Shown: positions 1-64,000 of the stretch, piece after piece | Layout of the letters: each line of letters opens with the position of its first letter | How positions within the stretch are numbered: position 1 is the first letter of the stretch | NCBI GenBank assembly: GCA_937921525.1 | Contig: CAKZUM010000021.1 | Coordinates: 1 to 64,000, forward strand | Length of the DNA stretch: 64,000 bases | From: an uncultured Saprospiraceae bacterium | GTDB lineage: Bacteria > Bacteroidota > Bacteroidia > Chitinophagales > Saprospiraceae | Reading direction: 5' to 3' | Program-made: the position numbers and the translations under genes | Notes under the pieces: generated by a model | What the model was told of the DNA's origin: nothing | Databases searched by the model: none | What the model saw: only the letters and a program-made list of their open reading frames with translations

Positions 1-212
1 AAATGCAGGAATGCCAGTAGGTTTAAATGTTTTTTTTCATAACTTGTAATCAGAATTAGTATAGTGAAGCAATATTGCTCTTACAAGGTACGCTTTTTTT
101 TAAAGCTGCGACGAAGGAGCTTTGTTCAACCTTGCATAGCCTTCCATAACCATTATGTATGGCTTAGTAGGCTATTCTTGACCGTTATGTGCAAGTAATA
201 AGAAAAATCAAA

Positions 213-1385
213 ATGAGTGAAAAACCAGAAAAGAAAAATATTTCTCAAGAGAGAACCAATAAAGAAAAAGTCATTATCGCTTTTTTTATTGGAGTTATAT
301 TTTCGATTTGTATAAGCTTATATGGATTGCATATGATTGCGGATAATGTTAAAGAGCTAATTGTTGGATTCATATTAATCGTTTCAATTCTAAGTATATT
401 ATTTTTCTTTATTACTCTAAATAAAGAATGGGTATTTAAGAAAGCTTTTGGAATTTCTCATTCAGATATTAATGACATAAAAACAACATCAACAGAATTA
501 TTAGGTAGTTTAGTTAAGAGAGATTGGAACAGAGCGGAACAAAAAATAGATGAAACTATTAGTAAAGCAAGTGCTTGGTATGTATGGATTTCTTATCGAA
601 GGTGGGTAATATTTGTTTTCTATTCTTTATTTATTGGATTTGCTGGATTGTTAGGTTCCGTACTCATTTATAATCAAAATAGAATCATTGAAAGACAAGA
701 TGTATTGCTTAGGGAACAAAATGGATTAATAAGTACTCAGACGATAGCTTTAACTTCAATCGAAAAAAGGAATTCAAATCTTACACAATTGAATAATGTA
801 ATTAACAGTATTGATGATGAGTTAAAATCTGACTATGGTTCTAATGCGACAAGAGATTTATCTCCTGAATTAATAGGAAGGATTTCTGCTTTAACAAATC
901 TATTTAAACCATACAAAGCAATTGAAGATGATACATTGTCTCAAACTATCAGCCTTGAAAGAGGTCAACTTTTGATATATTTAGTAAATAGTAATTTGTC
1001 AAAAGAAACGTATGATAATATCTACTCACAATCAGATTTTTCCTATTCAGAATTAAGGAATGCAACACTTAATAATAGATATTTCAAAAGAGTAAGGTTA
1101 AACAATTCCAGAATTGAGCAAGCATATCTCAATAATTCTGATTTTTCTAATGCGGAACTAAAAAATGTAAATTTCAAAAGAACCTCAAATCAATTCACAA
1201 AATTTGATGGAGCTAATATTAGAAATAGTAATTTTCAAAAAGCGTTATTGGATGGTGCTAACTTTAATCAAAGTATTTTAGATGATACAGACTTCACAAG
1301 TGCAACAATTAGAAATAGTAAATTTAATAATCTTAAATCTTCAAAAGGTATAAAAATTGATGATTCCAGAATACTTAATAAATAA
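213..1385 (+). CDS. Membrane protein with C-terminal pentapeptide repeats
   Basis: ORF 189..1385; ATG at 213 (MSEKPEKK) preferred over the GTG at 189. N-terminal TM segments, C-terminal pentapeptide-like runs (SDFSNAELKNVNF, GANIRNSNFQKALLDGANFNQS). Confidence 0.8.
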   Translation: MSEKPEKKNISQERTNKEKVIIAFFIGVIFSICISLYGLHMIADNVKELIVGFILIVSILSILFFFITLNKEWVFKKAFGISHSDINDIKTTSTELLGSLVKRDWNRAEQKIDETISKASAWYVWISYRRWVIFVFYSLFIGFAGLLGSVLIYNQNRIIERQDVLLREQNGLISTQTIALTSIEKRNSNLTQLNNVINSIDDELKSDYGSNATRDLSPELIGRISALTNLFKPYKAIEDDTLSQTISLERGQLLIYLVNSNLSKETYDNIYSQSDFSYSELRNATLNNRYFKRVRLNNSRIEQAYLNNSDFSNAELKNVNFKRTSNQFTKFDGANIRNSNFQKALLDGANFNQSILDDTDFTSATIRNSKFNNLKSSKGIKIDDSRILNK

Positions 1386-1387
1386 GA

Positions 1388-3304
1388 ATGAAGCAATTTG
1401 ACATATTTAGAATTAATTGTTGGCTTGAAGATTTAGAAGACCAGAAATATGAATCCTCTATAAGTGCGATTGCTAATGAATATTTGATGACCATAGAAAA
1501 TCAAGAATGTTTAAGAAATCAGATTTTTGATTTCATCAAAAATAATCTTGGTATTAGAATAAATTATGAAAAATTCAAAAAGATAATCAACAATGACCTT
1601 AATTACACAAAAGAAGCTTCTGACAATGATGTTTACGTTAGATTAAATGAAGAAGCAATTCAGAAATTTAGAGAACGAACTGAAAAACATTCAATAGAAA
1701 CCTTCATAAATAGATTTTGCAAGCAAAGTAAGTGGACTGAGTACGAAAAAAAAATCAAAAATCTATTTTTAAAAAGCTTATACATTAATATTAATTCTTT
1801 TGCAATCAATGACTTACGAACTCTGATTTCTGAAAGCATTAAAAAAGAAAATGAAAACCCTAAAGAAATTGAGGCTTTTAATTCTTTCTTAGAATGGGAA
1901 AATGATGAGAAGAATAAATCTATATATGCTTTATTCTCAAAATCAATTGAGTTTGCAATTCTTACCTCTGGACGAGGGGTATCTTCAATAGATAAAAGTA
2001 TATTTACTAATAAAACATATTATTTAGATACTAATATTATAATTAGAGCTTTAGGTGTTGACGGTCCACAAAGAAAAGATAGCACACTCTCAATAATTGA
2101 ATCATGCTGCCATGACGGGATAAAATTTAAAATTTCAAAAGTAACTTACGACGAAATATATAAGAATCTAAATAATAGAACTAAAGATGTAGCAAGAAAA
2201 ACAACTCCACAAAGCGAGGCCTTATTGACACAAATTATTGACGACCTGCCATTTAATAACTCATTTGAAACAGATTATTTGCATAAAAGGAAAGCAGGAA
2301 AGGTTAATTCACCAAATAAATATCGTTTAAGTTTGGAAAAGGAGTTTCAACAGTTATGTGATAGATTTGAAATTGTAACTGAACCTATAAAAGGGATAAA
2401 GCAAAGCGAATTGAAAGATTTACAGGACTACTTGCTTGAACAAAAAAAAATGAAATTAGGAAAATGGGCATATTCTATTGGTGCTGCTCAAGTTGATGCT
2501 AAAAATATTTTATATGTTAGACTGATAAGGGGTGCAAATAACTATAATTACAAAGATATCAAATCCTTTTATTTAACTACTGATACAACGTTGAATGACA
2601 TAATGGTAGATGTTGATAGAAATGTCATTGCAGAAACCATTCTTCCGTCACAGTTATTCGTCATACACAATTCATTTCACAAAAAAACGGAAGAAGATGA
2701 CTATAATGATTTCATTAAGTATATAAAAATTAGACGCACTGACTTCAAGTTACCTGGCAAAGAAATTTTTAATTTTATCGAGCAAGTTCAAGAATCCACT
2801 ACAAGTAAAGATGAAGTTGTATCAACAGTTAAAGCCTATGCTAATTTTCGATTTGAGAATAGATTTAATTCTTCAAGTAATTCTAAACAGAAAATGCCAA
2901 CAGTAAAAGAATTTACTGCAACTCATTTACAAAGAGAATTGGGTGAAGCCAAACTTCAAGTCCAGCAATTGGAGATTGCAAGAAAAGAGGCTATTAATAA
3001 TTTAGGGGTGATTTTTAAACGATCGAAATATGGAGCATACATTATAGAAGTTGTTATATTGTCAATCGTTGCACTATTAGTTCATCTTGTAAATAAAAAT
3101 ATTAGTAGCACTCTAACCGTTATTTTAGGAATCTTAATTTTTAGAGTTGTACTTCTCTTAATGAAGGATAAATTTGGGATAAATAAAGCAGTTAGAAATT
3201 TTTTATTTGACTTTCAACTGAAATTTGAGAGTTTCTATTCTGTACATCCTAATGATGAAAGTTACCTCAAAAAAATAGAAAAATATAAAGCAAACGCCAC
3301 ATAA
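1388..3304 (+). CDS. PIN-like domain protein with C-terminal transmembrane segments
   Basis: Starts 2 bp after the upstream ORF; YYLDTNIIIRAL motif and later acidic residues (YDEIYKN, TTDTTLND) typical of PIN domains; hydrophobic C-terminal helices (YIIEVVILSIVALLVHLV). Confidence 0.65.
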   Translation: MKQFDIFRINCWLEDLEDQKYESSISAIANEYLMTIENQECLRNQIFDFIKNNLGIRINYEKFKKIINNDLNYTKEASDNDVYVRLNEEAIQKFRERTEKHSIETFINRFCKQSKWTEYEKKIKNLFLKSLYININSFAINDLRTLISESIKKENENPKEIEAFNSFLEWENDEKNKSIYALFSKSIEFAILTSGRGVSSIDKSIFTNKTYYLDTNIIIRALGVDGPQRKDSTLSIIESCCHDGIKFKISKVTYDEIYKNLNNRTKDVARKTTPQSEALLTQIIDDLPFNNSFETDYLHKRKAGKVNSPNKYRLSLEKEFQQLCDRFEIVTEPIKGIKQSELKDLQDYLLEQKKMKLGKWAYSIGAAQVDAKNILYVRLIRGANNYNYKDIKSFYLTTDTTLNDIMVDVDRNVIAETILPSQLFVIHNSFHKKTEEDDYNDFIKYIKIRRTDFKLPGKEIFNFIEQVQESTTSKDEVVSTVKAYANFRFENRFNSSSNSKQKMPTVKEFTATHLQRELGEAKLQVQQLEIARKEAINNLGVIFKRSKYGAYIIEVVILSIVALLVHLVNKNISSTLTVILGILIFRVVLLLMKDKFGINKAVRNFLFDFQLKFESFYSVHPNDESYLKKIEKYKANAT

Positions 3305-3522
3305 CAATCAACGGCTCGATAGGAGAATAAGAGAATATGCATATAGTAATGTTTAGCAGGAATCCTTTCTTTATTCTGACTCCAAGGGAAAGGCCAAGGG
3401 ACATGTGTGCATAGTGGTATGATCTCCTTGGCGTTACCTGTAAGAAAAGTTTAATGAAAGTACCTTCAATATACCACAGACATCAAAAAAAACAATAAGC
3501 AACAATTAATCGAATAAATCAT

Positions 3523-4254
3523 ATGCTTAGTAAAATTCTAAAATCACCTCTTACCTACTCGATTTTATTTTTGATATTTCTTTTTTGTCTTATTGAGCGA
3601 AGAGCTTCTAACCAATTAAATGTAATTCCAACAGAATTAGAAAAACGACATTCTACAAATAGTAAAGAATCAAAAACACAAGATTTGAAAAGACAAATAA
3701 TTAATAATGAACTTAAGCGCTCTGAATCAAATCGAAAAATAATTACAAATAAGATTTCCAAGATACAAAAGATAATGACATCACAGACTCTGCCGCAATT
3801 AAAAGAACTGTCAAATTCTTATGAAGATCTTTTAGACGTAACCAATATATTCGTAAAAGCGAACAGCAGTGAGATAGTAACCATACAGGAAGAATTCACA
3901 AATGTTTTTTCGCAATTAGATTCTAATAATAGTCTTGTAAGGGACTCCAATGATTCCATTCGGTCTGTGATTGGTGATATAAATTTGCATGAAAATTCTA
4001 ATTTTCGATTTCTAGAACAATATCTGAGTAACCTTACAAATCCATTTTTGCAATTACTTATTCAAGTAGGAAATTCACAAACAGACTCAAATGGTAGACC
4101 AATCATTTTAATGCATAATGCGCTTATAGTCGCCAAAAATGAATCAGAACGTATTAAGATCAGAGATTATGTAAAGCGTTGGCATAGTGAAACAAAGCAT
4201 AATATAGATAGATTCTATGAAGTTGTAGAGAAAATGAAAAAAATATCAAACTAA
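3523..4254 (+). CDS. Membrane-anchored coiled-coil hypothetical protein
   Basis: N-terminal TM (LTYSILFLIFLFCLI) then long charged helical region; 3 bp before the next ORF. Confidence 0.6.
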   Translation: MLSKILKSPLTYSILFLIFLFCLIERRASNQLNVIPTELEKRHSTNSKESKTQDLKRQIINNELKRSESNRKIITNKISKIQKIMTSQTLPQLKELSNSYEDLLDVTNIFVKANSSEIVTIQEEFTNVFSQLDSNNSLVRDSNDSIRSVIGDINLHENSNFRFLEQYLSNLTNPFLQLLIQVGNSQTDSNGRPIILMHNALIVAKNESERIKIRDYVKRWHSETKHNIDRFYEVVEKMKKISN

Positions 4255-4257
4255 AAC

Positions 4258-5505
4258 ATGAAGAAATATTTCATTTTCTTACTAGGATTGTTAGGTGGAG
4301 TCACCCTCTGTATTTTACTATATGAGTACGGCTTAGAATTTATTGTTAACTACTTTGATGATTCAATAGTTACATACATTCTTATCTCATTAATTCTACT
4401 TTCAGCGGCATTGGCTGTATTCTTTGCTGTTGATAAATCAATAACTAAGCTTGAAGATTCATTATTGGTTGAACCAGAAATAGACTTCAATAAAATTATT
4501 AAGGAGCGAAAATGGAACTCAATTAACCTACTAATAAAAAAGAATCAGAAAAAGGTTCTGGCAATGTATTCTCGTTTCAGTATTATGAACTGGACTTTTA
4601 GAGCGATTGGACTAATCATAGTTGGATTTGTTGGTCTATTGGGTTCTGTACTTTTGCACAATCAGAACGAACTAATAAAGAAGCAAAATATAAGACTCGA
4701 TCAACAAACTTATCTTCAAGAGGCAGAACGTAGAAGTTCATTGGTCTTTTTATTTAGTAACATAATGGATGCTATCAATGTGGAGATTTCAAACGACTAT
4801 AATCAAAATAATATTCGAGACTTGTCTCCTCAATTAACGGGAAGAATAATAGCCCTTGCGAATAGATTAAAACCGTATTACTTTATGCAAGGGGATTCTC
4901 TTATTGAAAGTCAAATAAGTCCAGAAAGAGGTCAATTACTTGTCACCCTGATTGAAAGTCATTTGGCAGATAGTACCTTTTCTCAGATAAAACAGCGGTC
5001 AAACTTTAGTTTTTCTGACTTAAATCAAGCCAACCTATCAGGAGTTGACTTAAGTGGAATAAATCTTAAGAATTCAAATATGGTAGGCGCAAATCTTTCT
5101 GGCGCGAAATTATATGGTTCAGATTTTACGGATTCAGATTTAAGTGGAGCAAATTTTTCTAATGCTAAGATACTTGAAACTATATTTGATGATGCAAATT
5201 TATATCGTTCTAATTTTAGAAAAGCAATGGGAACTACTCCTGTTTTTTCTAATTCAAATTTAACAAGATCTAACTTGCAGGATACTAAATTTGATATACC
5301 TATTTTTGACAATACAATTCTAGATAGTGTGATTGTTGATTGTGACTTTATAATTAATCTTATTCATCAAGAAGAGGAAAATGAAATGGATTTAGGAATT
5401 AATGCTATATTAGAAACGTATTCTCTTGATACAATTAAATCGCAAGACTATGAGAAATATAAACCTAGATGTAGATTTGTTAGCAAAGGGGCAAAAAATA
5501 ATTAG
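4258..5505 (+). CDS. Membrane protein with pentapeptide repeats, paralog of 213..1385
   Basis: Shared GFVGLLGSVLLHNQNELIKKQN, SPERGQLLVTLIESHL; classic A(N/D)LSG pentapeptides (ANLSGVDLSGINLKNSNMVGANLSGAKL). Confidence 0.85.
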   Translation: MKKYFIFLLGLLGGVTLCILLYEYGLEFIVNYFDDSIVTYILISLILLSAALAVFFAVDKSITKLEDSLLVEPEIDFNKIIKERKWNSINLLIKKNQKKVLAMYSRFSIMNWTFRAIGLIIVGFVGLLGSVLLHNQNELIKKQNIRLDQQTYLQEAERRSSLVFLFSNIMDAINVEISNDYNQNNIRDLSPQLTGRIIALANRLKPYYFMQGDSLIESQISPERGQLLVTLIESHLADSTFSQIKQRSNFSFSDLNQANLSGVDLSGINLKNSNMVGANLSGAKLYGSDFTDSDLSGANFSNAKILETIFDDANLYRSNFRKAMGTTPVFSNSNLTRSNLQDTKFDIPIFDNTILDSVIVDCDFIINLIHQEEENEMDLGINAILETYSLDTIKSQDYEKYKPRCRFVSKGAKNN

Positions 5506-5703
5506 GATATTTTTAAATAAAAACAAATAAAAGGATGCCACTAGATAAAATGGACGTCGTTAGTGATAATAGAATAGATAATCAAAATGAAATTCCCAAT
5601 GTTATCTGATAATTGTATTTATATACTCATACGATGTCTCTTAAAATAGATAAAGACAATATGCTGTACACTTATTTCAATACGCTAACAAAATTTATTT
5701 TTT

Positions 5704-6519
5704 CTATTCCCGTGAAAAATATTGCACCGCTTCCCGCATTTCCAATATACCCACCATCAACAACTCCGGATACCGATAAGTATAATAAGTCCAATCCAGT
5801 AATTCCTCCTGATGTGCTTTCTCATGCAAAGGGGTATAGATACCAAAATAACCGCACAAATATGCGGCACCCAATTCACATACAAGTTTCTCTTGATAGA
5901 AACCCGTAGGATATCGAAATAATAACTTATTAGGAGAAATTCGGTTCAAGTGTTGAGCACTCCCAGTCCAAGCAATCAAAGCTTTAAATAAATGCCAGTA
6001 GTAGTAGATAGAATCCTTTTTTATTACTGGAATTTTAACTACTTCTTTAGCAGCATCCCAATGAGCTATTCTATTAAGTGTTCTGTCAATAGGGACCGTT
6101 TGAAGTAGGGTAGTGAGCCATTTATCAATTTTAGTATACACTAACCGCTCTTCCAAGGATTGTTGGGGAATAGCAATATCAATTCCTTTGATAGAACTTA
6201 TATTATAGATAGGAAAACGTTTGACCTGATTAGAAGCAGTATAATATATAAATTCCGCTTTAGTATTCTTTTGAATTTTTCCACCTAGTTGCTGTACTTG
6301 TTTCCATGATAGATAATAGGGGAGGGGATAGTCCGTAGTAAAATTACAAAGCAGCCAACTAATACCATTAATATAACGTTGGTCGGTATAGGTACGAGCA
6401 ACACCATAGGGAGAAAAACCTTGTCGCCAAGGAATGATTCCTTGTTTCAGTAGGTTTAATATTCTAGCTTGAATGATGGGGAGATATGTATTAACTAGAG
6501 GTGTATTGATTTGCTGCAT
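5704..6519 (-). CDS. ArdC-like antirestriction protein (DUF1738-type N-domain) with degenerate zincin domain
   Basis: N-terminal YLPIIQARILNLLKQGIIPWRQGF...ARTYTDQRYINGISWLLC and C-terminal ELGAAYLCGYFGI match the ArdC family pattern. Confidence 0.75.
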   Translation of the reverse strand: MQQINTPLVNTYLPIIQARILNLLKQGIIPWRQGFSPYGVARTYTDQRYINGISWLLCNFTTDYPLPYYLSWKQVQQLGGKIQKNTKAEFIYYTASNQVKRFPIYNISSIKGIDIAIPQQSLEERLVYTKIDKWLTTLLQTVPIDRTLNRIAHWDAAKEVVKIPVIKKDSIYYYWHLFKALIAWTGSAQHLNRISPNKLLFRYPTGFYQEKLVCELGAAYLCGYFGIYTPLHEKAHQEELLDWTYYTYRYPELLMVGILEMREAVQYFSRE

Positions 6520-6529
6520 AATTTCAGTT

Positions 6530-7078
6530 TTAAAAATATACTCTAATACCCACCGCTAAAGCACCATTTCTGCCTAAATGATCGGTAAACATAAAACTAT
6601 TTCCAGCTCGTATATAAATAGACAGTTTTCTAGCCAGTGCCACATCTAGTTCTCCAAAAAACCGTAAACCTATACTTTCATTATTGATAGGGGTTTCTAA
6701 ATTTAATTGTTCCCGTCCAAACACCACACCACTCCCTAAATAGATGCTTAGATTATTTAGAGAGCTGTATTTGAGTCGTATTCCTTTAGCATAGGTCAGA
6801 CTAATTCGTTGTAGATTTAAGGACTCTATATTATACAAATCATCCGACTGCTTAGTTTTAGTATTATTCGCATAGACCAATCGGATTTCATCATAGATAT
6901 TCAAATGATAGTGTCCAGATACCTGAAATCCTTTAGTTAGTAAATGTCCTGCAGCAATAGAAAAGGAATTTGGAATGCGCTCTTGGGCGCTACTTGTTAT
7001 CGTAAATAATATCAAGACCCCTAATAGTGAAAATCTCATAGGCTTATTTAATTGGTTCATCTTATCTGATTGATTCAA
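6530..7078 (-). CDS. traO: Conjugative transposon TraO-like outer membrane protein
   Basis: Signal peptide, beta-barrel-like sequence, terminal YF, position after traN. Confidence 0.65.
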   Translation of the reverse strand: MNQSDKMNQLNKPMRFSLLGVLILFTITSSAQERIPNSFSIAAGHLLTKGFQVSGHYHLNIYDEIRLVYANNTKTKQSDDLYNIESLNLQRISLTYAKGIRLKYSSLNNLSIYLGSGVVFGREQLNLETPINNESIGLRFFGELDVALARKLSIYIRAGNSFMFTDHLGRNGALAVGIRVYF

Positions 7079-7982
7079 TCGGTAATTTGTTATAAGGGAT
7101 CGGCAAATAGATATTTCTACCTTCCTCTACTAACTCGATATAAAATATCTTTCCTTGTGGCACCGCTATTTTATCAAAGACCGCAACATAGGTATTGATC
7201 CTTTTAGGGGATACCCTAGATTCGTGATAATTAGCTATCAATAAAGGTGGAAAAATCGTCTCATTAATCGCTGATTTTTTCGGTCTTCTTTTATCTCGCA
7301 TTCCAAACTCCGTATAACTAATATCATAAGGGATAGCTCCTTGATTACGAACCTGATAGCTAATGAAACAATAGTCTTGACTATGATAGATACCTGTAAC
7401 TTTCAATAGAATATCTCCATGTCGTGCGCTGATGTAATCAAAGCGATTTTTATTCTTTAGTAGTCGTTCCGCTTTTTGTGATAGTTTATCTTGGTCTATA
7501 ACAGATTGAGGGGGTAAGTTTTTAGTAGAGCGATGATTTTTTTGGCTCGTAAAAATCACTTTTTGTTGTACTGGATTTGTTTTCTCTTCTTGTATATCAG
7601 AAGTATTATCCTGATTATCAATTGGTAAGCCTTTAATAGTCTTAGTTTGATCCTCTTCCAATAGCTGCTTAATACTATGACTGGTACGGATAAAGTAATT
7701 GAGTTTAGGACTTTCTGTGTACAAGACATAGAAACTATAGTAGTAATCATCCTTGGTAATGACAGTTAAATTGGTCCTACGCTGGCTTTTGAGCCCCTTT
7801 ACCCTCAAAATGTTATTGGTGTAACTGACAATAAAATTATCATTGTCTCCAATATCGGTATAGAGTATATCAGAAGGGAAAATTAAATGAGAAGTTTGAT
7901 TCTCTCTAATCTCAATCGTCTGGGATTGAGAGAAGGCAAATGGACCAATCAATAATAGAAAGTAAAATAGATATTTGCGCAT
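7062..7982 (-). CDS. traN: Conjugative transposon protein TraN (DUF4138-like)
   Basis: Signal peptide then HLIFPSDILYTDIGDNDNFIVSYTNNILRVKG; synteny with traM/traK. Confidence 0.75.
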   Translation of the reverse strand: MRKYLFYFLLLIGPFAFSQSQTIEIRENQTSHLIFPSDILYTDIGDNDNFIVSYTNNILRVKGLKSQRRTNLTVITKDDYYYSFYVLYTESPKLNYFIRTSHSIKQLLEEDQTKTIKGLPIDNQDNTSDIQEEKTNPVQQKVIFTSQKNHRSTKNLPPQSVIDQDKLSQKAERLLKNKNRFDYISARHGDILLKVTGIYHSQDYCFISYQVRNQGAIPYDISYTEFGMRDKRRPKKSAINETIFPPLLIANYHESRVSPKRINTYVAVFDKIAVPQGKIFYIELVEEGRNIYLPIPYNKLPIESIR

Positions 7983-7987
7983 AGCAT

Positions 7988-9310
7988 TTAGTTTAAATTT
8001 CGATCATATAGCATGACCTGGTAACCAGAAGGAATAGTTGCACCACTCGTTCTATAGGCTTTTCTGCCTAAACGTAGAGAAAGATTACCCAAGGGATTTC
8101 TGATACCCAGACTACCCGCTTCTCGAAGCCCCTCCCGAATAGCTTCTTGTCCGACATCAATATCAGCTCCTTCTACATAAATACCAGGCATCCCATCTAA
8201 GTCATAGACTTCTAAAGCAGAACGGACGACTCGTTGATTGATATTAATAGAGGATACCTGAATTTTAATTCTATTACTGACCGAACAAATACCGTATAGT
8301 ATTTGGTTTGTTTTAATGAGGTATCCTTTATAGTCCCCTCCTTCAGTAATTCTTAAACGGACCTTATCCCCAGATTTTAATTTTTGAGGTCTATCAATAA
8401 TTGCATAGAGTGGGGTATTGTCAGATTGTTCTTTTAAGTAATTGACATTGATAGGTACAGGGTCTTCCGAATAAGAGACCCTCTTTTTGATTAAGCCTAG
8501 ATCATCTTTAACACCCGTATTGGTATCAAACTGTAGTCTATGGGGTTTAGTTTTTTTATTATTACTGGTACCTCTATTGCCACTAGCATTATAATTAGGT
8601 TCACTATGGTAGTCAGGCTCACCATGAAAAGCAGCATACCGGCGTTCATGATCTTCGAGCCCTTTACGATAGGCAGCCGCTTCCACGTCTAAAGTACTTT
8701 CGTCCAGTGCTTTTCGCCTACGTCGATTATCTGCTTTCGCAGCGGCTAATCGAGCTTTTCGTTGCTTTTCTAAATGCGCATAATTACTAGGTTGCTCTTT
8801 TTCGATATTTGCCAAGGTATATTTGATATCCTCCATCGTTTCCAAAGAATCAGGACGAATAGAAATACGATTGATGGGCTGATCTTCTTGGCTCGCTAAA
8901 TTATTCGTGGCACTAGGATTGATCTGAGGATTAAGATTGGCATCAAAGGTAATTGGTACATCGTCTTTTGTTCCCATACTCTTAGCATAGTCTGACCGCT
9001 CCAAAGTTCGCTTCACTTTTTTCATCAAAAAGTTATCATTCTTATCCGACTTGATTAATTCCTCCTTACTCATCGAAAAGACCTCACTCGCCTTGGTCCG
9101 AGTAGCGATGTAATTAATATCCTTTTGCAAGCCAACAGCGACGGATGCTTCTTGAATCGTCTTTTTTACTTTGGCTGATTGATGCACATAGATATAGACT
9201 GCACCACCCACTAACCAAAGTAAGATGGGGGTCAACCATAATAACTTATTGTCTTTAAAGTTTTTAAAATTAAAATTCTTAAAAACCTCGCTTAGTTTTT
9301 TCTTGTCCAT
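7988..9310 (-). CDS. traM: Conjugative transposon protein TraM (VirB10-like position)
   Basis: Single N-terminal TM, low-complexity middle, conserved C-terminal domain; synteny. Confidence 0.75.
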   Translation of the reverse strand: MDKKKLSEVFKNFNFKNFKDNKLLWLTPILLWLVGGAVYIYVHQSAKVKKTIQEASVAVGLQKDINYIATRTKASEVFSMSKEELIKSDKNDNFLMKKVKRTLERSDYAKSMGTKDDVPITFDANLNPQINPSATNNLASQEDQPINRISIRPDSLETMEDIKYTLANIEKEQPSNYAHLEKQRKARLAAAKADNRRRRKALDESTLDVEAAAYRKGLEDHERRYAAFHGEPDYHSEPNYNASGNRGTSNNKKTKPHRLQFDTNTGVKDDLGLIKKRVSYSEDPVPINVNYLKEQSDNTPLYAIIDRPQKLKSGDKVRLRITEGGDYKGYLIKTNQILYGICSVSNRIKIQVSSININQRVVRSALEVYDLDGMPGIYVEGADIDVGQEAIREGLREAGSLGIRNPLGNLSLRLGRKAYRTSGATIPSGYQVMLYDRNLN

Positions 9311-9316
9311 AGGGTG

Positions 9317-10042
9317 TTACTTTTGTTCTCTTTCGACAAATCGAAGGCGGTTATTTTTTAAGACCACATAGTTTCCAATGAGTAAGCCATGCGGGTTGAG
9401 ATCGGTCCGAGCTACTTCTCGTAAGTCAAGGGTGGTAACTAAGTTTTTTACTAAGAAACCAACCGAGGTTTGCACGACTTCTTTTCCATATTGGACTGCC
9501 TTATAAGGGTAAATCTTAGTGTTGACTTTTACAGAGTCCAAAGTGTACTTGATTTCGGCACTATTAGAAATCAATTTCTTGTAATAGGCATCCCCCCGTT
9601 TATCTAAAAAAGCCTTTACCGAAGCATCCCCCATTAATAGTACCTCATTGAGGGACTTTTCAATTTCACTAGGATCAGGAGAAATATCATAGAGTAGAGA
9701 ATGAAAAGTCCGAACTTGTGCCTTCACTTCCGCCTCCCTATTTTCATTGGCAGCAATTTGATAAGCGGTCAAGGTATTCCCATAGCCATTGGTAATATAG
9801 ATTTTACCTTTTCCCTTGGAGACCATCGACATGGCAACGACCATTACGGTCACGCCAAATAGAAAGGAGAGGGCTAGGGATAAAATAGCGATCAAACGAG
9901 TTTTCTTAAAAGCAGTATCAATATTCATAAGGCAATCTAATCTTTGTGTGGTAGCAGGGGTATGCTCTGCATCACTTATTATAGGTGTATCTGGTTTAGT
10001 AGTTTTCTTCTTTGGTCTAAAGGATTCCCAAATTTTTTTCAT
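9317..10042 (-). CDS. traK: Conjugative transposon protein TraK (VirB8-like)
   Basis: N-terminal TM and FHSLLYDISPDPSEIEKSLNEVLLMGDASVKAFLD typical of TraK; synteny. Confidence 0.75.
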   Translation of the reverse strand: MKKIWESFRPKKKTTKPDTPIISDAEHTPATTQRLDCLMNIDTAFKKTRLIAILSLALSFLFGVTVMVVAMSMVSKGKGKIYITNGYGNTLTAYQIAANENREAEVKAQVRTFHSLLYDISPDPSEIEKSLNEVLLMGDASVKAFLDKRGDAYYKKLISNSAEIKYTLDSVKVNTKIYPYKAVQYGKEVVQTSVGFLVKNLVTTLDLREVARTDLNPHGLLIGNYVVLKNNRLRFVEREQK

Positions 10043-10112
10043 CGTCTTTCAAATTTATAGGTGTATAAGATTTACGTCTCACTTGTCATTATCAATTTTC
10101 AATTTTTAATTT

Positions 10113-11102
10113 TCACCTCTTATATAAGGTGTCCTTCGCAATCGCCCTTCCTGCACTAGCCACCCCTCTAGTAGCAGCAGTTGTTAATAAAGCGCCTGCT
10201 CGACCCATCCCAGAACCTGAAATAACCCAACTAGCCACAATAGGAATAGTGAGATACCCAGCGATCAGTACGAGTAAGAAGATCCAAGACCAAGTGGTTA
10301 GAATGACAGAATTGACCGAATCTTCTAAACCAAGCCCTCTAGTCCAAAAGCCGCCATTCTCCACAATGACTCGCCAAATTCGCACCGCCATTGCTTCAAA
10401 AATATTCCCAATGCCGAGCCATAGATGAACGCTGAGATAGCGACCTAACCAGCGCATATAATTAGATTCAAAGCCTGGGAACATACTTATACCAATAACT
10501 AGAGGACCACAGATATATAAGACGACCAGAATAAAAACTCGTAAAGCATTAATAATAATGAGGATCGCATGGGAGAGTCGAAAGAGAATTTCTTCAATAA
10601 AGCGCATTAATGCATAGTAGAATTTTTCCCCAACCCATTTAAAGACATTTAGACTTCCAGAAACGGCATCCGTTAATTCATCCACCAAACTCGCTTCCTC
10701 TTCTCCTTCCTCTGCATGAATATCTTCGATCCCTAGTAAGTTATCATCATTGTCTGTTTCCGGATCTAAATCTCTAGTTTTTAAAATATCTGTTACTCGA
10801 TATTCATCCGTAATCATTGCTTGACCTAGAGAAGTATTAACGGCCATGGCTATACCATCAATAACCAACATAAACTGTGGATAGAGCATTAGCACTAAAG
10901 CCAAGACAAAAGGACGCAAGACTTTTAGACTAAATAAATCTCCTCCACCAAGCATGGCATTATAAGCTAGCAATGCAGTATATAATAAAGCACCAATAGC
11001 GCCTATGGCTCGACCAACAATGACGACATCTGCTGCAATTAGAATCAAATCATTGCGAATGATCTCTAGTACTATTTGAATATTAAAAAAGCCATCTTCC
11101 AT
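10113..11102 (-). CDS. traJ: Conjugative transposon protein TraJ (VirB6-like polytopic membrane protein)
   Basis: Multiple TM helices; position between TraI-like genes and traK. Confidence 0.7.
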   Translation of the reverse strand: MEDGFFNIQIVLEIIRNDLILIAADVVIVGRAIGAIGALLYTALLAYNAMLGGGDLFSLKVLRPFVLALVLMLYPQFMLVIDGIAMAVNTSLGQAMITDEYRVTDILKTRDLDPETDNDDNLLGIEDIHAEEGEEEASLVDELTDAVSGSLNVFKWVGEKFYYALMRFIEEILFRLSHAILIIINALRVFILVVLYICGPLVIGISMFPGFESNYMRWLGRYLSVHLWLGIGNIFEAMAVRIWRVIVENGGFWTRGLGLEDSVNSVILTTWSWIFLLVLIAGYLTIPIVASWVISGSGMGRAGALLTTAATRGVASAGRAIAKDTLYKR

Positions 11103-11181
11103 GTGAGGTGATTGTTTAATTGTTCAATTGCCTGATTGCTTGATTGTCAATCAAGCAATCGAATAATCCGACCATCTTTTC

Positions 11182-11790
11182 CTATTCAAAAAGATTCGTA
11201 AATACTTCTAATTCTTTTTGCTGTCTTTTAATTGCATAGAGGTGTCTATTGGTTCGACGCACTGTGGCATACATGGAGCGCTTAATCCGTTTGGCTTCTT
11301 TCAAAGAATGCTTAATTAATTCAATTCGTCCCTTGTCATCAATGATCCCTTTGTTTTGTTGAGTCGCTAAATCGAATAATTCAAAAACCTGTTGCGCTTC
11401 CAAGAATAATTGTCCCAAAATCCAACGGTACTTCCACTTATCTGTAAAATCCTCCGCAGCATCTAATCTTTCTAAAGAGCGCATGTATAGTTTAATAATA
11501 TCCTTTTCTACTTCAATTAGTTCTTTGGTCATCTTTAGATTCTTCACGACCGCAGAGACTATATCACTAGCGACCTTAAAGAATTCTTGCACCTTTGAAA
11601 TCTTTTCAATAAAACCATTTTCTAATAAGGCTTTGATACCAGTAGACACAGATGCAGAGTAGGCTTCTGTGGCACTAGTCTTCGTATGCTCTGAATCTAT
11701 GACAACAGTTACTTGTGCTAGAGTTCTAGATGAAGTAGCCACACAAAGAAAAAGTATCAGTAATAGTATCAATAGGATTCGCTGTATCAT
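11182..11790 (-). CDS. TraI-like conjugal transfer protein, paralog 1
   Basis: Signal peptide; conserved KWKYRWILGQLFLEAQQVFELF and terminal LEVFTNLF shared with four downstream-numbered paralogs; TraI position. Confidence 0.6.
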   Translation of the reverse strand: MIQRILLILLLILFLCVATSSRTLAQVTVVIDSEHTKTSATEAYSASVSTGIKALLENGFIEKISKVQEFFKVASDIVSAVVKNLKMTKELIEVEKDIIKLYMRSLERLDAAEDFTDKWKYRWILGQLFLEAQQVFELFDLATQQNKGIIDDKGRIELIKHSLKEAKRIKRSMYATVRRTNRHLYAIKRQQKELEVFTNLFE

Positions 11791-11826
11791 AGATTAATTG
11801 ATTTACAGATATATGATCCAAAAGAC

Positions 11827-12486
11827 TTAACCAAATAGGTTATCAAAAACCTCTGCCTCTTTTTCTAACCTTCTATATTGATAAATCTCTCGATTGATTC
11901 GACGCAGTTGTAAGCGCATCGCACTTTTAATTTTCAATAAACCTCGATGTGTTTCTATTAGAAATTGAACCCTGCCACTATCGTCCAATGTCAAGGCATC
12001 CTCTTCAATCAATTGATTGAATAATTCAAAAGCTCCTGTTGCTTCTGTACTCAATGCTAATAGTATTTGTGCATGTTTCCATTTATCCAGAAAATCTAAA
12101 TCATCTACGCCATCCACATCGGTATCCACTGGCGTATTCAAAACCGCAATAGATTGAGCATAGAGCTGAAGAATATCTTGATGGGTATCAATAATTCGTT
12201 CCACCGTCCTCATATTCTGAATAACTGCCTTAACCGCAGTATGTGCTTTTTGAAAAAATCGCTGGACATTTCTAAAAGTCTTTACTAATGGTTCCGCCGT
12301 TTGCTTAATAAATTGAGACGCCTGCTGCACTACACTAGTGGTCCTACTTAACCAGCGACCTAAATAATCTGCAGTAGGCACTTGGGAAGTGGCCAGAGAG
12401 ATCGGCACTAGTTGAAAGAGTAGCATCAAACAAAGGGAACGTATTAAGCTTCTAGTAAATAGACTCATTATAGTAAGTAGACTCAT
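11827..12486 (-). CDS. TraI-like conjugal transfer protein, paralog 2 (Asp-rich loop)
   Basis: FLDKWKHAQILLALSTEATGAFELF core plus VDTDVDGVDDLDF insertion. Confidence 0.6.
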   Translation of the reverse strand: MSLLTIMSLFTRSLIRSLCLMLLFQLVPISLATSQVPTADYLGRWLSRTTSVVQQASQFIKQTAEPLVKTFRNVQRFFQKAHTAVKAVIQNMRTVERIIDTHQDILQLYAQSIAVLNTPVDTDVDGVDDLDFLDKWKHAQILLALSTEATGAFELFNQLIEEDALTLDDSGRVQFLIETHRGLLKIKSAMRLQLRRINREIYQYRRLEKEAEVFDNLFG

Positions 12487-12491
12487 TATTA

Positions 12492-13154
12492 TTAATTTTC
12501 AAAGAAAGCCTCGAAAGTTTGAATCTCTCGATCTAACTTTCGATACTGATAAATTTCCTTATTGATTCTTCGTAATTGTAAACGCATAGCCGCTTTAATC
12601 TTCCGCATATCCCGATACGTTTTCTCAATGAGCATAATGCGCCCTTTATCATTAATGGTCATGGCATCATCTTCGATAAGGGTTTCAAATAATTCAAAGA
12701 CACTGGCGGACTCTTTCACTAGTGCTAAGAGTATTTGTGCATGTTTCCATTTGTCCAAGAAATCATTGTCTTGATCTTCATTCAATGCGCTTAGAGACCG
12801 ATCATAGAGTTCTACAATATCGCGTTCCAGTTCTACAATCTTTTTGACCATCCTCATATTTTGAATAGCCCCATTGACAATGGTACTGGCTTTTCTAAAA
12901 AAATCCTGTACATCTTTAATGGTTTCCTGTAGCGGTTTTTCTCTTTCTAACAAGAATAGATGTGTTCCCTCCACAACACTATTAGTAGTATTGGGAGCTA
13001 ATAGTCCATTATCCATGACTGCACCAACTGGAATCTGTGTGAAGCCAGACACGCTGATTACTAGATAGAAGAGTAGGGTAGTGCCTCTTCTTCCAAGAGG
13101 ATTTATCTGTTTACTAAATGTAGATTTACTCTTCATCCCCAAACAATCTATCAA
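12492..13154 (-). CDS. TraI-like conjugal transfer protein, paralog 3
   Basis: DFLDKWKHAQILLALVKESASVFELF core and terminal FEAFFEN; shortened acidic loop. Confidence 0.6.
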   Translation of the reverse strand: MIDCLGMKSKSTFSKQINPLGRRGTTLLFYLVISVSGFTQIPVGAVMDNGLLAPNTTNSVVEGTHLFLLEREKPLQETIKDVQDFFRKASTIVNGAIQNMRMVKKIVELERDIVELYDRSLSALNEDQDNDFLDKWKHAQILLALVKESASVFELFETLIEDDAMTINDKGRIMLIEKTYRDMRKIKAAMRLQLRRINKEIYQYRKLDREIQTFEAFFEN

Positions 13155-13740
13155 AGACCTCCAATTCCTTTTTAGTCCTTTGAATTTCTGAAAACTCTTT
13201 ATTGATTCGTCTTACTGCCACACGCAAAGAGGTATACACTTTTCTAGCCTTTTTTAGACTATCTCTAACTAGGATGATTCGATTCTCATCATCCATTGTA
13301 CCCTGTTCCTGTATGGCAATATTGAATACATTAAAGAGATCGAGTGATTCCTTATAAACTTCATAGAGGATGATCCGATGTTTCCATTTTTCTTCAAAGC
13401 TTTCTGCTTGATCTAATTTCTGAATACTACTGCTAAATAGTTTATTGATCTTATTCTCCATTGCGATCAGATCATTGACCATTCCTAAGTTTTTCACGAC
13501 TATATTCACCTTCTGACTTGCCTGCTGAAAAAACTGCTGTACCTTAGATATTCGATCTTTCCAAGGAAGAATATCTTCTCGAATCGCCCTAGAAGCATTA
13601 GCGACTACTTTAGCAATTGCACCAATTGCATTATTGGCTACATCAATAACAGGAGAGGCAAGTATCTGTGCATTGGTGTTCGGCGCATACGCCACATTGA
13701 AAAACAAAATAAGTGCTGTTAAAAGGCATAGTCTTTTCAT
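13126..13740 (-). CDS. TraI-like conjugal transfer protein, paralog 4
   Basis: EEKWKHRIILYEVYKESLDLFNVF core, terminal LEVFDRLFG; overlaps the next paralog. Confidence 0.6.
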   Translation of the reverse strand: MKRLCLLTALILFFNVAYAPNTNAQILASPVIDVANNAIGAIAKVVANASRAIREDILPWKDRISKVQQFFQQASQKVNIVVKNLGMVNDLIAMENKINKLFSSSIQKLDQAESFEEKWKHRIILYEVYKESLDLFNVFNIAIQEQGTMDDENRIILVRDSLKKARKVYTSLRVAVRRINKEFSEIQRTKKELEVFDRLFGDEE

Positions 13741-13751
13741 CTAATCAATTT

Positions 13752-14393
13752 TTAAGAGCCAAAGAATTCGTCAAATATTTCCAGTTCTTTTCTAACTCGG
13801 CGATATTCATAAATCTCCCGATTGATTCTTCGTATTTGGGTCTTAATAGCCGACTTAATTTTAAAGCTATCATTATAGGCATCCTTGATTATGGTTAATC
13901 GACCTCGATCATCCATAATCATCGCATCCTCCTCGATTACATTTTTGAAAAGCTCAAAGACCCCATCTGCTTCCGCTGCAATTCCTAAGAGAATTTGTAT
14001 ATGCTTCCATTTATCTAAAAAATCTAGATCATCAATACCATCGCCATCTTCATCCAAAGGCTCGTTTAGTCGATTAATAGATTGGCTGACTAAGCGAGCT
14101 ATATCTTTTTCTTGTTCAATTAGCGCTTTTACCAGCTGTATATTTTTCACTACACCACTAACAATCGTAGAAGCCTTAGACATAAATTCCTGGAGCTCCT
14201 TGATGTTTTCCACCGCTAGAACTACTCGCTGATTAATAACCAAAGAAGCCTTTTGTACATCTTCTAAAATTTTACTCCACCCATTATGCTTTTTATCCCT
14301 TACAGGCACCTGCCCAGAAATAGTCGACAATGCCAGGAAAGAAAGCAACAGCAGAAATAGCAATCTTCTAATAGTGTTTATTTCAAAAAACAT
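13752..14393 (-). CDS. TraI-like conjugal transfer protein, paralog 5 (Asp-rich loop)
   Basis: DFLDKWKHIQILLGIAAEADGVFELF core plus LDEDGDGIDDLDF insertion. Confidence 0.6.
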   Translation of the reverse strand: MFFEINTIRRLLFLLLLSFLALSTISGQVPVRDKKHNGWSKILEDVQKASLVINQRVVLAVENIKELQEFMSKASTIVSGVVKNIQLVKALIEQEKDIARLVSQSINRLNEPLDEDGDGIDDLDFLDKWKHIQILLGIAAEADGVFELFKNVIEEDAMIMDDRGRLTIIKDAYNDSFKIKSAIKTQIRRINREIYEYRRVRKELEIFDEFFGS

Positions 14394-14449
14394 AGTTTTC
14401 CAGTTAAGCGTTTTACCTATTACTTTTTACTTCTTACCTATTACTTAGA

Positions 14450-15013
14450 TTAGGCACTAGACTCAATCCCCTTAAACACAATCGCCTTATAATTTTTATC
14501 ATTGCTAATTAGCGCATTTTGTACCTGCTCCTTGATATAGCGAATAAATTCTTGGGTATCTTTTGGTTTGACAGATGGATTCTCGCCTCGCAACACCTGA
14601 TGCACTCGAATAATCCCAATACCCACTACCGCCAAATCAATTTTAAATTTAGCATACTGGATTTGTCGCAAGAAAAAGGCTTTCTCCTGTCCAACATCAA
14701 ATACCGTTTCTAATTCTTCTTTAAAAGAGGATTGGTCTACTGGTTTTACCTCACTTATTAGATCTAGCCGAATCTCTTCATTGGTTTGAGCGAAATCTTT
14801 ACTAGCCTGTGTAAATTCCTGATAACTCGTATGGACCTCTTGAAAAGGCGTAGTCGTTTTCGTTTTCATCGCCTCCAAGTTTTCTAAGAGCGCATCTATA
14901 CCTTTTTCCTCAGCCTGGGCTATGGTCGCTTCTGTACGTTGCTGCTGACAAGCAAAGAACACACTATAAATAAGACATAGCACTGCCAGTATCCTTATGG
15001 GTAATTTCTTCAT
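14450..15013 (-). CDS. Lipoprotein of the transfer operon, unknown function
   Basis: Lipobox-like YSVFFACQQQ; located between TraG and the TraI-like cluster. Confidence 0.6.
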   Translation of the reverse strand: MKKLPIRILAVLCLIYSVFFACQQQRTEATIAQAEEKGIDALLENLEAMKTKTTTPFQEVHTSYQEFTQASKDFAQTNEEIRLDLISEVKPVDQSSFKEELETVFDVGQEKAFFLRQIQYAKFKIDLAVVGIGIIRVHQVLRGENPSVKPKDTQEFIRYIKEQVQNALISNDKNYKAIVFKGIESSA

Positions 15014-15083
15014 AATGATCTATTTTTTTGAAATGATAATCGTATTAATTGAGTGGTATCGAGTCGTCTAAGACTCTTAGTCT

Positions 15084-17477
15084 TTAGTCGTCTAAGTACT
15101 TAATAATCGCATACTCTAGATCTCCTGTTTCCTCCGCTATCGCATCTATTTCCACACTATCCGCAGCTTCTGTTGTAAACATGGCTGCTTCTTGTGGAGA
15201 GACTAAAACAGAATATACTTTCCCTGCACTCCCAAATCGAATATAGACATCTTTAAACCGCTCTCCAGTTCGAGGCACTTTATTAATGCTCATGACCTTT
15301 TTAGTCTCACTGGCTTGTAGTCCCAATAATTTAGCTAGTTCCTCAAAACGAGTCTGGTACTTGGTTTGATCGAGTAGTATTTGTATATCCGCATTATTTA
15401 AGATCGTATTCTTAACAAAAGGATTACCGACAATATCTTCTAGTTCTTGAGTGATAATACCAACAGCACCGTTGAACTTCCGCACCGTCTTATACAAATA
15501 TTTTAAAAAGTTCGCCATCCCTGTATTAGAAATAGCAGACCAAGCCTCTTCAATCAAAATGATCTTACGTACCTTTTTATGCTTCCTCATCTTGGCAATG
15601 AAGGCTTCCATAATAACCAAAGCTACCACAGGAAAGATCACCGAGTGATCTTTAATCTCGTCTAATTCAAATACACAGAAAGGTAAATCGGCAATAGAGA
15701 ACTCCTCTTTAGAATTGAGTAGATAATCATACTCGCCACCTTTATAATAAGGCTTCAAGACCATTTTAAAAGAAACGATGTCAAAATACTTTTTCTCATC
15801 CTCTCCGATCATTTGAGAAAATTCTCCTTGTACAAATTCATAAAAGGAATTGAAATTACTAGTCGCTTTCTGTGTTTGAATGTATTTATAGTAGGTCAGA
15901 ATACATTTACTTAAAATTGTGTATTCCTCTTTACTGGCTTCCTTACTTTCTCCTTTCCATAGGGTAAAGATCAAGGTCTTTAAAGATTCTTGCTCTTCGA
16001 GATTCTTAGATTCATTGGGTGCAACATAGAATGGGTTAAACGCCATTTTTGATTTAGCGGTATACTCAAAGTATTTACCATTCATGTAATTACAGAGCCG
16101 GCGATAAGAACCACCTACATCTATAATGGTAATATGGTATTGCTGCTCTAGTAACTGGCGCACCATATTATTAACAAAAAAGGATTTTCCAGAACCAGAA
16201 GGTCCTAATACAAACATATTTCGATTCGTGATTAAGCCCTTTTTCATGGGTAGATCCCACATATCAATCGTGATCGGAATTCCATAATCTCTTTCACTGA
16301 GTTTAATTCCATCAATTCCGGAATTTTTAGGATTAGTCTCAATCGGTATATACATCGTCGCTGTTTCTGAAAACTGGATTTGAAATTCACTTAAAGGGAT
16401 ATCTCCAGCATTCCCAGGGGTACAACCCCAAAAGACAGTGGCACAGTTAAAATTCCGTTGGGCAAAGCAATCCATTTTAGCCAGCGCATTATTCAACTCG
16501 TTTTCTGCTTTTTCTAATGCTTTCCCTTTACCCCAAAGCATTACATTCTGACTGACATAGACCGGATCTTTTCCATCCCGCAGTTGCACTGATAGGAATT
16601 CATCAAATTCATCTACTGCTTTTTCATTCTCTCGACTCTTAAAAGTCATAGACTTTAATTTCTCTCTACGCCGAGATAAGTCTTTTCCCATCTTATTGGG
16701 ATCATGTTTAACAATAATCGTGTTCACAATATGAGGGTAGGTAAAACCAATCCCAATAGAGTAGGAGTAGGACCGATCAAAGAAATCATCAATATTATTT
16801 TGACTATCTACTTCCAAAGGCATATCTACATCAGGCGCAATAGTATTATAAAGTACTACTTCATCGTCTCCAATTTTAATATGATCCTTTTCGACAAACA
16901 AATCTTTTAGGATGCGCTGATTACCGAGATTATAATATTCATTTAATAAGGTAACGAGTTGCCTGCCTTCCAACTGCTGAACGCCCAAGCCATTTCCATT
17001 AATAATGGTACTAGAAAGAATATGCTGAATTTTACGAACGACATTACTAAATTCAGGAATCCCATCTAATATATCCCGTTTGATGAGTCGACCCGTAACG
17101 AAGCTAGTCATCAAGTTAGAAACAAAGGTATCTGCAATAGGGACTTTGGTAATAATGATGTACGTCCGATGATTCAAAAATGGTCTGCCTTGAAAAACAG
17201 ATTCATAGGCATTGGATAGGAAAGTAGTACCTTGTTCCCCTCGATCATAATGCTTAGTAATAAAGTAATCTTGCTTGTGAAAGACATAGCCTTTTGGGAG
17301 TGCCTTAATGATTCTACTGAATAGTTCATACATGCCTTCCAATTGTTCTTCAGATAGACTATAGGCTTCTGGCATGTTTAATTCTAGCACCACAGAAATA
17401 GCCTGTGTCTTACTAATGGCAAAACCATTTTCTATTTTCCAAATAGGAATTCGTTCACTTAAATTGATGGTTCTCAT
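15084..17477 (-). CDS. traG: TraG-family conjugation ATPase (VirB4-like)
   Basis: Walker A GPSGSGKSFFVNN, Walker B-like KIILIEEAWSAI, TraG-family length (797 aa). Confidence 0.93.
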   Translation of the reverse strand: MRTINLSERIPIWKIENGFAISKTQAISVVLELNMPEAYSLSEEQLEGMYELFSRIIKALPKGYVFHKQDYFITKHYDRGEQGTTFLSNAYESVFQGRPFLNHRTYIIITKVPIADTFVSNLMTSFVTGRLIKRDILDGIPEFSNVVRKIQHILSSTIINGNGLGVQQLEGRQLVTLLNEYYNLGNQRILKDLFVEKDHIKIGDDEVVLYNTIAPDVDMPLEVDSQNNIDDFFDRSYSYSIGIGFTYPHIVNTIIVKHDPNKMGKDLSRRREKLKSMTFKSRENEKAVDEFDEFLSVQLRDGKDPVYVSQNVMLWGKGKALEKAENELNNALAKMDCFAQRNFNCATVFWGCTPGNAGDIPLSEFQIQFSETATMYIPIETNPKNSGIDGIKLSERDYGIPITIDMWDLPMKKGLITNRNMFVLGPSGSGKSFFVNNMVRQLLEQQYHITIIDVGGSYRRLCNYMNGKYFEYTAKSKMAFNPFYVAPNESKNLEEQESLKTLIFTLWKGESKEASKEEYTILSKCILTYYKYIQTQKATSNFNSFYEFVQGEFSQMIGEDEKKYFDIVSFKMVLKPYYKGGEYDYLLNSKEEFSIADLPFCVFELDEIKDHSVIFPVVALVIMEAFIAKMRKHKKVRKIILIEEAWSAISNTGMANFLKYLYKTVRKFNGAVGIITQELEDIVGNPFVKNTILNNADIQILLDQTKYQTRFEELAKLLGLQASETKKVMSINKVPRTGERFKDVYIRFGSAGKVYSVLVSPQEAAMFTTEAADSVEIDAIAEETGDLEYAIIKYLDD

Positions 17478-17482
17478 ATTGG

Positions 17483-17809
17483 TTATTTAGTAGTTGAGTG
17501 ATCTTCTCCTTCCTGCAGTAATTGCCGCTCTAATAAGGGAAAATCATTTCGAATATGTTTAGGTTGAAAGAGCTTCGCTATTAAGATCACTAATCCATAA
17601 TCCCCGTATTTTGTACCAATACGGTAAAGAGAAATATTGATTCCTAGACACAGGCCCATCCAGAAAATGACCATCAACCAGTTATTATTCATCGTACTCA
17701 TTGCTGCAAAAACAATACAGCAGATAAATACGACAATCATTAATCCGATGTAGGACATAGATAATCCTGCGTAGGATAGATCTTTGAGTTTGTAGGTTCG
17801 TTGTTTCAT
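17483..17809 (-). CDS. traF: TraF-like conjugal transfer protein (DUF4133-like)
   Basis: Small two-TM protein directly upstream of traG, RIGTKYGDYGL motif. Confidence 0.7.
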   Translation of the reverse strand: MKQRTYKLKDLSYAGLSMSYIGLMIVVFICCIVFAAMSTMNNNWLMVIFWMGLCLGINISLYRIGTKYGDYGLVILIAKLFQPKHIRNDFPLLERQLLQEGEDHSTTK

Positions 17810-17940
17810 GTTTCATGTTTCTTTGGTAAATGTAACTTTACTCGAAAACTCACAGATATAGGAAACTTGATATCGGTGTTTCCTATTCCAAGAGTTTTCA
17901 GAGTAAGTTATTAATAAGCGCATAATTTTCAGAATAAGGA

Positions 17941-18327
17941 TTATCCACCTATTCCAAAAAAGGACTGAATAACAGTAACGGCAACGATTAAAAAAATCGC
18001 AGAACCGAACCAACTAGCAGCAGTTGACATGACCTCTGGATCACCCATCTGCCACTTCATAAATACCCTCACAGCACCCAGTAAAGAGATGATTCCAGCC
18101 ATGATAAAAACAAGCGTCCTGATTGGATCGAAGTACTCCTCAATGCCTGTTGCAGCTTCTTCAATAGCGGCTTGACCATCGGCTAATTCGACTTGACCGA
18201 ACATAGAAAAGGTGCATAACATGGCAAATAAAATCAATACTGGTTTTGTTATTTTGCGAGTATATCGAATAGATATGTCACTCGGACTTGTCAAACCACT
18301 AAAATTGAACATAGATAATTTTCTCAT
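17941..18327 (-). CDS. traE: TraE-like protein (DUF4134-like, VirB2-like pilin candidate)
   Basis: IEEYFDPIRTLVFIMAGIISLLGAVRVFMKWQMGDPEVMSTAASWFGSAIFLIVAV is characteristic. Confidence 0.85.
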   Translation of the reverse strand: MRKLSMFNFSGLTSPSDISIRYTRKITKPVLILFAMLCTFSMFGQVELADGQAAIEEAATGIEEYFDPIRTLVFIMAGIISLLGAVRVFMKWQMGDPEVMSTAASWFGSAIFLIVAVTVIQSFFGIGG

Positions 18328-18483
18328 AATGAATTTCTGTTTAAATTAAAAATAGGATTCCTAATACCATCTGATAATGATCAGTTGATTTCTCTTTTGT
18401 TAGTGGTGTTAAAATCTAAATTAGTGGTGATGCAATATAGATATTACTATACCAGTGTTTTACTGGGTATGCCAGCATTATAA

Positions 18484-19182
18484 TTAGGTATACCCTTGAT
18501 AATCTTTCTTGAATAGCTGATTTAATTGATCTACTAAATTGCTATTTTCTAAAGAAGGAGAAAAATTATCAACCTGTAAAGGTGTTGTTGAAAGTGTACC
18601 TATTTCTTCTGTAAAATCCTCGTCTAGCATTTCAACAATATCTTCTAGCTCTTTGGTTAAGGTTTCTGCTTTTAAACGAGTTACCTTATTTTTCACTGTT
18701 ACATTATTATTATTAGAAGTGGTAGTTGTCTCTTCTTTTGATAGCGAAGAACCTGAAAAAATACGATGACGTATTGTCTCTTGTGTATCTTGCTCTTGCA
18801 CAGATTCCGAATCAGGTGATTTATTTGTCTTATCTAGATTTTCAATTGACGATGGCTGAGCTGTCAATTCAGCTATTGCAGAAAGAGGCGGTATATCTGG
18901 AATAGTAGATAAAGGCATAGCTGTAGTTATTAGTTTTTTGATATTAGAAATAGAACCGAAAATTTCTTTATTCGGAGTAACTATTTCCTTAGCGGTATTA
19001 TTAGTATCTAATTGCTCATTAGCTATCAGTGGAACCGTATTACAATCTAGTAGCTCTTGAATACCTGTAACTGCTCCAAAGGCTTCTTTAACGGCACATT
19101 CTAATTTCGATTTTTTTGATTGTACTCGCCATAAGACTAGGTAATAAAATATAGTTATCGTAATAGCACTATAAAGAATCAT
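18484..19182 (-). CDS. Hypothetical protein with N-terminal TM
   Basis: 232-aa ORF in the transfer operon; low-complexity middle. Confidence 0.55.
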   Translation of the reverse strand: MILYSAITITIFYYLVLWRVQSKKSKLECAVKEAFGAVTGIQELLDCNTVPLIANEQLDTNNTAKEIVTPNKEIFGSISNIKKLITTAMPLSTIPDIPPLSAIAELTAQPSSIENLDKTNKSPDSESVQEQDTQETIRHRIFSGSSLSKEETTTTSNNNNVTVKNKVTRLKAETLTKELEDIVEMLDEDFTEEIGTLSTTPLQVDNFSPSLENSNLVDQLNQLFKKDYQGYT

Positions 19183-19193
19183 AATATTAACAT

Positions 19194-19502
19194 CTATTGA
19201 TTGGGTAATTGCTCGTTTAATTTCTCTAGTAATTTTTCTTTGATCTTCGATTCATGTTTGATAATGAAAGAATCAATTACTTCATCAAGTAAATCTTGTG
19301 TAATAGGGACTTGGATAATTTCTCCATCTGGCATTTTACAATCTAAGATTCTAGATTTCAATAGAACATATCCGTCTTCAATTCCTATAACTCCTTCTTC
19401 TTTGAGTATTTCTTGATCCTCTTTATCGGATAAGCTAGGATTTATTTGATCAATCAAAGCTTTTATAAAGCTAAAAGAGGAAAGTATTTTTTTGAGACTC
19501 AT
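19194..19502 (-). CDS. Hypothetical protein of the transfer operon
   Basis: 102-aa ORF collinear with neighbours. Confidence 0.5.
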   Translation of the reverse strand: MSLKKILSSFSFIKALIDQINPSLSDKEDQEILKEEGVIGIEDGYVLLKSRILDCKMPDGEIIQVPITQDLLDEVIDSFIIKHESKIKEKLLEKLNEQLPNQ

Positions 19503-19605
19503 AAGTTGTTTTTAATTAAGTATTTCCCATTTAATATCTATAGTGTATACTAGTAAATAGTATTCAAATATTGGGATCGTAATTTGGATTAGAACTACTT
19601 CTTAT

Positions 19606-20343
19606 TTACCAATACTCTTTATATTCTTTGTATTTCTTTTTTAAAGCTTCGTCTAATTTCTTTTCGTTTTGCTGAAGGTGTTCCGTTGCTAATTTATCAT
19701 AAATGGCAACCTTAGATAACTCTGGATATAATATCTTTAGGGCATCTGATTTCTTAGACATTGCACGAATAGAGGTGAAGTCTTTATTGGGAGAGGGGAT
19801 TCCTTCATAGTCTGTTAAGCGAATAAAAATAGAAAAATCACCGCTAGCAGCTTCTTTTTTCTTTGAACCTCTTGGGCGACCTCTAGTTGATTTTTTAATG
19901 TCATTCGCTTGACTAGTAGATGGTTGCCCATCAGATGTTTGATCCTCCAGTATTTCTTGAGTATCTATTTTTTGTGTCTTTTTTTTGCTTGTTGCTTTTT
20001 TAGATGTATCTGGTTGTCTTACTTCTACTTTATTTATCTCTATTTCTTTTCCTGCCTCTACGTGTTCCTTTTGCGTATTTCCTTTTTCTAGTTGATCTAT
20101 TACAGATTGATTTTTGCCTTTAGCCATCCTATCAGAATCAGTAGTGGATGGAGATTGTTTAGAATCTGTATCCTCTACGGGTGTAATAGATGTCTTTTTG
20201 GTAGAGGATATTTCTTTAGAATCCTGTTTAACAGTAGACGAAGCTTTTTGAGTAGGCTGATTAGGTACTAAATGTTCTTGAGAGGTAGCCACATTAGCCA
20301 GCATGTTTTTAAGCATGATGAATTCTTGATTGTTTTTACTCAT
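19606..20343 (-). CDS. DUF3408-like (TraB/TraC-position) protein
   Basis: Basic low-complexity N-terminus, FIRLTDYEG...TSIRAMSKK C-terminal domain, adjacent to ParA. Confidence 0.5.
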   Translation of the reverse strand: MSKNNQEFIMLKNMLANVATSQEHLVPNQPTQKASSTVKQDSKEISSTKKTSITPVEDTDSKQSPSTTDSDRMAKGKNQSVIDQLEKGNTQKEHVEAGKEIEINKVEVRQPDTSKKATSKKKTQKIDTQEILEDQTSDGQPSTSQANDIKKSTRGRPRGSKKKEAASGDFSIFIRLTDYEGIPSPNKDFTSIRAMSKKSDALKILYPELSKVAIYDKLATEHLQQNEKKLDEALKKKYKEYKEYW

Positions 20344-20390
20344 AGGTTTTGATGTTATGGATGAAAATAATTATTACTGATGTAATGTAT

Positions 20391-21113
20391 CTACCTTGTA
20401 GAAAGAGGAATAGTTGATTTTTTTTCTACTTGAATTACTTGAAGAAAATTCTCTACGAATTGGTAGAATTTTTCTGTTTCTTTTTTCTTAGGCATTGGGA
20501 AAACCGTACTTCTACAAAACCGCTCATATAACTTGTATGCCCCAACCTCTTGTTCCATAAAATCAATTTCTGATAATTGATCTTTGATGGACTGTGTTTG
20601 ATTTCTGGCATGTACTCGATTGAAGAGTACCTTGCATCCCATAAAAGCATCACTTATAGGTTGGACTTGTTGCATTAGTATATTATACAATTCCATAGAA
20701 CTGTAAATAGATAAGTCATCTTCGAATATAGGAATAAAGAAATGATTGATTGCTTGAAAAAAATCAACGATACCTGGTTGATTGATCGTACCACCAATAT
20801 CCACAAAGATGATGTCATAGTTCTCTTTATGTTCTTCAATTGTTTTTCCAACTTCCGTTAATTGGCAATGAATAATTGGATAGGGTGTTCGATCTGCATA
20901 AATTTTATCATACTTCTTTTTAATGGTAGGATTGTTGGCGACGACATATAATTCCCGTTGTCGTTTTTTATAGATACTAAGCTGAGGATAGTCTGCATCT
21001 ATCAATAAAACTCGAAACCCTTTTTTATGATAAAGGGCATTGAGTAACATCATGGTAAGGGTAGACTTACCGACCCCTCCCTTTTGGGAAAGCAGTGAGA
21101 GCGTTATACACAT
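20391..21113 (-). CDS. ParA/MinD-family ATPase (TraA-like)
   Basis: Deviant Walker A SQKGGVGKSTLTMM, IIFVDIGG. Confidence 0.9.
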   Translation of the reverse strand: MCITLSLLSQKGGVGKSTLTMMLLNALYHKKGFRVLLIDADYPQLSIYKKRQRELYVVANNPTIKKKYDKIYADRTPYPIIHCQLTEVGKTIEEHKENYDIIFVDIGGTINQPGIVDFFQAINHFFIPIFEDDLSIYSSMELYNILMQQVQPISDAFMGCKVLFNRVHARNQTQSIKDQLSEIDFMEQEVGAYKLYERFCRSTVFPMPKKKETEKFYQFVENFLQVIQVEKKSTIPLSTR

Positions 21114-21588
21114 ATTTAGAGAGAATTAGCACTACGCTCAATTACACCAGAACCAACTTTAGAATATCAAAGGAAGGTTTACTCATTGACAATAGCATGT
21201 ACTGTTCAAAGCAATAGCTTGTCAATAGAAGTTAGTGTAGTTTTCCGTAGTTTTTTGAATAAATTTATGTTATAGCTAACTCAATAGAACGAGGCAAACA
21301 AATCATATAGTTGGCCCTTTATTTGAGTTTAGCTGATGATCTAAAGAGTTAAAAAATATTTTGCTTTTCTAACTTTTAGAAGCTATAAATTTTTAATAGG
21401 TAGGTTAATACGAAATATAATATTAGGATTCGATACTAGCAAAGGAAAAGAAAAAAAATATAAACACCAAAAATAAATTCAAAAATTTACAAAATATTAT
21501 TTTTGATAATTGATGAATTTAAAAAAGGAATAGTAGAGAAATCATTCGAATTATGAGTTGTTGAATTGTTTAATTTTTGAGTTAAAAA

Positions 21589-21716
21589 GTGCTTCAACTC
21601 ACAAGTGCTTCAATTCACGAATGGTTCAACTCATGAATGCTTCAACTCACGAGTGCTTCAACTCACGAGTGGTTCAACTCATGAATGGTTCAACTCATGA
21701 ATGGTGCAACTCATGA
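21589..21716. repeat. Eight tandem 16-bp iterons
   Basis: Direct count of (R)tG-G/C-ttCAAcTCAyGa units at 16-bp spacing: gtgcttcaactcacaa, gtgcttcaattcacga, atggttcaactcatga, atgcttcaactcacga, gtgcttcaactcacga, gtggttcaactcatga, atggttcaactcatga, atggtgcaactcatga. Confidence 0.97.
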
Positions 21717-21916
21717 ATCTCTAACAGAAGTAGTAAACAGATTTAATCTGCTACTAGGAAAAGAAAATCATAAAAAGGAGACAATGAAAAAGTTGTTCCA
21801 CTCATGAGTTGATGAGTTGAATTCTAATAGTAAGAACCCTAAATAAAAAAGTTGAAAAGTTGATGAGTGGAAATAATAGAGGATGACAGTGATTTATAAG
21901 TGGCAAGGAATGTAAA

Positions 21917-21934
21917 TGTATATACGTATATACA
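21917..21934. repeat. 18-bp perfect palindrome TGTATATACGTATATACA
   Basis: Read directly; lies between parA and mob genes. Confidence 0.97.
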
Positions 21935-22200
21935 AAAATGACAAAAAGAAAGCTATAAAAATATTCCAGAAACTATCAAAAAGGTAGTGAGAATACAAGA
22001 AGATTTAGCCCTAAAAAAATCAAAAAATATTAGGCTAAAAGTGTTTAAAAAATAAATTGTGAGAATTGCTTTGTTTTTCTTATCTTAGATAAAGCGATTT
22101 AATAAATAGTTTTTTACTCCCCATCCTTACACCACATTTTATCTTTTAATACCAACCTATTAGTCATTTTTTTAATCGAAATCTACTAGAAAAAGTACCA

Positions 22201-22563
22201 ATGAAGCAAGTAGTAAAAGAAAAACGAAGTACTGTTTTACCAGTTATTCGAGTTAGTCCAAGCGAAAAAGAAGCAATCAAAAAAGCTTATTTAGCTTCTT
22301 CCTACGCTAACCAATCGACTTTTATAAGATCTACTTTATTAGAAAAATCTTCTCTTACAGTTAATGAAAAACGCTTACAAGCAGAACTTACTGCAGGAAA
22401 AATATATAAAGAAACTACAAAGATTGAAGCTCAAATTCTAAAAATGGTTCAAGAATTAAAGATAAAAGAAGGAGGGCAATTGAATAAAAAACACTTACTG
22501 CCTTACGCAAAATTACTGCAAAGTATTAAAATAATTAAAGCACAATTAAACGAAGAAGACTAA
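22201..22563 (+). CDS. Plasmid mobilization relaxosome protein (MobA/MobC-like)
   Basis: RVSPSEKEAIKKAYLASSYANQSTFIRSTLLE ribbon-helix-helix-like accessory protein preceding the relaxase. Confidence 0.75.
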   Translation: MKQVVKEKRSTVLPVIRVSPSEKEAIKKAYLASSYANQSTFIRSTLLEKSSLTVNEKRLQAELTAGKIYKETTKIEAQILKMVQELKIKEGGQLNKKHLLPYAKLLQSIKIIKAQLNEED

Positions 22564-22565
22564 AT

Positions 22566-23816
22566 ATGATTTCAAATATTACTTCAGGAAACAGTTTTTA
22601 TGATGTGGCGATGTACAATCAAAAGAAAGTAAATCAGCAGGAGGCGAGTATATTATATAGTCAAAAATTAAGAGGCACGAAACCAGAAACCTTACAAAAA
22701 GCCTTTCAAAATTATAATTTATCCATTAGCACAAAACCCGTTATTCATGTTTCTTTAAGCTTTGCGCGAGAAGATGAAGGGCAATTAACTGATGAGAAGA
22801 TGGTAGCCCTAAGTCAAGAATATTTACAGAAGATGGGCTATGGCAAACAACCATATATTATATATAGACACTTTGATACACCTCATCCACATGTTCATAT
22901 ATTAAGTACAAGGGTTGACATTGAAACGCAAAAGCGAATTAATGATAGTTTTGATTATATCCGTTCCAAGCAAATAACAGAGAAAATGGAGCAGACATAC
23001 GGACTAACAAAAGCAGATCAACAAACCAGTATTAAATCAAAATTGGTAGATCATCTCCAGTCTGCCTTTCAAAAAGACAGACCTGAAAATATTACCCAAT
23101 TAAATCAAAGCCTAGAAAAACGGAATCTACCTGTACGAGCTAGAGAAACTCAAAAAGGATTGATTTATCACGGAGTAAGGGAGGATGGAGTGAGGCACTC
23201 TAAATACTATCGGTCTTCGATTTATAAGGAGGTAGGCTTAGATGCCCCTAGTTTGCAAGCCCAATTCCAGCAGAATATTCAGGCTAAACAATATTTAAAA
23301 ACCGCTATTGAGCAAGCGCTACCCCAAGAAGGAAAAACGAGTATTGGACTATTTTCCAAAGAGCTTCAATCAAAAGGGATACTTACAGATTTTAGAGTTA
23401 AGCCAGATGACACTATTAATATCAGTTACCAATACAAAGACCATGTATACAAGGATGCAGTTATAAAAACAAATGCACAGGAACAATTAGTCTTTCCAAC
23501 CCCCCAAGACTATCATCTAAGAGAACAATTGACCCGATCCATTGCGGCTAATGAACCTTTAGAATTAGGTTATGAGAATGGTAAAGTTACAGTTACGACT
23601 CCTGATCCAGTATTAGAAAAAGAATTGAATAAACGGTCCAATGGAGAAATTTTAGCCTTATCAGATTTTCATAAAGAATACCGATCAGAATATCAACAGG
23701 CAGGTAATTCTGGTATCCGAAACGCAGTACTTGCTTTAGCTGCCACCGATATAGACGATTCCCTACAGGAACAAATTAATAGAGAACGAATCGATCAAAG
23801 AGAGATCAGGAGATAA
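22566..23816 (+). CDS. mobB: Relaxase/mobilization nuclease (MobB-like)
   Basis: HxDTPHPHVHILSTRVD histidine triad motif; N-terminal relaxase fold residues. Confidence 0.9.
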   Translation: MISNITSGNSFYDVAMYNQKKVNQQEASILYSQKLRGTKPETLQKAFQNYNLSISTKPVIHVSLSFAREDEGQLTDEKMVALSQEYLQKMGYGKQPYIIYRHFDTPHPHVHILSTRVDIETQKRINDSFDYIRSKQITEKMEQTYGLTKADQQTSIKSKLVDHLQSAFQKDRPENITQLNQSLEKRNLPVRARETQKGLIYHGVREDGVRHSKYYRSSIYKEVGLDAPSLQAQFQQNIQAKQYLKTAIEQALPQEGKTSIGLFSKELQSKGILTDFRVKPDDTINISYQYKDHVYKDAVIKTNAQEQLVFPTPQDYHLREQLTRSIAANEPLELGYENGKVTVTTPDPVLEKELNKRSNGEILALSDFHKEYRSEYQQAGNSGIRNAVLALAATDIDDSLQEQINRERIDQREIRR

Positions 23817-23832
23817 CTAATTACAACTAACT

Positions 23833-25710
23833 ATGAGTGTAAGAAATGATTCTATGGAAACGCCCTCTTTACTGGCGGCTTTATTACTTAGCATATTGAT
23901 CCTATTATTACATGTAGTCTATCAGTTTGCGACCATTAATAATGAGTATTTCTTGAAGGTAATGGAGCTGGTAGTAAATACAGGACTATTCGCTTTCTTT
24001 TACAAACCCCATTTATTAGCCTTAGCTCTTGCAGCTATATATGCATTTGGAATCAGAGGTATGAAATCGGAATCCATTAGTATTAAGCAAACCTTCTTGC
24101 TTTTACTGATAGGAGCCAGTCTATATTTTGGAGCATTTCTTTCCCTGGTCCTTCCAGGCGTATTAGGAATGTATAGCTACATAGGATTACTATTCACAGG
24201 TTATCTATTATTAGTAACAGGATTACTTTATATCCGAAGGATCATTTATAAGAATTTAATGAAAGATCAGTTCAATAAAGAGAACAAGCTCTTTCAACAA
24301 GAACGAAAGAAAGTCGAGAATCCATACTCTATTAATATGCCTACAGCAGATGGCTGGATTAATATAGTGAATCCCTTTAGAGGAACAATGGTATTAGGCA
24401 CACCGGGATCAGGAAAGTCTTATACAATTGTAGAAGAATTTATGAAACAACATATTCAGAAAGGATTTTCGATGCTAGTCTATGATTTTAAATATCCAGA
24501 CCTATCGCAAGTAGCGTATAATTACCTTTTAAAATACCGATCTAATTATACCACTCCTCCTAAAATATATATGGTCAATTTTAATGACCCTAAGAAATCG
24601 CATCGAGTAAATCCGATTACCCCTCGATTAATTAAGACCCAAGCGGATGCATTAGCAACAGCAGAATCCTTATTTTTAAATATCAATAGAAGTTATATCC
24701 AACGAAAGGATTTTTTTACTTCTTCGGCAGTGAATCTATTAGCAGCTATCATTTGGTTTTTAAGAAGCTATGAAAACGGTAAATACTGTACCATCCCTCA
24801 CGTAATTATATTTCTAGGTCTCCCTGATGAAGTACTGTTTAGGATATTACAACAACAAACAGATATTCAACCTTTATTATCACCTTTTGCAGATGCGCTG
24901 AGTAAAAAAGCATACAAACAATTAGCAGGACAAACAGCAAGTGCTAGAATTCCTCTATCTCGATTAGCAACAAAAGAACTCTTTTGGGTACTCAATGGCA
25001 ATGATATAGAATTGGATATTAACAACCCCAAACATCCTGCGTTATTGTTTCTGGCTAACAATCCTCAGACACAGGCTAGTTATGGTGCTATCTATGGACT
25101 CATCGCTTCTACAATTGCAAGAGTCATTAATAAGAAAGACCAATTACCTCTATCGCTGATTATTGACGAATTACCCACTATATATATTAATGGACTAGAT
25201 CATTTAATTGCTACAGGTCGATCTAATAAAATTAGTACCTTATTGAGCTTTCAAGATTTATCGCAATTAGAAAGAGATTATGGACGGGAAGTAGCCAATG
25301 CTATATTTAACACAGTCGGTAATAAGGTGACAGGAGCAGTGGTGGCGGATACGGCCAAAAAGTTATCAGATATGATAGGAAAGACTATTCAACAAAGAGC
25401 AAATATTTCCTATAGTAAAAGAGGAACGACGATGGGAAAAACAACGACACTGGATTATCTAATTCCACCAGAAACAATTGCTCAATTATCCCAAGGGGAG
25501 TTTTGTGGGGTAGTGTCAGATACCTATGAGCAGCAGGCGGAACAGAAGATCTTTTATTCTCAGATACAGGTAGATAAGTCGGATTTGACTCGATATTCTA
25601 TTCCGTCCTTATATAATGGAACGGTAGAGGCTTTTGATAATTTGCTAGAACAGAATTTAACAAATATAACTAAAGAAGTAGCAGAACTGGCAAAGATATT
25701 ATTGAAGTAG
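23833..25710 (+). CDS. VirD4/TraG-type conjugation coupling protein (MobC of Bacteroidota)
   Basis: N-terminal TMs, Walker A GTPGSGKSY, Walker B LSLIIDELPTIYI. Confidence 0.9.
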   Translation: MSVRNDSMETPSLLAALLLSILILLLHVVYQFATINNEYFLKVMELVVNTGLFAFFYKPHLLALALAAIYAFGIRGMKSESISIKQTFLLLLIGASLYFGAFLSLVLPGVLGMYSYIGLLFTGYLLLVTGLLYIRRIIYKNLMKDQFNKENKLFQQERKKVENPYSINMPTADGWINIVNPFRGTMVLGTPGSGKSYTIVEEFMKQHIQKGFSMLVYDFKYPDLSQVAYNYLLKYRSNYTTPPKIYMVNFNDPKKSHRVNPITPRLIKTQADALATAESLFLNINRSYIQRKDFFTSSAVNLLAAIIWFLRSYENGKYCTIPHVIIFLGLPDEVLFRILQQQTDIQPLLSPFADALSKKAYKQLAGQTASARIPLSRLATKELFWVLNGNDIELDINNPKHPALLFLANNPQTQASYGAIYGLIASTIARVINKKDQLPLSLIIDELPTIYINGLDHLIATGRSNKISTLLSFQDLSQLERDYGREVANAIFNTVGNKVTGAVVADTAKKLSDMIGKTIQQRANISYSKRGTTMGKTTTLDYLIPPETIAQLSQGEFCGVVSDTYEQQAEQKIFYSQIQVDKSDLTRYSIPSLYNGTVEAFDNLLEQNLTNITKEVAELAKILLK

Positions 25711-25833
25711 ATTTAATTCGTTGTAAAGAATGTGGACTACAGGATGTGTTTGATGTCATTAATCCCTTTACGATTCCAGAAGAAAGAATTGTATCTAATC
25801 TTAATTAGAAAATTCCTAAAAACTCAAAATTAT

Positions 25834-26364
25834 ATGATTAATCTACAACTGAGTCAAGATACTGCACTAAATTTATTTACGAGAATCCAAGATAAAATTC
25901 AATTATGGAATTCCTATGAATTTTTAGAAAAAGATATTGAAGAACTATGCGAGTGCTCTGTCAAACTATCTAGGAAACTAGAATTATTTACTGATTTAGA
26001 GATAGCAGAAATACCATTTGTAAATTTTTCTTTTAGTGAATGTCTGCTGTTAACAACGCTTGTCAATCGCTGCGATAGAAAGCTTGAAAAAGCAATTTTC
26101 CAACCAATAAATCAACAGTTCATTGCATTAGGGGAACCTCCCGTCATTATTGAAGGGTATAGCGAATGGGAGTATATGTGGGAGGAATTTGATAAGAGTT
26201 TTGAGACGGAGACAAGAGAACCCGACTGGACTTTGAGTTACATCGAAAGCGATTTAGAGCGAGGACATATTTTTGAATGCACTCATGAAGAAATTGATAA
26301 AGAATTATCTTTAGTTATTCCCTTTAGTAAAAATTTTAAGCGAGCTATGGGAATGCCGTTATAG
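25834..26364 (+). CDS. Hypothetical protein
   Basis: ATG at 25834 (MINLQLSQDTALNLF) is more plausible than the ORF-track start at 25732. Confidence 0.5.
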   Translation: MINLQLSQDTALNLFTRIQDKIQLWNSYEFLEKDIEELCECSVKLSRKLELFTDLEIAEIPFVNFSFSECLLLTTLVNRCDRKLEKAIFQPINQQFIALGEPPVIIEGYSEWEYMWEEFDKSFETETREPDWTLSYIESDLERGHIFECTHEEIDKELSLVIPFSKNFKRAMGMPL

Positions 26365-26593
26365 TTTTAGGTATAAGGTGATTTTTAATTTTTTGTGGAG
26401 AATATATTTCATGGAATAGTCTTTACTCTATTTTCGGAGGGACTCTCTATCCTAAGGTTATCCATAAGAAGCTTTTTTTTGGAGAAGGACTAATTAATAT
26501 ACAAGTAAATATAAATTATGGTGGGGGCAGTAGGTCTTGTAATAAGAATAAAGTAGAAATTTTATGATCAGATAAAAGGGCCTATAATCTCCA

Positions 26594-26617
26594 AAGGCTC
26601 TACATTAGTAGAGCCTT
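26594..26617. terminator. Hairpin AAGGCTCTAC-ATTA-GTAGAGCCTT
   Basis: Perfect 10-bp stem, 4-nt loop; terminator role inferred (weak T-tract). Confidence 0.5.
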
Positions 26618-27001
26618 CAAGAGTTTTCTAAACACGCTATAGTATTCCTCTGGAAGGAATAAAACGAAGATAGAGAATAGTTTTTGAATGACAAAATAAT
26701 TCACACAAAAAGTTAATTGGTACAGTAACTTAGGCATGAGTTCTATGGACAATCGTTACGACATCGGACAGGTAGTTTAGTTAATTAAGCAGCCAATTGA
26801 TTAGCATTTAAAATAGTCACTTAACCACTTTAGAATCATTTTGTCTAAATTTTCTACCTATAATTACATTTTTGTTAGAATTGGCCATATTTATAATAAA
26901 TATTTTGATTTTAGTATCCTTCTTCTGTTAGTTATTCATTTGACCAATCTACTCCTAAAAGTAGAATAGAGTAGGTTGTAATGACACCCAATATCAGCAT
27001 A

Positions 27002-27032
27002 TTTGTTTAATTTAAAAGGAACGCTATCTTTG
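27002..27032 (+). promoter_or_regulatory. Bacteroidota-type promoter TTTG-N19-TATCTTTG
   Basis: Exact match to the -33/-7 TTTG...TAnnTTTG consensus upstream of the ORF at 27070. Confidence 0.8.
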
Positions 27033-27069
27033 CGGTGACAAACTATACTTAAAATACTAAAAAAAAGTC

Positions 27070-27723
27070 ATGGCATTTGAATTATTTCAGAACGAGAAAA
27101 CTAAGAAATTTTATTTTAGATTACAATCAAAGAACAAGAAGACTGTTTTGCAAAGTCAAGGATATGCAGATAAGCGAAGTGCAAAAGCAGGAATAAAAGC
27201 GGTCATTAAAAGTACAGCTAGTGAGGGTTTTGAGAAAAAGATAGCAAAGAATGGCAGTCATTATTTTGTACTACGTTCTTCAAATGGAAAGCAAGTAGGT
27301 AAAAGTCAAATGTACACTACTTCAGCTGGTGCAAGTAATGGCATACGTTCTGTTAGGAATAATGCTGTTAATGAAATTGTAGAAATTAAGCCAGCAGTAG
27401 CAAAGAAAGCAGTTGCGAAGAAGGCGGTAGCAAAGAAAGCAGTTGCAAAGAAAGCAGTTGCAAAGAAAGCAGTTGCGAAGAAAGCAGTAGCAAAGAAAGC
27501 AGTAGCAAAGAAAGCAGTTGCGAAGAAGGCGGTAGCAAAGAAAGCAGTTGCGAAGAAAGCGGTAGCAAAGAAAGCAGTAGCAAAGAAAGCGGTAGCAAAG
27601 AAAGCAGTAGCAAAGAAAGCGGTTGCGAAGAAAGCGGTTGCGAAGAAAGCAGTTGCAAAGAAAGCGGTTGCGAAGAAAGCAGTAGCAAAGAAGAAAAGAG
27701 CTACTAAGAAAACTCAGAAATAG
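27070..27723 (+). CDS. Two DUF1508 (YegP-like) repeats fused to a basic (AVAKK)20 tail
   Basis: FELFQNEKTKKFYFRLQSKNKKTVLQSQGYADKRSAKAGI and GSHYFVLRSSNGKQVGKSQMYTTSAGASNGI, then 20 pentapeptides. Confidence 0.85.
   Translation: MAFELFQNEKTKKFYFRLQSKNKKTVLQSQGYADKRSAKAGIKAVIKSTASEGFEKKIAKNGSHYFVLRSSNGKQVGKSQMYTTSAGASNGIRSVRNNAVNEIVEIKPAVAKKAVAKKAVAKKAVAKKAVAKKAVAKKAVAKKAVAKKAVAKKAVAKKAVAKKAVAKKAVAKKAVAKKAVAKKAVAKKAVAKKAVAKKAVAKKAVAKKKRATKKTQK
27394..27693 (+). repeat. 20 tandem 15-bp repeats encoding AVAKK
   Basis: 300 bp in register; synonymous variation (gta/gtt, gca/gcg/gcg) between units. Confidence 0.97.
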
Positions 27724-27976
27724 TAAACAGATTTTAGTAGAGGATTTTCTTATAAAAGCAGTTGTCAAGTCCTTTGGCGACTTCTTTTATCTTTCAGTAC
27801 GTGACAACGTGAATCGTCTTGATTAAAGTTGACAGTTGTCTATTTTGAATAAAATGTCAACCTTTTTTAGGACAATTCATTATCCGTATGCCGACAAGAT
27901 TCACATTCGAACTTTGATTGTGATATACGATTGTTCCTTGAAAAATTAAAAGTTATTTCCAAACAGTTGTTTATAT

Positions 27977-30433
27977 TTACCATTTATATTTAAACCCCAA
28001 CCGAACCACCTGTGTCTCATAATAATTCTCATACAAAGCCGTAAAATCAGTACCATCAATCTCTTGCCGAATCCCAAAGTCATTTAAAACATCACTAAAA
28101 GAAAGGGTAAGTCGCCCTTTATTGTTCAGGATACTTTTTTGAATACCAAGGTCAATAGAAGAACGAGATAATTGTCTGCCTTGCGGAATATTTTTAGGCG
28201 CCATGTAAATACCTGTTAGCTGAATTTGTAGTTTATTAGACAGGTTGATTTGATTATTGATTTTTATATCCCAGGTCTGATCGGTTGTTTCTTGAATCGA
28301 ATAAGGTCTTTCGACAGGGAAAAAGATAGTGCCTGTAAAAGCGTCAATCTTATTAGTATACCAATTGAGGCTACCAGATATTTTCCAATAATCTTTGAGA
28401 CGCTGTGCCAATAATAGTTCTATCCCAAGGTTAGAGCCGTTGCCTACATTTTGATAAATTTTATTGATTATGGAATAATTACTATTGGAATTGTCAATGC
28501 TAAATATTCGTAAAAATGGGTCCTCAATCTGGCGGTAATAAGTCGCAAAGAATATAGAACCTGTTTCCCAAATTCGTTTATAGGCAGCTTCGTAGGTTTG
28601 CGTGAACTGTGGGCGTACATAAGGGTCGCCGATCTTCATTAATTCTGGATCATCGTATTTTGGAAAGATTCGTAAGTTCGGTTCCCCCGGTCGGTCTACT
28701 CTTTTGTTATAAAATAACGACAAATTATTAGCCGGATTTAGTTTGAACGTCAATCGAACATTAGGGTAGAATTTAAAATAGTCATAGGCATCATTTTGTG
28801 GATAGTATATATTCTCAGGAGAAATATCGTAAAAGACATTGGTTTGTTCTACTCGCAAACCACCCTCTATATCAAATTTTTGTTTTTCTAAGACATAATT
28901 CAAATAGGCAGCATAAATATTTTCTCCCCAATCAGACCAATCTCCTATGCCTTCATAAATAATAGATTGTTGCCCTCTATTGACTTCATACGTAACAGGA
29001 ATGGTTCTAATCTGCACTTTTGACCCAATTTCTACCCGACCACTTTTTAGTGGTTTTACATAGTCAGCGGTTAAAGAGGTGGTATTCTCTGTAGCAATAA
29101 TATGGGTCATATCTGTACCGATTCGAACCGAACTACTATCATTTAAAAAATAGGATTCGTCTTCCCAACCTCTCACATATTGGGCAGCAATAGCTAGTTG
29201 GTGTCCTGGTTCTTGAAAAGCATGTTCATAGTTTAACCGAAAATTGAGGTAACCTGTTACTTCCTCTTCTTTCCAATGCCAATAGCGATCGCGTTGATTG
29301 GTTAATTGATTAATAAATGGAATTTGAGAAGTATCTACGTGGCTTTCAAAGTCATAAATAGACGAGAAACTTAGGGTGTTTTGATCATCTAATGACCAAT
29401 CTATTCCGCCTCTAACAATATAGTGGGTCTGTGTTCTGTTTTCAGGAACTGCCGAAATTGTTTTTGCGCCATCGGCATAGTTTCGAGTAGTAAATTCGTT
29501 ATTGGGTAGTTTCTTTTGCTGCAATACTTCTGCTTGCAAAAAGCTACTAATAGCACTTGTTCTGTAATTGAGACTTAGATTGGGAAGGTATTTAGGATTG
29601 ATATGGTATCGTCCTAACTCCGTTGGTAAATCTGCTTTTCGAGTAGTCAATTCTCCCAAACCGAAAGTAAAACCGACGGCTCCATTAAACCCTTTTTCCT
29701 TTTCTTTTTTGTAAATGATATTGATAATACCAGCCATGCCCGTAGCATCATATTTCGCAGAGGGATTATTGATAATTTCAATACGCTCTATGTTGGCAGC
29801 AGGAATATTTCCTAAGCCTTGCTGATTGCCAAAGCCTGTCATGCCCGATTGTTTGCCGTCTACCAATACCGCTACTTGGTCGCTTCCTCTTAATAATACA
29901 TTTCCTTCTTGGTCAACCGCTACTCCTGGCAGGGCTTTCATGGCATCTAAGATAGACCCACCTGATTGAGCTATTTGCTCGGATAAATTAAAGGATTTTT
30001 TATCTAAACCTGCACCGACGACTGCTTTTTGGGCTTTTACAACTACTTCATCTAATTGAGTTGCCTCTGGGCTTAGTTCAATTTTACCGATGGAATAATT
30101 GTTATTCTTTTCGCCTATTAAAATGGGTACTTGTACCGTTTGATAGCCCACAAAAGAGCAAATTAATTGATAATTCCCTTTCTGGACGCCTGCTAAGGTA
30201 AAACGACCTGTTTCATCAGATAAGGCCCCTGTAATCATGGTTTCGCTATCCGCTTCATTTAGCACAATGGTTGCAAAAGAAATCGGTATGGTGTTGCCTT
30301 TTTCTAGGATTTGTCCTGAAATGGTTACTGTACTTTGGGCTAGTAAGCATAAGGTATATAGGCTGAATAGGGTAGCGGTAATGATTTTTTGCATAGATCG
30401 TTTTTTTACTTTTATCATTAGGATTGACATCAC
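27977..30433 (-). CDS. TonB-dependent receptor-like outer membrane protein with carboxypeptidase-regulatory-like N-domain
   Basis: VTISGQILEKGNTIPISFATIVL...GRFTLAGVQKGNYQL, plug domain, C-terminal beta barrel ending LGFKYKW. Confidence 0.88.
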   Translation of the reverse strand: MMSILMIKVKKRSMQKIITATLFSLYTLCLLAQSTVTISGQILEKGNTIPISFATIVLNEADSETMITGALSDETGRFTLAGVQKGNYQLICSFVGYQTVQVPILIGEKNNNYSIGKIELSPEATQLDEVVVKAQKAVVGAGLDKKSFNLSEQIAQSGGSILDAMKALPGVAVDQEGNVLLRGSDQVAVLVDGKQSGMTGFGNQQGLGNIPAANIERIEIINNPSAKYDATGMAGIINIIYKKEKEKGFNGAVGFTFGLGELTTRKADLPTELGRYHINPKYLPNLSLNYRTSAISSFLQAEVLQQKKLPNNEFTTRNYADGAKTISAVPENRTQTHYIVRGGIDWSLDDQNTLSFSSIYDFESHVDTSQIPFINQLTNQRDRYWHWKEEEVTGYLNFRLNYEHAFQEPGHQLAIAAQYVRGWEDESYFLNDSSSVRIGTDMTHIIATENTTSLTADYVKPLKSGRVEIGSKVQIRTIPVTYEVNRGQQSIIYEGIGDWSDWGENIYAAYLNYVLEKQKFDIEGGLRVEQTNVFYDISPENIYYPQNDAYDYFKFYPNVRLTFKLNPANNLSLFYNKRVDRPGEPNLRIFPKYDDPELMKIGDPYVRPQFTQTYEAAYKRIWETGSIFFATYYRQIEDPFLRIFSIDNSNSNYSIINKIYQNVGNGSNLGIELLLAQRLKDYWKISGSLNWYTNKIDAFTGTIFFPVERPYSIQETTDQTWDIKINNQINLSNKLQIQLTGIYMAPKNIPQGRQLSRSSIDLGIQKSILNNKGRLTLSFSDVLNDFGIRQEIDGTDFTALYENYYETQVVRLGFKYKW

Positions 30434-30642
30434 TTAATTATTGCACCATTTCTTACTAGATTTGGGGGAGCGAAGATAAGATAGAATTTTGGAGAGAATT
30501 AGGAGATAGATACTTTAATATTACTGAAGTTTGTTTGAAATATTAAGGAGAAGGACTTAAACCCTAATCCTAAAAGTCTCCTAAATCGATATTTACCTTT
30601 GTATCAATTCTTTTTCATCACGAATTAAAAATATAATCAATC

Positions 30643-31131
30643 ATGAAAGTAAAAGCTATAATAGTAGGATTGGTCGCCCTAATAGGCTTCTTTGGCATAT
30701 CGATGACGTTAAATAATAAAATGGAGGTGCCTGAAGCCGTAAAGACCGCTTTTTCCAAAAAGTATCCTGCTGCTAAAAAAGTGGAATGGGAATTAGAAAG
30801 AGTTGGAGAATATGAAGCAGAGTTTAAATTAAATGACCAAGAAATGTCTGCTAATTTTTCAGAAGATGGTATTTGGGTCGGATCTGAAACTGAAATTAAA
30901 ATAGTCGATTTACCCCAAATAATACAAGAAGCCGTTGGTGCTACTTTCCCCAATACAAAAATAGAGGAGGCGGAACTAGCAGAAAAGCCGAATAACATAT
31001 TAGTTTATGAAGTAGAATTGGAAGATGAAAAACAAGAGATAGAATTTAAAGCAATTTTCTCAGCAGACGGTACTTTTATTAAGAAAGAAATAGAAGAAGA
31101 GGAGAATGAAGAGGAAGATCATAATAAGTAA
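30643..31131 (+). CDS. PepSY-like secreted protein
   Basis: VPEAVKTAFSKKYPAAKKVEWELE... repeated motif, signal peptide. Confidence 0.7.
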   Translation: MKVKAIIVGLVALIGFFGISMTLNNKMEVPEAVKTAFSKKYPAAKKVEWELERVGEYEAEFKLNDQEMSANFSEDGIWVGSETEIKIVDLPQIIQEAVGATFPNTKIEEAELAEKPNNILVYEVELEDEKQEIEFKAIFSADGTFIKKEIEEEENEEEDHNK

Positions 31132-31169
31132 GAGTAACATAAATCTACCAATTTATGATATTAAAATTG

Positions 31170-31211
31170 TTTGATGGTTTATCCTGTTCAAAAACGAGAT
31201 AAACCATCAAA
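31170..31211. terminator. 14-bp inverted repeat hairpin
   Basis: TTTGATGGTTTATC ... GATAAACCATCAAA, between PepSY-like and response regulator genes. Confidence 0.65.
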
Positions 31212-31243
31212 TAATTTCAGCCATTCTAAAGCTAGCAGTTAAC

Positions 31244-31921
31244 ATGAAAATACTAATCATTGAAGATGAAGAGGCGCTTGCCAAAAGTATCCAACAATAC
31301 CTTGGGACAGATGGAAATATATGTGAAATAGCGACTACTTTTGAGGAAGCATGGCTAAAGGCAAGTATCTATGAATATGACTGTATCTTGGTAGATATTA
31401 CCCTGCCTGGCGGAAATGGTTTAGATTTGATTCGGGAATTAAAAAAACAACATGCAACTGCGGGCATCATTATTATTTCTGCTAAAAATTCTTTGGAGGA
31501 TAAAATTGCTGGCTTAGAAATTGGCTCAGATGATTATCTCCCAAAGCCTTTTCATTTATCGGAATTAAATGCTCGTATTAAAGCATTGGTTCGGCGCAAA
31601 GAATTTGGAGGTAATAAAAGTATTGATTTTCACGAACTACGGGTGTTCCCTGATGAAAAACGACTATTAGTTAATGAAAAAACAGTTGCTTTGACCCGTA
31701 GTGAATACGATTTATTAATTTATTTTTTAGCCAATCGTAATCGGGTACTCACTAAGGAAAGTATTGCGGAACATTTAGCAGGGGATGCAGCAGATTCCTT
31801 AGATAGCTTTGATTTTATTTATTCTCATATCAAGAATCTAAGGAAAAAATTGATGACCAATGGAGCAGGCGACTATCTAAAAGCCGTTTATGGCGTAGGG
31901 TATAAATTTACAGATCGATGA
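31244..31921 (+). CDS. OmpR-family response regulator (CusR-like by context)
   Basis: Receiver DITLPGGNGLDLI, winged-helix output AVYGVGYKF. Confidence 0.93.
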   Translation: MKILIIEDEEALAKSIQQYLGTDGNICEIATTFEEAWLKASIYEYDCILVDITLPGGNGLDLIRELKKQHATAGIIIISAKNSLEDKIAGLEIGSDDYLPKPFHLSELNARIKALVRRKEFGGNKSIDFHELRVFPDEKRLLVNEKTVALTRSEYDLLIYFLANRNRVLTKESIAEHLAGDAADSLDSFDFIYSHIKNLRKKLMTNGAGDYLKAVYGVGYKFTDR

Positions 31922-33174
31922 AATTATTACAGCGAACGGGCTTGTATTTTATGGGATTTTCTTTCGTTATTTTACTCATTGGAGGGCTAGGTATTTTCTA
32001 TACCCTACAATATATGCTCGACCATGAAATGGATGAAAATCTCCATCATACTCGTGCGGTGTTGAATAAAGAATTGGGTAAGATGAACGAGTTACCGCCC
32101 ATTGTTGAAATTATGGATGAGGTAATTGATATTCGGGAAGTACGGATGCCATCGACTATTGAAGTGTATAAAGATACATTTCGTTTAGTGCGGGAAGAGG
32201 GTGAGGAAGAGTTAGAACCCTTTCGACAATATATTTATACCGATATGATTAAGGGAAAGTACTATCAAATTGCCTTAAATCACTCGAAGTTTGATAGCGA
32301 AGATTTACTAATAGCCATTACTGGCTTAATCGTAGGCTTTTTATTGTTATTTTTATTGGCATTGAATCTTTTTAACCGTTTTTTATCTCAAAAAATATGG
32401 CAACCCTTTTACCATACCATCCAGCAAATTCGCCAATATAGTTTTTCCCAACCTAATGCGCTGACAGCTTTGCCAAGTACGATTGATGAATTTGCCACTT
32501 TAGATACCGCATTGGCACAAATGACAAATAAGCTTACTAAAGATTATCAATCCCTCAAACAATTTACAGAGAATGCTTCTCATGAAATTCAAACGCCTTT
32601 AGCTATTATCCGTGCTCAAATTGATTTGTTATTACAACAGAAACAAGCAGAAACAAGCTTACAACATATTCAACAAATCCAACAATCTGTTACCAAGTTA
32701 TCCAAACTCAACAAGTCTCTTTTACTGCTAACTCGTATTGAAAATCGACAATTTGAACCTTTAGAACTAATAGCATTAGGAGATATTATTCATCAAAAAT
32801 TAGAAGCATTAGATCTATTAGTAAGAGCTAAATCGCTTCGTGTTGAAAGAGACATTTCCCCGCTTACGTTAAGGGCTAACCCTATCTTGGTAGATATTAT
32901 TATTAGTAACTTATTGACGAATGCGATTAAACATAATTTACCTGATGGAACAATAAGCATTCTTCTTACTGAAGATAAATTACTCCTTAAAAACACAGGT
33001 AATTCGCTTATGAAATCTCCTAGTAAACTATTTGAACGGTTTCAAAAAGCGGATGATTCGGCGAAGTCAGTTGGTTTAGGCTTGGCGATTGTTAAAGAAA
33101 TTTGCGAGGTCTATCATTGGGGAATTGACTATAGAAATGAAGCAGAGTGGCATTTGGTGGAGGTGGTTTTTTGA
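31918..33174 (+). CDS. Sensor histidine kinase (CusS-like by context)
   Basis: Two TMs, ASHEIQTPLAIIRAQ H-box, GLGLAIVKEI G-box; 4-bp overlap with regulator. Confidence 0.93.
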   Translation: MKLLQRTGLYFMGFSFVILLIGGLGIFYTLQYMLDHEMDENLHHTRAVLNKELGKMNELPPIVEIMDEVIDIREVRMPSTIEVYKDTFRLVREEGEEELEPFRQYIYTDMIKGKYYQIALNHSKFDSEDLLIAITGLIVGFLLLFLLALNLFNRFLSQKIWQPFYHTIQQIRQYSFSQPNALTALPSTIDEFATLDTALAQMTNKLTKDYQSLKQFTENASHEIQTPLAIIRAQIDLLLQQKQAETSLQHIQQIQQSVTKLSKLNKSLLLLTRIENRQFEPLELIALGDIIHQKLEALDLLVRAKSLRVERDISPLTLRANPILVDIIISNLLTNAIKHNLPDGTISILLTEDKLLLKNTGNSLMKSPSKLFERFQKADDSAKSVGLGLAIVKEICEVYHWGIDYRNEAEWHLVEVVF

Positions 33175-33318
33175 TAGAGTTGGGGTATAAAAAAATATAT
33201 CTCAAAAGAAAAAATTAAAATAATCAAAAAAGGAAGCAACGCTTTTAGTGAAAATTGCCGTATCTAATAATAGAAAAGGAATTTACTTTTTGTACTCAAA
33301 TGGCACTCTTATTGCACT

Positions 33319-33364
33319 TTTTAAAATTAATGTTTTTTTAAAAGAAATAACATTAATTTTAAAA
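33319..33364. repeat. Long inverted repeat, 16-bp arms
   Basis: TTTTAAAATTAATGTT - N14 - AACATTAATTTTAAAA read directly. Confidence 0.95.
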
Positions 33365-33397
33365 CTTGCTTTAGTTCCTTTTTTATCTATACATTTG
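33365..33397 (+). promoter_or_regulatory. Candidate promoter cTTG-N21-TACATTTG
   Basis: TACATTTG at 33390-33397 with cTTG at 33365-33368, upstream of ORF 33422. Confidence 0.55.
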
Positions 33398-33421
33398 TAC
33401 TAGTAATAATGTAATTATTAA

Positions 33422-33892
33422 ATGAATCAAATAAGTAATACATATCGTTTTATCGCCTTGTTTTTGGCAATGCTGATGTTCCTGACATCTGTTGTCTTTA
33501 CAATAGATATGCATTACTGTGGTGGTGAATTGAAATCTTTTAGTTTATTCGGAGAAGCAACCCCTTGTTATGAATTAGCAGGTGGCGAAACAGCTATCAA
33601 GTGTCCGAACCATAGTAAGATGGCACAAAAGATGGATAAAAGGGGAGTCACAATGGATAAGAAAAGTTGTTGTGAAAACAAATCTTTTGAATTTCATTCT
33701 GAGCTTGACCAACAAGAACAAGCTGCTTCTTTAGCACTTACGCCGCATATTCAGCAATTCATTATTGCTTACGCACTAATATTTTGCACCAAATCAGCAT
33801 CCTTAAACAAGGTTACTACACCTTTCTTAACGTATTTATCTCCACAAATAGCAAGGGACATCCCTGTCCTGAATGAAGCATTTCTGCTTTAG
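33422..33892 (+). CDS. HYC_CC_PP-type small secreted protein
   Basis: DMHYCGGELKSFSLFGEA, KKSCCENK and PFLTYLSPQIARDIPVL. Confidence 0.75.
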   Translation: MNQISNTYRFIALFLAMLMFLTSVVFTIDMHYCGGELKSFSLFGEATPCYELAGGETAIKCPNHSKMAQKMDKRGVTMDKKSCCENKSFEFHSELDQQEQAASLALTPHIQQFIIAYALIFCTKSASLNKVTTPFLTYLSPQIARDIPVLNEAFLL

Positions 33893-34162
33893 CATTTACC
33901 TTTTTCTAAGTCAGTATTCAAACTTCCTTGTATCTATTCAAAACGGAAGCGTTATAGTCTGATTTTTCCAATTATTAGGAATAATTAACTATACCAATGA
34001 TACTGGTCTATTTTTCTTCTACTCTATTTTTTTCAATTTACGAGTTGAATATCTGATTGTTCTAAGCAAGTATAAGTAAAAATAGCAATATAAAATAGCT
34101 AATTTATTCTTGTACGCTGTCTTATAAGAGCAGTCCTATAGCTGACTTCTAGAAGAGGTATA

Positions 34163-37100
34163 ATGCTTAATACGACTATTCGTTTTTTTCTGGAAAATAA
34201 GCTAGTAGCTTATCTATTAATAGCCCTATTTATTGGTTGGGGGTTGGTAACAGCCCCTTTTGATTTTGGTATTAATGATTTACCAAGAGACCCTGTATCT
34301 GTTGATGCAATACCAGATATTGGGGAAAATCAACAAATCGTTTTTACTAACTGGATGGGGCGGTCTCCACAAGATGTAGAAGACCAAATTACTTATCCAT
34401 TAACATCTGCCTTACTAGGCATTCCAGGTGTAAAAAGTGTTCGAAGTAATTCTATGTTTGGCTTTTCTAGTGTCTATCTCATTTTTAATGATGACGTAGA
34501 ATTTTATTGGAGTCGAAGTCGAATTTTAGAAAAACTAAACTCCCTTCCTGCCAACACTTTGCCTGATGGGGTACAACCAGCACTGGGGCCTGATGCGACC
34601 GCACTTGGTCAAATTTATTGGTACACCTTAGAAGGGCATGACTCCGAAGGGAATCCAACGGGTGGTTGGAATTTACATGAACTTCGTACCATTCAAGATT
34701 TTTATGTACGTTATGGGCTTTCTTCTGCGGAAGGTGTAGCCGAAGTTGCCTCTATCGGTGGGTATGTCAAAGAATACCAAGTAGATGTTGACCCCGAAGC
34801 AATGAAAGTAAATAACATTACTTTGGAGCAAGTAATGAAAGCCATTAAAAGTAGTAATATTGATGTAGGTGCACAAACCATTGAAATTAATCTAGCAGAG
34901 TATTTTGTTCGAGGCTTAGGTTATGTTAAGAACATTGAGGACATAGAAAAGAGTGTTGTTAAAGTAAAAAACAATGTGCCTGTACGTATCGGAGACATTG
35001 CTAGAGTATCCATTGCTCCAGCTACTCGCAGAGGTATTTTGGATAAATCGGGGGCAGAAGCAGTCGGTGGAGTAGTGGTTGCCCGTTATGGCGCAAATCC
35101 TTTAGAAGTTATTCAAAATGTCAAAGCTAAAATTGAAGAATTAGCACCAGGGCTAGCCACGAAAACCTTAGCAGATGGTACGGTGTCTCAAGTAACGATT
35201 GTGCCTTTTTATGATAGAACCCAGCTAATTAATGAAACCATTGGTACGCTACAAGAGGCTTTGACCTTAGAAATTTTGATTACGATTATCGTAGTCATTC
35301 TAATGTTATTAAATTTAAAGTCTTCACTCTTAGTAGCAGGAACTTTGCCGATTGCGGTGTTGATGTGCTTTATCGCTATGAAATACTTTGGGGTAGATGC
35401 CAATATTGTCGCACTTTCGGGTATTGCGATTGCGATTGGTACGATGGTAGATATGGGGATTGTATTGACAGAAAGTATGGTGAATCGAATAAAAGAGGCG
35501 CCTCCCGAAGAAGACTTATTGGAAAGTATTTATGAAGCAACCACAGAAGTAGCAGGTGCGGTCATTACTGCAGTAGCAACGACCGTTATCAGTTTTATCC
35601 CTGTGTTTACAATGGAAGCTGCCGAGGGTAAACTATTTAAGCCTTTAGCTTATACCAAGAGTTTTGCTTTAATAGCCTCTATTATAGTAGCCATTACTAT
35701 AATTCCACCATTGGCACATAGTCTTTTTTCTATCAAATCTGGTAAAAAATTAGTAGCTACTATTGGAAATTTTTTAGCATTGATTGCGGGTTTAGTTATT
35801 GCCTATTTATACAACCCTTTTTTGGGAAGTATTCTAGCGGTAATTGGTTTGTCTGGTTTATTAAACTTATTGGTACAACAATATAGTTCGGAAAGAAATT
35901 CAACGATTCTTTCTTGGATAACCAATATTATTTATGCTTTGCTAGTCGCTTGGTTATTAGCAACCGTTTGGATGCCATTAGGCGTGAATAAAAGTAACCT
36001 AACAAACTTCTTTTTTATAGTGGTTTTAGCAGGTGGATTGATTGGATTCTTTTATATCATCATCTATTTCTACGAAAGTATTCTTCGATTCCTACTGCGT
36101 TTTAAAATCCTCTTTTTATTAGTAGTGGGTTTTATCGTTTTTCAAGGACTTTTGGTATTCCAACAAACGGGAGAAGAGTTTATGCCTTCCTTGGACGAAG
36201 GGTCTTTTTTATTGATGCCGACTTCAATGCCGCATTCTGGTATGCAGGAAAATATTAAGAACCTGCGTGTTTTAGATATGGCAGTTACGGCTATTCCAGA
36301 AGTCGAGACGGTGGTTGGTAAAGCGGGTAGAGTTAATAGTCCATTAGACCCTGCCCCAATGTCGATGTATGAAAATGTGATTTTGTACAAATCAGAATAT
36401 AAGACGGATGAAAATGGCCACCGTACCCGATTTAGATACGAAAGCGGAGAATACGTCAGAGATGATGCAGGCGAATTGATACCCGATGACAATGGACGTT
36501 ACTTTCGTCAATGGCGAGATGAAATCAAAAGTCCCGATGATATTTGGAATGAAATTGTAAAAGTGACTAAAGTTCCAGGGGTTACTTCTGCACCCAAATT
36601 ACAACCAATTGAAACTCGTTTGGTGATGTTGCAAACAGGAATGAGAGCACCAATGGGGATAAAAGTTCGAGGTACAGATTTGGCAGCTATTGAAGCCTTT
36701 GGTTTAGAATTGGAACAATATCTCAAGGAGGTAGACGGTGTGAAAGATGCGGCTGTTTTTGCGGACCGTATTGTGGGCAAGCCTTATTTATTAATGGACA
36801 TTGACCGAGATGCGATTAGTCGTTACGGTTTAACTATCGAAAGAGTACAGCAACATATTCAAGCAGCAGTAGGTGGTATGAATATGACTAGTACAGTAGA
36901 AGGGCGAGAACGATATGCTATTCGTATTCGCTACCCCAGAGAATTGAGAAATAATCCAGAAGTTTTAAAACGAATTTATATACCTACCGAAACAGGGCAA
37001 CAAATTCCACTAGGTGATTTGGTGAATATCCGCTACGAACAGGGCGCACAAGCTATTAAAAGTGAAGATGGCTTTTTGATTGGCTATGTTTTGTTTGATA

Positions 37101-39082
37101 GAGAAAAGGGGTATTCAGAAGTCGAGGTGGTGAATAAGGCTCAAAACTATCTGAAAGAACAAATAAGTAATGGTAGTTTAGAAGTACCTGTAGGTATAAA
37201 TTATCGCTTCGCAGGAAATTATGAGCAACAAGTTAGAGCAAGCAAAAGGCTAAGTTTAGTGGTGCCGATTGCTTTAGCCATTATTTTCCTCATCCTTTAT
37301 TTCCAATTCAAGTCCATTACCATTTCTGCTATGGTTTTTACAGGAGTATTTATTGCCTTTTCGGGTGGGTTCATTATGATTGGTTTATACGATACGGATT
37401 GGTTCTTGAATTTTAATTTCTTTGGAACAAATATTCGAGATTTATTCCAAATTAGAACCATTAATCTAAGTGTCGCTGTTTGGGTAGGTTTTCTTGCGCT
37501 CTTCGGCATTGCTACTGATGATGGGGTTTTGGTCGCCACTTTTTTACAAGACAGTTTCAAAAGAAATAAACCCAATTCTATTGCAGGTATTCGGGATGCA
37601 GTCGTGGAAGGAGGATTAAGAAGGGTTCGCCCTGCAATGATGACGACGGCAACAACTATTTTAGCTTTATTGCCAGTTTTGACTTCTACAGGTAGAGGGT
37701 CCGATATAATGTTGCCGATGGCAATTCCTTCTTTTGGAGGTATGACTTTGCAGATGATAACAATGTTTACTGTACCCGTTTTATATTCCCTCTGGCAAGA
37801 ATGGGAGTTACGAATTAACAATCAATTTGGAGATAAGACCAAATCAATGAAAGTCCTTACTATAGCAATACTATTCTTTACTGCTGGTATAACGAGTGTT
37901 AGCGCACAATCGCCAGAAAGTTTAATAGAAACAGCAGTAGCTAATAATCTAGAATTAAAAATATTAGAAAAAGAATATTTAACTGCTTTAGAAAAAGCAC
38001 CACAAGTTAGCCAATTGCCTGACCCAGAAGTAGGACTTGGAGCTTTTCCTTTACCCGTAGAAACTCGATTAGGTCCACAAATTATCAGAATCGGTGCGAC
38101 ACAAATGTTGCCTTGGAAGGGAATACTAGATAGCAAAAAAGAATTGGAATTGGCGAAAGCTAAGACCTTATACGAACGAATTGGTGCTAGTACGTTGGAT
38201 TTGTCCTACCAAATCAAACAAGCTTGGTATAGCTTATATGAAATCGAACAAAGCCAAGCTATCATCCAACAGAATTTAGGCATTCTAGAATCATTAGACC
38301 GATTGGCACTAGCTAAGATAGAAAGTGGCAAAGCTACAGGCGCAGATGTATTGAGGGTACAGCTCAAAATAGAAGAATTGAAACAAGAATTAGCGATACT
38401 AGAAACAGCTAAAGCAAAACCAATTTCGACGATTAATCAATTACTAAATCGGGATTTAGTAACACCCATTACCATCACTGATAGTCTATCTTTTGCTCAA
38501 TTACCTTTTCAAAAAGATTCTTTAGCAACCAATATTAGAACTACTCATCCAATGATTAGGATGTTTGCCTTACAACAGGAAGTCGCACAAAAAGCTTTGG
38601 AATTGAACAAACTCGATGGTAAGCCTTCCTTTGGAGTGGGTTTAGATTATATCATGGTCAATAAAAGAGGCGATACAGACCCTGCTAAAAATGGTAGAGA
38701 TATTGTCCAGTTAAGAGGGTCTGTGAAAATCCCTCTTTTTCGAAAGAAATATGAGGCTAAAGAAAGAGAACAAGAGCTAGTGATTGCCACTTTAGAAGAT
38801 AAAAAAGAAGATTTGGTGAGTCGGTTTATGGCAATGATTGATAAAGCCTATACCGATTATGAAATAGCTCAGTTAAGAGCCAATTTATACGAAAAGCAAA
38901 TCACCATTACTCAATCTGCGATTAATATTTTAGAATCCAATTATAGTGCAAAAGGGATTGGTTTTGACGAATTACTACGATTAGAAAAAGAATTGATTGA
39001 TTATGATTTGAAAATATTAAAAGCGATTGTACAAAGTCATCAAGCGAAAATCAGCATTGAAAAATACCTTCTTAATTATTAG
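34163..39082 (+). CDS. cusA: CusA/CzcA-family RND transporter fused to C-terminal TolC-like domain
   Basis: HME-RND features ([48 protein letters not shown]) and TolC-like C-terminus ([30 protein letters not shown]). Confidence 0.92.
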   Translation: [1639 protein letters not shown]

Positions 39083-39189
39083 TAATCAGACGCATAATCT
39101 TAGACATGTCTAGTATTTGATGATAGACAGAAAACTATATTTTTTTGTCTTTTGTCTTTTGACTTTTTGACTTCAAAAAAAAGTAGCAT

Positions 39190-40965
39190 ATGAAAAATAA
39201 TATTAAAAATATCCTCTCTTCTCTTATTACTCTTGGCATTGGTTTATTAGCAGGTTATTTTCTTTTTGGTAATAAAATGGCACCAGCTATGCCAACGGAC
39301 AATCACGACCACGAAGCACATGCAGTGCAGACCGCTAGTCCAGCTGCCGTCGCCGAAGTATGGATTTGTTCTATGCACCCTCAAGTTCGGCAAGATGAAT
39401 TTGGTATTTGTCCCATCTGTGAAATGGATTTGATACCCGCAGGAAGTAACCAATCCGATGACCCTTTAGTACTTCAGATGACGGAATCTGCTGTAAAATT
39501 ATCTAATATAGAAACAACTATTATTGGAACAACTGCAGCAGGACAAGCTAATAATCCTATTAGATTATCAGGAAAAGTACAAGCAGATGAACGATTAGCA
39601 TCCAGCCAAGTGGCACATGTACCTGGGCGTATTGAAAAACTGTATGTCACTTTTACAGGAGAACAAGTTCGTAAAGGGCAAAAACTAGCAGATATTTATT
39701 CTCCTGATTTAATAACTGCTCAACGAGAATTGTTAGAAGCCAGTAAAATCCAATCCCTTAATCCTGGATTATTAGAAGCGGCACGTAATAAATTGCGCTT
39801 TTGGAAAATTGGCGCAGCCACCATTCAATCCATTGAAGAAACAGGAAATATTCAAGAAGTTTTTTCGATTTATGCGCAAGATTCTGGAATCGTTACCAAT
39901 AGAAGAGTTTCGGTTGGTGATTATTTAAAGCAAGGAGAACCCCTTTTTGATTTAATGAGTCTTCGTAAAGTTTGGGTACTTTTTGATGCTTACGAAGCGC
40001 ATTTGGCGAATATCAAAGTAGGTAGCACTATTGAATTTACAGCTGCAGCTATTCCTAATAAAACTTTTAAAACCCGCATTACTTTTATTGACCCTATTAT
40101 CAACCCCTCAACTAGAGTAACTGCTTTAAGAACAGAAGTTAGTAATACGAATGGTTTGCTGAAACCAGAGATGTTTGTCAATGGCACATTGCAAAATAAA
40201 ATGGCATCAAAGAGTCAACTAACTGTTCCTCGGTCTGCTGTATTATGGACAGGTACTCGCTCTGTAGTATATACCAAAGTCCCTGATATGGAAATTCCCT
40301 CTTTCAAGTTTAAAGAAGTAGAATTGGGAGATGCTCTAGGCGATAATTACCAAGTGGTCAAGGGACTAGAAGCAGGAGAAGAAGTAGTCACTTATGGTAG
40401 TTTCACTATTGATGCAGCTGCACAATTGAATAATCAGGCAAGTATGATGAACAGAAATGTAACCCAAAAGAAGGAAGCAAATCGTGGTGTTCCCAATTTC
40501 CAAGCAGCAACGCCTGTTGAGTTTAAAAAACAATTGAATGACTTAGCAAATGAGTACATCAACTTGAAGGATGCCTTCGTCGCTACCGATGCTACTACCG
40601 CTGCGACAGCAGCCCAAAAAGTAGTCACTCAATTGGAAAAAGTAGATATGAGTTTAGTCAAAGGAGATGCCCATATTTATTGGATGGAACAATTGAATGC
40701 GCTACAAGCACATAGTACTAAAATCACTAAAATGGAGGAGGTAGAAGCGCAGCGAAAGCAATTTGGTTTCTTATCAGATGCTTTAATTAATTCCATTGAA
40801 GCATTTGGTACAGATGGGGAAGCCTTATATGTACAGCATTGCCCGATGGCTTTTAATAACCAAGGTGGCGATTGGCTATCCAACGAGGAAGGCATTAGGA
40901 ATCCTTATTTCGGAGATAAAATGATGAAGTGTGGCTTGGTGAAGAAAGAGTTTGCTGGTCAGTAG
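39190..40965 (+). CDS. cusB: CusB-family RND periplasmic adaptor with metal-binding N-domain and DUF3347-like C-terminus
   Basis: WICSMHPQVRQDEFGICPICEMDLIP, HlyD-type core, C-terminal YVQHCPMAFNNQGGDWLS. Confidence 0.9.
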   Translation: MKNNIKNILSSLITLGIGLLAGYFLFGNKMAPAMPTDNHDHEAHAVQTASPAAVAEVWICSMHPQVRQDEFGICPICEMDLIPAGSNQSDDPLVLQMTESAVKLSNIETTIIGTTAAGQANNPIRLSGKVQADERLASSQVAHVPGRIEKLYVTFTGEQVRKGQKLADIYSPDLITAQRELLEASKIQSLNPGLLEAARNKLRFWKIGAATIQSIEETGNIQEVFSIYAQDSGIVTNRRVSVGDYLKQGEPLFDLMSLRKVWVLFDAYEAHLANIKVGSTIEFTAAAIPNKTFKTRITFIDPIINPSTRVTALRTEVSNTNGLLKPEMFVNGTLQNKMASKSQLTVPRSAVLWTGTRSVVYTKVPDMEIPSFKFKEVELGDALGDNYQVVKGLEAGEEVVTYGSFTIDAAAQLNNQASMMNRNVTQKKEANRGVPNFQAATPVEFKKQLNDLANEYINLKDAFVATDATTAATAAQKVVTQLEKVDMSLVKGDAHIYWMEQLNALQAHSTKITKMEEVEAQRKQFGFLSDALINSIEAFGTDGEALYVQHCPMAFNNQGGDWLSNEEGIRNPYFGDKMMKCGLVKKEFAGQ

Positions 40966-41006
40966 CCTGGTCACAATTTAACTAAAAATACTAAAGACAT
41001 ATAAAC

Positions 41007-41540
41007 ATGAAATACCTAATTTTCCCATTATTTTTTTTAGTCTTAACCTGTAGTTGTCAAAATGACTCTAAAGGCAAAAAGAAGTCATTAAGCCCCCACG
41101 CAACAGCTATGGCTATGATTGGAGATGCCCATATCCATATTGATTATTCCTCACCAGGTGTAAGAGGACGCACCATTTTTGGAGAATTGATACCTTATGG
41201 AGAGTTATGGCGAGCAGGGGCGAATCAAGCCACTTCCATAGAAACCAATAAAGACCTTTTGATTAATGGTCAACCTTTAGCAGCTGGTAAATATGGCATA
41301 TTTGCTATTCCCAATAAGGATAACTGGACCTTGATAATCAATAAAAATTGGAACCAACATGGGACGGATAAATATGATGTGGTCGATGATGTTTTAAAAA
41401 TGGATGTACAAGTAGCTCCAACAGCAAAACTTCAAGAACATCTCGAATATCAGGTTATCAAAACAAACAACGAATCAGGTATCATTTCTTTAGCATGGGA
41501 GAATTCTAAAGTAGAACTCCCTTTCAAAGTAGCTAATTGA
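41007..41540 (+). CDS. DUF2911-like lipoprotein
   Basis: Lipobox LTCSC; VRGRTIFGELIPYGELWRAGANQATSI. Confidence 0.8.
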   Translation: MKYLIFPLFFLVLTCSCQNDSKGKKKSLSPHATAMAMIGDAHIHIDYSSPGVRGRTIFGELIPYGELWRAGANQATSIETNKDLLINGQPLAAGKYGIFAIPNKDNWTLIINKNWNQHGTDKYDVVDDVLKMDVQVAPTAKLQEHLEYQVIKTNNESGIISLAWENSKVELPFKVAN

Positions 41541-41554
41541 TAAAATTCAAAACT

Positions 41555-44113
41555 ATGAAGTATTCAATCAGTATATTTTTACTACTCCTAAGTTGGAGTT
41601 TTCTAACAGCTCAAACTAGTCCTTCGATAGAAGGAAATGTAGATAATTTGCCCGTTCGGGAATATGAATTAACCATTGATGAAAAAATGGTCAATATCAC
41701 GGGTAAAGAAGTAATGGGGATGGCACTCAATGGCACTATCCCTGGACCAACTTTGCGATTTACAGAAGGTGAATATGCCAAAATTAAGGTAACGAATAAG
41801 ATGGACATGGAGACTTCTGTCCATTGGCATGGTTTGTTATTACCCAATTTTTACGATGGTGTTCCCTATTTGAATACACCGCCTATTCCAGCAGGCGAGT
41901 CTTTTACCTACGAATTTGCACTTAAACAATCGGGTACTTACTGGTATCATTCTCATACCATGTTTCAGGAACAATCGGGCGTTTATGGTTCTATTGTCAT
42001 TGAGCCTAAGGAACAATCATTAGACTATGATTCAGATTTGGTTATCGTTTTTTCAGATTGGACAAATGACAAGCCAATGAATGTCCTGCGAAATCTAAAA
42101 AGAGGAAATGAGTGGATGGGTATTAAAAAAGGAACAGCTACCCCCTTGAACCAAGTAATCGGAAGGGGCGCATTAGGTGCGCAAATCAATTTTTGGAAAC
42201 AGCGGATGGAAGGAGCAGATATTGCCGATGTTTATTATCCTGCTTTTCTCACCAATGGGGAAATCGCCCAAGAATACCCTGATTATGAAGGTGGAGAAAA
42301 AGTACGTGTTCGCTTTATTAATGCCGCAGCTTCTACCTATTTCTGGCTAACATTTGGTGGCGAAGACCCGTTCTTGGTTGCTAGTGATGGTTTAGATGTA
42401 GTTCCTGTTCAAAAAAATAAAGTACTCTTTGCTATTGCCGAGACTTATGATTTTATAGTCACTATTCCTTCCGATGGAAAATTAGAAATAAGGGCAACGG
42501 CACAAGATGGTTCGGGGCAAACTTCCGCTTTTCTTGGAAATGGTTCGATACTATCTGCACCTACTATTCCAAGACCTGATAAGATTGGGATGATGAAGTC
42601 AATGGCTAAGATGAAGATGAAAATGGGTGCACCTGCTTTAAAATCAAATCCAAAAAAAGATGGACGCTTTGCCATGAAAAAGAAATATGGGATGCAAATG
42701 GATAATATGGATATGGGGGGAATGAAAGGTATGAAGCATGGAAAGATGAAAGAACATAAAGAGGGAATGAGTCACGATAAAATGGATATGCAAAAAGACA
42801 CCCTGCCAATGGGTAAAATGAAAATGGAGGATGGAATGGATATGGGCAGTATGAAAGAGATGAGTCACGATAAAATAGATATGCAAAAAGACACCCTGCC
42901 AATGGATAAAATAAAAATGGAGGATGGAATGGATATGGGCAGTATGAAAGAGATGAATCACGATAAAATGGACATGCAAAAAGACACCCTGCCAATGGGT
43001 AAAATGAAGAAGGACAAAGAAATGGATAAGAGGGAGAATAAAGAGATGAACCATGATAATATGGATATGGGAAAGAGTGATAGCAAAATGTCAGGCAGGA
43101 GTATGGGAACAGCGTATAATTACGATTTTCTAAAATCTCCACAAAAAACCACTTATGCCAAGGATGTTCCTGTTAAAGAAATTTTACTCAACCTAACGGG
43201 TAATATGAATCGCTATATATGGAGCATGAACGGTGTTCCATTATCAGAAACGGACCGTATTAAAATCAAAGAAGGAGAAGTGACTCGCCTCCGAATGAAT
43301 AACCTAACCATGATGCACCACCCAATGCACCTACATGGACATTTCTTTAGAGTTATCAACGAAAATGGAGCATATTCACCACTAAAGCATACCGTTAATG
43401 TACCACCAATGGAGGAAGTGACTATAGAATTTTATGGAAATGAATATGGCGACTGGATTTTTCATTGCCATATTTTGTATCACATGATGTCTGGAATGAC
43501 CAGAATTTTTAGCTACGACACGCCAATTGATAAGCGCATGACTGCCTTTCCTCAATCTAAATTGGTTCACGAAACAAACCTCTTTTATACATGGGGATTG
43601 ATAGACGTCGCCTCTCAAATGACCGCTATAAATCTGGTTTCTTCTAATATCCGAAATCAATTTAACCTAAGCGCAGAGTTTGGTTATAATAAAAACTTAG
43701 AGGCAGAATTTACTTACGAACGCTATATCTACGATTACGCTAGGGTTTTCGGTGGAATAAACGTAGAGAATACCATTCCTGAAAAGTTAGATGATTTAGA
43801 AGTAACCGCCGTTGTAGGGATGCGATTTTTAACACCTTACTTGTTTGACCTCGATGTCAGGATTGATAATAAACTACGTCCTCGGATTGGGATTGGTAGA
43901 AGTGTGATGCTTTTTCCAAGGTTTTCAATTTTTGGTTATTATGAATATCAGGCTGATTTTGGAGCTGTCAATACTTTAGAAAATGAGCAAAATTTCAATA
44001 AAGAAATTGTATGGAATACAGGTGTAGAATACTTGCTTTCTAAAAATTTTTCATTGACAGGAAGTTACGATAATCGCTTTGGTGGAGGTGGCGGGTTAAG
44101 TATTCGGTTTTAG
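41555..44113 (+). CDS. copA: Multicopper oxidase (CopA-like) with Met-rich insert and CopB-like C-terminal barrel
   Basis: HWHGLLLPNFYDGVP, TYWYHSHT, HPMHLHGHFFRV, FHCHILYHMMSGM copper motifs; C-terminal barrel-like DLDVRIDNKLRPRIGIGRSVMLFPRFSIFGYYEYQ ... GGGGLSIRF. ATG at 41555. Confidence 0.88.
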   Translation: MKYSISIFLLLLSWSFLTAQTSPSIEGNVDNLPVREYELTIDEKMVNITGKEVMGMALNGTIPGPTLRFTEGEYAKIKVTNKMDMETSVHWHGLLLPNFYDGVPYLNTPPIPAGESFTYEFALKQSGTYWYHSHTMFQEQSGVYGSIVIEPKEQSLDYDSDLVIVFSDWTNDKPMNVLRNLKRGNEWMGIKKGTATPLNQVIGRGALGAQINFWKQRMEGADIADVYYPAFLTNGEIAQEYPDYEGGEKVRVRFINAAASTYFWLTFGGEDPFLVASDGLDVVPVQKNKVLFAIAETYDFIVTIPSDGKLEIRATAQDGSGQTSAFLGNGSILSAPTIPRPDKIGMMKSMAKMKMKMGAPALKSNPKKDGRFAMKKKYGMQMDNMDMGGMKGMKHGKMKEHKEGMSHDKMDMQKDTLPMGKMKMEDGMDMGSMKEMSHDKIDMQKDTLPMDKIKMEDGMDMGSMKEMNHDKMDMQKDTLPMGKMKKDKEMDKRENKEMNHDNMDMGKSDSKMSGRSMGTAYNYDFLKSPQKTTYAKDVPVKEILLNLTGNMNRYIWSMNGVPLSETDRIKIKEGEVTRLRMNNLTMMHHPMHLHGHFFRVINENGAYSPLKHTVNVPPMEEVTIEFYGNEYGDWIFHCHILYHMMSGMTRIFSYDTPIDKRMTAFPQSKLVHETNLFYTWGLIDVASQMTAINLVSSNIRNQFNLSAEFGYNKNLEAEFTYERYIYDYARVFGGINVENTIPEKLDDLEVTAVVGMRFLTPYLFDLDVRIDNKLRPRIGIGRSVMLFPRFSIFGYYEYQADFGAVNTLENEQNFNKEIVWNTGVEYLLSKNFSLTGSYDNRFGGGGGLSIRF
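42767..43066 (+). repeat. 93-bp tandem repeats (three units plus partial) encoding Met/His/Asp-rich peptide
   Basis: Unit starts at 42767, 42860, 42953, 43046; MSHDKMDMQKDTLPMGKMKMEDGMDMGSMKE. Confidence 0.93.
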
Positions 44114-44295
44114 ATATAACACTTTTAGTATGACTACTAAGGATGATATAATTACTACAGGATTAATTGTGAGTACAACTTTTAGTTGTTATTCAATTAA
44201 GTATTGAATAGAATATAAAGAAAGATAGCTGCAATTGAGAGAATCTGGCTATTGAAGGAAGTTATATTGACTCATAATTAGTCCCTTAGTAATAA

Positions 44296-44403
44296 TTGAA
44301 GACAGAAAATACTGCTATTAAAAGGATTAAAAACCTTCAAAAAAATCTAATCATTTTATTAATTGTAGGTCTCTTTATAGGCCTACTAATTTCAACGCTT
44401 TAA
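44296..44403 (+). CDS. Possible 35-aa single-TM microprotein (TTG start)
   Basis: LKTENTAIKRIKNLQKNLIILLIVGLFIGLLISTL; absent from the ORF track because short. Confidence 0.3.
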   Translation: MKTENTAIKRIKNLQKNLIILLIVGLFIGLLISTL

Positions 44404-44413
44404 AAATTTAAAA

Positions 44414-44824
44414 ATGAAAAAGTATCTTTTTTTAACTGCTTTTGCACTAATGGGTCTAGTATGTTCTGTATCAGGTCAAAGCTGTCATAGTGTAAAAAAA
44501 GGAACAGCTAAGGCCGCAAAAGTAAGTAGTACGGCTACAATAGACACATCCTTAACAAAGACACAATTTACAGTTTATGGTAATTGTGGAATGTGTAAAA
44601 AAACAATTGAAGGGGCTTTAAAAGATGTACAAGGAGTAGCCCTAGCTAATTGGGACGGAGAAACAGCTCAAATGTCTGTTGCTTATGATGCCAAGCAAAT
44701 AGGCTTAGACAAAATCAAACAACGAATAGCAGATGTTGGATATGACAGCGATACACATCGTGCAAAAAAAGAAGTTTATGATAAACTATATGGATGCTGT
44801 CAATATGACCGCCCGACTAATTAA
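44414..44824 (+). CDS. Secreted heavy-metal-associated (HMA/MerP-like) protein
   Basis: QFTVYGNCGMCKKTIEGALKDVQGV motif with signal peptide. Confidence 0.85.
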   Translation: MKKYLFLTAFALMGLVCSVSGQSCHSVKKGTAKAAKVSSTATIDTSLTKTQFTVYGNCGMCKKTIEGALKDVQGVALANWDGETAQMSVAYDAKQIGLDKIKQRIADVGYDSDTHRAKKEVYDKLYGCCQYDRPTN

Positions 44825-44894
44825 AAAAGGAAAGAATTGACTAGAGGCAATTACATTTAATTTTAAATTTATAATCCCCCTCTAAAAAAAGAAC

Positions 44895-46229
44895 ATGAGA
44901 AAACTTATCGTACTACTATGCTTTAGCCTACTCTATGCTTGTGCTAAAGAAGAAAAAACGAATTTATTAGATGAAGAACTACTAGCAACAATTGAAAAAG
45001 TTATAAGCGAAAATGGAGGGCAAAGTCTAATTCTGCCAAAAGAGACTGATTTGACTAATATTCCTCAAGACCCAAAAAATCCATTGACACCAGAGAAAGT
45101 AAGCTTGGGCAAGCTTTTATTTCATGAAACGGGTATTGCTCTTGCGCCAACGAAGAATTTTCAGGAAGGTACTTTTAGCTGTGCTTCTTGTCATTTTGCA
45201 AGTGCAGGCTTTCAAGCAGGGCGATTTCAAGGTATTGGAGATGGTGGAATTGGATTTGGAAAAAATGGAGAAGGAAGAATAAAAGATGCTTTATATCATG
45301 GGGATGAGCTAGATGTACAACCTATTCGCTCCCCATCTACTATGAACACGGCATACCAGAAGAATATGCTTTGGAACGGTCAATTTGGTGCAACAGGAAA
45401 GAATGTAGGGACAGAACAAGCGTGGACACCAGAAACACCTAAAGCAATTAATTCTTTAGGCTTTGAAGGTTTAGAAACCCAGGCTATTGCAGGTCTAGGA
45501 GTCCATAGAATGGTGATGGATTCTACGTTTATACATACTACAGCATACAAAGAATTTTTCGATGCGGCATTTCCAGAAGTCTCCACAGAGGAGCGTTATA
45601 CCATTAAAAATGCTGGTTTAGCAATTGCCGCTTATGAAAGAATACTACTGTCTAATCAAGCACCTTTTCAAGAATGGTTAAGAGGAGATTCCAAAGCACT
45701 TAACGAGCAAGAAAAAAAGGGAGCTTTACTATTTTTTGGAAAAGCTAAGTGCGGTAATTGTCATAATACTCCTGCACTTAGTAGTATGGAATTTTATGCT
45801 TTAGGTATGTCCGATTTAATAGATTGTCCAGAACCTACTTTTAAAACAAGTCTGGAAAATCCACAAAATTTGGGCCGTGGTGGTTTTACAGGAAAAACAG
45901 AAGACCATTATCTTTTTAAAGTGCCGCAATTATATAATCTAAAAGATAGTCCTTTTTATGGACATGGAGCTAGTTTTCGTACTATCCGACAAGTAGTTGA
46001 ATATATAAATCAGGCAATACCAGAAAATGAAAGAATGGATAAAAATCAATTAGCCCCTGATTTTAAGCCATTAAATCTTACAGCAATCGAAATTACTCAA
46101 ATTACTGCTTTTCTAGAGCATGGACTTTACGATAACAATCTGAAGAGATACGAACCAACTCAGTTGCCTTCTGGTAATTGTTTTCCGAATAATGACCGAA
46201 TGTCTCAAAGACAGTTAGGCTGTAATTAA
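44895..46229 (+). CDS. Di-heme cytochrome c peroxidase (MauG-like)
   Basis: CASCH and CGNCH heme motifs, IGFGKNGEGR, lipobox LLYAC. Confidence 0.88.
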   Translation: MRKLIVLLCFSLLYACAKEEKTNLLDEELLATIEKVISENGGQSLILPKETDLTNIPQDPKNPLTPEKVSLGKLLFHETGIALAPTKNFQEGTFSCASCHFASAGFQAGRFQGIGDGGIGFGKNGEGRIKDALYHGDELDVQPIRSPSTMNTAYQKNMLWNGQFGATGKNVGTEQAWTPETPKAINSLGFEGLETQAIAGLGVHRMVMDSTFIHTTAYKEFFDAAFPEVSTEERYTIKNAGLAIAAYERILLSNQAPFQEWLRGDSKALNEQEKKGALLFFGKAKCGNCHNTPALSSMEFYALGMSDLIDCPEPTFKTSLENPQNLGRGGFTGKTEDHYLFKVPQLYNLKDSPFYGHGASFRTIRQVVEYINQAIPENERMDKNQLAPDFKPLNLTAIEITQITAFLEHGLYDNNLKRYEPTQLPSGNCFPNNDRMSQRQLGCN

Positions 46230-46268
46230 TTTGAAACTGTCGTTTTTTTTAATCATTAATATTTAACT

Positions 46269-46505
46269 ATGAAAATTTTTAAAATTCTTCTCTTATCAAC
46301 CACTTTTCTCGTTTCAGGGATTGCATTTTCTTCTTGTGGCAATGGAAACGCTGCTGCCGACAAACAAGGAAAAGAGTACACTTCCGAATATGTTTGCCCA
46401 ATGCATTGTAAAGATAGTGGGAGCGACAAAGAAGGTAAATGTCCTGTTTGCGGAATGGATTATGTAAAAAATAAAGACCATAAAGCAAATGGACATAAGC
46501 ATTAA
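46269..46505 (+). CDS. Small lipoprotein with heavy-metal-binding domain
   Basis: YVCPMHCKDSGSDKEGKCPVCGMDYV. Confidence 0.8.
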   Translation: MKIFKILLLSTTFLVSGIAFSSCGNGNAAADKQGKEYTSEYVCPMHCKDSGSDKEGKCPVCGMDYVKNKDHKANGHKH

Positions 46506-46530
46506 ATAATTGGGCTCTTTAATTTTTATT

Positions 46531-46571
46531 TTTAGAAAATAGCAGGATAATTTATCCTGCTATTTTCTAAA
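46531..46571. terminator. 20-bp perfect-stem hairpin with 1-nt centre
   Basis: TTTAGAAAATAGCAGGATAA-T-TTATCCTGCTATTTTCTAAA read directly (outermost T-A included). Confidence 0.8.
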
Positions 46572-46582
46572 TCAAAAACAAA

Positions 46583-46852
46583 ATGATGGCAACATTAAAT
46601 CAAAAAAAAATGGCACTTGCAACTGGATTAACGTCAGTCGTTTTCTATCTGGGTTGTTTTCTAGTAATGGCACTATTAGGGAAAGAGGGTATCGTACAAC
46701 TATCTAATCTACTTTTTCATGGGATGGATTTTAGCAATATCATTCGGATGAATATTCCTATTGGAGAAACACTATTAGGTGCTGCTATTTCCTTTTTGTT
46801 TTGGGGAGGGATTGGATATTTAGTAGCTTCCATTTATAACAAACTTAACTAA
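46583..46852 (+). CDS. Small membrane hypothetical protein
   Basis: Two TM segments; overlaps next ORF by 1 bp (TAATGG). Confidence 0.6.
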   Translation: MMATLNQKKMALATGLTSVVFYLGCFLVMALLGKEGIVQLSNLLFHGMDFSNIIRMNIPIGETLLGAAISFLFWGGIGYLVASIYNKLN

Positions 46853-47829
46853 TGGACAGTCTAACACAAGCTGCGCTCGGTGCTGCCGTTGGCGAAGCGA
46901 TTCTTGGTAAAAAAATCGGTCATAAAGCGGCTATTTTAGGAGCTATTGGAGGTACAATTCCTGATTTGGATGTTCTGCTCACCCCTTTTTTTAGTACCTT
47001 TCAAAACATAAGTATCCATCGCGGATATAGCCATTCTATTTTATTTTGCTTACTTGGCGCATTCCTATTTGCTTACCTATTGAGTAAAATAAAATGGACG
47101 AAATCCGTCTCTTTCAGAAAACTTTGGTTCTTTAGTTTTCTAGCCTTGTTTACACATGTATTGTTAGATGCTTTCACTAGTTTTGGAACGCAATTATTCT
47201 TGCCTTTTACGGATTGGCGAGTAAGCTTTGATAGTATTAGCATTATTGACCCTGTTTATACGATTCCATTAATAGTTGGGGTCGCAGGAAGCATATTTTA
47301 TTATAAAAAAAAGGAGGCTAAACGAGGCTTACCTAATAACCTAGGACTAATCATTAGCTCCTTATACTTACTGTTTACCCTTGCCAATAAACAACATATT
47401 GAGCAGATTTTTAATGAACAATTAGAAGCTCAAGAAATTCCTTCTTTTCGATTGTTAACCGTTCCTGTTGCTATTGGGAATACGACTTGGTACGGAGTTG
47501 CTAGAGATAAAACCCATTTGCATATTGGGAAATACTCCATGCTCAAAGGAAATAAAATTGAATTCAATGCCTTTCCAATTAATCGAGATTTATTGGATGG
47601 ATTAGACGAAGAATTGGTTTACAAAATGAAATGGTTTGCCCAAGGATTTTATACCGTTGCCGAAAAGGATGGTAAAATTCGGATTTATAATATGCAATGT
47701 GATATGCAAGGAATTAGAACCTTTGGAGATTATAAGGCACCGACTGCTTTTTATTATGAAATTACCCCACATCAAGACGGTTCTTATGATTTAGCAGCTG
47801 GTATGCACCCTTCGGAAGGAAGTGAATAA
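46852..47829 (+). CDS. YdjM-like membrane-bound metal-dependent hydrolase
   Basis: MDSLTQAALGAAVGEAILGKKIGHKAAILGAIGGTIPDLDVL, HRGYSHSILF, HVLLDAFTSFG. Confidence 0.88.
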   Translation: MDSLTQAALGAAVGEAILGKKIGHKAAILGAIGGTIPDLDVLLTPFFSTFQNISIHRGYSHSILFCLLGAFLFAYLLSKIKWTKSVSFRKLWFFSFLALFTHVLLDAFTSFGTQLFLPFTDWRVSFDSISIIDPVYTIPLIVGVAGSIFYYKKKEAKRGLPNNLGLIISSLYLLFTLANKQHIEQIFNEQLEAQEIPSFRLLTVPVAIGNTTWYGVARDKTHLHIGKYSMLKGNKIEFNAFPINRDLLDGLDEELVYKMKWFAQGFYTVAEKDGKIRIYNMQCDMQGIRTFGDYKAPTAFYYEITPHQDGSYDLAAGMHPSEGSE

Positions 47830-47873
47830 ATAAATGATTTACATAACTAGTGCTTATTTTTTTTACTAAATCC

Positions 47874-48350
47874 TTAGACGATACCCCATCGTTTTACTTG
47901 ATTTTTGTAGTCTAGATATTCTTTGCCAAATTTAGTAGCTAAGTATTGTTCTTCTTTCAAAATCACTTTGTAATGAACAATAGCTATAACTATAGGTAAT
48001 AAAAATAAGCACCAGAATAATTCTAACCAGAATACCAAACCTAAGTAAAGTAACACAAGGGCTACATACATTGGGTTTCGAGCAAATCGAAAAGGTCCTG
48101 TTTTGATGATACTAGTAGTAGGTTGAAAAGTGCTAACAGGTGTTTGCTTAGTCTTCATTGTTATCATTGCCCAAAAAGCAAATGGAAAAGAAATCCCTAC
48201 TAATACGATTCCAAACAGCTTAATTGAATTATTTAAATCTAAAGAAAATGGAAAGCAATAATCCAATAAATATCCTACGAGAAAAAATCCAATAAAGGTA
48301 ATTGGCGGAGGTACTTTGACTCCTGTTATGGACTTTGAATTGTTTGGCAT
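47874..48350 (-). CDS. Isoprenylcysteine methyltransferase-family membrane protein
   Basis: TGPFRFARNPMYVALVLLYLG ... EEQYLATKFGKEYLDYKNQVKRW. Confidence 0.85.
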   Translation of the reverse strand: MPNNSKSITGVKVPPPITFIGFFLVGYLLDYCFPFSLDLNNSIKLFGIVLVGISFPFAFWAMITMKTKQTPVSTFQPTTSIIKTGPFRFARNPMYVALVLLYLGLVFWLELFWCLFLLPIVIAIVHYKVILKEEQYLATKFGKEYLDYKNQVKRWGIV

Positions 48351-48419
48351 GCTAAAATTTTTAACAGAATTAATAAAAATTAAAAATAAAACTTAGTAAA
48401 CATACAAAAAAGGTAAAAC

Positions 48420-50909
48420 ATGACACATACTTATCAAATATCAGGCATGACTTGCAACGGTTGTAAAAACAGCGTTGAAGGTGCTTTAGGTAATTTAGAC
48501 GCCATTCAAAAAGTAACTGCTGACTTAAAAAAAGAAACAGTTGAAATAAAAATGTCTTCCCACATTCCTATTGAAAAATTACAGGAAACACTAGTCAAAG
48601 CAGGTTTGCATTATACGATTGGGATGAAAGGTGAAAAAGCTAAACACACTACGTCAAGCCATTCCAACAAACAAGAAGGAAATGGGGTGTTTTACTGTCC
48701 GATGCATTGTGAAGGAGAGAAAACCTACGACCAACCTGGTGATTGCCCCGTTTGTGGAATGCACTTAGTAGAACAGCCCAAACTGGTTACTTCAGCTCAA
48801 TATACTTGTCCGATGCATCCAGAAATTATTAGAGATGCGCCTGGGAGTTGTCCAAAATGTGGAATGGATTTAGTACCGATGCAACCAACAGAGGCAGCTG
48901 AAGATAAAACCTATCAGGAGCTATTGAAAAAAATGAAAATAGCCATCCTCTTTACGGTACCGATTTTCATTATGGCTATGGGAGAAATGATTCCAGGGAA
49001 TCCTTTAGCTAAGCTATTTTCTCAACATACGATGAATTGGATACAACTATTACTATCCTTGCCTGTCTTGTTTTATGCAGGTTGGATGTTCTTTGAGCGG
49101 GCGTGGAAATCTATTATGACTTGGAATTTGAATATGTTCACCTTGATTGGAATTGGGACAGGTGTGGCGTGGATATTTAGTGTAGTTGCGCTTTTGTTTC
49201 CTGACGTTTTTCCAGAACAGTTCAAAACTGAAAGTGGAACGGTCTTCGTTTATTTTGAAGCTGCTACGGTCATAATTACTTTGGTTTTATTAGGGCAATT
49301 GTTAGAAGCTAGAGCACATAGTCAAACTAGTGGAGCAATAAAAGAATTACTCAAATTAGCACCAACCGAAGCCGTATTGGTCACACCGAATGGCAAGGAT
49401 AAAATTATTTCTATCCAGGAGATTAAAGTAGGGGATTTATTGCGAGTCAAACCGGGCGATAAAGTACCTGTTGATGGCGTAATCACCGAAGGGCATAGTA
49501 GTATAGATGAATCAATGATTACAGGAGAGCCGATTCCTGTTGATAAACAAATAAGTGATTTAGTAAGTTCTGGGACGATAAATGGGACAAAATCCTTTGT
49601 GATGCAAGCTGAGAAAATAGGTTCTGAGACTTTGTTATCGCAAATTATTGAAATGGTCAATAATGCTAGTCGTTCCAAAGCACCAATACAAAAATTAGCG
49701 GATAAAATTTCAAAATACTTTGTGCCAATAGTCATCGGTATTTCCATCCTTACTTTTATCGTATGGTATTTAGTAGGACCTGCTCCTGCTATGGTTTATG
49801 CTTTTGTCAATGCGATTGCCGTCTTAATTATCGCTTGTCCTTGTGCCTTAGGTTTAGCTACACCGATGTCCGTAATGGTTGGAGTAGGGAAGGGGGCAAA
49901 AAATGGGGTGTTAATCAAAAATGCAGAAGCTTTAGAAAAGTTGGACAAAGTAAATGTATTGATTACCGATAAAACGGGAACGATAACCGAAGGCAAACCT
50001 TCTGTAGAAAAAGTAGTGAACACCTCGGACAAAGCCTTGCCTTTATTGCAATACATCGCCTCTCTGAATCAATATAGCGAACATCCACTAGCAGAGGCAA
50101 TTGTAAAGCATAGCGAAAAGGAAAATATAGATTTACATGCGGTCAATGATTTTGAATCTGTTTCTGGTAAAGGAGTCATTGGTACAGTAGATAATCATAG
50201 AATAGCATTGGGAAATAAAAAGCTAATGCAACAAGTAAAAGCAGTAGTCTCGGAAACCGTAGATAGCCAAGTGATTGCCGAGCAAAAAAAGGGTAAAACC
50301 GTTTCTTATATCTCCGTAGATGAAGAAGTATTGGGCTTTGTGACTATTTCAGATGCCATTAAAAAAACGAGCGCACAAGCCATTTCGGCTTTACAAAAAC
50401 AAGGAATAGAGGTGATTATGCTAACGGGAGATAATGCGAATACCGCAAAAACAGTTGCTGACCAACTTGGACTAGCAGATTTTAGAGCAGATTTTTTACC
50501 AAAGGACAAACTAGATTTTATTAAAGCTTTACAAGCAAAAGGGAAAATAGTAGCAATGGCGGGAGATGGGATTAATGACGCCCCTGCCTTAGCCCAAGCG
50601 GATGTAGGTATTGCAATGGGTACAGGTACAGATGTGGCTATTGAAAGCTCCGAAGTAACTTTGGTAAAAGGTGATTTAAAAGGGATTGTCAAAGCCAAAA
50701 ATCTAAGTTATGCCGTAATGAAAAATATCAAAGAGAATCTGTTTTTTGCCTTTATCTATAATGTTTTGGGTGTACCGATTGCAGCAGGGGTGCTTTATCC
50801 TTTTTTCGGTCTTTTGTTGTCACCAATGTTGGCGGCTGCGGCGATGAGTTTTAGTTCAGTATCTGTTATAATGAATTCTTTGCGGTTGAGAGGTGTTTCT
50901 CTAGATTAG
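48420..50909 (+). CDS. copA: Copper-translocating P-type ATPase with HMA and two metal-binding N-domains
   Basis: GMTCNGC, two CPMH...CPxCGM domains, CPC motif (IACPCALGLATP), DKTGTITEG. Confidence 0.95.
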   Translation: MTHTYQISGMTCNGCKNSVEGALGNLDAIQKVTADLKKETVEIKMSSHIPIEKLQETLVKAGLHYTIGMKGEKAKHTTSSHSNKQEGNGVFYCPMHCEGEKTYDQPGDCPVCGMHLVEQPKLVTSAQYTCPMHPEIIRDAPGSCPKCGMDLVPMQPTEAAEDKTYQELLKKMKIAILFTVPIFIMAMGEMIPGNPLAKLFSQHTMNWIQLLLSLPVLFYAGWMFFERAWKSIMTWNLNMFTLIGIGTGVAWIFSVVALLFPDVFPEQFKTESGTVFVYFEAATVIITLVLLGQLLEARAHSQTSGAIKELLKLAPTEAVLVTPNGKDKIISIQEIKVGDLLRVKPGDKVPVDGVITEGHSSIDESMITGEPIPVDKQISDLVSSGTINGTKSFVMQAEKIGSETLLSQIIEMVNNASRSKAPIQKLADKISKYFVPIVIGISILTFIVWYLVGPAPAMVYAFVNAIAVLIIACPCALGLATPMSVMVGVGKGAKNGVLIKNAEALEKLDKVNVLITDKTGTITEGKPSVEKVVNTSDKALPLLQYIASLNQYSEHPLAEAIVKHSEKENIDLHAVNDFESVSGKGVIGTVDNHRIALGNKKLMQQVKAVVSETVDSQVIAEQKKGKTVSYISVDEEVLGFVTISDAIKKTSAQAISALQKQGIEVIMLTGDNANTAKTVADQLGLADFRADFLPKDKLDFIKALQAKGKIVAMAGDGINDAPALAQADVGIAMGTGTDVAIESSEVTLVKGDLKGIVKAKNLSYAVMKNIKENLFFAFIYNVLGVPIAAGVLYPFFGLLLSPMLAAAAMSFSSVSVIMNSLRLRGVSLD

Positions 50910-50964
50910 GCTAATTAATTGTTGATTCGATGGATTGGGAGGGGGAGTTTTCTCAGCAAAAACC

Positions 50965-50986
50965 TATTTAAGCAATTGCTTAAATA
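50965..50986. promoter_or_regulatory. 22-bp perfect palindrome, candidate ArsR-family operator
   Basis: TATTTAAGCAATTGCTTAAATA; overlaps the -33 region of a TATCTTTG promoter (50999-51006). Confidence 0.75.
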
Positions 50987-51010
50987 TTAAAATACCTATA
51001 TCTTTGACCT

Positions 51011-51382
51011 ATGGAAAAAATATCAAATACCTGTATAAGAGCCTACCGAGACGAACAGCAAATTTTACGGTGCAAAAATCAAGTAGAAAGAATAGAATCA
51101 ACCCTTCCAGATGTAGCTCAATTGCTGGCATTAACTGGAAATGAAGTACGTTTAAAAATTCTTTTGTTATTACAAGAAGAAGGAAAGTTATGTGTTTGTG
51201 ATTTGAGCGATATCTTGGGCATGAAAATTCCTGCAGTATCCCAACACCTTAGAAAATTAAAAGATGCCCAAATAGTTAGTACGCAAAGAGAAGGAACGGT
51301 TATTTATTATCAATTTAGCATAAAGAAAAAGCAACAAATAAATGCAATTATAGACCTGTTTTTTAAAAAAGAAACAGTATAA
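51011..51382 (+). CDS. ArsR/SmtB-family repressor
   Basis: EVRLKILLLLQEEGKLCVCDLSDILGMKIPAVSQHLRKLKDAQIVSTQREGTVIYY. Confidence 0.92.
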   Translation: MEKISNTCIRAYRDEQQILRCKNQVERIESTLPDVAQLLALTGNEVRLKILLLLQEEGKLCVCDLSDILGMKIPAVSQHLRKLKDAQIVSTQREGTVIYYQFSIKKKQQINAIIDLFFKKETV

Positions 51383-51443
51383 AAAACAAAAGGTTAATTA
51401 CTAAACTAGCTACTTTTCTTATTTAGCTAGAAATAGATTTTAT

Positions 51444-51878
51444 ATGAGAATAAATACCACACAATCTCTTATTGGAAGTATCTTTGCCTTTGTACTGGCA
51501 ACCAGTTGTTGTTGGTTACCTTTTCTAGCGATTGGTATTGGAGGTGCGACTAGTTTCGCTGCTTTTTCTGCTGGGTTAGAACAATTTAGCGGATTTTTCA
51601 TGACTGCTGGCGCAGTTTTTTTAGCATGGGGAGGCTATCAATTTTATCAAAAAAATAATACTAAAGCAATGACAACAGTCGAACTTCAATCTACTATCAC
51701 TTGCCCCAATTGTCAGGCTACAAAAGAAGAAACGATGCCAACAAATGCTTGTCAATTTTTCTATGAATGTGAAAGTTGTAAAACATTATTAAAGCCTAAA
51801 TCAGGAGATTGTTGCGTATATTGTAGCTATGGAACGATAGCCTGCCCACCCATTCAAGAAGGAAAAAATTGTTGCTAA
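51444..51878 (+). CDS. MerT-like TM segments fused to GDCCVxC domain
   Basis: ATSCCWLPFLAIGIG TM cysteine pair and TCPNCQATKEETMPTNACQFFYECESCKTLLKPKSGDCCVYCSYGTIACPPIQ. Confidence 0.85.
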   Translation: MRINTTQSLIGSIFAFVLATSCCWLPFLAIGIGGATSFAAFSAGLEQFSGFFMTAGAVFLAWGGYQFYQKNNTKAMTTVELQSTITCPNCQATKEETMPTNACQFFYECESCKTLLKPKSGDCCVYCSYGTIACPPIQEGKNCC

Positions 51879-52210
51879 TGAATGTTCAAGCAAAAACGAT
51901 AAGAACTTTTGTAGGTGCAAAAAACTATCTAGAATCCAGAACTTTTTATAAAGAACTAGGATTCGAAGAAGTAGTACTTTCTGAAAAAATGAGCCTCTTT
52001 AAAGTCAATGAAAATCTAGGATTTTACCTACAAGATTATTATGTTAAAAAATGGTGTAATAACTCAATGGTCTTTTTGGAAGTAGATGATGTAGATAAAT
52101 GTTGGGAAGGATTAGATAAAAAAGGGCTCCATCATAAATACAAATATGTAAGACTTACACTTATCAAAGAATTTGAGTGGGGACGAGAATGTTTTATGCA
52201 TGACCCATAA
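51878..52210 (+). pseudogene. VOC (glyoxalase/bleomycin-resistance-like) protein with premature TAA
   Basis: GAKNYLESRTFYKELGFEEVVLSEKMSLF...GRECFMHDP*; frame continues GVLWHFCQFN to 52243. Confidence 0.7.
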
Positions 52211-52429
52211 GGAGTATTATGGCACTTTTGCCAATTCAATTAATATCTTTTTTAGTGGTCTCTAATATGTTTGTCTCAATGACAAAATATTGTGATGTCT
52301 AACACCCAACAATGGCAAGATTTATGCATCTTATATAAGTTTAGCGTTAAAATAACAAAAAATAAAATATAAGTGGAGAAATCCAGTTTACTAAGTATCT
52401 AAATTGAGATAGTTACCGTAATAAATAGT

Positions 52430-52894
52430 GTGAATACAAACCATAAAACATATCAGATTATAAGTTTATGCATGGCATTCTTGGTGTTTTTTTCATCAAT
52501 AGGATTCTCTATTGATATGCACTTCTGTCAAGGACACTTAAAATCTATTAGTTTTATTGGGGATGCCGCAGATTGTTATGGAGCTAAAGGCGACAATTCG
52601 CAGAAAAGTTGCCAAATGTCTAAACGGCAAGTGACCAAGAAAATGGATTGCTCTCTTGATAAAAAAGATTGCTGCCACAATCGGCACCTGTTGGCTCAGG
52701 CAGACCTTACTTCAACCAATCAATCAGGTCAATTTATATTGAATCACAATAGCTTTCAATATATTTCGATTGTTCCTGTTTCATTGGTAGAGGATACTAT
52801 TTTTCTTACTACCGATATTCTATCGGTCTTTCAGTACAAACCACCTTTAATCCTCAAAGACATACCTGTCTTCATTCAGTCCTTTCTTTTATAA
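52430..52894 (+). CDS. HYC_CC_PP-type small secreted protein, paralog of 33422..33892
   Basis: GTG start; DMHFCQGHLKSISFIGDAADCYG, KKDCCHNR, YKPPLILKDIPVF. Confidence 0.72.
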   Translation: MNTNHKTYQIISLCMAFLVFFSSIGFSIDMHFCQGHLKSISFIGDAADCYGAKGDNSQKSCQMSKRQVTKKMDCSLDKKDCCHNRHLLAQADLTSTNQSGQFILNHNSFQYISIVPVSLVEDTIFLTTDILSVFQYKPPLILKDIPVFIQSFLL

Positions 52895-53090
52895 TTTACT
52901 CTATTTTTTTACTTTTAATCGGCGTATTTCCAATTATAGCTCCCTCGATGGGCTTGGAAATAGACCTTTCTAATTGCCTACTAACGTCGATTAAAGTTTC
53001 CAACACATTATACAGCGTCGAACTCAAAATGAAATAATTCCAAAAACCGATTCAATTATACATGGATTATTCATTAAAAAAGTTCTAAAA

Positions 53091-54437
53091 ATGAAAATAC
53101 GATTATTGTATTTACTCTTTGGTATTACTTTAATCATTGCTTGTAATCAAGATAAAGTATATCTGAATACGCCATTAGACCAGTTATTGGATTCGGCCCT
53201 TACTAGGGCATCCAAAAATGCAGATATGGCCGATTTTATTTTACCTGAAAGTGATGACTTTGCTGCTATTCCTCAAGATGCTCATAATCCTTTGACTAAG
53301 GAAAAGGTACATCTTGGTAAGTGGCTGTTTTTTGAGACAGGATTGGGTTTAGCACCCAATAAAGCAGCAGGCGAAAAAACTTACTCTTGTGCCTCTTGCC
53401 ATATTCCTTCGGCTGGATTTAGACCAGGCGGTATTCAAGGAATAGCCGATGGAGGTATTGGTTTTGGACAAAATGGAGAAGGACGGACTAAATTAAATGC
53501 TTATCGAGCACACGAAATGGATGTACAAGGACTTCGCCCATTGAGTGTTTTAAATGTAGCTTTTGTAGAGAACAGCACTTGGAATGGTCGATTCGGTAGT
53601 GAAGGCGTCAACGTTGGAACAGAAGATAGGTGGCTCGTGGCAGAAGGAACAGACCGCAATGAGGAAGGGCTTGCAGCGTTGGAAACCCAAAACATTGAAG
53701 GGATGGGTTTGCATCGAATGGAAATCACCGATGAAGTCCTAGATGGCTATGGCTACCGAAAATACTTTGATGAGGCTTTTGGCGATTTACCAGAAGAAGA
53801 GCGTTATACCAAACGGACTGCCAGCTTTGCTATTTCCGCTTACTTAAGAGCATTGATAACGAATAAGGCACCTTTCCAAGCATACTTAAAAGGAGACAGA
53901 ACTGCAATGACGGAACAAGAAAAAAGAGGTGCTTTAGTATTTTTCTCCGATGCTAAATGTTACCAATGCCATAAAAATGCTAATCTAGGCGCAAATGAAT
54001 TTTATGCTTTGTGAGTGAAAGACTTATATGAAACTGGACAAGCCTTTAACACATCTGAGGCAGACACTAAAAACTTAGGTCGTGGAGAATTTACAGGCAG
54101 AGAAGAAGATATGTACAAATTCAGAATCCCTCAATTATACAACTTGGGAGATGATGATTTTTACTTTCATGGTAGTAGCAAGCAAACGTTGAAGGAAGTT
54201 GTTGATTATTTTAATGAAGGTGTTCCTGAAAATAAGAATATACCATCTTCACAAATTGCTCGTCAATTTAGACCGCTCAGTTTAACAGAAACGCAACTGG
54301 AAGACTTAACTGTTTTTTTAGAAAATGGGCTACGGGATTCCGATTTACTTCGATATCAACCAGACTTCGTACTCTCTGGTAACTGTTTCCCTAATAATGA
54401 TATATTCTCCCAAATAGAATTAGGTTGTGGAGATTGA
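53091..54437 (+). pseudogene. Di-heme cytochrome c peroxidase interrupted by in-frame TGA (54012-54014)
   Basis: ORFs 53091..54014 and 54015..54437 are in one frame and together align with 44895..46229 (EFYAL*VKDL vs EFYALGMSDL). Confidence 0.85.
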
Positions 54438-54464
54438 AATTGATTTTTGATAAAAAATTAGTCT

Positions 54465-56663
54465 ATGAAATTTAGATATTTACCCTTATTGTTCCTTTTA
54501 GTACTCCCAATAATTGGAAGTGCTCAACATTCGGTGGCTAGGCAATGGAATGAAGTATTATTGCATGCTATCCGAAATGATTTTGCCCGTCCGACCGTAC
54601 ATGCTAGAAACTTATTTCATACTTCTGTCTTGATGTATGATGCTTGGGCCGCTTTTGACGATAAGGCAGAAACCTACTTTTTAGGTAAAACGGTAGCTGG
54701 CTTTACTTGTCCATTTGATGGTATTGCTAGAAATAATAATGTCCAAGAACAAAGAGAATCGGTTATCAGTTACGCAATGTATCGGCTGTTAATGCATCGG
54801 TTTAAAAATTCGCCAGGTGCAGCTGAAACACTTCCACTTATTGAAACACAATTCAGTACGATGGGTTATGATGCATCCTTTCAATCAACAAACTATGCGG
54901 ATGGAAGTGGTGCCGCTTTAGGTAATTATTTAGCAGAAAACATGATTGAATTTGGTCTGCAAGATAATTCCAATGAACAGAATGATTATACTAATCTCTA
55001 TTACCGAAATTTTAATTTTCCAATTGCTCCTGAACTAACAACTAATCCTTTCTTATGGGATCCCAACCGCTGGCAGCCCTTGACTTTCGAGGTATTTATT
55101 GACCAAAGTGGTAACGAACTCCCTGGTGGAGCGCCTGAATTTTTAAGCCCAGAATGGGGTATTGTAACACCCTTTGCTTTACAAGAAGAAGATTTAACGA
55201 TTCACCAAAGAGAAGGAAATGACTATTGGGTTTATCATGACCCAGGGAATCCACCATACATTGATGAAGATACAGGTGGAGATGGTTATCTATGGGGATT
55301 TTCAATGGTTAGCTTATGGTCTGCTCATCTTGACCCAGCAGATGGGGTACTATTGGATATTTCTCCTGCATCTTTAGGCAATGTTCCTTTAGAGGAATTA
55401 CCCACCGATTTAGAAGGATACAGAAGTTTCTATCAGCAATTTGACGGAGGAGATACAGGCAAAGGGTATGCTGTCAATCCACATACAGGACAACCTTATG
55501 AACCTCAGATTGTACCAAGAGGCGATTATACCAGAGTTTTAGCAGAATTTTGGGCAGATGGCCCAGATTCAGAGACACCTCCTGGTCATTGGTTTACCGT
55601 TTTAAATTATGTAAACGACCATCCTCAATTTGAGCGACGATTTAAAGGGAAAGGAGAGATTATGGATGCCTTAGAATGGGATGTTAAAGCCTATTTAATT
55701 CTAGGTGGTGGGATGCACGATGCAGCTGTTGCCTCATGGGGCATTAAGGGTTGGTACGATTATTTACGACCCATTTCTGCTATTCGATATATGGGCGAAA
55801 GAGGGCAATCAACCGACCCCAATTTACCAAATTATCATGTCGCAGGATTACCTTTGCAAGAAGGATTCATTGAAATCGTTCAAGAAGGAGACCCCCTTGC
55901 TGGAGAGAATAATGAGCATGTAGGAAAAATAAAACTATATGCTTGGAAGGGACCTGATTTTATCAATGACCCCGAAACAGATGTTGCTGGGGTAGGGTGG
56001 GTGCTATCAGAAAAGTGGTGGCCTTACCAAAGACCAACTTTTGTTACGCCACCATTCGCAGGATTCATTTCTGGCCATTCTACCTTTTCGAGAGCTGCTG
56101 CAGAAATATTAACCAAGCTAACAGGGGATACTTATTTCCCTGGTGGGCTAGGGGAGTTTGTCGCTAAGAAAAATGAATTTCTAGTTTTTGAAGAAGGGCC
56201 AAGCCAAGATATTATCTTGCAATGGGCTACCTATAGAGATGCCTCAGACCAAACTAGTTTATCTCGTATTTGGGGCGGTATTCATCCGCCTGCGGATGAT
56301 ATTCCTGGTCGATTTATCGGAGTAGAAATAGCTGAGGATGCCTTTAATCTTGCGGAACAATATTTCAATGATATTAGCACGAGTACGGAAGAACCCTCAA
56401 ATAATGCCTCTTTTAAACTTTATCCCAATCCTATTCTAGGCAATGAATCTATTACCTTGGAAGGTGCTTTTAATAAGGAAAAAATCAACTTAGAAGTGTT
56501 CGATTATACTGGAAAGTTAGTGCATGCTAAAACGGTGAGTAGTTATGAGAATAAGTTAATTACATCTCTTGCTGACCAAGTTTTACCTACTGGATTTTAT
56601 TTGGTTCAGTTGAAGGGGGAAGGTTTGAATAGATCTTATAAAGTACAGGTCGTAAATAAATGA
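54465..56663 (+). CDS. Vanadium-dependent haloperoxidase/PAP2-like secreted protein with T9SS sorting domain
   Basis: FAGFISGHSTFSRAAAEIL and SRIWGGIHPPADD; C-terminal SFKLYPNPILGNESITLEG...YKVQVVNK. Confidence 0.85.
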   Translation: MKFRYLPLLFLLVLPIIGSAQHSVARQWNEVLLHAIRNDFARPTVHARNLFHTSVLMYDAWAAFDDKAETYFLGKTVAGFTCPFDGIARNNNVQEQRESVISYAMYRLLMHRFKNSPGAAETLPLIETQFSTMGYDASFQSTNYADGSGAALGNYLAENMIEFGLQDNSNEQNDYTNLYYRNFNFPIAPELTTNPFLWDPNRWQPLTFEVFIDQSGNELPGGAPEFLSPEWGIVTPFALQEEDLTIHQREGNDYWVYHDPGNPPYIDEDTGGDGYLWGFSMVSLWSAHLDPADGVLLDISPASLGNVPLEELPTDLEGYRSFYQQFDGGDTGKGYAVNPHTGQPYEPQIVPRGDYTRVLAEFWADGPDSETPPGHWFTVLNYVNDHPQFERRFKGKGEIMDALEWDVKAYLILGGGMHDAAVASWGIKGWYDYLRPISAIRYMGERGQSTDPNLPNYHVAGLPLQEGFIEIVQEGDPLAGENNEHVGKIKLYAWKGPDFINDPETDVAGVGWVLSEKWWPYQRPTFVTPPFAGFISGHSTFSRAAAEILTKLTGDTYFPGGLGEFVAKKNEFLVFEEGPSQDIILQWATYRDASDQTSLSRIWGGIHPPADDIPGRFIGVEIAEDAFNLAEQYFNDISTSTEEPSNNASFKLYPNPILGNESITLEGAFNKEKINLEVFDYTGKLVHAKTVSSYENKLITSLADQVLPTGFYLVQLKGEGLNRSYKVQVVNK

Positions 56664-56790
56664 CAACTGTATTCTTTTTATTCGAATGAAGCTTAAACCT
56701 GAAAATTCTTTCATCGCATGGAGATGGAAGAATTTTTGGCTCTTCTAATTTGTAATGGATTCAAAAGACACCTTTTTCAAAATTTACATA

Positions 56791-56809
56791 AATGCAATTG
56801 TATTGCATT
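56791..56809. promoter_or_regulatory. 19-bp inverted repeat, candidate Fur/Zur box 1
   Basis: AATGCAAT-TGT-ATTGCATT; overlaps -33 of TACCTTTG promoter at 56821-56828. Confidence 0.7.
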
Positions 56810-56834
56810 AAATTTCACCATACCTTTGCTATTG

Positions 56835-57176
56835 ATGAAAATTATTGTTTACATATTATCCATTCATATGATTGCCTTATCGCTTATTCCATGCGGTGAT
56901 GGTGGTGGTGATATTGTGGAAATAGCTAAACATTTTTTTGAGATAGAGCATACTCATAGTACTGACCACAAGGAACATTCTAAGGGGTGTGGGGATGATA
57001 CTTGTTCTCCCTTTTGTATCTGCAGTTGTTGTTCTAGCGGAATAGACTATCCTAAAAACTCCTCTCTGCAACTTAAACCTCTTTCTCTTCTTGTTAAAAC
57101 TATTCCTTCTTTCATTTCAACGTTTCTTCCTTCTTCCTATAATAATGCCATTTGGCAACCGCCAATGTTTAGCTAA
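56835..57176 (+). CDS. Small Cys-rich protein (DUF6660-like)
   Basis: ATG at 56835: MKIIVYILSIHMIALSLIPCGDGG...HTHSTDHKEHSKGCGDDTCSPFCICSCCSS. Confidence 0.65.
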   Translation: MKIIVYILSIHMIALSLIPCGDGGGDIVEIAKHFFEIEHTHSTDHKEHSKGCGDDTCSPFCICSCCSSGIDYPKNSSLQLKPLSLLVKTIPSFISTFLPSSYNNAIWQPPMFS

Positions 57177-57244
57177 ACCATTTTTGCAGGATACCTATGT
57201 CCGCACGTCTCCTTTTTATTGGTTTAACTAAACATTACTTTAAT

Positions 57245-60200
57245 ATGTTTGATAAGATAATCACTTATTCGATACAGAATAAGTTTGTGATAGGGCTATT
57301 GGTAGCAGCCCTCATCGTCTGGGGAGTATTCTCCATGCGACAGATACCTATTGATGCCGTACCTGACATTACCAACAATCAGGTGCAAGTCATTACCATA
57401 TCGCCAACCTTGGCAACTCAGGAAATAGAGCAATTTATTACAACTCCCGTTGAGTTGGCACTACAAAACATTCAGCAATTAGTAGAAATACGTTCCATTT
57501 CTCGCTTCGGACTTTCAGTTGTAACGGTTGTTTTTGAGGAAGATATGGACGTTTATTTATCTCGCCAACTGGTCAGCGAATATCTCAAACAAGCGGAAGG
57601 CAATATTCCTTCAGGATTGGGTACACCTGAAATGGCACCAATTTCAACGGGTTTGGGAGAAATTTATCAATATGTTGTTCGACCTGCTGAAGGGTTTGAA
57701 GATAAATTTTCCCTAACAGATTTAAGAAGTATTCAGGATTGGATAGTTAGTCGCCAGTTGTCTGGAATTGAAGGAGTGGTAGAGGTAAATACTATGGGTG
57801 GTTTCCTAAAACAATACGAAGTTGCTGTCAATCCTAATTTACTCAAATCCATAGGCGTTAGCATTACCGACGTTTTTCATGCCCTTGAAAATAGTAATGA
57901 AAATACGGGAGGGGCATATATCGAGAAAAACCCCAACACCTATTATATCCGAACAGATGGCGTTGCACGGTCATTGACGGATTTGGAAAATATAGTGGTA
58001 GATGTCCGAAATGGAAGACCCATTCTGGTAAAGGATGTAGCTACTGTTCAATTTGGAAAAGCCCCTCGATATGGCGCATTAGTAAGAGATGGCGAAGAAG
58101 CGGTCGGTGGTCGAGTGATGATGCTTAAAGGAGCCAATTCCGCAGCAGTCACCGAACGAGTAAAAGAACGAGTAACACAAATCGAGAAGTCTTTGCCCGA
58201 AGGAGTCGTCATTGAAGCATATTTGGACAGAGATAAGTTAGTCTCTACCGCTATGGGAACCGTTAAAAAGAATTTGCTGGAAGGAGGGCTAATTGTCATA
58301 TTTATTCTGGTGTTGATGTTGGGAAATTGGCGAGCAGGTTTGATTGTAGCCTCTGTCATTCCATTGGCAATGTTGTTTGCGGTGTCGATGATGAACTGGC
58401 TAGGTATTTCCGCCAATTTAATGAGCCTCGGAGCAATTGATTTCGGATTGATTGTAGATGGTGCAGTTATTATCGTAGAGGCAATTGTTCACCGATTGCA
58501 GACCCGTTTTGCAGGACAAAAACTTACACAAAATCAGATTGATAAAGAGGTGGAAACTGCCTCTGTTAAAATCCGAAGTTCAGCTGCCTTTGGAGAAATT
58601 ATCATTTTGATGGTTTATATTCCTATCCTCGCATTGGTTGGCATTGAAGGAAAAATGTTTATCCCAATGGCTCAAACCGTCATGCTTGCCATTGGTGGCG
58701 CATTGATACTTTCCTTGACTTATGTACCAATGATGGCAGCTTTATTTTTGAGTAAAAATATTTCTAATAAGAAAACAATTGCCGACCGTATTATTTCTTT
58801 TTTCCAAAAGCTATACACCCCTGTTTTGAATATTGCCTTACGGTTTAAAGCTATTTTCGTATTGGCTACGCTTGCTCTTTTTGTCTTTAGTTTTATCGTT
58901 TTCAGCAGAATGGGTGGGGAGTTTATTCCCACCTTGGAAGAAGGTGATTTGGCGATGCAACAAATTCTTCCTCCAGGCACTTCGCTTTCGCAAAGTATCG
59001 AGATGGCATCCCTTATACAAAAGAAACTATTAAGTGAATTTCCTGAGATAGAAGATGTGGTCGTCAATATCGGTTCTGCCGAAATACCGACCGACCCAAT
59101 GCCCGTTGAAATTGGTGACTATGTTTTGGTTATGAAACCAAAATCAGAGTGGACTTCGGCGAGTAATCGAAAGGATATGTTTGAAAAAATAGAAAAATCA
59201 TTAAGTGCCATTCCTGGAGTGGGTTACGAATTTTCACAACCAATACAACTTCGTTTTAATGAATTGATGACCGGTTCAAAAGCAGATATTGCTATTAAAT
59301 TATATGGTCAAGATTTAGAGCTAATTTATAGCAAGGCTAAAGAAGCGGAAAGCGTTATCACTAAAATTGGTGGGGTGGGAACAGTCAATGTTGAGCAAAC
59401 TATTGGGATGCCTCAAATCATTATTAAATTTAAATATGATAAAATGGCGCAGTATGGTCTACAAGTTAAAGAGGTTAATCAAGTCGTAAGGAGTGCTTTC
59501 GCTGGCGAAAGTGCAGGGACTATTTATGAAGGAGAGAAGCGCTTTGATTTAGTGGTTCGGTTGGATGAAAAATATCGTAAAGACATAGCCGATGTTCAAA
59601 ACTTATATATCACTTTGGACAATGGAACGCAAGTGCCTTTGCAAGCAGTAGCGGATGTCGAATTGACGGATGCGCCTATGCAGATTTCCAGAGAAAACAC
59701 CAATCGTAGAATTGTCATTGGGGTGAATGTAGGGGATACGGATGTAGAAACTTTAGTTAGTAAAATCCAAGCGGAATTAGATGCTAAAATTGATTTACCT
59801 GTGGGATATTATTTTACTTATGGTGGTCAATTTGAAAATCTCAAAGCTGCCAACGAACGACTGATGATAGCGGTACCACTTGCGTTGGCACTTATCTTTA
59901 TTTTACTCTTTTTTACTTTTGGTTCTATCTCACAAGCAGCATTGATTTTTACTGCTATTCCACTTTCCGCTATTGGGGGTATTTGGGCTTTAGAGCTTCG
60001 AGGGATGCCATTTAGCATTTCGGCAGGTATTGGTTTTATCGCTTTATTTGGTGTTGCCGTTTTAAATGGTATTGTCTTGATTGGATATTTTAATCAATTG
60101 AAAAATGAAGGAATGACGAATATTCGAGAGCGGATTATTACGGGTACAAGGGTACGATTAAGACCTGTATTGATGACTGCAATGGTGGCTTCTTTTGGTT

Positions 60201-61555
60201 TTCTTCCAATGGCAATTTCCAATTCTGGAGGGGCAGAGGTACAACGCCCATTAGCTACGGTGGTAATTGGAGGTTTGTTAACCGCAACCTTTTTAACATT
60301 AGTGGTTTTGCCCATTTTATATAGTTGGCTGGCGAATTGGCAGGAAGGAAAAAACAAACCATCATTACCAGCAAATAGCGCAATGATATTGCTACCGTTG
60401 CTGTTTTTTGGTTGGTCGGCACAAGCACAACAGCGACCAATTACAATGAACGAAGCGGTTGAGATGGCTATTGCTAATAATCCCTCCGTTAGAGCCGCCA
60501 CTTTACAGATTGAGCAGCGTCAGGCTTTACAGAATTTAAAATACAATCTTGGTTCGACGGAATTTAGCTATCAAGGTGATGGATTGTTTAGGAAGAATGG
60601 GCAGCGGGTCAATCAAATAGGAATTATACAACATATTCCTAACCCTGCCACGCTCAAAGCACAGAATAGTTTACGCAATGAGCAGGTGGCACAAAGCGTT
60701 TTGCGACAGCAATTAACAGAAAAAGAATTGCGATTGCAAGTGCAACAAAATTATCTGGATTTGCAGCAACGGAAAGAGGTACGACAGTTATATGGAAGGC
60801 TTATTCCCATGTATGAACAATATGCTCAAATGGCAAAAATTCGGGCAGATGTCGGAGAAGCCAACCGAATAGAATTGCTAACTATTCAATCCTCTTTGAA
60901 TGAGTACCGTTTATTAGCGAATCAAGTAACTATAGAAATCAACAACTTGGAAAAGCAATTAGCAGGCTTGCTCAATACCAATGAAGTCATTACTTCGACT
61001 GATAGTTTGATGGTCATTTCTTATGCTTTAAACGATAGTATCAATTCTTTTCGGATGCAGTTAGCTAGTCAAGATATTCAGATTGAACAGGCAAATGTTG
61101 AATTAATGAAAGCAAGTAGAAAACCTGATTTCAATGTGGGGTACGCTACTCAAAAATATTTTGATGGGGGTTGGCTACATGGGTTACAGGCAGGGGTACA
61201 GATTCCACTTTTCAATAAGCAGACCAATAAAAGAATTACGGCTCAACGCTTACAAGTTGATGTGGCTCAAGCTAACTTAGAAGCAGAACGTCTGCGAACT
61301 AAACAAGAATTGCGTACTGTCCAAAACACGATTCAACTGTATGCGGAAGGTGTCAATTTTTATCGAGAACAACTGGATACGCTCATTCCTGAAATTGAGC
61401 GTATTTCCAAACTTAATTATCAGGCAGGAGCAATTTCCTACCTCGAATTACTCAACACACTCAATCTGCTTTCCAAAAATAACAAGCAGTATTTAGAGCA
61501 GGTTTTATCGCATAATAAAGCAGTCGTGTTGTATCAGTTTTTGTCAAATCAATAA
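57245..61555 (+). CDS. czcA: CzcA-family RND transporter fused to C-terminal TolC-like domain
   Basis: MFDKIITYSIQNKFVIGLL...IPIDAVPDITNNQVQV; TolC-like C-terminus from about 60383. Start at 57245 preferred. Confidence 0.92.
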   Translation: MFDKIITYSIQNKFVIGLLVAALIVWGVFSMRQIPIDAVPDITNNQVQVITISPTLATQEIEQFITTPVELALQNIQQLVEIRSISRFGLSVVTVVFEEDMDVYLSRQLVSEYLKQAEGNIPSGLGTPEMAPISTGLGEIYQYVVRPAEGFEDKFSLTDLRSIQDWIVSRQLSGIEGVVEVNTMGGFLKQYEVAVNPNLLKSIGVSITDVFHALENSNENTGGAYIEKNPNTYYIRTDGVARSLTDLENIVVDVRNGRPILVKDVATVQFGKAPRYGALVRDGEEAVGGRVMMLKGANSAAVTERVKERVTQIEKSLPEGVVIEAYLDRDKLVSTAMGTVKKNLLEGGLIVIFILVLMLGNWRAGLIVASVIPLAMLFAVSMMNWLGISANLMSLGAIDFGLIVDGAVIIVEAIVHRLQTRFAGQKLTQNQIDKEVETASVKIRSSAAFGEIIILMVYIPILALVGIEGKMFIPMAQTVMLAIGGALILSLTYVPMMAALFLSKNISNKKTIADRIISFFQKLYTPVLNIALRFKAIFVLATLALFVFSFIVFSRMGGEFIPTLEEGDLAMQQILPPGTSLSQSIEMASLIQKKLLSEFPEIEDVVVNIGSAEIPTDPMPVEIGDYVLVMKPKSEWTSASNRKDMFEKIEKSLSAIPGVGYEFSQPIQLRFNELMTGSKADIAIKLYGQDLELIYSKAKEAESVITKIGGVGTVNVEQTIGMPQIIIKFKYDKMAQYGLQVKEVNQVVRSAFAGESAGTIYEGEKRFDLVVRLDEKYRKDIADVQNLYITLDNGTQVPLQAVADVELTDAPMQISRENTNRRIVIGVNVGDTDVETLVSKIQAELDAKIDLPVGYYFTYGGQFENLKAANERLMIAVPLALALIFILLFFTFGSISQAALIFTAIPLSAIGGIWALELRGMPFSISAGIGFIALFGVAVLNGIVLIGYFNQLKNEGMTNIRERIITGTRVRLRPVLMTAMVASFGFLPMAISNSGGAEVQRPLATVVIGGLLTATFLTLVVLPILYSWLANWQEGKNKPSLPANSAMILLPLLFFGWSAQAQQRPITMNEAVEMAIANNPSVRAATLQIEQRQALQNLKYNLGSTEFSYQGDGLFRKNGQRVNQIGIIQHIPNPATLKAQNSLRNEQVAQSVLRQQLTEKELRLQVQQNYLDLQQRKEVRQLYGRLIPMYEQYAQMAKIRADVGEANRIELLTIQSSLNEYRLLANQVTIEINNLEKQLAGLLNTNEVITSTDSLMVISYALNDSINSFRMQLASQDIQIEQANVELMKASRKPDFNVGYATQKYFDGGWLHGLQAGVQIPLFNKQTNKRITAQRLQVDVAQANLEAERLRTKQELRTVQNTIQLYAEGVNFYREQLDTLIPEIERISKLNYQAGAISYLELLNTLNLLSKNNKQYLEQVLSHNKAVVLYQFLSNQ

Positions 61556-61568
61556 AAATATTTCTATC

Positions 61569-62846
61569 ATGAAATTTATCAATAAATCAATCCTATCCAT
61601 ATTATCAGTAGGGGTAATGCTACTATTTTTCTCTTGTGGTCACGAACATACAGAAGGAGATGGCCACAATCACGGAGCCGAAACGGCTCAACATACGGAA
61701 GAGGATGGGCACAATCATGGTGCGGTAGAAGAAACGCATGGGGAAGAGGATGGTCATGGTCACGGAGAAGAGCATGAAGAAGGAGAAATTCACTTGACCA
61801 AGGAGCAGATAAAAACCATGAGCATTCAATTTGGCGATTTTTCCCAAATCAAAATCAATGACTATGTAATTGCTACAGGTACTTTAGGTTTACCTCCGAA
61901 TGCTTTGACTTCCGTAAGTGCAAAGGCAAGTGGTTTTATCAAAAGCAGCAATAAATACGTGGAAGGGAGCTATGTGAAAAAGGGGGTCATCATGGCTTAT
62001 TTAGAAAATCCTGAATTCATCCAGCACCAACAAAAATATCTTGAAGTGGCTGCGGAGTTAGTTTTTGATAAGCAAGAACTTACTCGTCAAAAAACATTGG
62101 TAGAAGCTAATGCAGGAATAGAAAGAAATGTGCAAAAACTTCAGGCGGAAGTCAACATGAAAACAGCCACTTTGAAAGGTATTGCCAAACAACTTGCTTA
62201 TTTAGGAATTAAGGTCAATGACCTAACGATTGACAATATAATACAACGAGTACCTATTTATGCTCCAATGGCTGGTTATATTACCACTATAAAAATGCAC
62301 AATGGAATGTATGTTACACCTGAATTGGAACTCATGGAAATTGTAAATGCAAACCATTTGCATTTGGAATTGGATATTTTTGAAAAAGACATTGCCAATA
62401 TCAAAGCTGAGCAGAAGATTAGTTATACGGTACCTGCTTTGGGAAATGCTGTTTATAATGGCGAGGTCCATGTTCTTGGTAAAGAATTCAATACGGAGAA
62501 TAAGACGGTGCGTATTCATGGACACTTAGAGAAAAAGCGACCTAATTTTATCAAAGATTTATTTGTAGAAGCTAAAATTTGGTTGAATGACCAAACTGTC
62601 CAAGCATTGCCAGAAAAAGCAATCATCAAAGATGGTGCTTCTTCTTATATCTATGTGGCAAATGACCAAGGAGAAAGTGAGGAATTGAAATTTGAACAGA
62701 TAATGGTCATCCCAAGCACTACTGATAAAGGCTTTACTGCCGTAAAATTGGTTGATAAAATTCCTGATGGGATGAAAATAGTAACGGAAGGAGCGTACTA
62801 TGTATATGCCCAATCAAAAGCAGGAGAATTGGAGCATGAACATTAA
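61569..62846 (+). CDS. czcB: CzcB-family RND periplasmic adaptor with His-rich N-terminus
   Basis: Lipobox LLFFSCG; HEHTEGDGHNHGAETAQHTEEDGHNHG...; HlyD-like core. Confidence 0.9.
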   Translation: MKFINKSILSILSVGVMLLFFSCGHEHTEGDGHNHGAETAQHTEEDGHNHGAVEETHGEEDGHGHGEEHEEGEIHLTKEQIKTMSIQFGDFSQIKINDYVIATGTLGLPPNALTSVSAKASGFIKSSNKYVEGSYVKKGVIMAYLENPEFIQHQQKYLEVAAELVFDKQELTRQKTLVEANAGIERNVQKLQAEVNMKTATLKGIAKQLAYLGIKVNDLTIDNIIQRVPIYAPMAGYITTIKMHNGMYVTPELELMEIVNANHLHLELDIFEKDIANIKAEQKISYTVPALGNAVYNGEVHVLGKEFNTENKTVRIHGHLEKKRPNFIKDLFVEAKIWLNDQTVQALPEKAIIKDGASSYIYVANDQGESEELKFEQIMVIPSTTDKGFTAVKLVDKIPDGMKIVTEGAYYVYAQSKAGELEHEH

Positions 62847-62859
62847 AATCTAATTTCCT

Positions 62860-63273
62860 ATGGAGCAAGTAAATAAAATTTTAGAACAAAAAGCTGTCCG
62901 CATCACCCCGATGCGACAGCTACTATTGGAATACTTCTTACAAAATAACGGAGCATTTGGTTTGATGGAGCTGGAAAATGCCTTTCCAAAATCAGATAGG
63001 ATTACTATGTACCGTACCCTCAAAACATTTGAAGAAAAAGGACTTATTCATGGCATTAATAATGGAGCAAGTGAAATAAAATATGCTTTATGTAGGGAAC
63101 ATTGTTCCCCCATTCATCACATTGACCAGCATCCGCATTTTCAATGTGAGCAATGTAGGCAGATAACTTGTATTAATAGTCAGGTCATTCCAAAAATGGA
63201 ACTTCCTAAAGGCTATGTCCAAAAAGAAATGACGATGATGATAAAAGGTGTTTGCCCAAATTGTCAAGGCTAA
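62860..63273 (+). CDS. Fur-family regulator (Zur-like by context)
   Basis: RITPMRQLLLEYFL, ITMYRTLKTFEEKGLI, HPHFQCEQCRQITC, CPNC. Confidence 0.88.
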   Translation: MEQVNKILEQKAVRITPMRQLLLEYFLQNNGAFGLMELENAFPKSDRITMYRTLKTFEEKGLIHGINNGASEIKYALCREHCSPIHHIDQHPHFQCEQCRQITCINSQVIPKMELPKGYVQKEMTMMIKGVCPNCQG

Positions 63274-63276
63274 GTT

Positions 63277-63291
63277 TGCAATTTTATTGCA
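63277..63291. promoter_or_regulatory. Inverted repeat, candidate Fur/Zur box 2
   Basis: TGCAAT-TTT-ATTGCA; TGCAATTTTATTGCAT vs box 1 TGCAATTGTATTGCAT (15/16). Confidence 0.65.
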
Positions 63292-63322
63292 TAGAAAACT
63301 ATTCTAAATTTGTAGAAAAAAT

Positions 63323-63938
63323 ATGATGCATACAGGAATCTATCTATTTATGTTTTTGCTTGTTTTTCTCTTCTTTGTGTTCTTTTTACGGTCGTATTTG
63401 CTTTGGAAGAGGACAGGGGTTAACCCGTTGACTTTTAATAAAACAGATGATGCACATGGTTATAATGGCAAGGTCTATTCCTTTGTTACCTTATTAGAAT
63501 TAGTGGTGGTATCTATTTATGCTTTCAAAAACTTATGCTTTCAAAAACGAATGGCATCAATACCTATTACCATTTTGGTATTTGGAATCCAGTTATTTAG
63601 ATTACATTGGGTGGGCTTGTTTAGGATTATCCCTTGTTTGGATTTGGGTCGCTCAATCTCAAATGGCTAATTCCTGGCGAATTGGCATTGATGAAAAGAA
63701 CAAAACCGAATTAGTCACTAATGGCTTATTCTCTTTTTCGAGAAACCCTATTTTTTTGGGTGTGATGATTGCGAATGTTGGTTTGTTTTTAATCATTCCA
63801 AATGCCTTTACCTTGCTGATTGTTGCCATCTTAATGGTTAGCATTAACACTCAAATTAGGTTGGAAGAAGATTTTTTAAAAAATAGTCACGGAAAAACTT
63901 ATCAAGACTATTTCAATCGAGTTAGACGTTGGCTCTAA
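63323..63938 (+). pseudogene. Isoprenylcysteine methyltransferase-like gene frameshifted by 16-bp tandem duplication
   Basis: ORFs 63323..63670 and 63519..63938; removal of one TTATGCTTTCAAAAAC copy joins SIYAFKN to EWHQYLLPF. Confidence 0.85.
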
Positions 63939-64000
63939 TTTTAAATTGAGGTACATGAATTTTATACCTAAGTATTCTAGTGTTCTTTGGTATTATTGTT

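Follow-up and report, generated by a model that had tools for sequence, protein, structure and literature searches.

A predicted membrane-anchored PIN-domain protein beside a pentapeptide-repeat membrane protein in a Bacteroidota conjugative element: a candidate defence nuclease

In a window of 64,000 nucleotides, the whole stretch of Saprospiraceae DNA analysed here, we found a 638-aa protein with a PIN domain and a C-terminal membrane hairpin, several relatives of which lie among recognised defence genes; directly upstream is the gene for a pentapeptide-repeat membrane protein, A. We tentatively favour the reading that the PIN protein is a membrane-anchored defence nuclease, with A as its optional modulator on the envelope side. 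Both kinds of protein are known already; their pairing is seen only at this locus.

Results

Four genes at the edge of a conjugative transfer region

The four open reading frames of the original prediction are all present on the + strand: A (390 aa, 213..1385), the PIN protein (1388..3304), C (243 aa, 3523..4254) and B (415 aa, 4258..5505), the last being homologous to A and, like it, a three-TM pentapeptide-repeat protein. The tight spacing reported for them is also confirmed, since 2 bp separate the stop of A (1385) from the ATG of the PIN gene (1388) and 3 bp separate the stop of C (4254) from the ATG of B (4258). The pentapeptide gene thus comes first in one unit and last in the other, the gene order being reversed between the two units, which are 218 bp apart. 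GTG 189 is a possible alternative start of A. The 2-bp spacing suggests that A and the PIN gene are read from one transcript with coupled translation.

Downstream of these genes lie an ArdC-like antirestriction gene at the end of the transfer region (5704..6519, - strand; ArdcN, E=2.1e-7), transfer genes of a Bacteroidota conjugative transposon (7062..17477, - strand; DUF4138/TraN-like, TraM, TraJ-like and TraG), and the relaxase and coupling protein of the same element (22566..25710, + strand). The four genes are therefore cargo on one edge of the transfer region of a conjugative element; on their other side the contig starts, the window beginning at the first position of contig C21 in a genome of 5.26 Mb and 772 contigs. 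An Rfam search gave no match above the gathering score.

A short inverted repeat surrounds A and the PIN gene, with its left end, GTTATGTGC, at 184..192 and its right end, CACATAAC, at 3298..3305, where it overlaps the PIN stop codon (no strand is assigned to either end). It is a possible cassette boundary of this unit, and a relative of the PIN protein, L035, carries GTTAGGTGG/CCACCTAAC at the same place, covarying with the GTTATGTG/CACATAAC ends. The idea of an integron cassette, prompted by these ends, is a weak one. Compared with a reversed-pattern control, the GTTATGTG/CACATAAC motif was not enriched in the genome that contains the window and was enriched slightly, if at all, in the phylum sample, in which the four loci inspected proved to be coding sequence or chance matches; the L035 site was not repeated in the L035 genome, and no integron integrase scored above the cut-off. 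Among background ORFs, 24 of 337 are flanked by an inverted repeat of 8 bp.

The 638-aa protein carries a PIN domain and a membrane hairpin

The description of the 638-aa protein as PIN-like with C-terminal TM segments is borne out. When isolated, residues 205–408 matched three Pfam PIN models (PIN_12, E=1.9e-5; PIN, 1.6e-3; PIN_3, 0.015), all below the curated cut-offs, and the domain spans residues ~205–405. Within it, D214, E256, D370 and D399 do not vary among homologs with identities as low as ~28%, and they follow the D-E-D-D order of PIN domains. Hydropathy places a TM hairpin at residues 550–592, and in five of six homologs the charge bias favours an N-in/C-in orientation.

An AlphaFold2 model built from four sequences (pLDDT 69; low confidence over residues 396–457) shows a helix-helix-helix-strand-strand, winged-helix pattern at the N-terminus, a helical region and, surrounding the acidic residues, alpha/beta elements in a PIN-like order; then come a long helix and, at the C-terminus, two membrane helices. 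Foldseek returned winged-helix proteins at a probability of up to 0.99 and weak matches to the PIN-superfamily nucleases FEN1, EXO1, XPG and HARP, none of these results reaching E<0.001, and the PIN region had no match among PDB sequences. The protein very probably belongs to the PIN domain proteins, with a putative nuclease activity. It is covered by no PADLOC or NCBIfam model.

Relatives of the PIN protein lie among defence genes and have no pentapeptide neighbour

Homologs of the PIN protein are rare. They were found in 4 of 396 phylum genomes, the window's own included, and one of these is a partial match in an apparent sensor histidine kinase ORF that is probably unrelated. Further homologs came from 2 of 345 class genomes, from three loci among GTDB contigs and from two Hymenobacter plasmids (L016 and L036 are one Balneolaceae locus, and L019 and L037 one plasmid); viral contigs yielded none.

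The link to defence that had been proposed gains support from the company that several of these relatives keep, with neighbours matched by PADLOC models. On a Hymenobacter monticola plasmid the gene lies directly upstream of QatABCD; on a Hymenobacter qilianensis plasmid it lies near a TIR protein, SIR2 and a short Argonaute; and at L022 it adjoins an OLD/Gabija-like ATPase in a type I restriction-modification island. A distant relative, L107, which aligns over 98 profile positions only, stands beside a gene whose N-terminus reads by eye as a restriction helicase, and L035 and L036 are lone PIN genes among housekeeping or metal genes.

Recurrent pairing with a pentapeptide protein had been named beforehand as a point on which the original prediction would stand or fall, and it was absent. 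No pentapeptide protein occurs near the PIN relatives in the neighbourhoods read (the QatABCD, Argonaute, L022, L107, L035 and L036 loci), and no PIN or C partner could be recognised beside any of the 15 pentapeptide relatives whose neighbourhoods were read. The pairing of A with the PIN protein is thus not conserved, and we rejected a conserved pairing after the phylum, class and GTDB-contig searches and their neighbourhoods gave no second instance; functional coupling of the two proteins therefore rests on one locus. These neighbourhoods support a stand-alone defence nuclease and oppose an obligatory pairing with A.

The pentapeptide proteins A and B come from a widespread TM-linked family

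A and B have the common architecture ascribed to them: they align over 348 aa at 34% identity (E=1e-49; 36% in a global alignment), and pentapeptide Pfam models score above the cut-off in both. Each has three TM segments by hydropathy. The motifs GFxGLLGSVLxxNQN, RDLSPxLxGRIxALxNxxKPY and SxERGQLL precede the pentapeptide repeats in both, so that the shared part spans the third TM segment (GFxGLLGSVL), a helical stretch and the two later motifs. By a simple K/R-count rule on hydropathy segments, rather than a trained predictor, the positive-inside counts (12 v 4 in A, 8 v 3 in B) place the N-terminus inside; with three TM segments, the pentapeptide tail would then lie outside, and we predict it to be periplasmic. 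The same bias is found in most three-TM relatives, the single-TM relatives being ambiguous and L089 disagreeing. A predicted structure of B from two sequences was unusable (pLDDT 52).

The two proteins had been called twins, and a recent duplication is ruled out by the tree and by core identity, since B is closer to the solitary L077, from another family, than to A (55% vs 43%). We also rejected an identity with HalA of the Hailong system (17 bits against a curated cut-off of 250, with the match confined to the repeats) and dismissed weak CBASS 2TM matches.

A and B are members of a widespread Bacteroidota family, which a five-row core profile detected in 13 of 345 class genomes at E<1e-10 and in 21 at E<=0.001. 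Searches of plasmids, phages and viral contigs found no homolog. A scan of genome contigs with a two-row alignment also gave nothing, its automatic patterns having fallen on variable stretches; this null result is not evidence of absence, and one of the viral scans shares the weakness. Beside nine of the 15 relatives read, a motif search found an adjacent protein of 307–348 aa, and it missed a similar neighbour at L088; all five of the adjacent proteins tested match DUF6973 weakly (E 8e-6 to 3e-3). GH28 and/or GH106 hydrolases lie near many of the relatives, and they accompany a DUF6973-like partner at L079, L081, L083, L084, L086, L087 and L089. A Bacteroidetes cluster that links a TM-linked pentapeptide protein to Min-Wnt and glycoside hydrolases has already been published (PMC12419801, section 28), and DUF6973 presumably corresponds to its Min-Wnt domain.

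A and B resemble the pentapeptide protein of that cluster in their TM segments, a homologous SPERGQLL-type linker and the pentapeptide run, but they form a clade of their own with L031, L032, L077, L078 and L080 (support 100/99), lack DUF6973 and hydrolase partners, and stand in a mobile element beside the PIN protein and C. DUF6973 was not found next to any of these five clade members, four of which (L031, L032, L077 and L080) are solitary. DUF6973/Min-Wnt and GH28/GH106 genes are absent around A and B and present in most loci of the sister group; the proteins are thus homologous without belonging to the same gene cluster as the published one. Near L078 is a restriction-enzyme-like protein, and the locus may be part of a mobile element.

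The periplasmic tail predicted for A and B, and the transfer genes that they adjoin, would suit a role in entry or surface exclusion, in which they would act on the periplasmic side to keep out incoming elements or phages, independently of the PIN protein. Most family members, however, occur in other settings, many beside glycoside hydrolases rather than transfer genes, and we consider such a role very unlikely.

C, which directly precedes B, is confirmed as a membrane protein: hydropathy gives it one N-terminal TM segment (aa 5–23), followed by a polar C-terminal part. None of 346 genomes held a convincing homolog, the best match (E=4e-4) having stops inside, and plasmids gave no match.

Discussion

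The original prediction of a common membrane scaffold with exchangeable effectors survives in part. A and B do share a membrane and pentapeptide module, but no recurrent pairing of it with a PIN protein or with C was found in the neighbourhoods read. The cluster described in PMC12419801 lends indirect help to the notion of a scaffold with varied neighbours, although the neighbours there are one fixed set. That TM-linked pentapeptide proteins in general form an envelope-sensing module with interchangeable effectors (a lipid-attacking Min-Wnt/DUF6973 protein in chromosomal clusters, a membrane-anchored PIN nuclease at this locus, and C in its pair with B), and thereby a modular form of trans-envelope defence signalling, seems to us unlikely.

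A simpler account is that the genes are accidental neighbours: a stand-alone PIN defence nuclease would have landed in the same cargo slot as A, B and C, themselves unrelated envelope proteins, and the spacing would reflect the compactness of the cargo. This possibility is nearly as likely as a PIN nuclease with A as modulator. It agrees with the PIN relatives that lack A, the solitary clade relatives of A and B, the orphan status of C in the genomes searched and the reversed gene order of the two units; it leaves less well explained why a pentapeptide gene should lie within 2–3 bp of a membrane-protein gene twice in a row and why the short inverted repeat should surround A and the PIN gene together.

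As the somewhat preferred reading, we propose a membrane-anchored PIN nuclease modulated by A. The pair would travel as cargo of the conjugative element. The PIN protein, one of a rare Bacteroidota family, would keep its winged helix and PIN domain in the cytoplasm, tethered to the inner membrane by the TM hairpin, and may guard the host and the element against phages or rival elements by cleaving nucleic acid. Most PIN enzymes cut RNA, so its target is probably RNA, cleaved at the membrane or after infection. Since relatives exist without A, the protein may be able to work alone. A, probably co-transcribed with the PIN gene, would be an inner-membrane protein with its pentapeptide solenoid in the periplasm, as would B beside C; in this element, A might modulate or localise the nuclease through membrane contacts and so relay a disturbance of the envelope.

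PIN is also the toxin fold of VapC, with which the 638-aa protein shares four conserved acidic residues. Two genes at 2-bp spacing, with the putative antidote first, could be a toxin-antitoxin-like module, in which A keeps a toxic PIN protein inactive at the membrane. VapC, however, is a cytosolic toxin of one small domain, paired with a small VapB antitoxin, whereas the present protein has 638 aa, additional domains, a membrane anchor of its own and no VapB-like partner; A is large and membrane-bound with a tail predicted to be periplasmic, and PIN relatives are found with no A-like gene beside them. We give such a module little credence, and we rejected membership of the type II (VapBC) systems in view of the multidomain protein and of relatives that have no common partner gene.

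PIN ribonucleases that act in defence without a classical antitoxin have been described as DS-3 and DS-5 (DefensePredictor, PMC13092281), and the present protein likewise has a PIN domain and no classical antitoxin. By description only, it differs from DS-3, in which the PIN domain is split between the termini and auto-inhibition until infection has been proposed, and the pair differs from the two-protein system DS-5, in which the partner is DUF5830/AcrIF4-like rather than a pentapeptide protein (PMC13092281). The inner-membrane tether and cytoplasmic catalytic part predicted here recall SNIPE, a GIY-YIG nuclease tethered to the inner membrane that cuts phage DNA at entry (PMC13190303). SNIPE, however, has a different fold and an N-terminal rather than C-terminal anchor, and Pfam found no GIY-YIG or DUF4041 domain; we claim no homology. 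We considered tethered cleavage of the SNIPE type for the PIN protein, and we regard SNIPE, DS-3 and DS-5 as analogies, not as systems to which it belongs.

If A and the PIN protein are indeed coupled, the inner membrane would be spanned by a link from a repeat protein facing the periplasm to a nuclease in the cytoplasm, an arrangement with few precedents as a means of sensing phage entry. Should they prove not to be coupled, the wHTH-PIN-TM family would still be a candidate for defence outside the PADLOC models used, and the conserved SPERGQLL linker offers a handle on a widespread, uncharacterised family of pentapeptide proteins.

Inverted repeats and gene neighbourhoods

In the window, a short inverted repeat (GTTATGTG/CACATAAC, 184-192 and 3298-3305) encloses the unit formed by the three-TM pentapeptide-repeat gene and the gene for the 638-aa PIN protein. 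The relative of the PIN gene at L035 is likewise enclosed by a short inverted repeat (GTTAGGTGG/CCACCTAAC), with one arm immediately ahead of position 8001 of that locus and the other at the gene's stop codon, near 9908. When the two pairs are compared, a change on one side is matched by a change on the other, a pattern that integron cassette ends would be predicted to give. A strong hairpin lies 3' of the L035 PIN gene (z=-3.65); the genomes showed no repeated copies of these inverted-repeat sites. G000:C46 (loci L043 and L051) encodes a tyrosine recombinase of 622 aa that carries a long extension at its N-terminus; its match to the integron-integrase model was under the cut-off.

In both Hymenobacter plasmids carrying PIN relatives, a P63C-domain gene (regions L019 3844-5692 and L020 5067-5561) lies upstream of the PIN gene. 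By eye, the P63C-domain gene of L019 comes after one for an HTH-like protein and a short one that resembles a fragment of an ImmA/IrrE-type peptidase gene.

Among relatives of the pentapeptide-repeat protein, the TM-pentapeptide gene and a DUF6973-like gene on the opposite strand, often with GH28/GH106, form a cluster conserved in several Bacteroidota families (L079, L081, L083, L084, L086, L087 and L089; also L082, L085 and L088), which corresponds to the cluster described in PMC12419801. Outside the repeats, the SPERGQLL-type linker is the best-conserved part of these proteins. At L081, two ORFs (7249-8025 and 8067-8489) stand where one pentapeptide gene is expected; the gene appears split, and this looks like the result of a frameshift, decay or an assembly error.

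At the far end of the window (57197-63273) and at L023, by-eye reading picked out RND efflux-like genes, a Fur-like regulator and a membrane-fusion-like protein whose N-terminus is rich in His, with a metal-ATPase-like gene next on the contig; together, these suggest that metal-resistance genes lie downstream.
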